A stretch of 53,472 nt of DNA from Planctomycetota bacterium (GCA_014384025.1 JACNGQ010000337.1:1-53472); one strand, 5' to 3'; shown: positions 1 through 53,472, numbered from the stretch's first letter. Notes: generated by a model not told the origin, from the letters alone. A program made the numbers and translations.

Positions 1-170
1 CCTCTATCGGCAAGGCGGCTGAAAACCCTGAACATTTATTTCAACTGACCACTAGTTGGCGTTAGAAATAAGCTGATTGAAGCGTACAAGCAAACTATGA
101 ATATGCCGTTGTAATTGAATATTTTATGTATTTTTTTCAATCATCGGTAGTCAATTGATAAAGAGGCTTA

Positions 171-1676
171 ATGGACTTTTTCCAAAAGATAAGTGTAGTT
201 TGGCAAAAGTTAGGTCTCGTTCAACGGGCCTTGCTTATTGGGCTCCTTCTCACCTTTTTTGCTGCCGTTGCTCTGCTTACTTATTGGGCTCGCCGGCCTG
301 ATATGAGAATGCTGTATCAGGAAATTGCGCCCGAAGAAGCAGCTAAGATTACCGAGAAAATTAGCGAAAAGGGCATTGCTTACGAATTGAGAAAAGGCGG
401 GACGAGTATCTATGTGCCGATGGAGCAGGTATATCAGCTTCGTTTGGATATGGCAAAAGAGGGTCTTCCTATAGGTGAGCAGGGGGGGTACAAGATATTT
501 GATAATGAAAAAATCGGGATAAGCCCGTTCGTCCAAAGCGTCAACCTCAAGCGGGCGCTACAGGAAGAACTTGCCAAGAGCATACAGATGATAGATGGTG
601 TCGTTCATGCGCGTATCCATATAGTAAGCCCTGAACAAACACTTTTTACTTCTGATACCGGTAAAACCACTGCTTCTGTAGTTCTTCGACTGAGGGCGGG
701 TTATAAATTAAGCAGTTTGAATATCGCAGCAATAACTCATTTGGTCTCCGGTAGCGTTGGAGGGCTTACATCGGAAAATGTTACCGTGGTAGACAGCCAG
801 GGACATCTTCTTTCAAGTAAGTCAGATTCAGTTATAGCTGGTGAGGCAGGCACTGTTCAAGATTACAGGGAAAGGGTAGAGGAGAACCTGTCGAAAAAGG
901 TGGAGGATATGCTCACCGCTGTTTTAGGGCCCGGCCGGGCAACAGTAAGAGTTAGTGCCATTATTGATATGAACAGCGTTAGCACCGTTACGGAAAAGCT
1001 TGACCCAAAAGGCGTTGTTATTAAAGAAGAGATTACAAGCGGTTCTGAAACCGGAGCTGCCACACCATCAGCCGCAGGTGAGCCTGCTGTGCCGGGTATC
1101 TCAGTAAAAGATGAAATAATTAAGACCGACTATGAGGTCGGAAAGACGGTAAAGCAGGAAGTTGTTTATCCGGGCCAAATAAAATCTTTGAAGGTAGCAG
1201 CATTTGTTGACTTATCAGTATCAGACGCTAATGATGCAGGCTCCGGAAACAGCGCTGCAAAGATAATGCAGGAAACTGATGTAGTGGCTATTATCCAAAA
1301 TGCTCTTGGGCTTGAGGATGAAACTGCTATCAAAGTAGTTAATGTTAAGTTCAATCGTCCGTTTGAATCACTTGTTGAAGAAGAGCCGTCCAGTTGGCCT
1401 CGTTATATAGCAATTGCCCGACAGGCTTCCTTAGGCATTATGGCAATTTGCGCGCTGCTTGTTCTTCGTATGTTTCGCGGAGCAAAGAGTAAGGTGGCAA
1501 AGGTGTCCAAAGCAGATGAATTGCCCGAAGCCGATGGGGCTTCTGGACTTTTAATGGACGGAGAAGGAGTTCCAGAGCCAATAGTTGTGCGCAGGCAGAT
1601 AGCCAGTGCTTTGGAACAAGATCCTGAGCGAGTGAAGCAATTGTTTGCGAGTTGGCTCGAAGAAAAAGGAGGCTAA
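171..1676 (+). CDS. fliF: Flagellar MS-ring protein FliF
   Basis: This 501-residue protein forms the inner-membrane MS ring that houses the export gate and carries the switch complex. A first membrane segment lies at about residues 20-40. The YscJ/FliF ring-building region follows, then a low-complexity Gly/Ala/Ser stretch near residues 290-310 within the large periplasmic loop. A second membrane helix lies at about 408-430. The extreme C-terminus has the FliG-binding signature (QIASALEQDPERVKQLF, then a WLEE ending). The ATG has GAGG about 6 bases upstream. Length is slightly below the usual 530-570. It opens the + strand block, and the promoter is probably to the left of the window because none is obvious in the first 170 bases. 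Confidence 0.97.
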   Translation: MDFFQKISVVWQKLGLVQRALLIGLLLTFFAAVALLTYWARRPDMRMLYQEIAPEEAAKITEKISEKGIAYELRKGGTSIYVPMEQVYQLRLDMAKEGLPIGEQGGYKIFDNEKIGISPFVQSVNLKRALQEELAKSIQMIDGVVHARIHIVSPEQTLFTSDTGKTTASVVLRLRAGYKLSSLNIAAITHLVSGSVGGLTSENVTVVDSQGHLLSSKSDSVIAGEAGTVQDYRERVEENLSKKVEDMLTAVLGPGRATVRVSAIIDMNSVSTVTEKLDPKGVVIKEEITSGSETGAATPSAAGEPAVPGISVKDEIIKTDYEVGKTVKQEVVYPGQIKSLKVAAFVDLSVSDANDAGSGNSAAKIMQETDVVAIIQNALGLEDETAIKVVNVKFNRPFESLVEEEPSSWPRYIAIARQASLGIMAICALLVLRMFRGAKSKVAKVSKADELPEADGASGLLMDGEGVPEPIVVRRQIASALEQDPERVKQLFASWLEEKGG

Positions 1677-1860
1677 AGTTAGCAAGGCGTGAATTGTTAT
1701 GTTTATAGCGAAACAATAAGCAATCGGATATACAAGGCACTAATATCAAATGCCAAATAACGAATATCAAATTTCAAGTAGAACAATTCTTCGGAGAAGA
1801 AAAAAGTCGTATATCCGTCCGTTCCAGACTTCTAATAAGCGGCCAGGAGAAACGAAAAAG

Positions 1861-2871
1861 GTGTTGACTGGTAAGCAAAAAGCTGCAATGCTGTTGATGA
1901 GTCTTGATTCAGCGGCTGCTGCTGAGCTGCTCAAGGGCGTTGACGCCGAGGCTGTCCAGGGATTGGCAGTGGAATTAGCGCATTTGGATGCCACTGGTTT
2001 CACCAATAACAGGCAGGATTTGGGAGTTGCCCGGCAAAACTGTAAATCGTTGCAGCCCAGTCATGATTTTCGTATTAATGGTTTCCTGAAAGAAGTGTTG
2101 AAGAGCAGCGTTGGTGAAGAGAAGACAGAGCAGATCCAGACGGGAATACATGAACTGCTGAATAAAAACAATCCTTTCAAATCTATTTGTTCCGCTGAAC
2201 CTAAAACGTTAGCGACAATTCTGGAGAATGAGCACCCTCAAACTGCTGCGGTAGTTTTATCAGAAATGCCCGTAAAGAAAAAAACAGAAGTGCTCAACTA
2301 TTTGGACTGGGGTATCCGAGTTAGCATTGTCAATAGAATGAGCAATTGTGGGGCTATGAGTGCCCAGGCAAGGAGTCGAATTACAGGAGTTGTTTACAAA
2401 CGTCTTGAGGCTGTTACTACCGGTAGGGCAAATGGAAATTTGTCAGCACAATCTAAGCCGTCTATTAGAAAAATGTCTGTTATTTTGCGAAATATGGGTA
2501 AAGAGATTAGAGATAGTCTGCTTGGTGTTATACGGGGCAAAGACAAACATGCCGGTGAAATGGTAGCTGACTTGATGATATTTTGGGAAGATATCCCACA
2601 AATTTCCGACCATTCACTGCAGAAGGCTTTGAGAAGAATTGATATAAAGAAATTGGCTTTGGCATTGGTCAGAGCCGACAATAAACTAATTCAGAAAATA
2701 CAATCTAATATTTCCGAGACGACGGCTGCTGTTTTGAATGAACAAATGCTACTTATGTCGGCGTACGGGCAGGATGATATTGAGCAGGCCAGAGATAGTG
2801 TTGTGGATATCTTGCGTGAAATGAATGAGAAAAGTGAACTTGCATTTGTGGAAGAATGGTGCGAAATCTAA
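1861..2871 (+). CDS. fliG: Divergent FliG paralogue (FliG-1)
   Basis: Switch-protein family member with the EHPQT motif of the middle domain and a recognisable C-terminal domain (WEDIPQISDHSLQKALRRI). The open frame extends up to an ATG at 1750, but the extra 37 residues look unlike FliG and sit in AT-rich, repetitive-looking DNA. Family similarity begins at LTGKQKAAMLLMSL, matching the first residues of the next gene. I therefore choose GTG at 1861 (TTG at 1864 is possible), with AGGAGA about 10 bases upstream. The torque helix is poor: positions equivalent to E. coli K264, R281, D288, D289 and R297 read Val, Thr, Glu, Gln and no Arg. It may be a structural or regulatory FliG rather than the main torque subunit. 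Confidence 0.88.
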   Translation: MLTGKQKAAMLLMSLDSAAAAELLKGVDAEAVQGLAVELAHLDATGFTNNRQDLGVARQNCKSLQPSHDFRINGFLKEVLKSSVGEEKTEQIQTGIHELLNKNNPFKSICSAEPKTLATILENEHPQTAAVVLSEMPVKKKTEVLNYLDWGIRVSIVNRMSNCGAMSAQARSRITGVVYKRLEAVTTGRANGNLSAQSKPSIRKMSVILRNMGKEIRDSLLGVIRGKDKHAGEMVADLMIFWEDIPQISDHSLQKALRRIDIKKLALALVRADNKLIQKIQSNISETTAAVLNEQMLLMSAYGQDDIEQARDSVVDILREMNEKSELAFVEEWCEI

Positions 2872-2970
2872 TGGAGTTAAATTCTGTTTTGAAGAGAATA
2901 TAAAAGATAATAATGAACTTTTAGTGGAAATAATCAGGGGGATATTCAAGAGGGATTTAAATAAACTACT

Positions 2971-3960
2971 ATGACAGGAACAAAAAAAGCTGCGATGTTG
3001 TTAATGAGTCTGGATGCTGCCACAGCGACTGAACTTCTTAAGGGGCTTAAAGCCGAAGAGATTCAAGAGATTGCCATGGAATTGGCGCGATTCCAGATAT
3101 CGAACGAGGTTAGCGCCGATGAACAAATACAGGTTGTCCAGGAGTTCTGTAGCTCACTTCAACAAAAGCAAGACCGTAAATTTAGCATGAAAGCTTTTCT
3201 TAACGAGATGCTTGTGACTGTTCTTGACAAAGAAACGGCGGAACAAATTCAAGCCGAAGTTAAAATGATTTCTGGAGGCCAAGACCAGTTTGGGGAGATT
3301 CGTTTGGCCAGTTCAGATGAATTAGTTCTTGCGCTGAAGGGTGAGCACCCCCAGACAATAGCTGTGGTATTGTCTGAGTTGGAGCCAAAGAAAAGCCAGG
3401 ATGTTCTGGCGCGTTTGGATGAAGAAATTCGGCTAAAGGCTGTTTGCAGGATGTTAAATCCGGAATTGGTGGGTAGCGGAGTAAAGCAGCGAATGGCATT
3501 TACAGTCAGCGAACGGCTGCAAAGTTTCAAAGGAGAAATTCTTACGGAAAGTCCGGAGCAAACTCTACGAAAACTGGCTGTTGTCCTGAGTGGTCTGGAA
3601 ACAGGACTGAGAGACCAGATGCTTGATGAGATTAGCAAGTATGATGAGGAAACCTCCAAGACGGTAAGAAATTTGATGATAACTTGGGACGATATTCCGT
3701 CAATTGCAGACAGGTCTATGCAGGAGGCACTGCGAAGCGTAGAGGCTGGCAAATTAGCGGTGGCACTTTATGGTGCAAATGATGCTGTTATTGAAAAGAT
3801 ACGCTCAAATATTTCTGAACGGGCAGCTGCCTCGCTTGATGAAGAAATCTCGTTAATGCAGGATCCTCTGGAAAAAGAAGTTCTTGATGCCCGAGAAGAA
3901 GTTGTCAATCCGCTGAGGGATGCAAATGAGCAGGGAACACTTAGAATGGCAGGACGATAG
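2971..3960 (+). CDS. fliG: Flagellar motor switch protein FliG (FliG-2)
   Basis: Second FliG of the tandem pair, 329 residues, the usual family length. The N-terminal domain (FliF contact) starts MTGTKKAAMLLMSLD. The EHPQT motif of the middle domain is at residues 125-129, and the C-terminal domain contains WDDIPSIADRSMQEALRSV. The torque helix keeps an Arg in SERAA (residue 284) and two acidic residues (Glu291, Glu292) where E. coli has D288 and D289. The Lys264 position is Tyr, and no Arg aligns with R297. This copy is the better candidate for torque generation with MotA. The gap to the first fliG is 99 bases with no clear promoter, and a GAGGGA lies rather far upstream of the ATG. Confidence 0.95.
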   Translation: MTGTKKAAMLLMSLDAATATELLKGLKAEEIQEIAMELARFQISNEVSADEQIQVVQEFCSSLQQKQDRKFSMKAFLNEMLVTVLDKETAEQIQAEVKMISGGQDQFGEIRLASSDELVLALKGEHPQTIAVVLSELEPKKSQDVLARLDEEIRLKAVCRMLNPELVGSGVKQRMAFTVSERLQSFKGEILTESPEQTLRKLAVVLSGLETGLRDQMLDEISKYDEETSKTVRNLMITWDDIPSIADRSMQEALRSVEAGKLAVALYGANDAVIEKIRSNISERAAASLDEEISLMQDPLEKEVLDAREEVVNPLRDANEQGTLRMAGR

Positions 3961-3964
3961 CAGA

Positions 3965-4552
3965 ATGACACAGACACTTACAGTCCGTCTTGAAAAGCCA
4001 ATTACCTCGGCTAAATTTCTTGATGAATCTGCCGTAGGTATTGGTGTTGGTCAAGTGCCCGGTCTCGGCCAAGCTAATTCTGCGGCGAATGCCGTACAAA
4101 TTCCGGCTCAGGTTTCAGAGGCTCAGAAAAATACGTTTTCACAGACTTGCCAGGCAATTAATGGTGTGGTTATAAAACTCAATCAATTTTACGAAAAAGT
4201 GTTTGCCGAGCAAAAAGAAGAAATTGCCAAGCTTTCGGTGGAAATCGCCAGAAAGATTTTGATGCAAAAAGTAGAAGACGGAGATTATGAAATACAATCT
4301 ATTATTAAAGAGGCACTAAACATTGCTCCAAAGAAACAGGATATAGTAGTGCATTTGAATCCTGAAGACCTTGCGGAATGCCAGAAGGCACTACAAAATG
4401 AGCCTGATGGCACTTTGAAATATGTTAAGTTTGTTTCCGACTCTAATATAGGACGGGCAGAATGCCTGCTTGAGAGCCCCAAGGGGACAGTAGAATCACT
4501 GATTAACGAACATTTGGATAGAATTAGCAAAGCACTTAAAAAGGCGGAATGA
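3965..4552 (+). CDS. fliH: Flagellar assembly protein FliH
   Basis: Negative regulator and stator-like partner of the FliI ATPase in the cytoplasmic export apparatus. The protein is about 195 residues. A variable N-terminal part is followed by a helical segment (about 60-110) and the conserved C-terminal FliH/YscL domain with VVHLNPEDLAE and a late IGRAECLLESPKG stretch. The open frame begins at 3920 inside fliG. I prefer ATG 3965 (MTQTLTVRLEKP), which follows the fliG stop and has AGGA about 12 bases upstream. It is followed by fliI after 3 bases, as expected for co-expressed partners. Confidence 0.9.
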   Translation: MTQTLTVRLEKPITSAKFLDESAVGIGVGQVPGLGQANSAANAVQIPAQVSEAQKNTFSQTCQAINGVVIKLNQFYEKVFAEQKEEIAKLSVEIARKILMQKVEDGDYEIQSIIKEALNIAPKKQDIVVHLNPEDLAECQKALQNEPDGTLKYVKFVSDSNIGRAECLLESPKGTVESLINEHLDRISKALKKAE

Positions 4553-4555
4553 GTT

Positions 4556-5920
4556 ATGGTTACGAGTGAGGTTAGTAATGGTTTGATTAATTTTGATAAG
4601 TTTCACTCAGCACTTCGCGAGGTAAATTTGTTGGATTGTCAGGGTTTTGTGGTCCGTGTTTCCGGTCTGACAGTTGAATCTACAGGCCCTGCAATAGGTT
4701 TAGGGGAGCTATGTGGTATCCAGATTCGTAATGGGCGGCGAGTGTTGGCTGAAGTGGTAGGTTTCCATGATGACCATCTTATTCTGCTGCCGTTGGAGCA
4801 TATAAATGGTATAGCGCCGGGCGATACAGTGACCGCTCGTACGACTGTCCGGCATATCGCCTTAAGCAAAGCTGTCCTGGGTAGAGTAGTAAACGGGCTG
4901 GGAGAGCCTATAGATAATAAAGGACCGTTGGTAGGAACAGATAAAAAAGCATTAGATGCAAATAGTCCATCACCGTTGAGCCGAAAAAAAATTGCAAGTC
5001 CTTTGGTGTTGGGCATAAGATCGATAGATGGTGTATTAACCTGTGGCAAGGGTCAGCGCGTGGGTATTTTCTCTGGTAGCGGAGTAGGGAAGAGCGTTTT
5101 ACTTGGCGATATTGCCAATTCGAGTGAAGCAAATGTTAATGTTGTAGCGCTGATAGGCGAGCGTGGACGAGAGGTTCGGGAATTTCTCGAAGGAGACCTC
5201 GGGGCTGAGGGTTTATCACGCAGCGTAGTTGTCGTAGCTACCTCGGATTCTCCTCCTATTCAGCGTGTAAAAGCAGCGTTTGTAGCTGCTACAATTGCCG
5301 AATATTTTCGGGACAAGGGTAAAGATGTTTTGTTTATGATGGATTCCCTTACTCGTTTCGCACAGGCCCAGAGAGAAATAGGCCTTGCGGCTGGTGAACC
5401 TCCGGCGGCAAAGGGGTACTGTCCAAGCGTTTTTTCGCTAATGCCCAGACTTATCGAACGTTTGGGCTGTGCAGAAACCGGCAGTATCACGGGTATTTTG
5501 ACTGTTTTAGTTGAGAACGATGATTTAGCCGACCCGGTGGCTGATAGTGCCAGAAGTCTGCTTGACGGGCATATAGTTCTGTCGAGAAAATTGGCTGAGA
5601 GGGGGCATTATCCCGCTGTGGATATTTTACAGAGTGTCAGTCGATTGATGCCTGTGGTGGTCAGTAAAGAGCACCTGCTTGCTGTACAGAAGCTCAAAGA
5701 AATATATGCTATTTATATTGATGCTGAAGATCTAATAAATATTGGAGCTTTTTCATCCGGCAGTAATCGACGTATTGATGGAGCTATAGCTTTGATTGAC
5801 AGGATAAACAGCTTCCTTATTCAGTCTATTCGAGAGAGGACCGATTTTAATGAAACTGTAAGGCAGTTGACTGCCATTACCCAGTTTTGGAATGAGCTGT
5901 TAGGTGCCCAGAGCCGGTAA
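4556..5920 (+). CDS. fliI: Flagellum-specific ATPase FliI
   Basis: Cytoplasmic export ATPase of the flagellar type III system, 454 residues, full length for the family. The N-terminal beta-barrel is followed by the Walker A loop SGSGVGKS at residues 173-180. The ALIGERGREVREF segment is diagnostic of FliI/SctN ATPases. Walker B is DVLFMMDSLTRFAQAQRE, with the Asp near 263. A C-terminal helical domain completes the protein. The ATG lies 3 bases after the fliH stop, with a GGA-containing ribosome site inside the end of fliH. Confidence 0.98.
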   Translation: MVTSEVSNGLINFDKFHSALREVNLLDCQGFVVRVSGLTVESTGPAIGLGELCGIQIRNGRRVLAEVVGFHDDHLILLPLEHINGIAPGDTVTARTTVRHIALSKAVLGRVVNGLGEPIDNKGPLVGTDKKALDANSPSPLSRKKIASPLVLGIRSIDGVLTCGKGQRVGIFSGSGVGKSVLLGDIANSSEANVNVVALIGERGREVREFLEGDLGAEGLSRSVVVVATSDSPPIQRVKAAFVAATIAEYFRDKGKDVLFMMDSLTRFAQAQREIGLAAGEPPAAKGYCPSVFSLMPRLIERLGCAETGSITGILTVLVENDDLADPVADSARSLLDGHIVLSRKLAERGHYPAVDILQSVSRLMPVVVSKEHLLAVQKLKEIYAIYIDAEDLINIGAFSSGSNRRIDGAIALIDRINSFLIQSIRERTDFNETVRQLTAITQFWNELLGAQSR

Positions 5921-5973
5921 ATTTCGTACTGAATACATATCAGATATTGAGAGAAAGAAAAATTGAAAATTAA

Positions 5974-6420
5974 ATGAAACGGTTTGTATGGCGGCTACAG
6001 CGTGTCCTTGATATAAGGGCAAAGGAAGAACAAAAAGCCAGAGCAGAATTGCTTAGGCTGACGGAAGAGTTAGCAGAGACACGGAGCGAACTTCTGACAT
6101 GGCGGAAGATGTTAGAGGAGATAATTAATGGCTTAGCCGTGGGAAATCCTAAAAAACGTTTGGGCAGGCAGGAATTTTTTCTGAGATATTCGGCGGCAAG
6201 TGATGAGCAGATTAAGAAGCTCGAAAATATAGTGAAGGAGTTGGAGTCAAAACAAAGAAAGAAAATTGCCGAAGTTTTAAAACTAAGAAGGTCCAAAGAA
6301 GGCCTTGAAAAATTACGAGTCGAAGCAAAGATACAATTTATAAAGGAACAAGAGAAACTGGATCAACAACAATTAGATGAGGGAGCTACAGTTTTGTTTG
6401 TTCGAAAAACAATGAGTTAG
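5974..6420 (+). CDS. fliJ: Flagellar export protein FliJ
   Basis: Small (148-residue), highly charged, almost entirely coiled-coil protein beginning MKRFVWRLQRVLDIR, the standard FliJ opening in which an N-terminal helix with aromatic and basic residues precedes a long antiparallel coiled coil. FliJ forms the central stalk of the FliI hexamer and links it to FlhA. Position directly after fliI supports the call even though FliJ sequences are poorly conserved. Confidence 0.9.
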   Translation: MKRFVWRLQRVLDIRAKEEQKARAELLRLTEELAETRSELLTWRKMLEEIINGLAVGNPKKRLGRQEFFLRYSAASDEQIKKLENIVKELESKQRKKIAEVLKLRRSKEGLEKLRVEAKIQFIKEQEKLDQQQLDEGATVLFVRKTMS

Positions 6421-6431
6421 GAGAAAAACCA

Positions 6432-7154
6432 GTGAGCAAGAAACTGATAATTATAACAGCTTCAGCAGGGCTGGTGAGTTTTGCCGGAGCATTTGCCGTG
6501 GGGTGGTTTACCGCCCCATCTCCATCAGGGGATCCGGGTGAACCAATTCAATCGGAGATTGTGAGCGTGGGTGCTGTTCCGGAGATGCCTCATCCTGTAG
6601 CTGGTACGGCAGGCGTCATAGGTTCGGCTTCCGGCAATGAGAAAAAAGCTATGACAGAAAAGCAGCTTAAGAATCTTGTCTTTGAGGTTCGGGAAAAAGT
6701 GCAGGAGTATGATGATAAGCTGCAGAATCTTACTGTTCGGGAACAGAGATTACAGAGGACACAGGATACTTTAAAAGAGGATATTCAAAACCTTAATAAT
6801 CTGCGAATCGAGCTTGCTACAATTGTTGCCGATATCAAGAGCGAGCGCGATAAGCTGCTCAAAACCAGGCTTGAAGTTACCCAGACCGAAAAGAGTAACC
6901 TTGTATTAATAGCAGCTACTTATGACAAGATGGATGCGTCTAGTGCGAGCAAGATATTGGTTAGTATGTGTACGAGCCAGACACAGCCCGGCAAGATTGA
7001 TAGCCAGAGCAGGGGTTTTGATGAGGCCGTAAAAATTCTGTACTATATGACCGAAAGGACCACAGCCAAACTGCTGGCTGAGCTAACCACTGCAGAGCCA
7101 ATGCTGGCAGCGTTTTTGACCCAGAGATTAAAACAAATAGTTGAAGGAAAGTAA
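6432..7154 (+). CDS. MotE/FlbB-like motor protein
   Basis: 240-residue protein with an N-terminal membrane anchor or signal (residues 5-27), a Pro/Ser-rich linker, a coiled coil (about 75-150) and a C-terminal MgtE-N-like helical domain. The last contains AATYDKMDASSASKILVSM and TAKLLAELTTAEPMLAAFL. This is the architecture of MotE (a periplasmic MotB chaperone) and spirochaete FlbB (a stator collar protein). The start is GTG at 6432 with AGGAG about 9 bases upstream, overlapping the fliJ stop. It lies just before motA and two motB genes, fitting a role in stator assembly. The exact role is inferred. Confidence 0.82.
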   Translation: MSKKLIIITASAGLVSFAGAFAVGWFTAPSPSGDPGEPIQSEIVSVGAVPEMPHPVAGTAGVIGSASGNEKKAMTEKQLKNLVFEVREKVQEYDDKLQNLTVREQRLQRTQDTLKEDIQNLNNLRIELATIVADIKSERDKLLKTRLEVTQTEKSNLVLIAATYDKMDASSASKILVSMCTSQTQPGKIDSQSRGFDEAVKILYYMTERTTAKLLAELTTAEPMLAAFLTQRLKQIVEGK

Positions 7155-7158
7155 TCTA

Positions 7159-7929
7159 ATGGATATTGCAACAATAGTAGGAGTACTTCTTGGTTTTTTT
7201 GTCGTCATAGGCGCAATTGTGGTTGGGGGTGGTTGGCAGTCATTTGTCCATGTTCCCTCAATGGCTCTAACCCTTGGAGGTATGCTGTGCGCTACGCTCA
7301 TACATTTTTCACTACCGCAGTTTTTGGGGATATTTTCAGTAATCAAGAAGACAATAATTTCGAAGGTACCGTCACAATCAGAGCTGATTCAAAAAATGGT
7401 GAATTTTGCCGCCATCAACAGACGTGATGGAGCGCTCGCTTTGGAGCAGGAGATTCCCAACTTAGACAATTCATTTTTCGTCAAGGGCCTGCAGATGCTT
7501 GTAGATGGACGGGATTCCGAACAAATTCGGGATTTAATGTCTGTAGAGGTTCAGTATCTTCAAGAGCGCCATTCAACAGGTAAGAAGATTTTGGAGTTTA
7601 TGGGGGCGGCCGCACCTGCTTTTGGGATGATAGGCACACTTATCGGTTTGGTGCAGATGCTCAGGGGCTTAGATTCACCTGATGCAATTGGTGGAGGAAT
7701 GGCAGTAGCTTTGCTGACTACTTTTTATGGTGTATTAGCCGCCAATTTGGTTTTTATCCCGTTGGCGGGTAAATTGGGAATTTATTCAAAAGCGGAAACG
7801 ACCGTAATAGAGATGATTATAGAAGGTATCTGCTCTATAGCACAAGGTGATAATCCGACAGTTGTTCGAGAAAAACTGCAGTCATTTATGTCACAGGGCA
7901 GACGGGAAGAAGTAAAGGCTACTGTATAA
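7159..7929 (+). CDS. motA: Flagellar motor stator protein MotA
   Basis: Inner-membrane stator subunit of about 256 residues with four membrane helices, starting MDIATIVGVLLGFFVV. The frame is open from a TTG at 7141, but the ATG at 7159 has AAGGAAAG upstream and matches the family N-terminus. The cytoplasmic loop contains the charged segment DGRDSEQIRDLMSVE. The conserved prolines of the last two helices are present in APAFGMIGT and in FIPLAGKL. The TAATG junction with the next gene indicates translational coupling. Confidence 0.97.
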   Translation: MDIATIVGVLLGFFVVIGAIVVGGGWQSFVHVPSMALTLGGMLCATLIHFSLPQFLGIFSVIKKTIISKVPSQSELIQKMVNFAAINRRDGALALEQEIPNLDNSFFVKGLQMLVDGRDSEQIRDLMSVEVQYLQERHSTGKKILEFMGAAAPAFGMIGTLIGLVQMLRGLDSPDAIGGGMAVALLTTFYGVLAANLVFIPLAGKLGIYSKAETTVIEMIIEGICSIAQGDNPTVVREKLQSFMSQGRREEVKATV

Positions 7930-8627
7930 TGGCACGTGCGAACAAACAAATAGAGGAAGATGAGGCTCCAGGCGCACCGGAATGGATGGTAACTTTCAGT
8001 GATTGTATGACGCTGCTGTTGACATTCTTTGTGCTTCTTTTAAGTTTCTCTTCTTTTGATGAGAAGGTTTTTCGGAAGTTAAGAGTAATTTTCATGGATG
8101 CTTTACCCACTGCCAGTCAGTCGAAAGAACTAAATAGAGATGCGGTCCTGCCTACGGAGCAAATTGAAATGACACCGGAGCTGGCCGAAGGAAGTGAAAA
8201 ACCTACTTTGCTCAAAGGATTGGACGACAACGTACGAGAAGAGACACCTGCGGATTTCCGTAGTCGAAAAGTATTCTCGATCTCATCGGAGAAAGTTTTT
8301 TGGGGTAATGGTGTGCTTATTTCGGCTGAAGGTCGTCGCATTATGACTAAGATGGCGTCATTTTTAGAGGAAGTACCCAGCCGTGTTGTTATTTGTGAAA
8401 ATGGTCCGTCAGGCCAAGGAGGGGCTGAACAGCTCGGTTTATCACGGGCATGGGCAGTATTGGAGTATCTAACGAGTAGTCAGAATCTTGATAAGAATTG
8501 GTTCAGCGTCTCAGCAGAGAGTATTCTTGCTCAAGAGGATCTTAGAAGTGGTGAACCTTCCAGCGCAAGCATGAAATCTGAACGTGCACTTGAGATAGTA
8601 TTGTTAGAACGGAGTATTTACGATTGA
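7929..8627 (+). CDS. motB: Flagellar stator protein MotB, first copy
   Basis: 232-residue ion-channel stator subunit. After a short cytoplasmic N-terminus comes the single membrane helix with the ion-carrying Asp at about residue 25 (VTFSDCMTLLLTFF). The periplasmic region ends in an OmpA-like peptidoglycan-binding domain. That domain is degenerate: the usual GH(T/S)D and NxxLSxxRA motifs are reduced to CENGPSG and LGLSRAWAV. It may therefore bind peptidoglycan weakly, or only together with the second MotB. The start overlaps the motA stop (TAATG). Confidence 0.93.
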   Translation: MARANKQIEEDEAPGAPEWMVTFSDCMTLLLTFFVLLLSFSSFDEKVFRKLRVIFMDALPTASQSKELNRDAVLPTEQIEMTPELAEGSEKPTLLKGLDDNVREETPADFRSRKVFSISSEKVFWGNGVLISAEGRRIMTKMASFLEEVPSRVVICENGPSGQGGAEQLGLSRAWAVLEYLTSSQNLDKNWFSVSAESILAQEDLRSGEPSSASMKSERALEIVLLERSIYD

Positions 8628-9391
8628 AGCGTCAGCCAATCAAGGAAGAAAAGCCCAAAGTTCCGGCATATATCGTTACGTTTTCAGATATGACAACACT
8701 ACTGTTGACATTCTTTGTAATGTTGTTGAGCCTTGCAACTGTGCAGGATGATGAAATGTTTCACAAGGGCCGAGAATCTTTTTCCTATGCAATTAAAACC
8801 TTTGGGCTTGGTATGTTAGCGGGAAGAAAACCAAAGCCGGATTTAGGTTATTATAAGGTTAAGTATTATATGGACGAACCTAATGAAACGTTCATAGGCA
8901 GGAGCATAAACACAAAAGAGGAGAAAATACGCAAGCTATTCAATGAACTAAACCGATCTATGAAGTCTATGCCGTCAGTAATGGCTGCAAATAAAATCGA
9001 TTTTACAGTAACTGACATTCGCTTTGCACAGGGTGGTGCAAGATTGGATGAGTTGGCAAAGCAATTCTTAGGTAGCTTTTACTCACAGTTGCAGCAGAAT
9101 TATGGTTCCAGGCCGTTGAAACTTTATGTGCTTGGTTTAGCCAATGACCAGAGAGCTGAAAAAGAGCAGTGGATACTTTCTGCTAAGCGGGCAAAGGCGG
9201 TGGCAGATTATCTGCGAGGTATTTCACCTTTGGGATCTGGTTCCCAAATACAACGCAGTACAATTGGGGGCTGGTCTAATTGGTCTATTAATTGGTGGGG
9301 AGCAGGGCCGGGAGGTGATTGGGTGCGGCAGGATAGCGCTATTTCCAAACAGTCACAGATATTAATTGCGGTCCTCAGAGTAGATGATTAA
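8624..9391 (+). CDS. motB: Flagellar stator protein MotB, second copy
   Basis: A second MotB-family protein (255 residues) directly following the first. It starts at a TTG that overlaps the previous stop. The membrane helix carries the conserved Asp at residue 22 (VTFSDMTTLLLTFF). The C-terminal OmpA-like domain keeps a better LSAKRAKAVADYL motif but lacks an obvious GHTD (it reads GLANDQRA), and has an unusual Trp/Gly-rich stretch near residues 220-238 (WSNWSINWWGAGPGGDW). The two MotB proteins may form mixed dimers in one stator or alternate. Only one motA is present. Confidence 0.92.
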   Translation: MKRQPIKEEKPKVPAYIVTFSDMTTLLLTFFVMLLSLATVQDDEMFHKGRESFSYAIKTFGLGMLAGRKPKPDLGYYKVKYYMDEPNETFIGRSINTKEEKIRKLFNELNRSMKSMPSVMAANKIDFTVTDIRFAQGGARLDELAKQFLGSFYSQLQQNYGSRPLKLYVLGLANDQRAEKEQWILSAKRAKAVADYLRGISPLGSGSQIQRSTIGGWSNWSINWWGAGPGGDWVRQDSAISKQSQILIAVLRVDD

Positions 9392-9491
9392 TTCAAGACT
9401 GTGTAAAGTTTTTCGACATTTTGTTTGATTATACGCCATTTCTCGTATTAAAAATCTAGCTGACGACCTGCTAATGAGCCTTTTCGCATTT

Positions 9492-9506
9492 CGGCACGCT
9501 ATTTGC
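9492..9506 (+). promoter_or_regulatory. Sigma-54-type promoter upstream of fliO
   Basis: CGGCAC, 5 bases, then TTGC (CGGCACGCTATTTGC). The -24 GG and -12 GC are at exact sigma-54 spacing, with one mismatch (C for T) to TGGCAC-N5-TTGC. It lies in the 170-base gap between motB and fliO, in the right orientation, about 70-85 bases before the fliO start. It would make fliO-fliP-fliQ-fliR-flhB a separate RpoN-dependent unit. Confidence 0.72.
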
Positions 9507-9576
9507 TCACTAAATAATCAGAAGACGTTCTGTATGTGGACTGGGCATTAGTAAGCGTATTTTTGTGTTTTTTGAT

Positions 9577-10077
9577 ATGGTGCGAAGCAAGAAAAGAATC
9601 GTTGTTTTTTTAATAGCAGTTATACTGGGCTGTGGTGTGATAATGGTTTGCACTTCCCAATCGTCTGCCGATGCTGAAAAGCCCGCTTCTAACAGTGGCG
9701 GAACGGAATTTGGAAATTCACAACCCAAATCTAATTCTTTGTTTGAAAATGATCCCAATTTTTTAACAAATACGACTAATGGGCCAGGTATCCGGGAATT
9801 GTTTTTTAAATTTATGGTTTCGGTTTTGTTTCTCGTAGCTCTTGGCGCAGGGGGGATTTACGTTTCAAAAAGATTTCTGCCAAAGATTACTAACCTGTCA
9901 GGCAAAGAGATTCGTATTGCTGAAACTGTCCACCTTGGGCCCCGCAAGGCAGTGCATCTGCTTGAGGTCGGGGAGCGACGCTTCCTTATTGGTAGCACAA
10001 ATGAGAACATCACAAGATTGGCCGACTTAACAAGTACTTTAACGGAGTTGTCAATACGGGAAATAGAAAATAATTGA
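9577..10077 (+). CDS. fliO: Flagellar biosynthesis protein FliO
   Basis: FliO assists assembly of the FliP ring in the export gate. The protein (about 166 residues) has an N-terminal hydrophobic signal or anchor (VVFLIAVILGCGVIMV), a polar low-complexity linker, a membrane helix near residues 75-95 (FMVSVLFLVALGAGGIYV) and a C-terminal FliO domain (IRIAETVHLGPRKAVHLLEV). A GTG at 9565 in the same frame could also start it. Neither site has a clear Shine-Dalgarno sequence. It is the first gene of the export-gate unit and overlaps the fliP frame. Confidence 0.9.
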   Translation: MVRSKKRIVVFLIAVILGCGVIMVCTSQSSADAEKPASNSGGTEFGNSQPKSNSLFENDPNFLTNTTNGPGIRELFFKFMVSVLFLVALGAGGIYVSKRFLPKITNLSGKEIRIAETVHLGPRKAVHLLEVGERRFLIGSTNENITRLADLTSTLTELSIREIENN

Positions 10078-10085
10078 GGATGTCA

Positions 10086-10925
10086 ATGACAGGTAAGCTT
10101 GTTAAAGTATTTTTTTGGGTTTTTATTGTTGCGGCGCCTGCTGGGTTTTCTTTTGGCCAGGATATCAATGCGATTCCAAGGCGGGCTGGACCGCCTGGTG
10201 ATACTGCAACAACAAGCGTCCCGGCTAACGGAGTTCCAAGCCTTACAGATTTGATGACGGTTATAGATAAGGCCACGACTAACGAAGACAGCAGCAAAGA
10301 TTGGTCAACACCTGTCAAACTTGTAATCATCTTTACCGGTCTGGCGATTCTGCCGAGTCTTTTGGTTATGATGACTTCTTTTACGAGGATAGCTATTGTT
10401 TTGTCTTTTGTTCGGCGTGCTTTGACCACGCAGAGCATACCTCCTACAATTGCAATGATGGGTTTAGCTTTATTTCTGACACTCTACACAATGGCTCCTA
10501 CGTTTACTAAGGCCAATACAATAGCCATTAAGCCTTATCTTGCAAACGAGATTAATTTTCAGACTGCGGGTAAGCTGGCAGGCAATTGTATGAAGGAATT
10601 TATGCTTCGGCAGACCAGAGAAGCCGATTTAGCTCTTTTTGTGCGGATGGCCAAGGTAGCCCCCCCAACGAGCCTGATGGATGTAGATTTACACATAGTT
10701 ATTCCAGCATTTATCATCAGTGAGTTCCGCACTGCGTTTGAAATAGGTTGTCTTTTATTTATTCCTTTTCTTTTAATGGATTTGGTTATTGCAAGTGTTT
10801 TACTAAGTGCGGGCATGATGATGCTGCCTCCAATGATGATTTCGCTGCCTTTAAAGCTGATTTTATTTATTCTTGTTGACGGTTGGGGATTACTGGCGGA
10901 GAGTCTAAGTCTGAGTTTCAAATAA
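10086..10925 (+). CDS. fliP: Flagellar export gate protein FliP
   Basis: Core ring protein of the flagellar type III export gate. It has a signal peptide (KVFFWVFIVAAPAGFSFG), a periplasmic linker of about 70 residues, then membrane helices starting at VIIFTGLAILPSLLVMM and the family-typical TSFTRIAIVLSFVRRAL. The C-terminal part holds AFEIGCLLFIPFLLMDLVIA and MMMLPPMMISLPLKL, both highly conserved. The frame is open from a TTG at 10074. I choose ATG 10086, which has GAGGA about 5 bases upstream at the fliO stop. Confidence 0.97.
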   Translation: MTGKLVKVFFWVFIVAAPAGFSFGQDINAIPRRAGPPGDTATTSVPANGVPSLTDLMTVIDKATTNEDSSKDWSTPVKLVIIFTGLAILPSLLVMMTSFTRIAIVLSFVRRALTTQSIPPTIAMMGLALFLTLYTMAPTFTKANTIAIKPYLANEINFQTAGKLAGNCMKEFMLRQTREADLALFVRMAKVAPPTSLMDVDLHIVIPAFIISEFRTAFEIGCLLFIPFLLMDLVIASVLLSAGMMMLPPMMISLPLKLILFILVDGWGLLAESLSLSFK

Positions 10926-10996
10926 CATCAAGTATCGAACGCCTGCGCTAGGATAGTTGCGGGTTGAAATATCTGTGGAGATACGAGGTACAAATT

Positions 10997-11266
10997 ATGG
11001 ATAGTAGTTTCATTCTTTACCTGGGCCGTTATACCCTCGAGACGGCTTTGCTTTTGGCCGCTCCGATTCTGCTGACATGTATAGTTGTCGGAGTGGCGAT
11101 GACATTGTTTCAGGCGGTTACTTCCATACGTGATATGACCTTAACTATAGTGCCTAAACTTTTGGCTGTCGGTATCGTCACGTTGGTTTGTGGCGGTTGG
11201 CTCATGGAAGTGTTACTTAGATTTACAAATGAAATATTTGGGCATATCCGGAATATTATGCATTGA
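10997..11266 (+). CDS. fliQ: Flagellar export gate protein FliQ
   Basis: An 89-residue membrane protein, the standard FliQ length, with two helices (TALLLAAPILLTCIVVGVAM and VPKLLAVGIVTLVCGGWLM) joined by the conserved FQAVTSIRDMTLTIVPKL loop. The ATG at 10997 has GAGG 8 bases upstream. A longer frame from 10964 adds 11 residues not typical of the family. It sits between fliP and fliR as usual. Confidence 0.96.
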   Translation: MDSSFILYLGRYTLETALLLAAPILLTCIVVGVAMTLFQAVTSIRDMTLTIVPKLLAVGIVTLVCGGWLMEVLLRFTNEIFGHIRNIMH

Positions 11267-11349
11267 AGATAAAGTTAAAAGGATAAACAATTGTTTATGA
11301 ACGGGCCACTTCTTACCGCAATCCGCAGAAATTTGGCAGCAGGAAAAAT

Positions 11350-12102
11350 ATGGCATTGATTATCGAAAAATTATTTGGTTTTGTTATGGTGCTGACGAGG
11401 ATATCAGCATTTTTTTTGATACTTCCTGTTTTTGGATGGAAAAGTATTCCTGTCAGAATAAAGGTTGCGATGACTATTCTGATAACGATATTTTTTTCAA
11501 TGATAATACCTGTACCTATTGATTCCAGACAAGTCTCTGTCGTAGAATCAGTATTGCTTCTGGCCAACGAAGCCACGTATGGGCTGGCTCTGGGCCTGAT
11601 TGCTGCTTTTGTATTTGCCTCGGTTAAATTCTGCGGGCGCATTATTGAACGACAAATGGGTTTGGCTATGGCTGAAATATTGGATCCTTTAAGTGGTGAG
11701 AGCACTCAGGCGCTGGGAGCCTTGTTGGAGATGATATTTATACTCTTATTTCTCAGTGCTAACGGTCATCATTTGTTTTTGTTGATTATATCGAGAAGTT
11801 ACGAGGCGTTTCCTGCAGGCAGTATTCCGACAATATCGGTTTTGACCGGCGGTATAATTAAGGCAGGTTCTACACTGTTAATGGCCGGCTTTAAATTGTC
11901 AGCACCGATATTGGCAGCGTTTTTGGTGTTAATGGTTGTATTGGCTGTTCTTGCACGTATGCTTCCGGAAATGAACATTTTATTTATCAGTATGCCAATG
12001 CGCGTAGGTCTGGGATTGTTAATGGTGGCGATGTTTTTACCATTTATTAATACGTTTGTAGCCGAATTCGCTGATTGGATGGGTAAACTACTGCCCTTAT
12101 AA
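11350..12102 (+). CDS. fliR: Flagellar export gate protein FliR
   Basis: 250-residue polytopic membrane protein (about six helices) of the FliR/SctT family. It begins with a helix containing VMVLTRISAFFLILPVFGW, and includes GLALGLIAAFVFASVKFCGR and the late RMLPEMNILFISMPMRVGLG segment, all characteristic. FliR joins FliP5Q4 to form the export gate. The ATG follows AGGA about 8 bases upstream. flhB starts 20 bases after its stop. Confidence 0.96.
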   Translation: MALIIEKLFGFVMVLTRISAFFLILPVFGWKSIPVRIKVAMTILITIFFSMIIPVPIDSRQVSVVESVLLLANEATYGLALGLIAAFVFASVKFCGRIIERQMGLAMAEILDPLSGESTQALGALLEMIFILLFLSANGHHLFLLIISRSYEAFPAGSIPTISVLTGGIIKAGSTLLMAGFKLSAPILAAFLVLMVVLAVLARMLPEMNILFISMPMRVGLGLLMVAMFLPFINTFVAEFADWMGKLLPL

Positions 12103-12122
12103 ACTAACACCGAGTACAAATT

Positions 12123-13199
12123 ATGCCAGAGCAAGCTGCCGAAAGGACAGAGCAGCCAACAGCCAGGAGATTGTCGAAAGCCAGAGGCAAGGGGCAGGTA
12201 CCTCAGAGCCAGGAACTGACATCAATAGTAACATTACTGGTGTTGGTGGCGATGATTACTTTGTTGGCTCCCAGTCTGCTGCAATGGTTTATGTTACAAA
12301 TTCGGCAGGGGATGTTGTGTGAAAATGGCATTTTTTTAGACAGCAGAGGATTTCTGGATTTCGTTAATAGAAAAACTGTTGATATGGCGTTTGTTATCTG
12401 CCCCATTTTAGCGGCACTTGTTGCGGGATCTTTTATAGCCAGCGTCGCTATCAGCGGGTTAAATTATTCGCCGGGAGCTTTAGAATTTAAATTTGACCAA
12501 TTAAATCCAATCGCAGGATTAAAGAAACTGATAAACGCACGTTCTCTGGTGAAGCTCTTATTATCCGTTCTAAAACTTCTTTTTATATCGCTCATAGTTT
12601 GGTTCTATCTTCGGAGTAGGTTCGACATTCTCGCTACTCTTCGATGGGCCTGGTCTGTGCAGATACTCGTAGTTATCGCGAAGATAATACTTGGTCTGAT
12701 GATACGCATTGGCATCGTACTGTTGGTTATGGGCATTGCTGAGGCTTACTACCAGAAATGGAAATACATCCAGGAACTGAAGATGACGAAGCAGGAAATC
12801 AAGGAAGAGATGAAGGATACAATAGGTTCGCCTGAGGTTAAAAGTCGAATCCGGCAGATCCAGTTCCAAGCGGTCCTTAAGAGGATGTTGCAGGAAGTGC
12901 CCAAAGCAAATGTGGTTCTTGTCAATCCGACGCATGTAGCTGTAGCGCTGCGTTATGATGCCGAAACGATGGAATCTCCGGTGTTAGTTGCTAAAGGAGC
13001 AGACCATTTGGCGGAGAAAATCAGGGAAATTGCGAGGGCTTACGGTGTGCCTATTATAAGGAGGCCTGAGTTAGCCAGAACAATATATTCAACGGTCAAA
13101 CTCGGTAATCCGATCCCAGAGACTTTGTACGTGGCGATAGCAGAAGTGTTAGCTATGATTTATCGTTTACGTCGCAGGAAAGCAAATGCTCGGACCTGA
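12123..13199 (+). CDS. flhB: Flagellar export substrate-switch protein FlhB
   Basis: 358-residue protein with a charged N-terminus (AAERTEQPTARRLSKAR), four membrane helices (about 35-52, 88-110, 143-162, 180-205) and a cytoplasmic C-terminal domain. The autocleavage site NPTH is intact at residues 268-271 (VVLVNPTHVAVALRYD), so substrate-specificity switching from hook to filament should work normally. It is the last gene on the + strand. fliD converges from the other strand 76 bases further on. Confidence 0.97.
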   Translation: MPEQAAERTEQPTARRLSKARGKGQVPQSQELTSIVTLLVLVAMITLLAPSLLQWFMLQIRQGMLCENGIFLDSRGFLDFVNRKTVDMAFVICPILAALVAGSFIASVAISGLNYSPGALEFKFDQLNPIAGLKKLINARSLVKLLLSVLKLLFISLIVWFYLRSRFDILATLRWAWSVQILVVIAKIILGLMIRIGIVLLVMGIAEAYYQKWKYIQELKMTKQEIKEEMKDTIGSPEVKSRIRQIQFQAVLKRMLQEVPKANVVLVNPTHVAVALRYDAETMESPVLVAKGADHLAEKIREIARAYGVPIIRRPELARTIYSTVKLGNPIPETLYVAIAEVLAMIYRLRRRKANART

Positions 13200-13213
13200 T
13201 GAAATGTATTTTG

Positions 13214-13251
13214 GTGTTGGTTTCAATTGCACAGTTGAAGAAAAACCACAC
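13214..13251. terminator. Possible hairpin between convergent flhB and fliD
   Basis: GTGTTGGTTT pairs with AAACCACAC (9 pairs with one bulged T), with a short inner CAA/TTG pairing in the loop. It lies in the 76-base gap between convergent genes, where a bidirectional terminator is expected. There is no strong U-tract on either side, so the call is weak. Confidence 0.3.
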
Positions 13252-13275
13252 TAAGTTGCGGCTTTTGTATCACTC

Positions 13276-15651
13276 TTAGAAGCCGAATGAACTCATCTGT
13301 TGTTGTATCAAAGATAGGTTTTTCTCAAGTCGGGCGAATCGACCTACCAATCTCTCTTCTCTTTTAGTAAGGAGAGTTTCTTCTCTGTCAATTTTATCCT
13401 GTAGAGCTTTTATTTGGTTGTCAACATGTTTCTGATCGATTTGAATTGATCCGGTTGTTACCTTGAGCATATTATCCAGCGCCTCCTCTATTGCACCGGC
13501 AAAGCCTTGTTTTACCATGACTGTAGCGTAAATAGTGCTGCTGGGTGTGCCCGTGGTAAGGGCGGTGAGTTGTAGGCTATGTTCGGGATATACGGGGTCA
13601 CTATTAGTATCGAAGGTGCTGTCTCCGGTAATAATATTGCCACTGATCATTGCTGCCCGATACTGAGAATCGTTTTCGCTTGAAAGTTTTATCGAAGCTG
13701 TGTCGATGTTACCACTTGCATCATACGTAACTTTGACCCTGTAGCTGCCTGCTGTGGTATAATCACTATGAGCGTCATAAAATTTGATAGTATTACTATC
13801 GCTGCTGCCGGTCTTGTCCGCTCCGATTAAGGCCAGCACACTCATATAATCTTCAGCTATCGCTTCATCGAAGACATTTGAGTCAAAACTCAGTATTCCT
13901 TCTCTATCGAGTTTTAAGCCGAGATGGCCCGGTGTCAGGAACGTATCGATATCTTCAATAAATCCGTTAGTCTGGGTGATAAGAGGTCTGCGAATTTGTT
14001 GTTTTATTGTCGAAACGACATAATCACCCATCAAGAGACCGGCGGTTTTTAGAGTATCGTTATAGCCGGTCTTTTCATGTATAAACTCGACGGCAAAATT
14101 ATAGCCATCAACCAGTTTGCCTATTTTATCTTTTACTGACTGGATATCTCGGGTTAAAGTTAGCTTTTCTCCATTGGCATCGGTTGTATCATGCAGGTGT
14201 AAAGCTACGCCGTAAATGACATCATCTACTGTATTGGAGCTTCTGCTGATGTAAGCATCGACACCCTTTGTGGTTTCTGTAACTCCGAGTGTTGGGCCGG
14301 CAAGCAAACTATCATCAGCCAAAATCATCGGAACATTGCCAAGAGTATCTTTGAATGTGAATATTACATCGCCGTCATCTATACCATTGCTGCCGGTTTC
14401 ACTAACTATTATATCGCCGGAATTAACATGCACCAATGCGTTGATAGCAGCTTGAATAACGTCCTTATTAGCATCAAAAGCTATGGCACTGGTTGTTTCA
14501 CCATTATAAGTTAAGGTATAGGTACCACCATCGGGATCGCCGGCTGTAAGAGTCAGCGTCTGTACCTCGGAAACGGCTGAAACTGTGGGATAACCATCGA
14601 CTTTAATCTTCGAGTCCTGAGCAGCCTGAGTTAAAGTAAAGTCTGATGTTGCGAAACCCGTGAGATTTGCTGTTGTGCTGCCGCCTTCCGTAGAAAAGGC
14701 CATGAACGGCGGGTTCAGACTCAGAGTAGCAGCAGAACCCTTGGCGTTGTAAGTCAGAATTATTGAAAGACTGCTTGTGCCGTCAGCGGTATCTGTAACG
14801 ATAATTTTGCCATTCTCAAAAGTGGCTTTGACATTATTATCAAAGGCATCTTCAATCTCTGCGATAATATGACTAATTTTGGTATTGTCAGTGAGGCTGA
14901 TATCTACCTGAGTTATGGAGTTACCAAAATGGTCAGTACCTGTTATTTCAATGACCTCGCCGCCTACAAGAGGATTGCTTCCGAATTGGTCAAGGTTCGT
15001 TATTTTTGTACTTAGTGTTGCATTATCGCTGTTGACTGTAAGTTCACTGTTAGCCTGCCATACTTCTGTGCTGCTGGCGTTGATGGAGATTTTGTAATCC
15101 GAGCCGGCATCATTACCGTTCATGACCATATGGTAGGCATCATTATAATATAGCAAGCTGGCTGTAATGCCGGGATTGTCTGCATCGTTATTGATTAGGT
15201 TGACCATATCTGTCAGGGTTGTAGTTGCTGTTGTTGTTATGGATGTTTCTTTATTGTTATATGAGTAAATAAAAGTGCCGGTACCCACATAATCCTCGGC
15301 GAATTTTTTGCCGGTCGCGTGAACAAATCGCTCGCCATTGGCCAACTGGTTGATTACAACATTGTGATTACCTTCGAAAGCGTTATAGGACGCGTTGGCG
15401 GTCAATTTATCTGTATCACTGGAGGCGACTGAAAAAGCACGAAGGGCATCGGCGTCGGAAAGAGCACGGACCGAGTTCCTTAGGTTTGTGAGTTTGGTTT
15501 CCAGAGTGCTCAGGGCATCCTGTCTTTCTTGCCACTTACTTATGCGCTCTTTGAACAGGTTTAGCGAACGACGCTCAATGGCCATCATTTGCTCGATGAG
15601 CTTACCTGTATCTATTCCTGTTGAAAGTCCTGGAAAACGTAAAGTTGACAT
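13276..15651 (-). CDS. fliD: Flagellar filament cap protein FliD
   Basis: FliD caps the growing filament and folds flagellin. The N-terminus (FPGLSTGIDTGKLIEQMM) and coiled coil are classic, as are the C-terminal FliD domain (DGYNFAVEFIHEKTG, GHLGLKLDREGILSFD) and the terminal coiled coil ending SLIQQQMSSFGF. At 791 residues it is longer than most. The middle contains surface modules, including one at residues about 361-465 that recurs in FlgE of this window. The ATG has AGGAAAAG directly upstream, and a sigma-28-like promoter lies about 90 bases before it. It is the last gene of the - strand block, downstream of the giant glycosyltransferase. Confidence 0.95.
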   Translation of the reverse strand: MSTLRFPGLSTGIDTGKLIEQMMAIERRSLNLFKERISKWQERQDALSTLETKLTNLRNSVRALSDADALRAFSVASSDTDKLTANASYNAFEGNHNVVINQLANGERFVHATGKKFAEDYVGTGTFIYSYNNKETSITTTATTTLTDMVNLINNDADNPGITASLLYYNDAYHMVMNGNDAGSDYKISINASSTEVWQANSELTVNSDNATLSTKITNLDQFGSNPLVGGEVIEITGTDHFGNSITQVDISLTDNTKISHIIAEIEDAFDNNVKATFENGKIIVTDTADGTSSLSIILTYNAKGSAATLSLNPPFMAFSTEGGSTTANLTGFATSDFTLTQAAQDSKIKVDGYPTVSAVSEVQTLTLTAGDPDGGTYTLTYNGETTSAIAFDANKDVIQAAINALVHVNSGDIIVSETGSNGIDDGDVIFTFKDTLGNVPMILADDSLLAGPTLGVTETTKGVDAYISRSSNTVDDVIYGVALHLHDTTDANGEKLTLTRDIQSVKDKIGKLVDGYNFAVEFIHEKTGYNDTLKTAGLLMGDYVVSTIKQQIRRPLITQTNGFIEDIDTFLTPGHLGLKLDREGILSFDSNVFDEAIAEDYMSVLALIGADKTGSSDSNTIKFYDAHSDYTTAGSYRVKVTYDASGNIDTASIKLSSENDSQYRAAMISGNIITGDSTFDTNSDPVYPEHSLQLTALTTGTPSSTIYATVMVKQGFAGAIEEALDNMLKVTTGSIQIDQKHVDNQIKALQDKIDREETLLTKREERLVGRFARLEKNLSLIQQQMSSFGF
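14257..14571 (-). repeat. Surface module in FliD shared with FlgE
   Basis: Codes for FliD residues about 361-465. By eye it aligns with FlgE residues about 273-370 (51434-51727). Shared features are a QT start, GGTYT/GGTFT, GETT/GQTT, IQAAINAL/IQAALEAL and a closing ETTKG. It is a protein-level repeat, not an obvious DNA repeat. Confidence 0.75.
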
Positions 15652-15739
15652 CTTTTCCTGCCTTTTAGTTTAAGTTTTTACATCTTCTCTTAACAAAAAT
15701 GTACAATACGGCTGACAATCCACAGACCCACATGAATCA

Positions 15740-15766
15740 TTATCGTTCAAAAACACTTTTTGCTTA
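15740..15766 (-). promoter_or_regulatory. Sigma-28 (FliA)-like promoter of fliD
   Basis: On the - strand, TAAG, exactly 15 bases, then AACGATAA, compared with the FliA consensus TAAA-N15-GCCGATAA (three mismatches, with the CGATAA core intact). It lies in the 150-base gap between the giant glycosyltransferase gene and fliD and would give a leader of roughly 80 bases. FliD is a typical late, sigma-28-dependent gene. Confidence 0.6.
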
Positions 15767-15801
15767 ACTATTTATCTTATATTTACTTACGATATTTGTA
15801 T

Positions 15802-18800
15802 TTATATAGTAACAGCTTGCTGTGCTGTCTGTGCGTATCTGGCTCGTATGCTTTTAGACTTTTGCAATAGCTGCTGCAGGCCCTGATTTTTCGGGTCCAT
15901 TTTTATGCAATCATTTAGCTCAGAACAGGCCCGGTCGAAAGCTGTTCTTGAATATTCAAGAGCGTTTGACTTTATATACTCCTGTCCTAATGCAAGATAA
16001 GTCCCGGCAGTCAGACATTTAGCATGCAACTGCCTAATCCCGGGTGCTATTTGGTCCCAGGCAACATCCGGGAAGAGTTCATCGTATGTAAATGTGTCAG
16101 TAAATCGCTTGATGACCTCAAAATGACATTTAGCATTTTGAGAAGTGAAATTTCTTGAAAGACTATTGGGTGTCATTCTGCGCAGGTACAGGGCACCCGG
16201 TAAGTGTTGTATTTTCAGCCCCATTTCAACAAATCGCCTTATCATATCATAGTCTTCGGCCATCCGTAAGTTTTCATCGAAAAACCCGATTTTGTCGAAG
16301 ACGCTTCTTCTGATACAGGTTCTAAAGGGTACTACTGGAAAACCACAATGGAAAAGGTCTCTGATGAGCATTCTTGTATTTTTGTATTCGGGCCTTTTAA
16401 TCACTCGAATCGGTTTGGAGTTCTCGTCGATAAGATAGTCGTCGCAATACACCAGGTCAGCTTCAGGATGCACCTCGAATTCCTGTAAATGTTTGGCGAT
16501 GAAGTCCGGTGTCATCATGTCATCTGAATCAAGTTTGATTAGAAAAAGACCTTGAGAAGTTTTTATGCCCGTATTGTGGGCACCTGCAAGCCCCTTGTTT
16601 TTCTGGTAAAAGTATTTGATTTTATCGTTTTTGAAGCTGGCTACAATATCTTTGGTATTATCTGTGGAGCCGTCGTCAATGACAACAAGTTCGAAGTTTC
16701 GGTAGTTTTGAATTAGAACACTTTCGATCGCCTCTGCGATATATTCAGCAGCGTTGTAGGCCGGCATAATCACCGAAACCAAAGGATTGCTCTTGCTATG
16801 GTACAGAGGTATAACAGATATATACGGATTTCCGTATCGTTTGCCGACTATATATCTTTCGTATAAGCTGTGAATCTTTTTGCCATGTTCGATGCCGTTC
16901 TCATTATAATAATATAGGCCCAAAAACTCAGGTATATGTTTGAATTTGTATTTGCTTGAGATACGCAGCCAGAAATCCCAATCGCCCGCACAGGTCAAGG
17001 TGTCATCGAAATAGCCGAGTTCGGTGTGCAGTGGTTTGCGCCACATTGGCTGTGAACCAACACAACAACCGAAGATGAGTCTTTCGTGACTGTATTCAGG
17101 TCTTTTGGCCATATTGGTGGCATGATGATCGGCAAAGGTGCCGTTTGGCGTATCGGTATATACCTGGTCGCCATAGACAAGAGCTGCATCAGGATTGGCC
17201 AGCAGCATTTCGGCCATTATTTCCAGAGCATCATCACGGTGTCGATCATCTGTATTGGCATTAGTTAAAAAAGTCCCCCGAGCAACTTTGACGGCGCGGT
17301 TCCAGGCCGTATAAATTCCTTCTCGTCGCTCAGTTTTGATATAGACTATGTTATCGTATTTTTGCTGATATTCATGAACGATTGCTTCTTCATTTTCTTG
17401 TGAACCGCTGTTAACAACAATTATTTCCAGCTTATCTGCAATTGTCTGATGTTCCAAATCTTCCAGGCAGCCGCTTAGGAACTTCTCTGAGTTATAAGTT
17501 GAGATTATAGCAGAGACCAAATAGTTCTCCTCTGACTTAGCCGATACAATAGCTTTATTTTTTGTTACGGCTGGCATGGATGAGATTCTATCCAATGATC
17601 TCAGCACATTGCGAATTTCTGCTTTTTGCTCCTTGGCTAATGTCAAATTCGGATTATTCAACAAATCTGTATACACCTGTTTTAATTTGTCATATTGCTT
17701 GGCTTGCATATAACACTGTGCTAGTTGCGTGCATGTCTTTATGTAGCATTCAGATGTATCAACCTTCTCATCAAATTCAGGACTGACAAATTCATTATTA
17801 CCTCTCGTTACAGAGTTCTGCAACGATTCATATATTCTTTCCAGTAAGGGGAGAGCTTCGTCATATCTGCCAAAGCCAGTGTACAAAGAGCCAAGAATAT
17901 AGCAGCCTTTAAATCTTTCGGGCTTTAATACAACGGCTTTCTTGGCCCACTCTATAGCTTCTTCGGGAAAGGTGTTGGACAGGTATATTGCAATGTTTAT
18001 GATCCAAGAGTAGTCATTGTAGAAACTTTCAACAATATCTTTACTTCCAGGATACAAGCTATGAATATGTTCTTTATAACCGGTTAGATTGTTGTCCTTT
18101 CTCCATGCTAATCTTTCCATTTTTTCTTGCCGCAGTAATTTTTCAGTTTGGGCCGGACATTCAGAACGATGGTCGTGATAAACAATTACATCAGGAAAAT
18201 AGAGTATGCTTTGCATTTTTTCTTTCTGAGATTTGCATATTCTATATGAAAGCTCCATTCCTTCGGGGCCAAATAATAATTCATCAAAACCTCCCATTTT
18301 AACAAGAATATCTTTTCTAAATGCAGAAAGACAACTGACCTCGCAAGCGGTAGTTATAATCTGGTTGCCTAAATCATAATTAACGGGAATGTTTTCGGAA
18401 CCGGCTTGACTCTTTGGCAAAACCTTCCCTCTCAGGCCGGATATATTATGGTTTTTGAAATGTTCTACAATGTTCCTGACAAGGTCCTTGTCGGAAACGA
18501 CATCGTCATCAAGGAATGCTATATATTCGGCTTTAGCAAACTTAGTGCCTATGTTTCTTGCTGGCGATGGGCCAAAGTTGAAATTAAGCTCTACTCCGCA
18601 AAGCCCGAACTTGAATTCATCTTTGTGTTGTCTGAGCCAGGACAAATCCCCGCCATTATCCACGACGATTACTTCAAAGTCTTCCTCATTTTGTTCATTC
18701 AGGGCGTAGAGGTTTTCCAATAAGTCTTTGTGTCTGTTATAGGTTACTATGACGACCGTCAGTTTCGGTGAAAGACTTGTTCTGAAGTCCCAGTTCGCTT

Positions 18801-21800
18801 TAATGTTATTACACAGAGATATTTGTCTGTCTTTGAGCTTGGCTTTAGTGTTTTGTTTCCAGATATTAACTTCGGGCCGGTTGGAGAATACCGGATGTTC
18901 ACTTATCCCCGTCGCGCCAATCGTAATCTCTTCCTGAATGGCGTATTTGTGACACTTGTGAATAACCAACTCATTTTCCCAGTTCAGGAAGTCATCGTTG
19001 CTCTGGGAAATGGCCTCGGCACCGATGAACCGCTCTCCCAATACTTCGTTCAAGTAGAGAAAATCAAATTTTTGTGTTAGTCTGAACCAGAACTCGTAGT
19101 CTCCGCTTATTGTGAAACTTTCGTCGAAGTAGCCGAATACCTCATGCACATCCCTACGCCACATCGGCTGAGAGCCTGGAGGGCATTCTCCTTCAAATAA
19201 TCGGGCCCTTGAAAATTCGCCGTTTAACCTCTCGCCCACCACAACTCTTCGACCGTCTATCTCATTTACCTCTAATTGATTGGCGTAAACCAGTGCTTTG
19301 TCCGGATTTTCGTCCAGAGTTTTTGCCATTTTTTCCAGAGCATTTTCCCTATGCCTGTCATCCGTATTGGCGTTTGTAATATATTTACCTGTTGCGACTT
19401 TGATGGCTCTGTTCCAGGCCTTGTAAATAGTTTCACGTTCTTCTGTCCTGATATATTTTATATTGTCATACCTGCTCAGGAATTCCCGGACAATTGCCTC
19501 TTCATTTTGTTGTGAACCACTATTTACAATAATGATTTCCAGTTTTTCAGCAATGGTTTGTTTTTCCAAATCTTCCAGACATCCGCGGATGAAGCGTTCT
19601 GAATTGTATGTAGAAACAACAGCTGAGACTAAATATTCTGATTTGTTATCTGATTGCGGCACAATGAATTTATTTTCCTGAATATCAGTTGGAGATTTGC
19701 TTTGAATCTGTATGGCAGTGGCGGCATATTTTTTTGCAAAACTTATTATCTCTCTATCTCTGTCAACCTTGCCATGAAAATCTTGAAATTTAAATCCTTT
19801 GAACACGACTTCAAAATAGCGAACCAGTTCTTGAAGAGAATTAAACTCCCATCCGCTTGTATCTGTCCAATTACCTCCTATTGGTTTACTGCCATGTTCT
19901 TTCAACTTACATTCCAGTATAATTCTGTTGCACGTTTGCGCTATATTCTCAGTTATCTGTTTGAAATTTTTCACGTGATGAATTACTGAAAAAAGGCAAA
20001 TGGTATCATAGTTCGTTTCGATTTTCTCGGTGTCTAAATCCAGATATTTGAATTGGATGTCTTTGTTGAGAATATTGGCGACCATCTTGGCACCAATTAT
20101 AATCTTCCCGTCCATATCAATACCTGTTACCCTGCATCCTCTGTCATGCAGATAATGTCCAAGTAAACCCATATTACACCCAACATCCAGGATACTTTCA
20201 CCTTTTTTGAATTCAATAGTATTCAAAGCACTGAGTCTGGGATTCAAATCACGGGCACCGTCTATGTAAACTTTGTCCGTCCTCAAAGTGTGATAGATCC
20301 CGCTTTTTGTGTCGGTTGTTACTTGTTCTTTAAATAGCGTGGTTGCAGTTAGATTAAATGAATCGTTTTTAAACAGGCCGAAAATCTCATTTTTGTCATA
20401 TCCACCCCACTTGTAAAAATCAGTATGCCCGAATCTCTTCCATCTATCTGCAAAAAATTGGGCAAACCAGTCCAGATATTCAACGTTACCCATACGCACA
20501 AATCGCTCATCATATATTGCCTGGTCGTAATCAATTATGTAACAGACTGAATTACTGTCGAATATCAGGTTCTCTCTCTTTAAGTCACCTTCACAAATCC
20601 CAAAGTTTTTCTGTTCGAGTATGGAAAATAGCATATCGGCCGTATTGAATCCCCGTTGGTGTTCGACTCTTTCTTGTATGAAATATCGCTCACCGGTTTT
20701 CAGACTTCCTTCTGAGAGCAGTCTGGGACACGAGACACATTCTCTTGAGTTAAGATGCTTTATTATCTCAATCTCGTCTTGAAGCGATCGTAGTTTCAAT
20801 GGATGCTTTTCATGTTCAATTTTTATAATGTACTTGTCATTAAATCCTACCGAGTTGTTCAAATGTTTGGTTCTTTTAACATTTGTGAATATAAGACCAT
20901 CTACAACAATCTGGGTTTCCAAATGCTCTTTATGGTCCATTTCTCTGGTTTGACGTGCTTGGCTTTTGTGGCCGGGGAATGTCGCAGTTGATGAACTGGT
21001 TCGGGCCGTAGCTCGGGGTGAAGTTATCTGAGGTAACTCTACTTTGCGGCTTATTACAGAATGGGAACCTTGTTTGGGTGGAGAATCGTAAAAACTCCAA
21101 ACCTCTTGTGGAGTTATCATATTAAAAGGTGGCAGACGAAATTTGTCATTTTGTGGAAAATGCGTACTCCCATCCCCCATCCCACAATTGTAGATTACTC
21201 GTTTCCTTGTTTTCTTATGCACGAGCCCATGTATGGCTGTTACCAAGCAGGTGCAACCGTCCCAGCAGAAAAATGAAGCAATCACACGAACACAGTTACG
21301 ACCGGGCGTAACGTCAAGCCTCCTTATCACCTCTGGTGTCAAGTTCTGATGAACCCACCGAAGATAATCAGGCTCTGCCATAGCGAAACACCTCTTCATT
21401 TCTGCTAAAACCGGAAGCAGTTTCTCCCTCGTTGTGGCCCAACCCCATCCCTGAAAGCGCGTTATCGTTTCCCCTTCTGTCTCTGTGAGAAAATGATGGC
21501 CGTATACAGAATAGACCTCAGGGCGCGTCGCAATCTCATCAAGTGCCTGCTCAAATTCAGCGATTGCATTAGCAGTGGGGAAGCAATCATCTTCCAAAAC
21601 AATAATCCGTTTGTATCGTGATGACATAAAGCTGAGTCCATCTATCGTCAGCTTCTCTATCCCCATATTGCTGTTCATAGCTGTCAGGTGTACCTCTTGG
21701 AACTCTTTTTGTACAAGTTCTCTGCATTTTGTCGTTGGTTCTATAAATGAAGACCGCCCATGATGCCCATCCAGCCATACGTGAATGTCGTTGGTTGTAC

Positions 21801-23367
21801 CTTGCCGGCGCAAAGACTCAAGCAGATTCCGCAACAACAACGGCCTGGAGTGGCCGAAAACGATTATTCCAGTTCTTTTCCGTTTTGTATCGTCAATCTG
21901 TATGCTGTCCGATGCTGAACTGCGGTCAATCGGTTTCACTTGTACGTTTGTCGCTTTGTTATTGTTCTGCTCATATTCATTTATAGCTTTTTCTATTCGC
22001 TCAAGTAGCCTTTTAGCGCCATCGTGCTCTGGTTGGAGCTTTAGTTCTGCCTCGCAGGCTTGTCTGGCTGAGGCTATATCTCCAAGTTGAAAATAGGCGG
22101 TGGCGATTGCATAATTCAAATTGGGAATTCTCGAATAAAAGTGCTTTACTTGCTCAAGATGAGTCAGAGCTTCGGAAATTTTGCCTTCACTCAAGCTTGC
22201 AAGACCCGAAGAAAACAACTGATGCATATCACTCTTGCGGTAAATTTCCTGTGAAGCTTTGTGTTCCGGCTGTAATATCAGCTCCTCTATGGCGGCTCCC
22301 GAAGCTTCTTTTGTGCGCCCCAAACGTTTAAGATACACTGCCCGTAGGTAATTGATATTCTTGTACTTATGCTCGGCCAGTGCGATATTATCCAGCATCT
22401 TTAATGCTTTACTAAAATCACCGGCTTGTATTAGTGAATCTGCCTTGTCACATAAATGGCTCACAGCTTTTGTTTCCAGAGCCAAATGCAAAAGGATTAA
22501 ATGCGGTTCCGGATTTTCCGGAAAAGATGAGTGTGCTCTCTCAAGAGCCAATAGATAATCTTTCGTGACTTTTTCTTTCTTTCCTGTAAAAGATTTTGCT
22601 AACCTCTCAGCTTCTTTGACGCTTTGCTGATACCCAAGACAATCCTGTGGATATATGGCTTTAAGTAGCAGATTAGCATCCTCAAGTCGCTTATCCATCA
22701 GATTGTTAAAAAAACGATTCCAGAACGGTAAGTTCTTAAGCCGAGGAGTCTTACCTATGTTGCCGCCGATAGCTTCTGTGCCGATTTCTATCTTTGTTTT
22801 CCTCTGCACCATCTGTGAAACCTGGTCCAGCCACGTATCATCATACCAAAAGGGAAAAAACTCCGTAAATATTTTTCCTGTTACATTTGTCCACTGGGCA
22901 CTTAGAATGGTTATAGTTACCTGCTCGGGACCCGAATGCGGATCAGGGATATAACCCAGCACTATCCCATCGGAATATCGATTAAATGTATCTCTTATAG
23001 CACCATCCCAATTGTTGCTCGTTAAAATATAGTCATCTACAAAAGTCATATAAATGCCGGGATTTGTTGTGCACTTTTGCCTCAGTATATTAGCCATCTG
23101 ACCCATGCTGAGGGTTCTTTCTCCGAGCACCCAGTTTATCTTGAATGGATATTTAAGGTACGCTTTCGAGCTGATGTACTCATTAGTGATGTCATCATCG
23201 TTATCCACATAAATCCATACATCTATACCATCGGCGTTGCCAACGGTGCGCCCGATAGAGTCAAATACCTTATCCAGATACTCAGGTCTGCCTCGAGTGG
23301 CTATCAATAAACTAATGTGCTGTGGCTTATCAATCGGTTTTATAATTTTGGACAAGTCATTTTGCAT
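15802..23367 (-). CDS. Giant multidomain glycosyltransferase (about 2520 aa)
   Basis: The frame opens at a GTG at 23394 (2530 residues; residue numbers use that start). ATG 23367, with GGGA 8 bases upstream, is the likelier start. Order: GT-A-like 1 (about 26-235; SLLIATRGRPEYL, TFVDDYIL); TPRs (290-470); GT 2 (507-760; GIIVFGHSRPLLLRN, VLEDDCFPT); a kinase-like fold (830-960) with GDLKRENLIF and IIDYDQA; a SAM methyltransferase (1050-1215; ILDVGCNMGLLG); GT2-family 3 (1254-1480); GT 4 (1545-1770; VVIVTYNRHKDLLEN, FLDDDV); TPRs (1790-1940); GT 5 (1957-2195); GT 6 (2204-2410; VSVIMPAYNAAEYI, DDGSTDNT); a C-terminal helical repeat region. Modules 3 and 5 are near duplicates. No signal peptide or membrane helix is seen, so it is cytoplasmic. 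Likely role: building and attaching a multi-sugar glycan to flagellar subunits bound by the TPRs. The function is inferred. Confidence 0.9.
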   Translation of the reverse strand: MQNDLSKIIKPIDKPQHISLLIATRGRPEYLDKVFDSIGRTVGNADGIDVWIYVDNDDDITNEYISSKAYLKYPFKINWVLGERTLSMGQMANILRQKCTTNPGIYMTFVDDYILTSNNWDGAIRDTFNRYSDGIVLGYIPDPHSGPEQVTITILSAQWTNVTGKIFTEFFPFWYDDTWLDQVSQMVQRKTKIEIGTEAIGGNIGKTPRLKNLPFWNRFFNNLMDKRLEDANLLLKAIYPQDCLGYQQSVKEAERLAKSFTGKKEKVTKDYLLALERAHSSFPENPEPHLILLHLALETKAVSHLCDKADSLIQAGDFSKALKMLDNIALAEHKYKNINYLRAVYLKRLGRTKEASGAAIEELILQPEHKASQEIYRKSDMHQLFSSGLASLSEGKISEALTHLEQVKHFYSRIPNLNYAIATAYFQLGDIASARQACEAELKLQPEHDGAKRLLERIEKAINEYEQNNNKATNVQVKPIDRSSASDSIQIDDTKRKRTGIIVFGHSRPLLLRNLLESLRRQGTTNDIHVWLDGHHGRSSFIEPTTKCRELVQKEFQEVHLTAMNSNMGIEKLTIDGLSFMSSRYKRIIVLEDDCFPTANAIAEFEQALDEIATRPEVYSVYGHHFLTETEGETITRFQGWGWATTREKLLPVLAEMKRCFAMAEPDYLRWVHQNLTPEVIRRLDVTPGRNCVRVIASFFCWDGCTCLVTAIHGLVHKKTRKRVIYNCGMGDGSTHFPQNDKFRLPPFNMITPQEVWSFYDSPPKQGSHSVISRKVELPQITSPRATARTSSSTATFPGHKSQARQTREMDHKEHLETQIVVDGLIFTNVKRTKHLNNSVGFNDKYIIKIEHEKHPLKLRSLQDEIEIIKHLNSRECVSCPRLLSEGSLKTGERYFIQERVEHQRGFNTADMLFSILEQKNFGICEGDLKRENLIFDSNSVCYIIDYDQAIYDERFVRMGNVEYLDWFAQFFADRWKRFGHTDFYKWGGYDKNEIFGLFKNDSFNLTATTLFKEQVTTDTKSGIYHTLRTDKVYIDGARDLNPRLSALNTIEFKKGESILDVGCNMGLLGHYLHDRGCRVTGIDMDGKIIIGAKMVANILNKDIQFKYLDLDTEKIETNYDTICLFSVIHHVKNFKQITENIAQTCNRIILECKLKEHGSKPIGGNWTDTSGWEFNSLQELVRYFEVVFKGFKFQDFHGKVDRDREIISFAKKYAATAIQIQSKSPTDIQENKFIVPQSDNKSEYLVSAVVSTYNSERFIRGCLEDLEKQTIAEKLEIIIVNSGSQQNEEAIVREFLSRYDNIKYIRTEERETIYKAWNRAIKVATGKYITNANTDDRHRENALEKMAKTLDENPDKALVYANQLEVNEIDGRRVVVGERLNGEFSRARLFEGECPPGSQPMWRRDVHEVFGYFDESFTISGDYEFWFRLTQKFDFLYLNEVLGERFIGAEAISQSNDDFLNWENELVIHKCHKYAIQEEITIGATGISEHPVFSNRPEVNIWKQNTKAKLKDRQISLCNNIKANWDFRTSLSPKLTVVIVTYNRHKDLLENLYALNEQNEEDFEVIVVDNGGDLSWLRQHKDEFKFGLCGVELNFNFGPSPARNIGTKFAKAEYIAFLDDDVVSDKDLVRNIVEHFKNHNISGLRGKVLPKSQAGSENIPVNYDLGNQIITTACEVSCLSAFRKDILVKMGGFDELLFGPEGMELSYRICKSQKEKMQSILYFPDVIVYHDHRSECPAQTEKLLRQEKMERLAWRKDNNLTGYKEHIHSLYPGSKDIVESFYNDYSWIINIAIYLSNTFPEEAIEWAKKAVVLKPERFKGCYILGSLYTGFGRYDEALPLLERIYESLQNSVTRGNNEFVSPEFDEKVDTSECYIKTCTQLAQCYMQAKQYDKLKQVYTDLLNNPNLTLAKEQKAEIRNVLRSLDRISSMPAVTKNKAIVSAKSEENYLVSAIISTYNSEKFLSGCLEDLEHQTIADKLEIIVVNSGSQENEEAIVHEYQQKYDNIVYIKTERREGIYTAWNRAVKVARGTFLTNANTDDRHRDDALEIMAEMLLANPDAALVYGDQVYTDTPNGTFADHHATNMAKRPEYSHERLIFGCCVGSQPMWRKPLHTELGYFDDTLTCAGDWDFWLRISSKYKFKHIPEFLGLYYYNENGIEHGKKIHSLYERYIVGKRYGNPYISVIPLYHSKSNPLVSVIMPAYNAAEYIAEAIESVLIQNYRNFELVVIDDGSTDNTKDIVASFKNDKIKYFYQKNKGLAGAHNTGIKTSQGLFLIKLDSDDMMTPDFIAKHLQEFEVHPEADLVYCDDYLIDENSKPIRVIKRPEYKNTRMLIRDLFHCGFPVVPFRTCIRRSVFDKIGFFDENLRMAEDYDMIRRFVEMGLKIQHLPGALYLRRMTPNSLSRNFTSQNAKCHFEVIKRFTDTFTYDELFPDVAWDQIAPGIRQLHAKCLTAGTYLALGQEYIKSNALEYSRTAFDRACSELNDCIKMDPKNQGLQQLLQKSKSIRARYAQTAQQAVTI
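16855..17526 (-). repeat. Internal glycosyltransferase duplication, copy B
   Basis: Codes for GT module 5 (residues about 1957-2180), the near duplicate of module 3. The two are separated by GT module 4 and a TPR stretch, so a simple tandem duplication is not enough to explain the arrangement. Confidence 0.85.
18955..19635 (-). repeat. Internal glycosyltransferase duplication, copy A
   Basis: Codes for GT module 3 of the giant protein (residues about 1254-1480). It shares CLEDLE, VNSGSQ, NANTDDRHR and GSQPMWR with the module at 16855-17526. The first 120 residues are about 70% identical by eye. Confidence 0.85.
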
Positions 23368-23421
23368 GTTTTTTCCCATAAAACTAAGAACCACTGTTGA
23401 GGTTTCATCAAGCTTTGGTCC

Positions 23422-24195
23422 TTAAATCTCGATTTCGTTTTTATTAAAATTTTGAGCAAGCGCAATTTTGCCGGCAAAGTATTCCTTTCCCCATTCATAT
23501 CGTTTGGGGGTTCCTATATCAATCAACTCCTCACGACTGACAAAAGCGAAACTGTCCAGATTGGTCAAGCTTGGAAAAAGGTCATATTCCAGAGAATATT
23601 TCGTATTTTCAGGAATCAAAGAAAGAATGTTCTTCTGGAAAAGATAAATTCCCGCGTTAATATAGCCGGTTCTGGCTTTTGCTTTTTTTTCTTCGAAGCT
23701 GATAATTCTCTGTAAGCTGTCTAATGTAACCAGGCCGCTGTTGGCTGTTTCTTCAGATTCGACTACTGCCATTGACATCAAGGCCTGTCTTGATAAATGA
23801 GAATCGTAAAAATCAGCTAGGTCCACCGGACAAAATGAATCACCGTTGGTGACAAGAAACGGCTCGCTCTGTATAAATTTTTCTGCATTCTTGATAGAAC
23901 CGGCGGTTCCAAGTGGGATTTGCTCATTAGAAACGATGAACTCAAGAGAACCTTTTTTGTGGCTGTAATGCTCCTGTATTACTTCTGACATATGGCCGGT
24001 GCACAGCACAAAACGACTGAAGCCGAATCCGCAGAAATAATCTATCAGGATATCAAGAAACGGCTGTTGGTTTATCTGGGCCATTGGCTTGGGACGGTCA
24101 TCAACAATCGCTCGAAGCCGGCTCCCAATGCCGCCGCAGAGTATCACTACATCAACTTCTTTGAGTTTGTTTTCAATAAGGTTCCTGGTTTGCAT
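23422..24195 (-). CDS. hddC: HddC-like sugar-1-phosphate nucleotidyltransferase
   Basis: 257-residue nucleotidyltransferase that activates a sugar 1-phosphate with GTP or another NTP. The pyrophosphorylase signature ILCGGIGSRLRAIVDDRPKPM starts near residue 18. It is followed by GTAGSIKNAEKF and the metal-site NGDSF motif. The closest family I recognise is D-glycero-alpha-D-manno-heptose 1-phosphate guanylyltransferase. It overlaps the end of the HddA-like kinase gene by 23 bases, the pairing known from GDP-heptose clusters. Substrate assignment comes from family and neighbour context. A related hexose-1-phosphate is possible. Confidence 0.8.
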   Translation of the reverse strand: MQTRNLIENKLKEVDVVILCGGIGSRLRAIVDDRPKPMAQINQQPFLDILIDYFCGFGFSRFVLCTGHMSEVIQEHYSHKKGSLEFIVSNEQIPLGTAGSIKNAEKFIQSEPFLVTNGDSFCPVDLADFYDSHLSRQALMSMAVVESEETANSGLVTLDSLQRIISFEEKKAKARTGYINAGIYLFQKNILSLIPENTKYSLEYDLFPSLTNLDSFAFVSREELIDIGTPKRYEWGKEYFAGKIALAQNFNKNEIEI

Positions 24196-25171
24196 ATAAA
24201 GTAATCTGACTTCCTAATGTCTCAAAATGGATGGGAACATACAAGAGTGTCTTCAAGGCTTTTCTAACCATTCGCTGCTTGCGAGGCGGTACGAACAAGA
24301 GCATAAATCCACCGCCTCCGGCGCCACATAATTTTCCACCAATGGCGCCGGCCTTGATGGCGGTGTCATAGATTTCTTCTATTGCGTTTGTGGTTATTCT
24401 GCTCGATAAACTTTTCTTTAGTTTCCATGATTCGTTGAGAAGCTTTCCGAAACTTTCTATTTCTTCACTACTATTGTTTAGGATACTAATCCCTTCTTCA
24501 GCCATCTCCTTCATAGTCCGCAGTTCGGCGGTTTTCGATGAGGTATTCTGAATCTGTTCGCAGGCAATTTCAGATGCGGTCCTGGAGAAGCCGGTAAAAA
24601 AGAACATCAGGTGGTTTTGGAGTTCTGTTATCTTTTTCTGGTTTACGGTTACCGGCTGGACAAAGAAGTTTTCCTTGCCATTGAATTCCATCCTGTTAAG
24701 TCCCCCGAAGGAAGCCGTAACATGGTCTTGTGAACCTACATGTTCTCCTATGACGTCCTGCTCAATATAGATTGCATTCGAGGCAAGCTGCCTTTTACCA
24801 ACCATCCGGCCTGTTAATGCGTACAGTGTATTCAAAAAACCAACGGTGAAAGCCGAGCTGGAACCAATCCCCGACCGTGCGGGCAGGTCGCTGGTATGCA
24901 CCATCTCGATTCCTTGGTCTATCTTCATAAACCTCAGGCACTCCCGCACCGAAAGATGCTTTATTTCCGAAAGATTGTTTACCTCCTCACGTAATCTGTA
25001 TCTAATCAGATACTTATGTTTGAAAAACGGCGGCAAAAACCGGCAACTTATATAGCAATATTTATCGATAGTTGTATTCAGTACTACTCCACCGTTTTCC
25101 CTGTACCAGATTGGATAATCTGTACCTCCCCCGAAGAACGATATGCGAAATGGCGTTCTACTGATAATCAT
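24173..25171 (-). CDS. hddA: HddA-like GHMP sugar kinase
   Basis: GHMP-family kinase of about 332 residues, like D-glycero-D-manno-heptose 7-phosphate kinase, which makes heptose 1,7-bisphosphate. The N-terminus MIISRTPFRISFFGGGTDYP is typical. The ATP loop is PARSGIGSSSAFTVGFL, and the third GHMP motif is GGKLCGAGGGGFMLLF. The frame is open to 25309, but ATG 25171 fits the family start and has AAGGA 5 bases upstream. Substrate specificity is inferred. GmhA- and GmhB-like steps are not in the window. Confidence 0.83.
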   Translation of the reverse strand: MIISRTPFRISFFGGGTDYPIWYRENGGVVLNTTIDKYCYISCRFLPPFFKHKYLIRYRLREEVNNLSEIKHLSVRECLRFMKIDQGIEMVHTSDLPARSGIGSSSAFTVGFLNTLYALTGRMVGKRQLASNAIYIEQDVIGEHVGSQDHVTASFGGLNRMEFNGKENFFVQPVTVNQKKITELQNHLMFFFTGFSRTASEIACEQIQNTSSKTAELRTMKEMAEEGISILNNSSEEIESFGKLLNESWKLKKSLSSRITTNAIEEIYDTAIKAGAIGGKLCGAGGGGFMLLFVPPRKQRMVRKALKTLLYVPIHFETLGSQITLYANQEPY

Positions 25172-25286
25172 AAATATCCTTGTTACTTTGCCCTTTACTT
25201 TACTACATACGTTCTCTACGATTTCTAAGTATACAGCAAATTCTGTGCCTACGGCTAAAAAGGCATTTTGAGCGGTTTTACTACTT

Positions 25287-25345
25287 AAACCGGCAATTTT
25301 TGCGGCCAAAACCGGTATATTCTGCAGCTAAAACCGGCAAATTTG
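25287..25345. repeat. Three imperfect 21-22-bp direct repeats
   Basis: Copies beginning near 25287, 25308 and 25330 share an AAAACCGG(C/T)A(A/T)ATT core separated by GC(G/A)GC-type linkers. They lie in the 295-base gap between the GT-A-like gene and the hddA start. No binding protein can be named. The rest of this gap shows no gene I can support. Confidence 0.55.
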
Positions 25346-25459
25346 TAAATATAAAATTATCAAATACTTGGAATGTAAGGAGTCTTTACTCTTAACCCCC
25401 ATTCTGCTCTATAACCACGCCCTGAGTTTCTTAGGCTGGTTGCTGATTTTTATAAAGCC

Positions 25460-25480
25460 CGGCAATCTAGCCGCTTGCCG
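25460..25480 (-). terminator. Weak hairpin at the end of the GT-A-like gene
   Basis: CGGCAA and TTGCCG form a 6-bp stem with a 9-base loop, overlapping the stop codon at 25467. On the - strand it is followed by GGGCTTTATAAAAAT, which is only partly U-rich. It could attenuate transcription before the 295-base gap. Confidence 0.25.
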
Positions 25481-26828
25481 TTGCCTTAATATTTTCTGCT
25501 TTTTCCCGTACCTGCAAACTGTTCGTTTTTATTCCTTCAAAAGTCGTCGCTTTTTTGGGAATGTATCCGTACAGGGTAGCCGCTAACGAATACTGGGTTG
25601 CGAGAGATTCGCAAATTCCACTGGAAAGGTTGGCGAATAACTCATTTGCGAAAGCCGACTCACTTGGAGCATAAAAATCACAAGAAATATATTCCACTAA
25701 TTCGTCCACCAATCCTTCTCCGGCCTTAGTCAGTCCCAACAATTCATTCTGAAATCCAAGATGATTCTTAAACATGTCGCATAAAATTGCGTGAGCTTTC
25801 TCCAAATCATCAAAGTAAGCTCTTTCTATCTGGGTAGGGGATATGTTTATCCATGTTTCAGCAAGCTTTCTTTTTGCACGAATGAGATTTGCCAATACTG
25901 GTGGCCATACCAAATATTTCTGGTCCCTATTAACTGAATCAATAATACTGTTGAGCCAGTTGGTAACAGATAATTTATAAGAGAAAGAATTCGAAAGATT
26001 AGATTGCGAATGTTCTTTGATTAATATTTTCTTGGCTGACTTGTCATCTCTAATCTGAAAATTTGATAATCCTTTTTCTCTCGCCCAGATGTATGCATTT
26101 AATCTTTGAGCGAGGCGATATATATTTTCCTGGCTGCCTATGAACAACAATTTTGCATAAAATGCATGAATTCTGCGTAGTTTTTGTTCCCACTGTTTTG
26201 TTGACAATCCATAACCTGCACTGACAGTCTTCTCTAAGTTAACAAATTCAATATCGTTAATAGGAACGCTTCTTGTCTGTCCACATTTGTTTTTCAGGTA
26301 ATAGTGTACGAACTCCATACCTGTATCTGCCGCCCCTCGCCCAAAGCCTTCAGTCAGATGCAACCAGTTTTTAGTGAAAAAGCCAAGATGCTCTCCAGAG
26401 GGGCAGCAATCCACCAAACTGCACTTTCGATGTCTGTTCCCACTCACTCTCAGATAAAAAACATCGTCAGGGAACAGTCCGCGATATTTGCGAACAACAC
26501 TGTCCCAGCCCTTCGTTGCAAATCTGATCTCGTCATTAGGTACCCACACAAAATAAGTTTCCTCCGATATTATTTTTAATAGGTCATTTAAGGCAAGATA
26601 GATACTCCAGTAGCCATCAAGTTTTGGAGTTACAATATATCTGATCGAAAAAGGTCTGCGATGCTTCTCCATTTCCATGTAATCAATCATCTCTTGATGG
26701 TCATCATCCACCTTAACTAAAACCTCGAATGAGTCCATATTGTTTCCTGTCGATTCAAGATTATCGAATAGACCGCATAGCTTTTCTTTGTGTATCGATG
26801 CAGTAATTATGGAAACTAATTTAACCAT
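25467..26828 (-). CDS. Putative GT-A-like glycosyltransferase
   Basis: 453-residue protein. The N-terminal 220 residues resemble a GT-A nucleotide-sugar fold: it starts VKLVSIITASIHKEKLCGLF, has an acidic VKVDDDHQEM segment near residue 40 and a second acidic VPNDEIRFA near 100. The C-terminal half is helical and not recognised. RBS AAGGAG lies about 10 bases before the ATG. No signal peptide is seen. Context (heptose activation downstream, RmlC-like epimerase upstream) suggests it transfers one of the locally made sugars. Donor and acceptor are unknown. Confidence 0.7.
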   Translation of the reverse strand: MVKLVSIITASIHKEKLCGLFDNLESTGNNMDSFEVLVKVDDDHQEMIDYMEMEKHRRPFSIRYIVTPKLDGYWSIYLALNDLLKIISEETYFVWVPNDEIRFATKGWDSVVRKYRGLFPDDVFYLRVSGNRHRKCSLVDCCPSGEHLGFFTKNWLHLTEGFGRGAADTGMEFVHYYLKNKCGQTRSVPINDIEFVNLEKTVSAGYGLSTKQWEQKLRRIHAFYAKLLFIGSQENIYRLAQRLNAYIWAREKGLSNFQIRDDKSAKKILIKEHSQSNLSNSFSYKLSVTNWLNSIIDSVNRDQKYLVWPPVLANLIRAKRKLAETWINISPTQIERAYFDDLEKAHAILCDMFKNHLGFQNELLGLTKAGEGLVDELVEYISCDFYAPSESAFANELFANLSSGICESLATQYSLAATLYGYIPKKATTFEGIKTNSLQVREKAENIKATASG

Positions 26829-26915
26829 CCTACAATTTCTCCTTCTTTAATGATTTACCAGCCTGACAGTCTCACGACTTTTAAAAAATTGCTGAAGTAA
26901 ATCATATGTTATTGT

Positions 26916-27443
26916 TTAGTCATCCCTTTGCGATAATATCGGTTTCTCTATCGGCCACCAGATATTCAGCCGGGAATCGTCATATTTATATGTAAACTGT
27001 TTCGAACGATCATAATATGTCGATTGTTTATAATGAAAGATGGTCATATCACTTAAGACCAGATGGGCATTCCCGTACTTTGGAGGTACCAGCACCTGCA
27101 GCCGGTTCTTATCTGATAAAACAAAAGACTGCCATTTGCCGAAATATTTTGATTTGGTATCGCAGTTGACAACTACAAGATAAAATCTGCCGTACAAACA
27201 GGATATCAATTTCCATGTACAGTCATCACCGTGAATACCTCGCAATACGTTTTTGGTGGATACTGAAATGTCATCCTGGACAAACTTTATTTCAATCCCT
27301 TTTTCCTTGTACAGTGCCTTGTTGTATGTCTCGATATATTCTCCGCGGTGGTCTTCAAAAACATACGGCTTAATCAACAAGACTCCACCAAGTTCAGTTT
27401 CCGATACTTCTAATTTTACTTTGCAAAATAGTTCTTTTTGCAT
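26916..27443 (-). CDS. RmlC-like nucleotide-sugar 3,5-epimerase
   Basis: 175-residue cupin of the dTDP-4-dehydrorhamnose 3,5-epimerase family. Typical elements are FEDHRGEYIETYN, FVQDDISVSTKNVLRGIHGD with the catalytic His, a KLISCLYGRFYLVVVNCD strand, VPPKYGNAHLVLSD and a late YKYDDSRLNIWWP. Such enzymes act on 4-keto-6-deoxy sugars, including GDP-heptose intermediates in Campylobacter-type pathways. The reading HGDDCTW after the catalytic His, instead of HYQ, suggests a specificity unlike classical RmlC. The activity is inferred from the fold and from the nearby Gmd-like dehydratase. Confidence 0.82.
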   Translation of the reverse strand: MQKELFCKVKLEVSETELGGVLLIKPYVFEDHRGEYIETYNKALYKEKGIEIKFVQDDISVSTKNVLRGIHGDDCTWKLISCLYGRFYLVVVNCDTKSKYFGKWQSFVLSDKNRLQVLVPPKYGNAHLVLSDMTIFHYKQSTYYDRSKQFTYKYDDSRLNIWWPIEKPILSQRDD

Positions 27444-27462
27444 TGATATTCGTCCTTGTTAT

Positions 27463-28791
27463 TCACACAGCTTTCAACTCGTCGAAACGCGAATATGCTT
27501 CATCTTGATAACTGATAAGGTTCTCGTCTGAAACTTCAGACAGGTTAATTGCGACACTATCGTAGTAATTAAGCTTCTCCATCTGCTCAAAGCTCGTGGG
27601 ATCTACAAGCCCTCTTCTCACTGCCAGGTTATAGACCTTCGTGCCTGGATAGGGTGCAAGGATCATAAACTTGGACTGGTTGGCGTCAAGTTCGAAAGCG
27701 AAGTCTATCGTCTCTTTTATAGTCTCATGGGTATCGCCCGGCAAACCAATGATATAACTGGCTATTACGGGCAGCGATGCCTCTTTCATAATCTCCACAG
27801 CACGTCTTAGCTGTGCCTTGGTCTCCTTTTTTCCGATTCTCTTCAGTATTTCGTCATTACCACTTTCAACACCAATAGCCGCAAAAGAACACCCTGAATC
27901 TCTGAGGACTGCAGCAAGGTCTTCAGAGAGTGAATCGGCACGTATCTGGACGGTGTAATTTATATTAATCCTTTCTTCAATTATGCTGTTGCAAATGGCT
28001 ATAGCTCTTTTCTTGTTAGATGCAAATGAGTCGTCCCAGAACATTAAGTTGTTTATGTCAAGCACGTTAACGATATGGCGAATTTCTTCCATTACATTTT
28101 CTACAGATCTTAATCTGAGCTTCCTCCTCCACGTAACACATGACGCACAGAAACTGCAATCGTAAGGACAACCTCTTCCTGAAAACATAGCGAGATGGTT
28201 ACCTTCGAAATATGCCGGGTCAAGATATTCTTTAAGTTCCATAAGATCCCATGCGGGAAAATGCAACTCATCAAGGTTTCTTATAAATGGACGAACTTCA
28301 TTGACTTTAGTGGTGCCATTGTCTCTATAAACTAGGTTTTTTACAGCCGATACTGTGTGTCCTTTTTCCAAAGTATTAAGAAGCTCAAGAAGTGCTTCTT
28401 CACCCTCTCCGATTATTCCGAACGAGATACCATCATAAATAGTGGTCTGAGGAGAACCTGTTACGTGAGGACCGCCTACGATGATGACAACTTCCGGTTT
28501 CAATTGTTTTATCTGCTGTGCCATTCTTACAACTGTCGGATATCTCGGCGTGAGAGTTGTGATACAAACGTACTTGGGTGATTCCGCTAATACAATATCG
28601 GCCATCTCTGCTGGAGATAAGGCCTCCTTTGTTTCCAAATCGACGAGTGAACACTCATAATCCCCTCTTTCCCGTATAAAAGAAGCGAGAAGCGAAATGT
28701 TTAAGGGGCAACGTATTACTCCTTGTTTTTTCCACTGGCTCGACTTTTGGAGATTAGGGGGTCTTACGAATACTACCTTTTCACTAATCAC
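27463..28791 (-). CDS. B12-binding-domain radical SAM protein
   Basis: About 442 residues. An N-terminal cobalamin-binding-type Rossmann domain (CSLVDLETKEALS, VVIIVGGPHVTGSP, GIIGEGEEALLELL) is followed by a radical SAM domain with the iron-sulfur motif CPYDCSFC (GRGCPYDCSFCASC). Members of this family do methylations, cyclisations or rearrangements at unreactive carbons, sometimes on sugars. The frame is open from a TTG at 28800. GTG 28791 is the better start because AGAGGA lies 9 bases upstream. It overlaps the preceding SDR gene. The substrate is unknown; a nucleotide sugar or glycan is plausible from context. Confidence 0.85.
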   Translation of the reverse strand: MISEKVVFVRPPNLQKSSQWKKQGVIRCPLNISLLASFIRERGDYECSLVDLETKEALSPAEMADIVLAESPKYVCITTLTPRYPTVVRMAQQIKQLKPEVVIIVGGPHVTGSPQTTIYDGISFGIIGEGEEALLELLNTLEKGHTVSAVKNLVYRDNGTTKVNEVRPFIRNLDELHFPAWDLMELKEYLDPAYFEGNHLAMFSGRGCPYDCSFCASCVTWRRKLRLRSVENVMEEIRHIVNVLDINNLMFWDDSFASNKKRAIAICNSIIEERININYTVQIRADSLSEDLAAVLRDSGCSFAAIGVESGNDEILKRIGKKETKAQLRRAVEIMKEASLPVIASYIIGLPGDTHETIKETIDFAFELDANQSKFMILAPYPGTKVYNLAVRRGLVDPTSFEQMEKLNYYDSVAINLSEVSDENLISYQDEAYSRFDELKAV

Positions 28792-28796
28792 GATAA

Positions 28797-29810
28797 TCAA
28801 TCCTCTGAAATTACACTATATCTTTTTATTGTTTTGGAATTATTTGTACTGTACCATTTCATTGTTTTTTCAATACCGTCATCAAGGCTCACCTTTGGTG
28901 ACCATCCGAGCATGGATTTGGCTTGCTGTATACTTGTGACCCTGTATTTCTCTCCTACAGGCTTAGTTATGTCCCATTTGATATCTATCTTTTTGTCGAG
29001 TATCCGTTCAGCGTGCTGAACGATTGTCTCGGCTACGGTTTTGATGGTCATGGGTTCTCCGCTTCCGACATTTAACGGAGGGAGCTCTTTTTTTTCAATC
29101 ATTAGTATCATGAAATCAGCTACATCATCGGCAAAGACAAAATCCCTGATTGCAGTGCCATCACCCCATACAGTCAAAGGATTTTCACCCTCAAGTACAC
29201 GGTATATAAGTGACGGGATGATCAAGGCCGATGTGCTATTGAAGTTATCATAAGGACCATATGTATTGCCAGGACGAACTGTCAAGAAATTCCTGATATC
29301 ATACTGAAGTTTATAAGCCTGAATCTGCAATTCACCGACAAGTTTTGAAATGCCGCCGAATCTATCTGAAGGGTGGGGAAGCCCTGAAAAGGCATTTTCC
29401 TCTTCAAAAACTCGCGCTGGTGGGTAAATACATACGCTGCTTGTATATAAAAAACGCTCTACCTGAGCGTTCCTTGCAGTTTCCATTATCTGGATATTCA
29501 TCAAAATATTTTTAAGCAAAAGCGTGGATGCCTTTGTGTAAGCTACACCTATTCCTCCCTTAATTCCCGCAAGATGAAACACTATGTCAATATCTTTTAA
29601 TACTCTCTCGCAGATCCCCTTTTCACAAATATCACCCTTTACGAACTCTATGTTGTCTTTAAAAGGTGAGTGGTCATCAAGGCTTACTGCTCTCACATTT
29701 GCCCCCATTTTGTCTAATTTTCTTACAAGGGGAATTCCTATAAGCCCGGTTCCGCCAGTAACCAGGACATTTCTGCCGGAAAAGCTTTTTAAAACTTTCT
29801 CCTGAATCAT
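28797..29810 (-). CDS. SDR-family NAD-dependent sugar epimerase/reductase A
   Basis: 337-residue extended short-chain dehydrogenase resembling GDP-fucose synthase and GDP-mannose epimerases. The NAD-binding loop is GGTGLIG near residue 20. The SSVCIYPPARVFEEE and VRPGNTYGPYDNFN segments are family-typical, as is the DFVFADDVADF motif. The catalytic YxxxK is altered: the sequence reads RFGGISK, placing Gly where Tyr is expected. RBS AAGGA precedes the ATG. It overlaps the start region of the radical SAM gene. It could use a displaced residue, or act as an epimerase or partner subunit. Confidence 0.85.
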   Translation of the reverse strand: MIQEKVLKSFSGRNVLVTGGTGLIGIPLVRKLDKMGANVRAVSLDDHSPFKDNIEFVKGDICEKGICERVLKDIDIVFHLAGIKGGIGVAYTKASTLLLKNILMNIQIMETARNAQVERFLYTSSVCIYPPARVFEEENAFSGLPHPSDRFGGISKLVGELQIQAYKLQYDIRNFLTVRPGNTYGPYDNFNSTSALIIPSLIYRVLEGENPLTVWGDGTAIRDFVFADDVADFMILMIEKKELPPLNVGSGEPMTIKTVAETIVQHAERILDKKIDIKWDITKPVGEKYRVTSIQQAKSMLGWSPKVSLDDGIEKTMKWYSTNNSKTIKRYSVISED

Positions 29811-29835
29811 ACTTTAGTTCCTTGTTTTTTGATTT

Positions 29836-30801
29836 TCAAAGAGGTCTCCATATTATCAACGAGGCCTCATGAATAATTCCGCCCAGGAAAGGACGGTATG
29901 CCTGGAGAATTTCTATTTTGTTTTGCTTTTCAAGTTCCCGCAAAGCTGTCATATAGCCGGAAAGATAATTCCTTTTACTTGAATAGAGCAACGCCAGATA
30001 ATCGAGCAAATTATCCTCGTCATAAAATTCCAAAATCGGCTCATAATTAACCACAATATCAGGTTTGGCTGCTATGATAAAAGATAGCAGCTTATCATGC
30101 TTTTCGCCCAATTGTTCGAGAGAATGTATGGTTGTCACAGCGCTATTGGGCTTCAAGACAATGTCCGGCGAAGGATTAAGCATATCGAAAATAAAGCCCT
30201 CAATATTTCTATCCAGAGTTTCGGATAATTTTTGTGCAATTTTTACGGATGGTTCCACCCAATCCAGCCCATAAAGCCTTTTTGAGGGAAACATATCGGA
30301 CAGCATCAGCAGGTTCTGGCAACTGCCGCATCCAAACTCGTAGATGTTTTCATATTCGCAAAGGTATTTACTGAAGATGATGTATCTTGAAAGAACGAAT
30401 AAGTCGTATTCAATATCATTGTTTTCAGGGATTATCAGTTTATTATCATATCGAAAGAATTGGCTCCCACGAAAGTACTTAGCTTTTAATATTTCTAAAT
30501 CTATTCCACTTTGAAGTATCGATTGCAGGTTTTCATCCCATCCTTTGTTCCAGGCCTGAAAGTTTTCTTCCATGGACCGAGCAACCTCTGGCGTATTTAG
30601 GAGCTTCAGAATATAGAGTATGTATTCGGCTAACTCCTTTTTGTCTGCTTCGTGGTAACTTGTGTTCACCCGGTCAATTCCTGATAAGAACTGTTCGGGC
30701 AACTGGTCATAGTGAATTTTGAACATACGGGAAAAATCTTCCCGCTCGATTATTCTTTTTTCAACCATCTGTTTTCCAGAAATCAAGTTCAAATATTTCA
30801 T
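29836..30801 (-). CDS. SAM-dependent methyltransferase-like protein
   Basis: About 321 residues. A helical N-terminal region (1-150) precedes a class I methyltransferase fold with motif I EFGCGSCQNLLML near residue 158 and the acidic end of strand 2 in LYGLDWVEPS. The C-terminal part ends SLIIWRPL. The frame is open from a TTG at 30804. The ATG at 30801 overlaps the stop of the upstream SDR gene (TGATG) and has no separate ribosome site, so translation is probably coupled. Presumably it methylates a sugar of the flagellar glycan. The substrate is not determinable. Confidence 0.7.
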   Translation of the reverse strand: MKYLNLISGKQMVEKRIIEREDFSRMFKIHYDQLPEQFLSGIDRVNTSYHEADKKELAEYILYILKLLNTPEVARSMEENFQAWNKGWDENLQSILQSGIDLEILKAKYFRGSQFFRYDNKLIIPENNDIEYDLFVLSRYIIFSKYLCEYENIYEFGCGSCQNLLMLSDMFPSKRLYGLDWVEPSVKIAQKLSETLDRNIEGFIFDMLNPSPDIVLKPNSAVTTIHSLEQLGEKHDKLLSFIIAAKPDIVVNYEPILEFYDEDNLLDYLALLYSSKRNYLSGYMTALRELEKQNKIEILQAYRPFLGGIIHEASLIIWRPL

Positions 30802-31757
30802 CAATTATTAGCCATCTGTTTGAACCATCGTACAGTATCGTTCAGACCCTCTTTTAGGGAAATTTCCGGTTCATACCCAAGTATTACTTTGGCTTTTGAG
30901 GTATCAACGATTCTAAATGGTATTGCCGTAGGCTTAGAAGTATTGAACACGACCTTTGCATCCTTATAATCAGCGGCTTCAAGGATTTGCTGGACAATTT
31001 CTTTAATGGTAACAACTTTGCCATAGCCAATATTAACAGCGTCGCATACCGCATGTTTTTCAAGCATAAGCAGACATCCTCGTGCAAGGTCACGCACATG
31101 AAGAAAATCACGTACTTCCTCTCCGCTGCCCCATACTTCATAGGGGTCCAAGCGTTCAACCGCCTTGCGGACAAGCGCTGGGACAACATGACTTGTTGCT
31201 GGGTCGAAATTATCAAATTGTCCGTACACCGCTGTAGGGCGTACAATAGCTATTTTCATATCTGATTTTGATGCGACAAATTCCGCAATGCGTTCCAGAT
31301 AGCGCCTCATCCATCCATAGCCGAAGTAACTTGCATGTGTAGGTCCTGCCCAGAATTCTTCTTCCTTTACAGGATGTTCCTTAGCGGGATAGCCTGTGCT
31401 GCTGCTGAAAATCAAAAATCGTTTCACTCCGGTAGCCCAGGCTGCCTCTAACATCCGGACTGTAAGAACCAGATTCGTTGTAATGGCCGATATTGGATTA
31501 CCTGCTGTAACACCTGCCCCGGCGACTGCACCTGCGGTGTGAAAGACAAAATCAATGTTGCGAACCGCCCGCAGGCAATCCTCCGGAGATGTTAGATCAG
31601 CTTCTATCGTCTCAATGTGTTCACTGGTAATAAGAGGTTGTCTTTTGTGTATCGGAATACGTATCTGAGCCTTGTATTTCAATAGTTCCTGAACGATATG
31701 CGTCCCGACAAAACCTGCTCCACCGGTAACTAGTACATTTTTGCCGTCATAAAACAT
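30801..31757 (-). CDS. SDR-family NAD-dependent sugar epimerase/reductase B
   Basis: About 318 residues starting MFYDGKNVLVTGGAGFVGTH. The frame is open from 31787, but ATG 31757 has AGGG 7 bases upstream and fits the family start. It has SSSTGYPAKEHPV, VRPTAVYGQFDNFDP and DFLHVRDLARG motifs, clearly paralogous to the SDRs at 28797 and 34161. The catalytic pair reads YGWMR, keeping the Tyr but with Arg in place of Lys. It overlaps the end of the transketolase C-terminal subunit gene by 11 bases. Probably a nucleotide-sugar reductase or epimerase. Confidence 0.85.
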   Translation of the reverse strand: MFYDGKNVLVTGGAGFVGTHIVQELLKYKAQIRIPIHKRQPLITSEHIETIEADLTSPEDCLRAVRNIDFVFHTAGAVAGAGVTAGNPISAITTNLVLTVRMLEAAWATGVKRFLIFSSSTGYPAKEHPVKEEEFWAGPTHASYFGYGWMRRYLERIAEFVASKSDMKIAIVRPTAVYGQFDNFDPATSHVVPALVRKAVERLDPYEVWGSGEEVRDFLHVRDLARGCLLMLEKHAVCDAVNIGYGKVVTIKEIVQQILEAADYKDAKVVFNTSKPTAIPFRIVDTSKAKVILGYEPEISLKEGLNDTVRWFKQMANN

Positions 31758-32643
31758 TTGTAACCCTACTATTATGGTGTTCTGCAATATACTTTTGTAT
31801 TGTTTTGTTTATAGCCAGTGAATCTAGCCCCAAGCACTTCCTGGCATCGTTAACTGTTCCATACGAGCAATAAAATTGCCCTTGAAAACCGTACGGAAAA
31901 ACAGTCAGGCCCGGCACCTCACATACTGCTTCATATAAACCGAAAGCATCGTGAATGACTACGATAGTCGTATGCCCGAATGCTTCTATTATTTCCCTGT
32001 CAATCGGTTTTATTGTGTGGAAGTAAACAAGATTGACATCAAGCTGTCTGCACGCTTCAAAAACATTCCCAAGAATCGGCCCTGCTGTCATCACTGTAAC
32101 AGGGGAATTTGTATTTTTTAACACAACAGCCTTGCCAAACGTAACAGGAATGTCAATATTATGCGGATTGTCCGAAAGCCTGAAATAGGAAGGGTACCCA
32201 TTATTATATTGGCTACGAATCAAAATATCAACTTCTTTGACGGAACCTGGCTGCATAACTTCCATATCAGGTAATAAGCGTAATAGGGCAAGGTCTGTAT
32301 AAGCGTGATGAGTTGCTCCATCCCAGGCATAATCGAACGATGCACCACAAGATACTATATTACCGCCGAACTGATTGTAACACATATCGAGTTTGATCTG
32401 TTCGAAACTTCTCTCAGTGATAAAAGGGGCGATAGTATGGACAACCGGATAAAATCCTTGTGAACTTAGGCCGGCACCAACGCTTATCAGTGTATTCTCA
32501 CAAATGCCAATGTTATAAAACCTGTCAGGATATTTTTCTTTAAAATCCTTGAACAGATAAACACTGACATCTCCGAGTAACATGACAATTCTGTCGTCAT
32601 AAGCTGCCAGAGCAGTTACTGTATTTTTAAATTGACGCCTCAT
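31747..32643 (-). CDS. Split transketolase, C-terminal subunit
   Basis: 298 residues covering the pyrimidine-binding and C-terminal domains. The catalytic Glu region is NIGICENTLISVGAGLSSQG. ITERSFEQIKLDMCYN and DGATHHAYTDLALLR are typical of transketolase and DXPS-type enzymes. The partner TPP-binding subunit is encoded immediately upstream and overlaps by 17 bases. Together they would transfer a two-carbon ketol unit. Close coupling with sugar genes suggests a specialised role such as supplying sedoheptulose 7-phosphate or branching a sugar. Confidence 0.88.
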   Translation of the reverse strand: MRRQFKNTVTALAAYDDRIVMLLGDVSVYLFKDFKEKYPDRFYNIGICENTLISVGAGLSSQGFYPVVHTIAPFITERSFEQIKLDMCYNQFGGNIVSCGASFDYAWDGATHHAYTDLALLRLLPDMEVMQPGSVKEVDILIRSQYNNGYPSYFRLSDNPHNIDIPVTFGKAVVLKNTNSPVTVMTAGPILGNVFEACRQLDVNLVYFHTIKPIDREIIEAFGHTTIVVIHDAFGLYEAVCEVPGLTVFPYGFQGQFYCSYGTVNDARKCLGLDSLAINKTIQKYIAEHHNSRVTNVL

Positions 32644-33409
32644 TCAATTCCTTAATCAACACATCAAATTCTGAATCAGTTGGTGATTTCCTGTGCCACT
32701 GGTACTGGTTATCAACAAGCGTTTGACATCCATATCCTTTCTTTGTGTCCGCTACGATAACCTTGACCTTATCTTGTTGTTTGGCAATCTCGGTTTTCAA
32801 AGTCTCTATATTATGGCCATTGACCTGTGAAACTTCACAGCCGAAGGCCTTGAAACGTTCGGTCGGATTATGTATTTGTAATCCCCTTGAGTGAGACATA
32901 TTATTGTCATAAATAACGGTAAGGTCATTTAGCTTAAGATTGGTTGCGACCATTATTGCTTCCCATACGGAGCCTTCATTTGATTCTCCATCACCGATAA
33001 GAGCATATACTTTCCGCGAATTCTTTTTAATTTTGAATGCCAGTGCTATTCCGACTGCGAGCCCTATTCCGTGCCCCAGCGAACCCGTTGATGCCTCAAT
33101 TCCTGGCACTTTAAGTCTATCGGCGTGACAACCGAAATCAGACATAAATGAACCAAATGAATGAACCGGACCGATATCGAAATACCCGAACTGAGCTAAA
33201 ACAACATAATGGGCAAGGGCTGCATGTCCTTTGCTCAGAATAAATATGTCTCTTTGGTTCCATGAAGGATTCTTGGGATTATGTCTGATGGTGCTGTAGA
33301 GAGCGTATAGAATATCCACCACGGAAAAGCAGGTTGGTATATGCCCATGTCCGCTTTCTCTGGAGATAGCAAGTATGGATTTTCTAATATTTTTACAATC
33401 AGGTATCAT
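32627..33409 (-). CDS. Split transketolase, N-terminal (TPP-binding) subunit
   Basis: 260 residues with the thiamine diphosphate motif GDGESNEGSVWEAIMVA and its trailing NN (VIYDNN). Also present are GHIPTCFSVVDILYALY near the N-terminus and ASTGSLGHGIGLAVGIALA. The start overlaps the upstream methyltransferase stop (ATGA). It pairs with the C-terminal subunit downstream. Split two-gene transketolases are common in archaea and some bacteria and frequent in secondary-sugar clusters. Confidence 0.9.
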   Translation of the reverse strand: MIPDCKNIRKSILAISRESGHGHIPTCFSVVDILYALYSTIRHNPKNPSWNQRDIFILSKGHAALAHYVVLAQFGYFDIGPVHSFGSFMSDFGCHADRLKVPGIEASTGSLGHGIGLAVGIALAFKIKKNSRKVYALIGDGESNEGSVWEAIMVATNLKLNDLTVIYDNNMSHSRGLQIHNPTERFKAFGCEVSQVNGHNIETLKTEIAKQQDKVKVIVADTKKGYGCQTLVDNQYQWHRKSPTDSEFDVLIKELNEASI

Positions 33410-34164
33410 TCTATTTCTATATATGAAACTCTCGATGTCATAGGGAAACGTTTGATTCTTACGTTATTTAGGCCGAGGACTTCGCGCAGGGCGATTGTTT
33501 CGCCGGGGAAGATATCATCACACAGTTCGTCAAATACAAGGATGCTGCCTTTGCATAAGTGGGATTTGACGCTTTCAAGTGCGACCTTTGTAGGCTTATA
33601 GATGTCGAAGTCGAAAATTACCAGCGAAATGATTGTTTCGGGATTGTCATTGAAATATTCTGGGATAGTCCGGACGGCGTCGCCTTTGACAAGTTCATAT
33701 TTTTTCAGATGTGAGATAGGATTGAGCTGTTCCTGCAGGCTTAAAATTGTGTCGAGATATTTTTCGTAATCGTCGGCGACGGAAAAAGAGCCGTCTGTAC
33801 ATTTGCATTTTTCCCCGTCCTGTTCACATATTCCTTTGAAACCGCGGAATGTGTCGAATCCAATTATTTTTCTGTGTCGGTTGAAGGGTTCGAATATCCC
33901 TCGCAGCGCGGACATCAGTGACAGTGTCTGTCCCCATCTTACGCCGAATTCGATAATTACGCCATGAGTTGTGAGTATTTGTTTGTATATCTCATAAAAA
34001 AAGAGAATGCGTGCAAGATTCTTGGAAGTTAAAAACAAGCCAAGGTTTGCCAGTATTTCGTCGTCCGGCAGAGGAGCAAATTTGAAATGTTGGACGAACT
34101 GAGCATTTGCATCCTTTTCTTGTGAGCTTGAGAGTATAATTGCCTCGTGCTTTTCGGTTTTCAT
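33406..34164 (-). CDS. TylF/MycF-like O-methyltransferase
   Basis: About 252 residues. A class I methyltransferase with motif I IIEFGVRWGQTLSLMSALRG and FDTFRGFKG, the pattern of the TylF/MycF/macrocin sugar O-methyltransferases. A later VIFDFDIYKPTKVALES and LVFDELCDD hold the metal-binding acidic residues. A GTG at 34173 is possible, but ATG 34164 has GGTGGAAG upstream and a 4-base ATGA overlap with the preceding SDR. It probably O-methylates a nucleotide sugar or glycan residue. Confidence 0.8.
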   Translation of the reverse strand: MKTEKHEAIILSSSQEKDANAQFVQHFKFAPLPDDEILANLGLFLTSKNLARILFFYEIYKQILTTHGVIIEFGVRWGQTLSLMSALRGIFEPFNRHRKIIGFDTFRGFKGICEQDGEKCKCTDGSFSVADDYEKYLDTILSLQEQLNPISHLKKYELVKGDAVRTIPEYFNDNPETIISLVIFDFDIYKPTKVALESVKSHLCKGSILVFDELCDDIFPGETIALREVLGLNNVRIKRFPMTSRVSYIEIE

Positions 34165-35141
34165 TTCTTCCACCAGTTTTTATTTTCTCTCCACCATTCG
34201 ACGGTTTTTTCGATACTTTGCTTAATGTGGTGTTTCGGTTTCCATTTGGTTGTTTTTTGAATTTTCGAACAATCAAGTATTCTTGATTTGGCAGTGGTCG
34301 GTTTGTTCGAGTTGTATATGAGTGACTTAGGTTTATGGCCGCTGGCGTTTAACGTCCAGTCGACTACATCACCGACTCTTGTGGCAATACCGCTTCCGAC
34401 ATTGAAGACATCGAATTTAATTTCATTGTGTATCAAAAGCGAAACTATCGCGACGGCAAAATCTTCGGCATAAATTACATCCCTTACGACATCAGGACTT
34501 CCCCAGACTTCGAACGGCTCCATTTTATCAATGGCTTTGCGAATGATGGCCGGGATAAAATTTGATGAATGCGAGTCGAACTTTGCATAAGGTCCAAAGA
34601 TGTTCGCTGTTCTTGCGATTAAAATTTCCATATCGGATTGATTATGCCAGAAGGTGCATAATTTTTCAAGGTACCTGTTAACCCAGCCGATCCCCATATA
34701 GGTGGGGGGCGGATCGCAGTTGTAATCAATTTCGGATTCAGTGATGGAATTTTCAAATTCCTGGTACAGGGTAGCTGAACCGACGTAAATCACTCTTTTA
34801 ATCTTCTCAAGATAGAATGCTTCAAGCATTTGAGAGTTCATAAAAATATTGTCATTGACCTGTTTCCAGGGCTTGTTTATCAGTTGGAAAGAGCCGCCTG
34901 TATTGGCGGCGGTCATGACCGCGAGGCCGCAATTGCGAGCTATTGTTCTGCATTGGTCGAGTGATCTGAGGTCTCCGCTGATATATTCGACGTTTTTGTG
35001 CTCAATGAAAGGTTTTGTGTTGTGATAAACGGCGAGAATCTGTGCATCGGGATAGTTTTTTGTAATATACTGTATGATGCTTGTTCCAGCCAAGCCGGTA
35101 GAGCCCGCGAGAAAGATATTTTTGTTGTTAAGGTCGATCAT
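34161..35141 (-). CDS. SDR-family NAD-dependent sugar epimerase/reductase C
   Basis: About 326 residues beginning MIDLNNKNIFLAGSTGLAGTS (the nucleotide-binding loop reads GSTGLAG, as in GDP-fucose synthase). The frame is open from 35189, but ATG 35141 lies one base after the upstream stop and matches the family. It contains VGSATLYQEFENS, ARTANIFGPYAKFD and DVIYAEDFAVA. The catalytic motif is lost: the YxxxK positions read IGWVN, although the surrounding GW..RYLEKL matches paralogue B. It may be a non-catalytic partner or use other residues. Confidence 0.84.
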   Translation of the reverse strand: MIDLNNKNIFLAGSTGLAGTSIIQYITKNYPDAQILAVYHNTKPFIEHKNVEYISGDLRSLDQCRTIARNCGLAVMTAANTGGSFQLINKPWKQVNDNIFMNSQMLEAFYLEKIKRVIYVGSATLYQEFENSITESEIDYNCDPPPTYMGIGWVNRYLEKLCTFWHNQSDMEILIARTANIFGPYAKFDSHSSNFIPAIIRKAIDKMEPFEVWGSPDVVRDVIYAEDFAVAIVSLLIHNEIKFDVFNVGSGIATRVGDVVDWTLNASGHKPKSLIYNSNKPTTAKSRILDCSKIQKTTKWKPKHHIKQSIEKTVEWWRENKNWWKK

Positions 35142-35142
35142 C

Positions 35143-36162
35143 TTATTTATTTTTCTCGTAAAAGTTGCGCCAGTATTCAAGGGTGTCATTTAAAGTTTTT
35201 TCGAATGGTATTTCGGGTTTCCAGTTTGTCAATTTTTGAAATTTTTCGATACATGGAATCTGTAGGGTGACATCTGAAGGTCGCAGCCTTGCTGGATCAA
35301 CTTCGACTTTTATATTCTTTGCTGTCGAGAGTTCAAGGAGCTTATCGAGCATTTGGCCGATGGTCATCGTTTCATCTCCTCCGATATTGTAAACATCACC
35401 AGGCTGACACTTATTAACCAGGAGCCAGTAGGCTCTTACAGCATCACGAACATCGGAAAACGTCCTCACGCTATCCAGATTTCCAACTTTAACTACAGGT
35501 TCAGCCAATCCGGTTTCTATCATTGCTATCTGCTTGGCAAAATTGGAGACCACAAAAACTTCACCCCTGCGTGGTCCTGTATGTGTGAACATTCTGCTTC
35601 GAATAGTCTGAATCTTCCATGAACTCCAGTATTGAAGTGCCAACATATCTTCGCCCACCTTGCTTACTGCATAGGGGGATGCCGGGCGCAGAGGATTACT
35701 TTCTTTAATCGGAACTTCATCTTCGGTCACTTGGCCGTACACTTCGGAGGAGCTGCATACATGAATTACAGGATTGTATGAGTCTGATTGTTTTAACTGC
35801 TTTACCGCTTCAAGCAAGTTGCATGTGCCAACAATGTTGGTTTCCAGTGTATCGATAGGCGCTAAAAAACTAAAATCAACATATGACTGTGCAGCCAGAT
35901 GAAAAATAACATCCGGCTTATACGAAGCTAACATATTTCTTACCGAAGGGAAGTCCTGCAAGTTGCCATAATACAAGGTTATTTTGTTTAAGATACCATC
36001 AATATTGGTTTTCGGTGAGCGCCATCGAACAAAACCGCCGACTTCAACCTCGGTATGATTTTCAAGTATATACTCTGCCAGATGGCTTCCCACAAAACCC
36101 GTAATGCCTGTTATCAGCGACCGCACAATTTGCCCTTTCTTTTCATCAAATATTGCCGCCAT
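35143..36162 (-). CDS. Gmd-like GDP-sugar 4,6-dehydratase
   Basis: 339-residue SDR resembling GDP-mannose and GDP-heptose 4,6-dehydratases (WcbK/DmhA type). It has ITGITGFVGSHLAEYI at the NAD loop, HLAAQSYVDFSFLAP, CSSSEVYGQVTEDEVPI, an intact YxxxK (SPYAVSKVGEDM) and the diagnostic RMFTHTGPRRGEVFV. C-terminal RPSDVTLQIPCIEKFQKLTNWKP also fits Gmd. It makes a 4-keto-6-deoxy sugar, the substrate for the RmlC-like epimerase and the SDR reductases nearby. It overlaps the small chaperone gene upstream by 17 bases. Confidence 0.88.
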   Translation of the reverse strand: MAAIFDEKKGQIVRSLITGITGFVGSHLAEYILENHTEVEVGGFVRWRSPKTNIDGILNKITLYYGNLQDFPSVRNMLASYKPDVIFHLAAQSYVDFSFLAPIDTLETNIVGTCNLLEAVKQLKQSDSYNPVIHVCSSSEVYGQVTEDEVPIKESNPLRPASPYAVSKVGEDMLALQYWSSWKIQTIRSRMFTHTGPRRGEVFVVSNFAKQIAMIETGLAEPVVKVGNLDSVRTFSDVRDAVRAYWLLVNKCQPGDVYNIGGDETMTIGQMLDKLLELSTAKNIKVEVDPARLRPSDVTLQIPCIEKFQKLTNWKPEIPFEKTLNDTLEYWRNFYEKNK

Positions 36163-36478
36163 AAGTTGCGATGGTTTTCTTGCCCTTACGGACTTGGCTT
36201 AGCTCTTTGGCGTTTTCGGCCTGCTGTGTTGTAAGAGCAAGGCATAGGTCTTGGTATAATTTTCGCAACTGCTCACGCTGATTTTTAAATTCAGACGATT
36301 CAAGAATACCTGACCGGGCAATTTTCTCTACAAGAGAATTGGCTTTTTTGCTTAAGGCTTCAATTTCATTGACATTGCCATGCCTGGCATATCCTATTTG
36401 TTGTTCCAGCAGATTTTGTAGCTCATCCAGAAGATGTATCTGTTCATCTGGAATAATCTCGATGCTATTTGCATTCAT
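36146..36478 (-). CDS. Small FliT/FlgN-like export chaperone
   Basis: A 110-residue, mostly alpha-helical protein. It ends in LSQVRKGKKTIATYGGNI, a signature like that at the C-termini of FliT- and FlgN-type flagellar export chaperones. AGGAG lies about 10 bases before the ATG. It sits between the TPR protein and the Gmd-like dehydratase gene. A chaperone embedded in the glycan genes could present an axial protein to the glycosyltransferases. The family call rests on size, helical pattern and C-terminal motif. Confidence 0.6.
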   Translation of the reverse strand: MNANSIEIIPDEQIHLLDELQNLLEQQIGYARHGNVNEIEALSKKANSLVEKIARSGILESSEFKNQREQLRKLYQDLCLALTTQQAENAKELSQVRKGKKTIATYGGNI

Positions 36479-36483
36479 TACGT

Positions 36484-37122
36484 TTACGCTCCTGTTCGGA
36501 TCACTTGTTTTATTTGGGCCAGACTATGCTCGACTTCTTCCAGGAGATTAGCTGCATCTTTGTGGTTCTCGTCCAGACTTAAAAGGTTCAGGAGAATATT
36601 TTTAGACTCCTCGAATTTTCCATCTTTCATATATAATGCCGCCAGAGGGAACATGACGGAAGTATCGCCCGGATGCATATTCAAATACATTTCCAGGTAA
36701 TATATAACCTTTGCAAATGAACCCATCTGGCAGGAGGTCTGAAACAGGCCCAGAAGAGCTACCAGATTATCGGTGTCCAGTTCCAGGCTTTTAAGATACA
36801 TCTCAAAGGCTTGCTTGTAATTGACTCTTTGCTGTGCGATCATAGCGAAACCCGCATAGGCCTTGGCGCAATTAGAATTCAGCCGACAGGCGACTCTGAA
36901 TGCTATTTCAGCATCATCAAGAAGATTCTTTTGCAGGGCCACTACTCCAAGTCCAACGTAAGGATCGGCCTCATCAGGTGATAAGACAGCGGCCTTTTCA
37001 TAGTATTGTTGGGCCTGTGAATAATTACCTACAGAAGCATAACAGTCCCCCAGTTCCTGCAAAACTTCGTAATGTTGTGTCGAGTCGTGCTGTTCATCGA
37101 CATTATTTTGTGTTATATCCAT
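36484..37122 (-). CDS. TPR-repeat protein
   Basis: A 212-residue protein made largely of tetratricopeptide repeats (YEVLQELGDCYASVGNYSQA, DPYVGLGVVALQKNLLDDAE, AKAYAGFAMIAQQRVNYKQA, LYMKDGKFEESKNILLNLL). No catalytic domain, signal peptide or membrane helix is seen. It overlaps the end of the GT2-TPR gene by 10 bases, so the pair is likely translated together. It is a probable scaffold or acceptor-binding subunit of the glycosylation machinery. Confidence 0.85.
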   Translation of the reverse strand: MDITQNNVDEQHDSTQHYEVLQELGDCYASVGNYSQAQQYYEKAAVLSPDEADPYVGLGVVALQKNLLDDAEIAFRVACRLNSNCAKAYAGFAMIAQQRVNYKQAFEMYLKSLELDTDNLVALLGLFQTSCQMGSFAKVIYYLEMYLNMHPGDTSVMFPLAALYMKDGKFEESKNILLNLLSLDENHKDAANLLEEVEHSLAQIKQVIRTGA

Positions 37123-38720
37123 AGCAATTCTTTTCCTTCGAGTATTTGTTCCGCTTTTTCGAGTAGTTTAATCGCCGAGTTAAATTCCTTTTGTTCGCGT
37201 TTGACCTTGGCCTCCAATAGGAGTGTATCCACCGTTGGTCGCTGACGGTTTATTTCATGGCTGAGATTGGCTGCTCTTATATGGCTACCGGCTTTAAAGG
37301 AGGCGTTTGCAGCTAATGATTTCATCCACAACTCGTTTTGATGATGTTTGGTGATATATTCAAACATTTCAGCAGCCTTTGACCAGTTACCATTTTTTTC
37401 TGCTGTTCTGGCTTTTTCGAGTAATTGGTCGAACTGAAACGGTATTTCTTCAGGATTTAGACGCCTTATGGTAATGCCGGCCGCATTCAGAGATTCACGA
37501 ACAGGAAGATTTGGAAAGCTTCTCCGGGCGTACTGTAAGTCTTCTTTTTTGAGTACTACCCCCCAGAGTTTATCTGTTGAATCTTCCAGCTCGAATCCTT
37601 CGTTGTTGGCTGAACTGTTGATCAAAGCATGGAGAGAATCCTCTACCCAGAATTCTCTCATCGGAAATCCGTTTGGTACTATGGAGATATAGTCGCCATC
37701 ACATTTGGCTAAAGCTGCATCTATTCGCTGGTCTTGAGAAGACAACGGATTTACAGGTACGGGGATTATATTAGGCATCTCAGCATCGAGTTTTTCGAGG
37801 CTTTCCGCCGGCATGGGCAAATAAACCTCATATGGATAGAACGTTCGCTGCCAGATAGAACCGAGAGTTATCCCTGCCTGCTTATTCAGCCTCTCTGCAG
37901 TAAAAATTATGGACATATCTTTGAGTTTCATCCATGGTTTGGCAGGTCTCGTGGTTCGTATTCTTAAAATATTCCTTGTATATTCCTTTTCATTTTTGCG
38001 TCCCAGCACTGATATTCTGTCACATTTACCGGCTGGTTGATAAAATTCGCCGGTAATTTCCGGGACATGATAAAAATCAGAAAAGAAAACAAGCCGCCGG
38101 GTCATATCCCAGTCTCTTAAAACAGTGGTCTCCTCATTATATAGCCCCGTTTTTTCAAGCAAATCTCTTCGATGCATAAGGCTTACATGCAGTACATGGT
38201 TATAGTACAGCATAAAGAAGCGATCGAAGTCTCTGCTGATTTCGATTACCTTGCTTAAAACTTTTCGGCTGCCGTCCGGGCAAACCTGACATAGCACTTT
38301 GTACAAGTCGCTATACGCAACCTGGCAGTCGGTTTGATTTTCCAGAGCATTGACCAGGGTGCTCACATGATGCGGATAATACAGGTCATCATCACCAAGA
38401 TAACAGATATATTTACCATGAGACTGGGCAAGTGCTTCATTTAGAGAGTAGGGCTGGCCGCGGTTCTCCTTTCTGTTTATAAATAAGATCCGCGGGTCGT
38501 TATATGAGTTAATAATATCGCTGACGTCTTCACCGCCATCATTTACTACGACTATCTGAAGATTTCTATAGTTCTGGCACAAAACACTGGCCAGGGCCTC
38601 AGCGAAGTATCGGCGCCGATTGAAAGTCGTGATTAGCACACTAACGATCGGTCCTACATTTTGTTGTGGCACGTGAGACAATTCTTTGTGTTTTGGGACT
38701 CTCTCGTATTTTTTTGACAT
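37113..38720 (-). CDS. GT2 glycosyltransferase with C-terminal TPR-like region
   Basis: 535 residues. The N-terminal GT2 domain begins VSVLITTFNRRRYFAEALASV, with IVVVNDGGEDV and the metal-binding region CYLGDDDLYYPHH near residue 114. A middle region of unclear function (about 240-400) precedes helical TPR-like repeats (about 415-530; GNWSKAAEMFEYITKHHQNE, FKAGSHIRAANLSHEINRQ). The same GT-plus-TPR theme occurs in the two neighbouring proteins and in the giant protein. It probably adds one sugar to a TPR-bound acceptor. Confidence 0.87.
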   Translation of the reverse strand: MSKKYERVPKHKELSHVPQQNVGPIVSVLITTFNRRRYFAEALASVLCQNYRNLQIVVVNDGGEDVSDIINSYNDPRILFINRKENRGQPYSLNEALAQSHGKYICYLGDDDLYYPHHVSTLVNALENQTDCQVAYSDLYKVLCQVCPDGSRKVLSKVIEISRDFDRFFMLYYNHVLHVSLMHRRDLLEKTGLYNEETTVLRDWDMTRRLVFFSDFYHVPEITGEFYQPAGKCDRISVLGRKNEKEYTRNILRIRTTRPAKPWMKLKDMSIIFTAERLNKQAGITLGSIWQRTFYPYEVYLPMPAESLEKLDAEMPNIIPVPVNPLSSQDQRIDAALAKCDGDYISIVPNGFPMREFWVEDSLHALINSSANNEGFELEDSTDKLWGVVLKKEDLQYARRSFPNLPVRESLNAAGITIRRLNPEEIPFQFDQLLEKARTAEKNGNWSKAAEMFEYITKHHQNELWMKSLAANASFKAGSHIRAANLSHEINRQRPTVDTLLLEAKVKREQKEFNSAIKLLEKAEQILEGKELLWI

Positions 38721-38756
38721 TCCAGAATTACCTGATATTTTCTGAAAAACTAAAAA

Positions 38757-40319
38757 TTACACAATCAAATTGTTCTCTGAGCTTGGAACAAAAAGTTCTG
38801 CTGGAAATCTAATCTTGTTAAGGTTCAAGTTTTGCAAATTATTGGAAAATTCGAACAAGTTTTGTTGTGAATCTATCTCGCTTTCAAATTGGGTGAAGAT
38901 ACTGTTAATATCGGTTAACTGATTTTTAAGCGGATAGTTTTCTTCAATGAATCTGCGATATCTTTTGGGTTGGTAACTGTCGGAAAGGATTTGATTGCAG
39001 AATTCTTCTGCAATATTAAATAAGAACTCAGACGGAAATATCTGGTTTGCCCCAGGGAAATTGTGGATAACCGGCTTCAAGCCAAGAGCCATACCTTCCA
39101 TCATGCCCATACCCTGACTTTCCCCGATACTACCAGAAACGATATAGTGTTTGTCTTCCAGCCAGGAATTTATGTCTTCCTGCCAACCGTTGAAACACAC
39201 CACATCTGTTAGTTCAAGTTGTTGGACTATATGCCTGATATACTGTTCAAGCATTGGATTTTGAAAGACTCCGGCAAAAAACAGTTTATATTCCGGGTCA
39301 ATGTAATGCAGCTTCTGCATACATTGCAGAAGGAACATGGGATTTTTTCTCATATTCAGATAACCCACACAAGCGATATTTTTGCCCCGCGGTTTGTCGA
39401 TAAGCTTGTATTTATCGAGGTTGACACCATTGGGAATAGTAACGAGCCGAGTCCGGTTGTTAATATTCGGAACTTGCTGAACCAGGCTTTCTTTGACAAA
39501 TGAGTTACCAACAGTGATGAGTGTATCGATATTTTCCCATTGGACCTGGCCCGGCCAGTCGCCATAAGCCTCGAAACGGTGAAGACGTACTACATTCTTG
39601 CAGACCTTAGGCAATTTTGAAGCTTCTACTGCAAGATTAGTGCACCACTCAAACCAGGAAATATCGCTCCATTCCATTAATTCTTGCATCTGGTTAATGT
39701 TATCGCCGTCAAAAAATCTCACAGGGAAACGCCGCTCGGTAAATGTGCAAATATCGGTGAGGAATTGTGTATCGCCTTTCAATCCACAAAAGAAAGCTAT
39801 CTTCGGCCTTTTGTAACGTATCACCTCAATCATCGGCTTGAGAATCTCCTGGTTGGGCCAAATTCGTAGTGAGCGGATTAATATTTCGATGGCATCGGCT
39901 TTATTATTCTGTTGCAGGAATATGTTGGCTGTTCTGTTAACTACATCCACGTTAAATATACCAAGCCGCTCCATACTATCGAAAAGCTGCATAGTTTCCT
40001 TTGCTTTGCCGACAGCAAGATATGCTTCTGCGAGGTTCCACAATATTTCGATGGAGTCCGTTTGGTACCTCCGAGCTTTGATAAAATGCTCGATAGCTTC
40101 ATCCGAACGGCCAAGGCAATGCAGGATTGCCCCTGTATCATTCAGTACTTGTGCGTTACCGCCGGTTATACAAAGATGTTCCTGCATACAGGCCAGAGCT
40201 TCCTGATGTTTCCCGGCTTCAGCTAATTCCAAACCTTTTTCGTAATGATTATGGTTCCCAGGCACATTATTGTGTCCTTGTTCACCACTTTGATTCGAGT
40301 TTGTCCCCGTTAATGCCAT
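38757..40319 (-). CDS. TPR-GT-B glycosyltransferase (FlmG-like architecture)
   Basis: 520 residues. N-terminal TPRs (about 25-165; YEKGLELAEAGKHQEALACM, GAILHCLGRSDEAIEHFIKA) are followed by a GT-B glycosyltransferase. The C-terminal nucleotide-sugar-binding half carries IPNGVNLDKY, NIACVGYLNMRKNPMFLLQC and the acidic SIGESQGMGMMEGMALGLKP. TPR followed by GT-B is the layout of FlmG flagellin glycosyltransferases, although no close homology is claimed. RBS AGGAG precedes the ATG, and a sigma-54-type promoter lies 63 bases upstream, making this the first gene of the glycan unit. Confidence 0.86.
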   Translation of the reverse strand: MALTGTNSNQSGEQGHNNVPGNHNHYEKGLELAEAGKHQEALACMQEHLCITGGNAQVLNDTGAILHCLGRSDEAIEHFIKARRYQTDSIEILWNLAEAYLAVGKAKETMQLFDSMERLGIFNVDVVNRTANIFLQQNNKADAIEILIRSLRIWPNQEILKPMIEVIRYKRPKIAFFCGLKGDTQFLTDICTFTERRFPVRFFDGDNINQMQELMEWSDISWFEWCTNLAVEASKLPKVCKNVVRLHRFEAYGDWPGQVQWENIDTLITVGNSFVKESLVQQVPNINNRTRLVTIPNGVNLDKYKLIDKPRGKNIACVGYLNMRKNPMFLLQCMQKLHYIDPEYKLFFAGVFQNPMLEQYIRHIVQQLELTDVVCFNGWQEDINSWLEDKHYIVSGSIGESQGMGMMEGMALGLKPVIHNFPGANQIFPSEFLFNIAEEFCNQILSDSYQPKRYRRFIEENYPLKNQLTDINSIFTQFESEIDSQQNLFEFSNNLQNLNLNKIRFPAELFVPSSENNLIV

Positions 40320-40381
40320 CTGATTTACTCCTAAATTTTAGAAATTGACCATCCTATGGTCATTACCTCGCTAACAATGAT

Positions 40382-40396
40382 GCAAATTCCGTGCCG
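40382..40396 (-). promoter_or_regulatory. Sigma-54-type promoter of the glycan gene unit
   Basis: On the - strand CGGCACGGAATTTGC: CGGCAC, 5 bases, TTGC, with the same one-base deviation as the fliO element. It lies in the 198-base gap between flgL and the TPR-GT-B gene and points toward the glycan genes, with a predicted leader of roughly 50 bases. The rest of the gap holds no gene. Confidence 0.72.
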
Positions 40397-40517
40397 TTAA
40401 CTAATATCTGCGTATATATGCGTTTTCCAGCCCCCAGGCATGACATTTGTATAAATATCAAACACTTATGTTTTCAATTTACATTTCATTATTCATCTTT
40501 TGCTCTCGAAAAAGCTA

Positions 40518-41693
40518 TCAGATGTAATTCAACAGCGACATGGACATTAGTTTTGCAGCCACTGATAATGACATTTGATATAGGACTTCCCGGCGGGACA
40601 GGTCTATAACTATTTGGGCAATATCTGCTTCCTGCAAGCGGGTCGTTTCATCTTCAGTATTGTATTGAATGTTCTTTATACTATGTTGGAGATCGTCCAG
40701 AAAGCCGATTTTAGACCCAATAGATACCTGGGCTTTCACCAAAACCTTAGTTACCTCATCTATTGAATAGGGTAAGTTTTTTGCCTGCTCAAGCACTTGT
40801 GCGTCGGCAAGTCCATTTTCGTTTTCCAATACTTCACGAATAGTAATAAGGGTATTAAAGATATCATAAGTTCCGGGTATTCTTACTAAATCAGTTCCAG
40901 TGCCGGTTATTCCCGTGGTGTCAACATATAAGACTTGTCCGCTCGGATTCGTTACTGCCAAATTGGTTTGCGTACCGTCAGAATTCACCGCAGTGCCGCC
41001 GTCAATAGAGAGGTCATAATTGCCTGCTGAACCGGTTACTGTCAGCCAGACCCCTCCCTGGCAGCTTGACGTCCCGGTGCCGGATTGGGCTCCGGTGTAT
41101 CCGCTAAAAATCGGGGTGCTCCGGTCATCGGAGCTAAATATATCATCACCAATGTAGAAAGCAGATGATTCTACACCTGGAGCGACCTCTATATCTCTAT
41201 TCTCGGAGCTGCCGCTATAAGTAACTTTGGTTATTTTTCCGTTGGTACGTTCTACTGTATATGGAGCAGTTCCCGTATTGGTTCCTCCATAGAGGTATTG
41301 GCCCATATGTTTTGTATTGGCTAGTAAGACCGTCTGCTCTAATATATCATTGATTCCTTCGGCAGTTCTTTGTCTTGCTGCATCGTCGTAGATGCCGCTG
41401 GTAATTTGAGTTAGAAGCATTTGGGTCTCGGTAAAACTTGAAGTTATATCTTCGACAACTGTCGATGAAAGCTCCAAAATGCTTGTGGCTTCCGAAAGAT
41501 TGTATATGTAATTGTCCAGGGATTTGTAATTAGTATTGAGTCCTAAAATGCGATAAGCGGCCGTTGGATCGTCTGAGATTTTATTTATCCGTGAGCCTGT
41601 AGAAGCCTGTTCCTGAAGGATGGCCATCGCTTTGGTATGAAGATTCAATGCAAAGCTGACGTTATTATAAATATTGTTCAGTGATCCGCTCAT
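40518..41693 (-). CDS. flgL: Hook-filament junction protein FlgL (HAP3)
   Basis: 391-residue flagellin-like protein. The N-terminal helical domain (LNLHTKAMAILQEQASTGSRINKISDDPTAA, in part) and the C-terminal helical domain (LQEADIAQIVIDLSRREVLY, ending SLLNYI) are typical of FlgL. A variable Gly/Ser/Thr-rich middle (about 190-280) is the surface domain. It joins the hook (with FlgK) to the filament. It follows flgK by 51 bases, the usual order. Confidence 0.95.
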   Translation of the reverse strand: MSGSLNNIYNNVSFALNLHTKAMAILQEQASTGSRINKISDDPTAAYRILGLNTNYKSLDNYIYNLSEATSILELSSTVVEDITSSFTETQMLLTQITSGIYDDAARQRTAEGINDILEQTVLLANTKHMGQYLYGGTNTGTAPYTVERTNGKITKVTYSGSSENRDIEVAPGVESSAFYIGDDIFSSDDRSTPIFSGYTGAQSGTGTSSCQGGVWLTVTGSAGNYDLSIDGGTAVNSDGTQTNLAVTNPSGQVLYVDTTGITGTGTDLVRIPGTYDIFNTLITIREVLENENGLADAQVLEQAKNLPYSIDEVTKVLVKAQVSIGSKIGFLDDLQHSIKNIQYNTEDETTRLQEADIAQIVIDLSRREVLYQMSLSVAAKLMSMSLLNYI

Positions 41694-41744
41694 TGTTAAT
41701 TTCCCATATTTTGTTTAGATAATCAAAGCATGCGCTTTATTTTT

Positions 41745-43715
41745 TTATATTATCTCCATAAGTGTTAACAATGATGACTGAATGGTACTCAGGTATTTAC
41801 TCATTGCTTGGAACATCTGCTCGAAGGCTAACATCTGGGCGGCTTCGTCGTTGATGTTGACACCGCTTAATTCGCCTTGTTGGTTGCTTAGGTTTTGGAC
41901 CATAGATTCAATATTGTCTTTGCGCGCCTCTTTAACAAATATCTGTTGACCTATGTCTGTAACCATCTGGCGGTAAAATTCTCCTGGGGTCATAGAGTTT
42001 AAGTTGGTTACAGCCTGGTCTCTCAGGCCGCTCATCCGTAAAGCGTTGGTGTTGTCGGTCATATCCGCACCAAGGGCTGATGCCACCCGGCCCGGTGTAG
42101 CAGCTATCTCTGAACAAACCGCTATTTCAGAAGCACTACTACCCGATAAGAGTGTATTAATTCCAACCGCAGCTAATAAACCTGAAGTATCCGTGCTGGA
42201 AAAAGCATCAACATCGAAGGTTTCGCCATTGTTTAGGTCCCCTGTACTAAGAGATATTTTAATTCCATTGCCTAAATCAAGTTTATCACCTGCTGCATAG
42301 CCGGCACCTACATTGAGAGTGCTAACAAGCTGGGCTGCTCCATTTCTTACTTCAAGCTGTAAAGTACCGTTACCTACCGAGGCGGCACCTGCTACTCCTT
42401 CTACGACTGTAAACTGGAATGTGTCATTCGTAGTGCCTGTATAAATACCTGAGACGGATATGGTTGGTGGTGAGCCTGATAAAGTGCTGGCCGTGGGTAG
42501 TGGTAGCACGGCGGGAAGAAAATCAAATTTATAGTTTGCGTCCGCCTGAATGTTCAGCTTGGACGAAACCACCGAAGCGCTAAGACCTGTGATACCTGAA
42601 ATAAGAAAAGCTATGTCGGTTAAGGTATCGGCGGATTTGTTAACTGTTATTTCGTTACGGGTTATCTCTCCGGTGCTCGTATTTGTAACTCTGATATATA
42701 TGCTGCCGTCTGTTACTTCTGAGCCAAAATCAGCCAGATTTTGGCTCGTTACAGGCCAGCCGGTCAGGCTGGTAAATGAACCTGTTGAACCCACACCTTG
42801 GACATGGTATTGATTTATCTGTTGTATCATTACATTTGCCAAATTGTCCAGGTCATTGTGAATATCAGAGACCAGCTCATTTTTTAATGATAATAAACCA
42901 CTTAATCGCCCCCCTTCGGTATTTATGTTATAGTTGTTTTCACCGGCGACAGATACTCCCAGTTCCCCCGCTTGTTTCAAACCCACTTCCAGTTCGATAG
43001 AGGTAGCACCTATTACCACAGGGGTTCCGGCTACATAGACATCGACTACACCATAGGATTTGGCCTTGGTTTCTATTCCAATTAATGTTGAAAGTTCTGT
43101 TATGCCCTGGTCTCTTTGATCCCGTAAATTATTGGCCTGGCCGCCACCTATTTCCTGCTTTTTAATGTTATAGTTGAGTTCGGCTATTCTGTTTGTAAGA
43201 ATATTAATTTGTGTGATTGTATTCTGGGCTTCCAGCTCAATTTGGTCTTCCACTGCTGTCAGAAATTCTCCTAATGTTCTGAATTGACCGGTCATAGCCA
43301 TAGCCTCGGTTATAAGCTGGTTTTGCTGGATAACTTCTGTTGGATGAGCGGAAAGGTCCTGCAATGCATTAAAAAACTTGTCTATAGCTCCGCTTAAACC
43401 GCTCCCCTCCACAAGCTCTCCAAATGCGTTTTCTACTGTTCGCAATGTGGCAAATTCCTGAGATATCTGCCCTAACAATGACCCTTGACGAAAAATCTCC
43501 TTTTCCAGAAGTTCATCAATTAATCTGGTGACCCCGACAACATCCACACCTCCTCCCAAAAGGACATCGCCGACTTGCGATGTATAAGAAGGACGCAGTT
43601 CTATTCTCTGGCGGTGGTAGCCGTCAGTAGCCGCATTGGCAACATTATTACCGATTATATCAAAAGCCTTCTGGGCTGCTTGAAGGCCACTGATTCCTAT
43701 AAAGAAACTATCCAT
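41745..43715 (-). CDS. flgK: Hook-filament junction protein FlgK (HAP1)
   Basis: 656-residue axial protein. The N-terminus GISGLQAAQKAFDIIGNNVANAATDGYHRQR is a classic rod/hook motif (quoted in part: NNVANAATDGYHRQR). The C-terminal ending SGVNINDEAAQMLAFEQMFQ plus a final helix is diagnostic of FlgK. A middle insertion (about 410-520) includes GIYTGTTNDTFQFTVVEG and VSTLNVGAGYAAGDKLDLG, a beta-rich module common in filament-associated proteins. It is followed by flgL. Confidence 0.96.
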   Translation of the reverse strand: MDSFFIGISGLQAAQKAFDIIGNNVANAATDGYHRQRIELRPSYTSQVGDVLLGGGVDVVGVTRLIDELLEKEIFRQGSLLGQISQEFATLRTVENAFGELVEGSGLSGAIDKFFNALQDLSAHPTEVIQQNQLITEAMAMTGQFRTLGEFLTAVEDQIELEAQNTITQINILTNRIAELNYNIKKQEIGGGQANNLRDQRDQGITELSTLIGIETKAKSYGVVDVYVAGTPVVIGATSIELEVGLKQAGELGVSVAGENNYNINTEGGRLSGLLSLKNELVSDIHNDLDNLANVMIQQINQYHVQGVGSTGSFTSLTGWPVTSQNLADFGSEVTDGSIYIRVTNTSTGEITRNEITVNKSADTLTDIAFLISGITGLSASVVSSKLNIQADANYKFDFLPAVLPLPTASTLSGSPPTISVSGIYTGTTNDTFQFTVVEGVAGAASVGNGTLQLEVRNGAAQLVSTLNVGAGYAAGDKLDLGNGIKISLSTGDLNNGETFDVDAFSSTDTSGLLAAVGINTLLSGSSASEIAVCSEIAATPGRVASALGADMTDNTNALRMSGLRDQAVTNLNSMTPGEFYRQMVTDIGQQIFVKEARKDNIESMVQNLSNQQGELSGVNINDEAAQMLAFEQMFQAMSKYLSTIQSSLLTLMEII

Positions 43716-43807
43716 TTATTAACTCTTAATTTAACGTTAGTGCTCACAATTTCCACCGGTCTCTGTTGGGCTTTAGTCGAAGCTCAATAAATACCCGATG
43801 ACATTAC

Positions 43808-44329
43808 TCAGAGATGCAGGTTTACAAAGGCCATATCAGTTTGCTGTTTGGTAGCACCGTTGGAGTTGTAGTAAACCGCCCCTGTCTTGCCGAGGTCGAA
43901 GATACTCTTCAAAAGCAGATTATTGAATCTTGCGCATTCAGACAAAAGCAAAATAGTGCTTAAATGTTCTTTCTTAAGTTCTTTAATCAATGACATTAAT
44001 TTTGTTTTCATCTTGATTATCTGATCTTTTTTCCCTTTTGGCAGACGTGCTTCCAATGCCGACAAAGTTATTTGCTCTGCGTTGCACCCAAGAGCATTCG
44101 CCAATTCTTTTCGTATTGTTTGCCGTTTGGATTCATGGTTTCTGTAGCTGTTCATCTCGGCCTGAATGACCTTAAGAAGCTTGTTAAGACCGGAATCGTC
44201 ACGCTTGATAACATAGCTGCGTAATTTATTCAGTTGCGACAAATTCTCCTGTATATGTTGGCTGTCTTTCTCGAGGCAAATCAACAGTTTATCAACTTTA
44301 TTTTCTATTTCAGTTGTCGTCGATTTCAT
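43808..44329 (-). CDS. flgN: FlgN-like export chaperone
   Basis: 173-residue helical protein with FlgN-family character. Paired helices carry regularly spaced Leu and Lys (VDKLLICLEKDSQHIQENLS), followed by RKELANALGCNAEQITL and a C-terminal helix plus a Tyr/Gly-containing tail. FlgN binds FlgK and FlgL for export. The position just upstream of flgK fits. It overlaps flgJ upstream by 4 bases. The sequence is divergent, so context carries much of the call. Confidence 0.75.
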   Translation of the reverse strand: MKSTTTEIENKVDKLLICLEKDSQHIQENLSQLNKLRSYVIKRDDSGLNKLLKVIQAEMNSYRNHESKRQTIRKELANALGCNAEQITLSALEARLPKGKKDQIIKMKTKLMSLIKELKKEHLSTILLLSECARFNNLLLKSIFDLGKTGAVYYNSNGATKQQTDMAFVNLHL

Positions 44330-44676
44330 ATCTGGTCATCCACTGATTGTTTAACTGTGTTTGTCTGTTCAGCATTGGATAAATATTGATATATATCCTT
44401 CCACAATCCAAGGCCTCCGTTGTTTGCAATATCACGACCAAGGTATAGCCAAAATATTCCCTCGGTTTGTTTGGAAGCTGCATCTTTTTCGAGCCCCCAA
44501 TCCGTGAAACTATTTTTCATTTCTTCCAGCAGCTTATCCAATAGGACGGATTCAAAATCCTTGGCTACTTGTTTTTTTTTCTCGTCTGAAAGGCTCTTAA
44601 GCTTCGATTGGTCGAGGTGTTCCAGCATACTTGGTGATGAGACTGGTTCAGTTAGTATCAATTTGGTGCTGTCCAT
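44326..44676 (-). CDS. flgJ: Rod-binding protein FlgJ, N-terminal domain only
   Basis: 116 residues corresponding to the rod-binding (rod cap) domain of FlgJ. The conserved core KDFESVLLDKLLEEMKNSF is followed by a stretch ending in GLGLWKDIYQYL. The C-terminal muramidase domain of enterobacterial FlgJ is absent, as in many non-enteric bacteria, so a separate peptidoglycan hydrolase must open the wall. It lies between flgI and the flgN-like gene with an ATGA overlap. Confidence 0.9.
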   Translation of the reverse strand: MDSTKLILTEPVSSPSMLEHLDQSKLKSLSDEKKKQVAKDFESVLLDKLLEEMKNSFTDWGLEKDAASKQTEGIFWLYLGRDIANNGGLGLWKDIYQYLSNAEQTNTVKQSVDDQI

Positions 44677-44686
44677 TAAATTGCTC

Positions 44687-45826
44687 CTACATTATCACCA
44701 GTTTTGCTTGAAGGGCACCGGCTTTTTTCAAAGCGTTAAATATTGCTATCAAATCTGTTGGTGTTGCTCCTATACCGTTAAGGCTTTTAGCCAGCTCTGA
44801 GACGGTAACAGATCTGGACATGGGAATCAGATATCCTTTCTCTTCGATTCCTATCAACGTATCTTGAACAACTTTAGTTTGTCCGGCATCTGAGAAAGAT
44901 GCAGTTGGCTGTGAAATGATTGGCATTTCTTTGATTTTTACAACCAGGCTGCCCTGTGAAATTGCCACAGCGGATATGCCGACGTTTTCACCGATCACAA
45001 TTGTGCCGGTGCGCTCGTTGATAACCACCACTGCAGGAACATCAACCTTAACTTCGTGTTTTGTAATATCGGCAATAAAACCGGCTATTTCTGCCTGACT
45101 AATTTTGCCTGGAACTTTCACCTTAACGGTACCGGCGTCAACTACTATTGCGCTGCTTGCGTAATCCTGGTTGATTGCTTGGCTGATTTGCTCTGCAGTT
45201 GAAAAATCACTGTTTCTAAGATTAAACGTGATAAGTCTATGGCCGCCAATGTTTTCGATAAATGTAGCTATTTCTTCCTTTTCAACCACTGCACCGCTGG
45301 GAATTCGCCCGACTGTTTGATGGTTTTTTGTAATCGAAGCCTTATCCCCTGATGCTGTCCAGCCGCCGATTGAAACTCCTCCGTCAGCTATAGCGTAAAC
45401 CTGGCCATCAAGACCTTTCAGTGGTGTCGGCAACAGCTTTCCACCCTGAAGGCTTTTGGCGTCTCCTATAGCAGAAACGTCAACGTCGATTTGGGAACCT
45501 TCCCGGGTAAAAGGGCCTAATTCCGCAGTAACCCAAACCACTGCAATGTTACCGCCGGTTAAATCAGAAGGAGAAAGGACCAGACCTGAATCCCTTAACA
45601 TATTTGTCAGCATTTGTCGCGAAAGCAGGGTGCTGTCACCAGTGCTTGCCAGGCCAATAATCAGCCCGACACCTGTAAGAGGATTGCTGCGAAGCCCTTG
45701 AATATCAACGATATCCTTTATTCGTTCGCATTGCCCGGTACCAGCCATAAATACACAAACCAGGAATACACACGTCATAAGAGCCACTATGTTCTTGTTT
45801 TCTTTTGTTCGTATAATTGATTTCAT
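44687..45826 (-). CDS. flgI: Flagellar P-ring protein FlgI
   Basis: 379-residue periplasmic ring protein with an N-terminal signal (NIVALMTCVFLVCVFMAGTG). Conserved segments include RIKDIVDIQGLRSNPLTGVG, LIIGLASTGDS and the C-terminal SVTVSELAKSLNGIGATPTD. It assembles around the rod at the peptidoglycan layer with chaperone FlgA, encoded two genes upstream. Its presence with FlgH indicates an outer membrane. Confidence 0.97.
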   Translation of the reverse strand: MKSIIRTKENKNIVALMTCVFLVCVFMAGTGQCERIKDIVDIQGLRSNPLTGVGLIIGLASTGDSTLLSRQMLTNMLRDSGLVLSPSDLTGGNIAVVWVTAELGPFTREGSQIDVDVSAIGDAKSLQGGKLLPTPLKGLDGQVYAIADGGVSIGGWTASGDKASITKNHQTVGRIPSGAVVEKEEIATFIENIGGHRLITFNLRNSDFSTAEQISQAINQDYASSAIVVDAGTVKVKVPGKISQAEIAGFIADITKHEVKVDVPAVVVINERTGTIVIGENVGISAVAISQGSLVVKIKEMPIISQPTASFSDAGQTKVVQDTLIGIEEKGYLIPMSRSVTVSELAKSLNGIGATPTDLIAIFNALKKAGALQAKLVIM

Positions 45827-45867
45827 AAGCTGTTACTCTCAAAAATAAATCTATCCAAATGCTATAA

Positions 45868-46509
45868 TTAAAATGGCCAAATAGTATCAAATATCTTGCC
45901 AAGCCAGCCAGGTTTTGTGTAAGGTGCCGAAACACCTGAATTTCTCGTAACAATACGAAAGTCTGCCACTTTTTCGCTCTTGACTGTGTTATCAAATGCG
46001 ACGTCGCTTGGCCTTACTATACCGCTTACCTCTATCGTTTGTATATCACCTGCGATATTACGGCTGCGAGTCCCCATAACAATAAGATTGTGATTTGGAA
46101 GGATATCCATAACTACCACACTTACCTGGTCCTCAAACTTGCGTTCGTCTTTGTAATCAGCCTTGCTTTTTAACTCATTAGCTGATGAAGCAGTTGTGTT
46201 GAGACCGGGTAGCAATTGTTCTGGCAATATTCTATCTAACGTACCTTTGGGTGTGAAATCCGGGCCACCGGCAAAAGTTGTTGAACGATCGGTTTCTTTT
46301 TTCATGTCCCTTTTTGCTTTGTTATCGATCTTACTGTCTTCGGCGATCTTGATGGTCAGGATGTCGCCTATCTGGCGGGCCACATCGTCGGCATATAACT
46401 CCTTCATATTCTTATCTCTCTTGGCCCAGATTGAACCTGCCTGTGAGCAGGTAGCCGAAAAGAGAACAAAAATTGCCAAAGCGAGCGTTAAGACTTTTCT
46501 GTTATTCAT
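45868..46509 (-). CDS. flgH: Flagellar L-ring protein FlgH
   Basis: 213-residue outer-membrane ring protein. Family motifs are SIWAKRDKNMKELYADDVAR, GDILTIKIAEDSKIDNKAKR, and the late VVMDILPNHNLIVMGTRS and SGIVRPSDVAFDNTV. The N-terminal signal ends SATCSQAGSIW. The Cys there does not sit in a standard lipobox (Thr at -1, Ser at -3), so it may be cleaved by ordinary signal peptidase after SQA rather than lipidated. FlgH is a lipoprotein in most species. Confidence 0.95.
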   Translation of the reverse strand: MNNRKVLTLALAIFVLFSATCSQAGSIWAKRDKNMKELYADDVARQIGDILTIKIAEDSKIDNKAKRDMKKETDRSTTFAGGPDFTPKGTLDRILPEQLLPGLNTTASSANELKSKADYKDERKFEDQVSVVVMDILPNHNLIVMGTRSRNIAGDIQTIEVSGIVRPSDVAFDNTVKSEKVADFRIVTRNSGVSAPYTKPGWLGKIFDTIWPF

Positions 46510-46522
46510 TATTTCTCCTTTT

Positions 46523-47518
46523 TTAGAAAGCAGGTTTCACGCTTCCATCTTCGTTAATCATGGCTAAGATTATTCGTTGTGAGTCCACATTCCGAACTTT
46601 TATATAATCACCCGCTCGACCGTCCTGCATGGCTTTTCCGAAAGCTGTAATCAGAAATCCAGGCATATCAATCCGAATAACAACCTTTTGATTTCGCTTG
46701 GTAATGATTGGGGATTTAACTGGGCCCAACATATTTGGATGAAGAAGGGTCTTGGCCGGTATCTGACGTTTGGCAATGAGGCCGTAGGGGGGCTTCCAGT
46801 CGGCTGATTCCGGGTAGTCCAATATTGTCTTCTCTATCTTGACATTATCGGGACTGATAACCGCACCTGTTGGAATATCGAGCTTTGTTACTACTTGCCG
46901 ACAATTATATTTCAATCTGAAAACTATCTCAGGCGCCCCGATTTTTTTGCCGCCTGAATGTATGGCAATCTCAACCTTTGCCTGATTGCTTGCTCCGCTT
47001 GATACTAATCGGGGAGAAAAGCTAATATCTTTACCGGTTTCGGTGATGATGAAATCTTGAGGTATCTGTATTGGAGTGAATCCACAAGCTGAAATGTCGG
47101 GGGGATTTTTTTCCAGAAAGGAACTTGCTAACTTAATAAATTCATCGCTGCGGATAGTCCGTTCTTGTTGTTTTATAGTAACTGTTTCTGCTCCGGTTAG
47201 TGTTACTTTCGACGCAGGGATTCCGTTGCAGGCCAATCTGCTTAGAACTATTTTTCTGTCAATAACAATCTTCTGCCCGGGTATTGAAATCTGCCCTAAT
47301 GTGACTTTGCTTGCCTTGGCTACAAGTGATTCTTGGCCCCGGATTATACCGACTTGGCCCAGACTTAAGTGCTTGTCTTTGATTGTAATTTCTCTCGGCA
47401 GGTAAATCTGAAGGGCGGAATCCTTTTTCGTATTGTCTGCGTTACTGTTCACTGGAAGCAGCAGGCACATAATTAAGATAGTGTTGGCTATTTTATGACT
47501 CATTATGGTCTTTTCCAT
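46523..47518 (-). CDS. flgA: P-ring assembly chaperone FlgA
   Basis: 331-residue periplasmic protein with a signal peptide (IANTILIMCLLLPVNSNA). The C-terminal FlgA/SAF region contains VTKLDIPTGAVISPDNVKIE, GLIAKRQIPAKTLLHPNML and a closing IKVRNVDSQRIILAMINEDG, the pattern of FlgA. The ATG at 47518 overlaps the flgG stop (TAATG). An internal ATG at 47503 is also possible. FlgA guides polymerisation of FlgI around the rod. Confidence 0.93.
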   Translation of the reverse strand: MEKTIMSHKIANTILIMCLLLPVNSNADNTKKDSALQIYLPREITIKDKHLSLGQVGIIRGQESLVAKASKVTLGQISIPGQKIVIDRKIVLSRLACNGIPASKVTLTGAETVTIKQQERTIRSDEFIKLASSFLEKNPPDISACGFTPIQIPQDFIITETGKDISFSPRLVSSGASNQAKVEIAIHSGGKKIGAPEIVFRLKYNCRQVVTKLDIPTGAVISPDNVKIEKTILDYPESADWKPPYGLIAKRQIPAKTLLHPNMLGPVKSPIITKRNQKVVIRIDMPGFLITAFGKAMQDGRAGDYIKVRNVDSQRIILAMINEDGSVKPAF

Positions 47519-48306
47519 TAGAACCGTGCTATTTCATTTGCCTTTCTTAGCATTTCGTCTCCCGCTCTTATAGCTCGGGAATTTGTTTCGTATGCTCGCT
47601 GGGCGGTGATTAGGTTGACAAGTTCGGTTATCATCTGGACATTGGATTTTTCAAGAAATCCCGACTGGATAATACCGAAACCACTATCTCCTGCAGTGCC
47701 GGTCGTAGCCGTACCGCTTGCTTCAGTCGCGGCCAGCAGATTTTCGCCTTCAGCAGACAGACCGGAAGGATTTGGAAAACGTGCCAACTCTATTGTTCCT
47801 ACAACTGATTGTGTTCCGGCAGAGTCTGTAACGTTGACGCTTCCATCCTTGCCTATATCAAGAGATGTTATATCCGTAGGGATGCTGATAGCAGGTTCTA
47901 TACGATATCCCGTAGAGGTAACTAATTCACCGTCTGCATTCGTTTGTAGTGAACCGTCGCGTGTGTATTTTATATCACCATTTGGCATGCTCACTTGAAG
48001 AAATCCGTCGCCTGTAATTGCAATATCGAGAGGCCGTTCGGTGCTCTGCAGTTCACCTCCAGTATAAACTCTTACAGTTGCAGCCGTTCGGACTCCACTG
48101 CCTACTTCCAGACCGGAGGGCGAATTTAATCCTGAAACCACTTCTGCACCCGCATTCTTAAGCTTTATATAAAGCAAATCCTGAAAAGAAACTTGGCTCT
48201 TCTTAAAGCCTGTGGTGTTGATATTAGCAAGGTTATTTGCAATCACGTCCACCATTGTCTGCTGGGCCGCCATGCCCGTAGCTGAAGTGGAAAATGCTCT
48301 TAACAT
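47518..48306 (-). CDS. flgG: Distal rod protein FlgG
   Basis: 262 residues, the standard FlgG length. The N-terminus contains MLRAFSTSATGMAAQQTMVD followed by ANNLANINTTGFKKSQ, then FQDLLYIKL, GDGFLQVSMPNGDIKYTRDG and the C-terminal ELVNLITAQRAYETNSRAI. It builds the distal rod inside the P and L rings and is followed by flgA with overlap. Confidence 0.97.
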   Translation of the reverse strand: MLRAFSTSATGMAAQQTMVDVIANNLANINTTGFKKSQVSFQDLLYIKLKNAGAEVVSGLNSPSGLEVGSGVRTAATVRVYTGGELQSTERPLDIAITGDGFLQVSMPNGDIKYTRDGSLQTNADGELVTSTGYRIEPAISIPTDITSLDIGKDGSVNVTDSAGTQSVVGTIELARFPNPSGLSAEGENLLAATEASGTATTGTAGDSGFGIIQSGFLEKSNVQMITELVNLITAQRAYETNSRAIRAGDEMLRKANEIARF

Positions 48307-48386
48307 AATATATTTCTCCTTATCTTAAACTTTGCAAATCCTGCATCTGTTGAGTTTGGCTTTTACCTTATGCATAACGAACGTGT

Positions 48387-49148
48387 TTAGGCCATAGCTG
48401 CGCTTGTAATACTGCTGGCTACTTCTTTTCTGGCAGCAATGAACTTCATATTTGCTTCGTATAACCTGGACACCATTATCATATCCACTAATTCCTCTAT
48501 CATCTTAACATTAGATAGCTCCTGCCTTCCTTGCTTGACGATGATATTCTCAGCTGCAACCGGCTGAATATTTTGATCTGGCATCTGGTAACAGCTATCT
48601 CCGGCTGGGACAAGTTTGGCTTCGTTGTTTTCGAAATCAACCAATTGAAATTTGCCGATAGGTATGCCGTTGGCGCTTACGCTTCCATCGCTTGAGACGC
48701 TTACTTGAGAGATTTCCACGTTACTCGGTATCGTGATTGGGCCCCCTTCACCTGCTACAATTTGTCCCTGTGGATTAATTATTTGACCATTTTGGTTTGT
48801 ATTAAATGAACCATTGCGTGTGTAAAGCGGCCCGTTGGGTGTTTCTATTACGAAAAAACCTTTACCGGATATGGCGAAATCCAACGATCGACCGGTTTCG
48901 AAAAAATTACCCTGGGAAAAATCAAGTGACGAGGTCAGCTCAATACTGCCGGGTGAATATGTTTCTGCTCCTGTTCCTGTCATTTGTCCCAGAAGCCCTG
49001 TCATTTGTTCATCAAGGGATTTTGAAAATGTGTTGCACCTTCGCTTGTACCCGGCAGTGCTTATGTTGGCTAAATTGTGTGTAATTGTCTCGTATTCCTG
49101 TGTTAAGGCATCAAGGCTTGTCTTAACTTGTTCTATAATATCTGACAT
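48387..49148 (-). CDS. flgF: Proximal rod protein FlgF
   Basis: About 253 residues of the FlgF/FlgG rod family. It has THNLANISTAGYKRRCNTF near the N-terminus, SLDFAISGKGFFVIETPNG and the C-terminal LSNVKMIEELVDMIMVSRLY. The frame is open from 49166, but ATG 49148 has a strong AAGGAGAG ribosome site and the family start. It lies between the PilZ gene and flgG. The call of FlgF over FlgG rests on divergence from the canonical FlgG next door. Confidence 0.9.
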   Translation of the reverse strand: MSDIIEQVKTSLDALTQEYETITHNLANISTAGYKRRCNTFSKSLDEQMTGLLGQMTGTGAETYSPGSIELTSSLDFSQGNFFETGRSLDFAISGKGFFVIETPNGPLYTRNGSFNTNQNGQIINPQGQIVAGEGGPITIPSNVEISQVSVSSDGSVSANGIPIGKFQLVDFENNEAKLVPAGDSCYQMPDQNIQPVAAENIIVKQGRQELSNVKMIEELVDMIMVSRLYEANMKFIAARKEVASSITSAAMA

Positions 49149-49149
49149 T

Positions 49150-50511
49150 TCACTCTCCTTGCGCAACCACCGGTTCCGAAACTATTTCTTCTGACTCTAT
49201 TGAATTCGGAGCATCTTTGCTCTTGCCGCTGATTTTTTTATAAGCTGCATTGGTGGCGCGAATCAGATCATTAATATCTGAGTCGTTTAGTCCTGTCAGC
49301 TCAACTGCTATTGATGAACAATTTTGTAAGGCTCTTACGTGTTTGACCTCACCTATATCTTCTACTATTTTTGATGGCGTACTCTTTCTGTCCCTCGATA
49401 AGACTGAGTGTAGTGAAGTGCTTTTTGAGGACGGATTTAAGTCTTGGACCTTTTCTTCACTCAGATTCACTATTACTAATACTCTGTCGCCTACTTTTAC
49501 TTCCAGATTGCTTTCTATCCTGAGACCGGGACCGCCCAGTTCAGTAACTGTCGCAGGCATAAATTCCGGCGGCCCCCAGTTGTCTGGTTCAAGAACTGAA
49601 CTTTGCTTTATTGCAGGACCTTTTTTGCTGTTGGTATTGTTATTTGACGAAAGCGTTTTTGAGAATGGAAAGTGTGCGATAAAAGCCGGCTTGTTTACTT
49701 GAACACGCAGGAAACGCCGGCGACTAATGAACCGAATATTATCACTATGATTTAAAACCAGAATGTCATCGTTGCAGCGAACTACCGAAGAGTCAAACTC
49801 CCATACGGAGGAACCGAAAGAATAACGAACACGCCAGAGTTCCCCAAGCTTACTTTCAACAGGTGTTGTTAATTTTATGGTAAGTTCCATATTGTCGTTT
49901 TTAATTACAATTGACTCAATATCACTCAAATCACTCAAATCACTCAAATCACCTAAGTTGTGACTTGTACGACGGGTTATATAAAGTTTCTTGCCTGTGA
50001 GAATGTGCCTGCTGCTCGGTTTCTTCAATTTCGATGGCGAACCTATTGAGACTGAGGAATTTTTATGGAAGCAAAGCTTTTCGCGCAGAAAGGAAAGTTC
50101 GGTTCTTAACCATTTGCTTTCTTCTGCTCCCTGTTTTGCAAGGCATTCTTCTATCATTTTTTTTGCTCCGGCGTCAAAGGCACTGACCATGCTAAAAATG
50201 GCCTGATTTCTCTTAAGTCCCGCCATTTGTGCTATCTTGAGCAAAATCTGACACTCCCGTCCGCTTAAACCTCTTTGCTCGGAAAAATCAAAAAATAGTT
50301 GCCCATTAATCTTTTGTTCCCGTGTAATTCGATTATAGCTGACTATCAAGAGCAGTACAGTCAGTATGATTATTAACGCCACTCCTATTAAAATAAACCA
50401 ATGTTCGGCCAGGCCGGTTTCTTGCTGTCCCGCGGCCTTCCACCGTTCTATCGGCGTGAGTGCCAAGATAATCATATTAATGCTTGATGTTATAACATCT
50501 GCTATTGGCAT
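49150..50511 (-). CDS. Membrane-anchored YcgR-like PilZ protein
   Basis: 453 residues with a membrane helix at about 38-58 (FILIGVALIIILTVLLLIVS) and a helical cytoplasmic region to about 150. A YcgR-type N-domain-like stretch (about 220-262; WRVRYSFGSSVWEFDSSVVR) is followed by a PilZ domain. The c-di-GMP-binding RxxxR appears as RRRFLR (264-269). The usual (D/N)xSxxG appears as TELGGPG (323-329), a degenerate form. A 9-bp repeat encodes DLSDLSDLSD at 188-197. Placed between flgE and flgF, it probably links c-di-GMP to motor braking or assembly. This is an inference. Confidence 0.75.
   Translation of the reverse strand: MPIADVITSSINMIILALTPIERWKAAGQQETGLAEHWFILIGVALIIILTVLLLIVSYNRITREQKINGQLFFDFSEQRGLSGRECQILLKIAQMAGLKRNQAIFSMVSAFDAGAKKMIEECLAKQGAEESKWLRTELSFLREKLCFHKNSSVSIGSPSKLKKPSSRHILTGKKLYITRRTSHNLGDLSDLSDLSDIESIVIKNDNMELTIKLTTPVESKLGELWRVRYSFGSSVWEFDSSVVRCNDDILVLNHSDNIRFISRRRFLRVQVNKPAFIAHFPFSKTLSSNNNTNSKKGPAIKQSSVLEPDNWGPPEFMPATVTELGGPGLRIESNLEVKVGDRVLVIVNLSEEKVQDLNPSSKSTSLHSVLSRDRKSTPSKIVEDIGEVKHVRALQNCSSIAVELTGLNDSDINDLIRATNAAYKKISGKSKDAPNSIESEEIVSEPVVAQGE
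49921..49951 (-). repeat. 9-bp tandem repeat inside the PilZ gene
   Basis: ATCACTCAA occurs three times in a row (49921-49947) and continues into a partial fourth copy. It is in frame and encodes repeated Asp-Leu-Ser in the linker before the PilZ region. Copy number could vary by slippage without shifting the frame. Confidence 0.85.
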
Positions 50512-50533
50512 CTTAATTTCCCAAACTTACTAC

Positions 50534-52543
50534 CTACCTGATAAGGCTGCTCAATTCTCGCAGTATGTCATTGGCAACTCGGATGGTCCTTGCATTGGCC
50601 TGAAAACCGTTTTGTGCCTGAATCATAGAAACAAACTGAGTTGCTACGTCTGAGTTTGATTTTTCCAATGCTCCACCATGGACTGAGCCGGCGCCTCCCG
50701 ACATCGCCTGGGTAGCAACCGGCACTCCTGAGTTGGCCGTTGAAGTATAGTATCCATTGCCAATACTTTCCAGGCCTGATGTATTCTGGAACAACGATAT
50801 CTGGATGGCACCGATGTCCTTTTTGATACCGTTGGAGAAAGCACCGATTACTATACCTCCATTATTAACAGATACAGTGGAAAGTTGACCGGCTTCGTAA
50901 CCGTCCTGATCTTTTGCTATCGCCGTAGAGTTCCCGGCAAACTGTGTCAATCCGTTTAATTGGCCAACGGAGCCAAAATCTAAAGCTATGGTTTGTGGAT
51001 TTAAAGGATCATGTGCAAAGCTTATTACAAATTCCGCCGGATTGCTGGTACCACCGGTCACACCTGTGTAATAACCGTTCGTGGCGTCAAAGGTTATGTT
51101 TTCAACACGTCGGTTTAGTATAGTTATCTGATCGATATTGCCGCTCATTGAGGTCAGCACCATATCCCATGTATTGGCGGTATTTGTCCGTACAAATGCA
51201 CCCGAGAAAACGTGTTTTCCGCCCTGAGAATCATAAACCATAATATTAACACTCTTGACCTCTTCGCCGCCAACCGCCAACATTTCAAAATATCCCGGCA
51301 TTGTAAGAGTGCCGTCGCCGCTATAAGTCATAACTAAATCAGATTTACTATAGCCGCTGGCTGTGTCAGTAATACGCAGTTGTCCGTTGAGCAAAGATGC
51401 CGTGGCAGTGCTGCCAAGAACGCCCTGCACAGCCCGTCCTTTTGTTGTTTCTGCAATTGAAGCTGTTCCACCCGTCATATTGGTGTTATCAACTGTTATC
51501 ATAGCGGCATCCTGACCCGCTAAAGTGCCTGCAAACGTAGCAGTAACACCAGCCGGAAGAGGCCCGCCCGCACAGGTTACATTGCCGGCACCAATAGTCG
51601 AAAGAGCTTCCAGAGCTGCCTGTATATCAGCGGCGGAATCATCCCAGGTAAGTGCACCGGTCGTTTGCCCCCCAAAACTCATCGTGAATGTGCCGCCTGT
51701 GGCGGTACTGGAAATCGTCTGTTGTTCGTCAATTGCGGCAGTACCTTCATTAGTATTCAGCCAGGTTAGTACATCATTTAATGTAGTGGTCGCAGTAATA
51801 TCCATCGTCAGGTCGGTGGTTGGGCTGCTGCCTAAAGCCGTACCATCCGGTTTATAACCGGAGAAGGTAATCGTTCCCGAATTCAATGTTCCGGTATATT
51901 CGGTGAGATCTGCAATTAAAGTGTTTCCTACGGCCGCCGTACCGCCGGCTGTGTAACTGACATTTGAGCCTAATACTTGTGTCTGTGCTGTCTGTAGAGT
52001 CGCATCGGAACTTAAATTACCTGATAATGTCATTGTTGATGTTAGCTGTGCCGGCATCGGTACTCCGTAAGGTACATAAAGGTCACTGACACCGGCAATC
52101 TGGAAGCCATCGCTTTCACCTATTGCGCCGATACGCTGGACACGATAGCCCGTGGCAGGGTCAACCATAATTGAGTTTGCATCAACGGCAAATGCACCTG
52201 CGCGAGTGAAAATGCTCTGTTGACCGTCACTTACCACAAAATAGCCTTCACCTTCTAATGCCAGGTCCAGAGGATTGCCGGTGTTTACGATACTGCCCTG
52301 TGTCATATTTGGGCTTATGCCGGCTACTCCAACACCTGTGCCCATCTGCTGAGGATTGGTACCGCCGACGGTGCTTGTTGGCTGCGATGCTTTTTTTATC
52401 GTCTCACTTAGTAGTTCCGAGAAGGTTATATTACTGGCCTTAAAGGCCGTGGTATTGACATTGGCCAGGTTGTTACCGGCTACGTCAAGCATTTTCTGAT
52501 GGGCTTGAAGCCCGGTCACTCCTGCTGACAATGCTAAACTCAT
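50534..52543 (-). CDS. flgE: Flagellar hook protein FlgE
   Basis: 669 residues, longer than the usual 400-500. The N-terminus LALSAGVTGLQAHQKMLDVA and NNLANVNTTAFKASNITFSE, the GNPLDLALEGEGYFVV segment and the C-terminal GGALEKSNSDVATQFVSMIQ are classic. The middle (about 190-420) is expanded with surface domains, including a module (about 273-370) also found in FliD of this window. The ATG has a strong AAGGAG site. It follows flgD, the hook scaffold. Confidence 0.96.
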   Translation of the reverse strand: MSLALSAGVTGLQAHQKMLDVAGNNLANVNTTAFKASNITFSELLSETIKKASQPTSTVGGTNPQQMGTGVGVAGISPNMTQGSIVNTGNPLDLALEGEGYFVVSDGQQSIFTRAGAFAVDANSIMVDPATGYRVQRIGAIGESDGFQIAGVSDLYVPYGVPMPAQLTSTMTLSGNLSSDATLQTAQTQVLGSNVSYTAGGTAAVGNTLIADLTEYTGTLNSGTITFSGYKPDGTALGSSPTTDLTMDITATTTLNDVLTWLNTNEGTAAIDEQQTISSTATGGTFTMSFGGQTTGALTWDDSAADIQAALEALSTIGAGNVTCAGGPLPAGVTATFAGTLAGQDAAMITVDNTNMTGGTASIAETTKGRAVQGVLGSTATASLLNGQLRITDTASGYSKSDLVMTYSGDGTLTMPGYFEMLAVGGEEVKSVNIMVYDSQGGKHVFSGAFVRTNTANTWDMVLTSMSGNIDQITILNRRVENITFDATNGYYTGVTGGTSNPAEFVISFAHDPLNPQTIALDFGSVGQLNGLTQFAGNSTAIAKDQDGYEAGQLSTVSVNNGGIVIGAFSNGIKKDIGAIQISLFQNTSGLESIGNGYYTSTANSGVPVATQAMSGGAGSVHGGALEKSNSDVATQFVSMIQAQNGFQANARTIRVANDILRELSSLIR
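51434..51727 (-). repeat. Surface module in FlgE shared with FliD
   Basis: Codes for FlgE residues about 273-370 and aligns with FliD residues about 361-465 (14257-14571). Shared features are the QT start, GGTFT, GQTT, IQAALEAL and the closing ETTKG. Confidence 0.75.
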
Positions 52544-52575
52544 CTTTCTTTCTCCTTATATCGAAACGTTAAATC

Positions 52576-52965
52576 TTAAATTCCGTTGTTGACTGATATT
52601 ACATCTTTCAAAGCAAGCGTATGAGTCCCGACGCCCAGTAATATTTCCCCGTCTATGTTATTGTAAACGTGCTCTACTACGCCGCTTGTGAGATCTGAGG
52701 CACCTGTCTCGTTTGGAGCCATGAATGAGATTTCCTTACCTAACAATGAATTGGCATAAGAAAGCTCTGTAGTGGCAAGGACATCTGCAAAACTTGTGTT
52801 CATTGATTCAAGCTGCTGCAATTGTGAGAATTGTGCCAGTTGTGCGGCCATCTCATTATTGTCTAACGGTTCCAGTGGATTCTGATTTTGAAGTTGCGTT
52901 ATCAAAAGATTCATGTAATCCATCTGAATGTTGCTTGCTGAGGTTATTTCTGATACTGATGCCAT
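52576..52965 (-). CDS. flgD: Hook-capping scaffold protein FlgD (short form)
   Basis: 129 residues. The conserved N-terminal FlgD core is present (YMNLLITQLQNQNPLEPLDN followed by EMAAQLAQFSQLQQLESMN). After about residue 80 there is one short beta-rich segment (GKEISFMAPNETGASDLTSG). The longer C-terminal Ig/tudor-like region of enterobacterial FlgD (over 220 residues) is missing, as in some other phyla. It is the first gene of the rod/hook unit and follows a sigma-54 promoter. Confidence 0.93.
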   Translation of the reverse strand: MASVSEITSASNIQMDYMNLLITQLQNQNPLEPLDNNEMAAQLAQFSQLQQLESMNTSFADVLATTELSYANSLLGKEISFMAPNETGASDLTSGVVEHVYNNIDGEILLGVGTHTLALKDVISVNNGI

Positions 52966-53072
52966 GATTTTTTTTAACCTTTCTTAAATGACAAATAAAA
53001 ATTTCTTTTTGAATCTCGAAAATGTCGAGCGTAATTCAATGCCAAAGCTATTAGCACGACAGATTAAACACA

Positions 53073-53087
53073 GCAATTGTTGTGCCA
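53073..53087 (-). promoter_or_regulatory. Sigma-54 promoter of the rod/hook operon
   Basis: On the - strand TGGCACAACAATTGC, matching TGGCAC-N5-TTGC exactly with correct -24/-12 spacing. It lies about 110 bases upstream of flgD in the same orientation, giving a leader of roughly 95 bases. It would drive flgD through at least flgL, as expected for middle-class, RpoN-controlled rod and hook genes. Confidence 0.82.
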
Positions 53088-53290
53088 CATTAATGCCGCC
53101 GCTGATTTTAGTGATGCACAAACTCATGTCGCAAAAGACATTACGGAAAATAAAAAGTTAAATAAAGATAGGGATGCGGCTCATTAAAAGATTATCGCAG
53201 AGGATAAATCTTCCTTTATCTCAGAAATATTTGCCGCTTTGACTTTATGGTTTTGAAGACAATCATTGCTGCTGTATGTTAATCTGCCTG

Positions 53291-53441
53291 GTGACATTAT
53301 AACGTCCCATAAAAAGCAATGCCGTCTTGCTGTTCTTTTGGTTTTATTCTGTAAAGAAACGTCCTATAAAAACAGTGCGATGTGTCGGGGACATCTTTAA
53401 GTATAACAAATCAGTGACATTATTGGCCGGTCCCATAAAAA
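53291..53441. repeat. GTCC(C/T)ATAAAAA direct repeats upstream of flgD
   Basis: The 12-mer occurs at 53304-53315, 53361-53372 and 53430-53441. The first and third copies are preceded by GTGACATTAT (53291 and 53414). They lie in the 507-base gene-free right end of the window (52966-53472), 215-370 bases upstream of the sigma-54 promoter. Apart from these and the promoter I see nothing in that stretch. Confidence 0.65.
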
Positions 53442-53472
53442 ATTAAAGTTGTCGTTGGCCATCTGTCGATTT

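Follow-up and report, generated by a model that had tools for sequence, protein, structure and literature searches.

A single-chain, multi-module glycosyltransferase encoded between flgL and fliD in a Planctomycetota bacterium

Precedents for fused glycan-building enzymes

The flagellin cluster PA1088-PA1091 of Pseudomonas aeruginosa PAO1 encodes FgtA (PA1091), a fusion of a GT2 glycosyltransferase (GT) and a phosphotransferase, in a pathway that includes methylation (PMC11833859, PMC10714395). The GT2 enzyme of C. difficile type B flagellin (CDR20291_0242) carries a fused methyltransferase domain and is proposed both to add and to methylate rhamnose (PMC5207246). Klebsiella O7 ORF6 and E. coli O9a WbdD combine a kinase and a methyltransferase in one polypeptide and cap glycans with methyl-phosphate (PMC11231755, PMC3482155), and in Klebsiella O7 the kinase-methyltransferase is fused to two GT2 modules (PMC11231755). 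Caulobacter FlmG binds flagellin via its TPR domain, with O-glycosylation taking place in the cytoplasm (PMC7591256), and Aeromonas flagellin is glycosylated in the cytoplasm prior to export (PMC4065374). In the chlorovirus PBCV-1, the several GT domains of A111/114R lie on one polypeptide and have been assigned to sugars of a single glycan core (PMC7826918).

The protein described here, referred to as the giant, is encoded in a window of 53,472 nucleotides (the whole stretch of DNA analysed; Planctomycetota bacterium, GCA_014384025.1 JACNGQ010000337.1:1-53472), and its modules run in the order GT-TPR-GT-kinase-methyltransferase-GT-GT-TPR-GT-GT-tail. Each pairwise fusion within it has a known precedent. 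FgtA has one GT2 and a TagF-like phosphotransferase, whereas the giant has six GTs, an APH-type kinase, its own methyltransferase and TPR blocks; CDR20291_0242 differs from it in having one GT and one methyltransferase, with no kinase and no TPR described. FlmG is a protein of 596 aa with a single GT-B domain. The giant likewise joins TPRs and GTs in one chain, but it has many modules, and it was not filed as an FlmG member because all its GT modules are GT2 or GT-A-like, with no GT-B domain. O7 ORF6 and WbdD belong to O-antigen systems, place the methyltransferase before the kinase and have a coiled-coil ruler, whereas in the giant the kinase comes first. In a comparison with WbdD the methyltransferase half matched (E 1e-4) and the kinase half gave no match; with one half matching and the two domains in the opposite order, the giant is not assigned to the WbdD family. 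A111/114R, unlike the giant, is a three-domain enzyme of a viral N-glycan, with no kinase and no cassette exchange described for it.

The initial annotation, made from the DNA alone, knew of no described flagellin glycosyltransferase with this architecture, and a search of open-access literature brought none to light. The same search turned up neither a protein that combines six GTs, a kinase, a methyltransferase and TPRs in one chain nor a family of such proteins that exchange cassettes at a single flagellar site.

Architecture and integrity of the giant

The giant occupies one uninterrupted minus-strand frame of 2530 codons, as first annotated, with no internal stop (Table 1). Translation could start at a GTG at 23394 or at an ATG at codon 10, and the latter is the more likely start, given an SD-like GGGA upstream and the alignment of the G022 relative, which begins there. 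The source sequence comes from a MAG of 448 contigs, for which contamination is estimated at 4.39%; this speaks for an assembly chimera or a decaying gene, but independent giants occur in relatives, among them G022, a single-contig genome. In a sister species of the same genus (G005) the corresponding site holds an ORF of 2674 aa with 82% identity across 1282 aa, and G050 and G054 have a common 2381-aa giant that is 87% identical between them. This counterpart and this conserved pair rule out an assembly artefact. Values of dN/dS are about 0.2 both between G050 and G054 and across the C-terminal half compared with G005, which argues that the chain is under purifying selection. With no stops in the frame, the chimera or decaying gene is largely refuted already and barely credible.

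Table 1. Features of the flagellar island and modules of the giant, in window coordinates
Feature	Position	Strand	Residues, content or evidence
fliD, directly downstream of giant	13276..15651	-	
Whole giant glycosyltransferase ORF	15802..23394	-	2530 aa (2521 aa from likely ATG)
Conserved C-terminal cassette	15805..16800	-	M6 GT2 aa 2199-2445 + tail CT aa 2446-2530
M5 GT2	16801..17532	-	aa 1955-2198; Pfam
TPR block b	17560..18024	-	aa 1791-1945; Pfam TPR_7, TPR_8, TPR_2
M4 GT2	18025..18777	-	aa 1540-1790; Pfam
M3 GT2	18835..19638	-	aa 1253-1520; Pfam
Class I SAM methyltransferase	19690..20334	-	aa 1021-1235; DVGCNMG motif
APH-type kinase	20335..20931	-	aa 822-1020; beta3 Lys, GDLKRxN, DYD motifs
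M2, divergent GT-A-like	20995..21882	-	aa 505-800; hhalign
TPR block a	21925..22608	-	aa 263-490; Pfam TPR_16, TPR_19 above cut-off
M1, divergent GT-A-like	22609..23337	-	aa 20-262; hhalign + G022 homology
HddC-like nucleotidyltransferase + HddA-like GHMP kinase	23422..25309	-	below NCBIfam cut-offs
Island cargo	25467..36162	-	GT-like protein, rmlC-like, B12-radical SAM, methyltransferases, four NAD-dependent epimerase/dehydratase-type genes, split transketolase pair
Island core, conserved	36484..40319	-	TPR protein (36484), GT2-TPR protein (37113), TPR-GT1 protein (38757)
flgL, other island border	40518..41693	-	TIGR02550 185.9 bits, cut-off 127.2

Six glycosyltransferase-like modules had been proposed. 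Four of them (M3-M6) are GT2 enzymes by Pfam, above cut-off and with an acidic DXD-type motif; the other two (M1 and M2) fall below the Pfam cut-offs and are weak GT-A-like matches. Acidic DD/DXD motifs are kept in 6/6 modules. Against a GT2 profile in hhalign, M1 scored 80% (E 1.3e-5; Pfam GT2 just E 0.067) and M2 86% (E 5e-6; Pfam Mannosyl_trans3 E 0.016); the profile was built from relatives, and TPR, kinase and methyltransferase controls scored <1%. M1 shares 62% identity with the N-terminal end of the G022 giant. For M2, no homologue was found within the order and a search against the PDB gave no match. The folds of both, which may be GT-A-like, rest on weak profile matches, and this is a weak point for the filament-decorating role discussed below. 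M3 and M5 are 54% identical, reflecting an internal duplication.

The two or three TPR blocks initially proposed are two by Pfam, the first of them showing 46% identity to the TPR portions of stand-alone TPR-GT proteins encoded in G005 and G001. The kinase-like domain and the methyltransferase are both supported at the sequence level: the former, searched alone, scored 28.6 bits with Pfam APH (cut-off 23.2), its motifs being kept in all three known copies (window, G059 and G073), and the latter is above cut-off for Pfam Methyltransf_12, 23, 25 and 11. Alignment-free structure prediction gave a mean pLDDT of 32 for the kinase-methyltransferase pair and 43 for M1-TPR-M2. No Maf domain appeared among the best 25 of 39 Pfam and the best 25 of 63 NCBIfam families, and every module is accounted for by a family other than Maf.

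Conservation beside fliD and exchange of cassettes

Comparison of fliD neighbourhoods in about 35 related genomes placed a multi-GT ORF upstream of fliD, on the same strand, in about 25 genomes of the same order. The two genes usually adjoin, with one gene between them in G025 and G028. Contig ends truncate some of the ORFs, and the complete ones range from 935 to 3706 aa; all their Pfam modules are glycan-building or glycan-modifying. The cassette formed by M6 and the tail is the C-terminal end of 16 ORFs, mostly at 45-82% identity, and in a sample of 392 genomes across the phylum its full-length form is confined to this order. One of the 16, in G006, is a short remnant. A second, mutually related C-terminal module ends the giants of G018, G026, G027, G032, G007, G050, G054 and G042, and also the second giant of G046. 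A scan of wider genome contigs returned one weak Clostridia locus, and viral contigs yielded nothing useful.

The N-terminal parts of the giants are swapped as whole modules, of pyruvyltransferase, radical-SAM/B12, heptosyltransferase, FkbM or capsule type. The identity to G005 covers the last 1282 residues; before residue 1240 there is no match, the first half of the G005 protein being unrelated and carrying a pyruvyltransferase and a GT9 along with a methyltransferase of another kind. The resemblance to the N-terminus of the G022 giant extends over residues 10-371, and the two proteins are divergent beyond. In G002, an M5-like module and M6 have a radical-SAM/B12-GT2 cassette between them, with 68-73% identity to near-N-terminal stretches of the giants of G009, G025 and G008. 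The GT and kinase-methyltransferase cores make up 71% of the window protein, and 17 of its 21 internal homology boundaries lie outside them; the boundaries cluster at residues 810-827, 1247-1249, 1930-1961 and 2177-2202. Synonymous divergence from G005 is uneven, with pS of 0.58-0.76 over residues 1249-1568, 0.12-0.22 over 1569-1808, 0.46-0.62 over 2209-2448 and 0.04 over 2449-2528, whereas dS between G050 and G054 is 0.27-0.52 throughout their shared giant, and this difference was read as recombination of segments. By these comparisons the C-terminal half is a conserved cassette and the N-terminal half interchangeable, and the recurrence of the same tail at the same site with other modules swapped suggests a rearrangeable enzyme chain for decoration of the flagellum.

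The flagellar island and the probable role of the chain

The initial annotation had placed the giant just upstream of fliD in a flagellar locus, and it does lie 150 bp upstream of that gene, on the same strand, as a single chain inside a flagellar island between flgL and fliD. The minus-strand order is flgK, flgL, TPR-GT1, GT2-TPR, TPR protein, sugar-nucleotide and tailoring genes, HddA-like/HddC-like, giant and fliD, so that GT and nucleotide-sugar genes sit within a flagellar hook/filament locus, as in a flagellin glycosylation island. Both borders are present in 20 loci; each of these has the TPR protein, and the GT2-TPR protein is found in 11/11 loci with a giant vs 0/9 without (Fisher 6e-6, uncorrected for phylogeny). 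The TPR protein was considered as a FliS substitute and rejected, FliS being present elsewhere. The gene at the far border was considered as a flagellin and rejected on its above-cut-off match to the FlgL family; a Ser/Thr comparison involving this FlgL was null. The flagellins of the source genome are on other contigs (C203, C81 and C106). Weak matches to SBP_bac_10 (PF07596) point to an origin in the Planctomycetota.

In the 23/23 counted genomes with a giant, the flagellins have 269-284 aa and lack the middle (outer-domain) region, whereas flagellins of 411-436 aa are found in 6/8 loci without one (Fisher 3.8e-5, uncorrected for phylogeny and with some lengths taken from open-frame lengths). 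The exceptions are G055 and G056, where short flagellins are found with no giant. TPR-GT41 OGTs flank long flagellins in G001 (contig C208), G037, G059 and G073, and the G001 genome contains one arrangement as well as the other. Of 161 genomes of the order, 3 have the kinase-methyltransferase pair (the source genome, G059 and G073); the G059 and G073 copies form part of a fusion with a TPR-GT41 OGT located one or a few genes from flagellin. Horizontal transfer of the pair was considered, since FliD is just 41% identical between G000 and G059. FlhB, FliP and FliR are 63-70% identical between these genomes and the pair 64-69%; as the latter is no higher, identity alone does not show transfer, and the patchy distribution (3/161) and the different fusion partners are the points left in its favour.

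The giant is probably a cytoplasmic multi-module glycosyltransferase that decorates, prior to export, a protein of the flagellar filament, the short flagellins being its likeliest substrate. The site upstream of fliD in about 25 relatives, the purifying selection, the presence of the pair in flagellin-linked OGTs and the association with short flagellins all support this role, and the link to flagellar glycosylation proposed at the outset is thereby upheld. The two genomes with short flagellins and no giant count against it, as does the fact that the giant has fliD and flgL as its flagellar neighbours, not flagellin. The latter arrangement, with flgL and fliD bordering the island and flagellin elsewhere, and the fast evolution of the middle of FliD within the same genus would fit glycosylation of other axial proteins (FliD, FlgK and FlgL), but the association is with flagellin length, in G059 and G073 the OGTs that contain the pair are linked to flagellin, and the flagellin glycosylation genes of P. 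aeruginosa are themselves found just after flgL. These other axial proteins are consequently improbable targets.

Another reading has the giant building lipopolysaccharide or exopolysaccharide and residing in a flagellar locus by chance. GT2, GT9, capsule-type GTs, pyruvyltransferases and kinase-methyltransferases are common in O-antigen and capsule loci, the fusion of methyltransferase-kinase to GT2 modules in Klebsiella O7 being an example (PMC11231755), but the recurrence of this site next to fliD across about 25 genomes, together with the association with flagellin length, makes such a coincidence highly improbable.

If the giant does act on the filament, glycosylation would occur in the cytoplasm ahead of export, as in Aeromonas, and the TPR blocks may hold the acceptor in the manner of the FlmG TPR domain. 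The C-terminal cassette, possibly together with the GT2-TPR protein of the island core, would perform an invariant step, either acceptor recognition or addition of the first sugar, and the interchangeable upstream modules would extend the glycan. The kinase-methyltransferase pair would contribute phosphate and methyl, perhaps in the form of a methyl-phosphate cap like that of WbdD or Klebsiella O7 ORF6. The target, the sugar order and the TPR docking are inferred. The modules may, on the other hand, be independently acting enzymes that happen to share a polypeptide, or that are cut apart after translation, in which case module order would be uninformative and there would be no ordered line. 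Such independent action would sit well with a flagellar target, and it is an alternative only to the 'assembly line' idea of the initial annotation. Module order and number vary freely among relatives, and some of the machinery is on separate proteins (37113 and 38757 in the window, four ORFs in G018), but fused giants persist in about 25 genomes, with one intact between G050 and G054. None of these points is decisive, and independent action is a serious possibility, if short of an even chance.

The most far-reaching form of the filament-decoration reading is a modular, cassette-shuffled assembly of glycans on a single chain, with a logic like that of PKS: a conserved C-terminal docking or priming cassette at a constant site would be combined with recombining N-terminal GT and tailoring cassettes that set the filament glycan, in hosts whose flagellins have lost their outer domains. 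Taken as a whole this scheme is rather unlikely. If the filament-decoration reading is right, flagellar glycan diversity in the order would arise by domain swaps within one gene, not by swaps of whole genes in an island, and the giants would amount to a natural collection of recombined multi-GT proteins from which to learn if sugars are added in the order of the modules. Their association with short flagellins points to a trade, in which glycan replaces the outer protein domains of the filament.

Flagellin genes and the flgL-fliD interval

The TPR protein of the window at 36484-37122 is encoded between flgL and fliD in all 20 loci (20/20) and is kept even at loci without any glycosyltransferases, and FliS is encoded elsewhere, apart from it. 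In the related genome G073 (sequence stretches L150 and L145), about nine proteins, either TPR or OGT-type TPR-GT41, are encoded in series after a single flagellin gene, and the last of them bears the kinase-methyltransferase pair, two modules that adjoin in the giant, the multi-module glycosyltransferase. G056, a genome without a giant, carries a tandem of three short flagellins.

Features and their coordinates
Feature	Location	Coordinates
fliD	window	13276-15651
B12-dependent radical SAM protein	window	27463-28800
Split transketolase pair	window	31747-33409
TPR protein	window	36484-37122
Stretch within large FlgE-like protein	window	51434-51742
Three short flagellins (G056)	L198	9042-12173
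Two places in G006	L078	17001-17909
	L079	49-956

A giant far from fliD, fused modules and island genes

In G006, a single-contig genome, only a C-terminal remnant of the giant (the tail) precedes fliD; the giant proper lies 112 kb from the fliD place and is followed by a fliD fragment. An inverted repeat of 909 bp, with 90% identity, occurs at both places. The giants of G002 and G008 contain fused radical-SAM/B12 modules in their own chain; the B12-dependent radical SAM protein of the window stands alone in the glycosylation island. A split transketolase pair is also found within this island, and that of G029 has a similar pair.

A stretch of FliD with a match in the FlgE-like protein

Residues 357-464 of FliD match a stretch within the large FlgE-like protein of the window (38%). 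Because the FliD proteins of many relatives align in two pieces, on either side of this stretch, it looks like an inserted domain common to FliD and FlgE.
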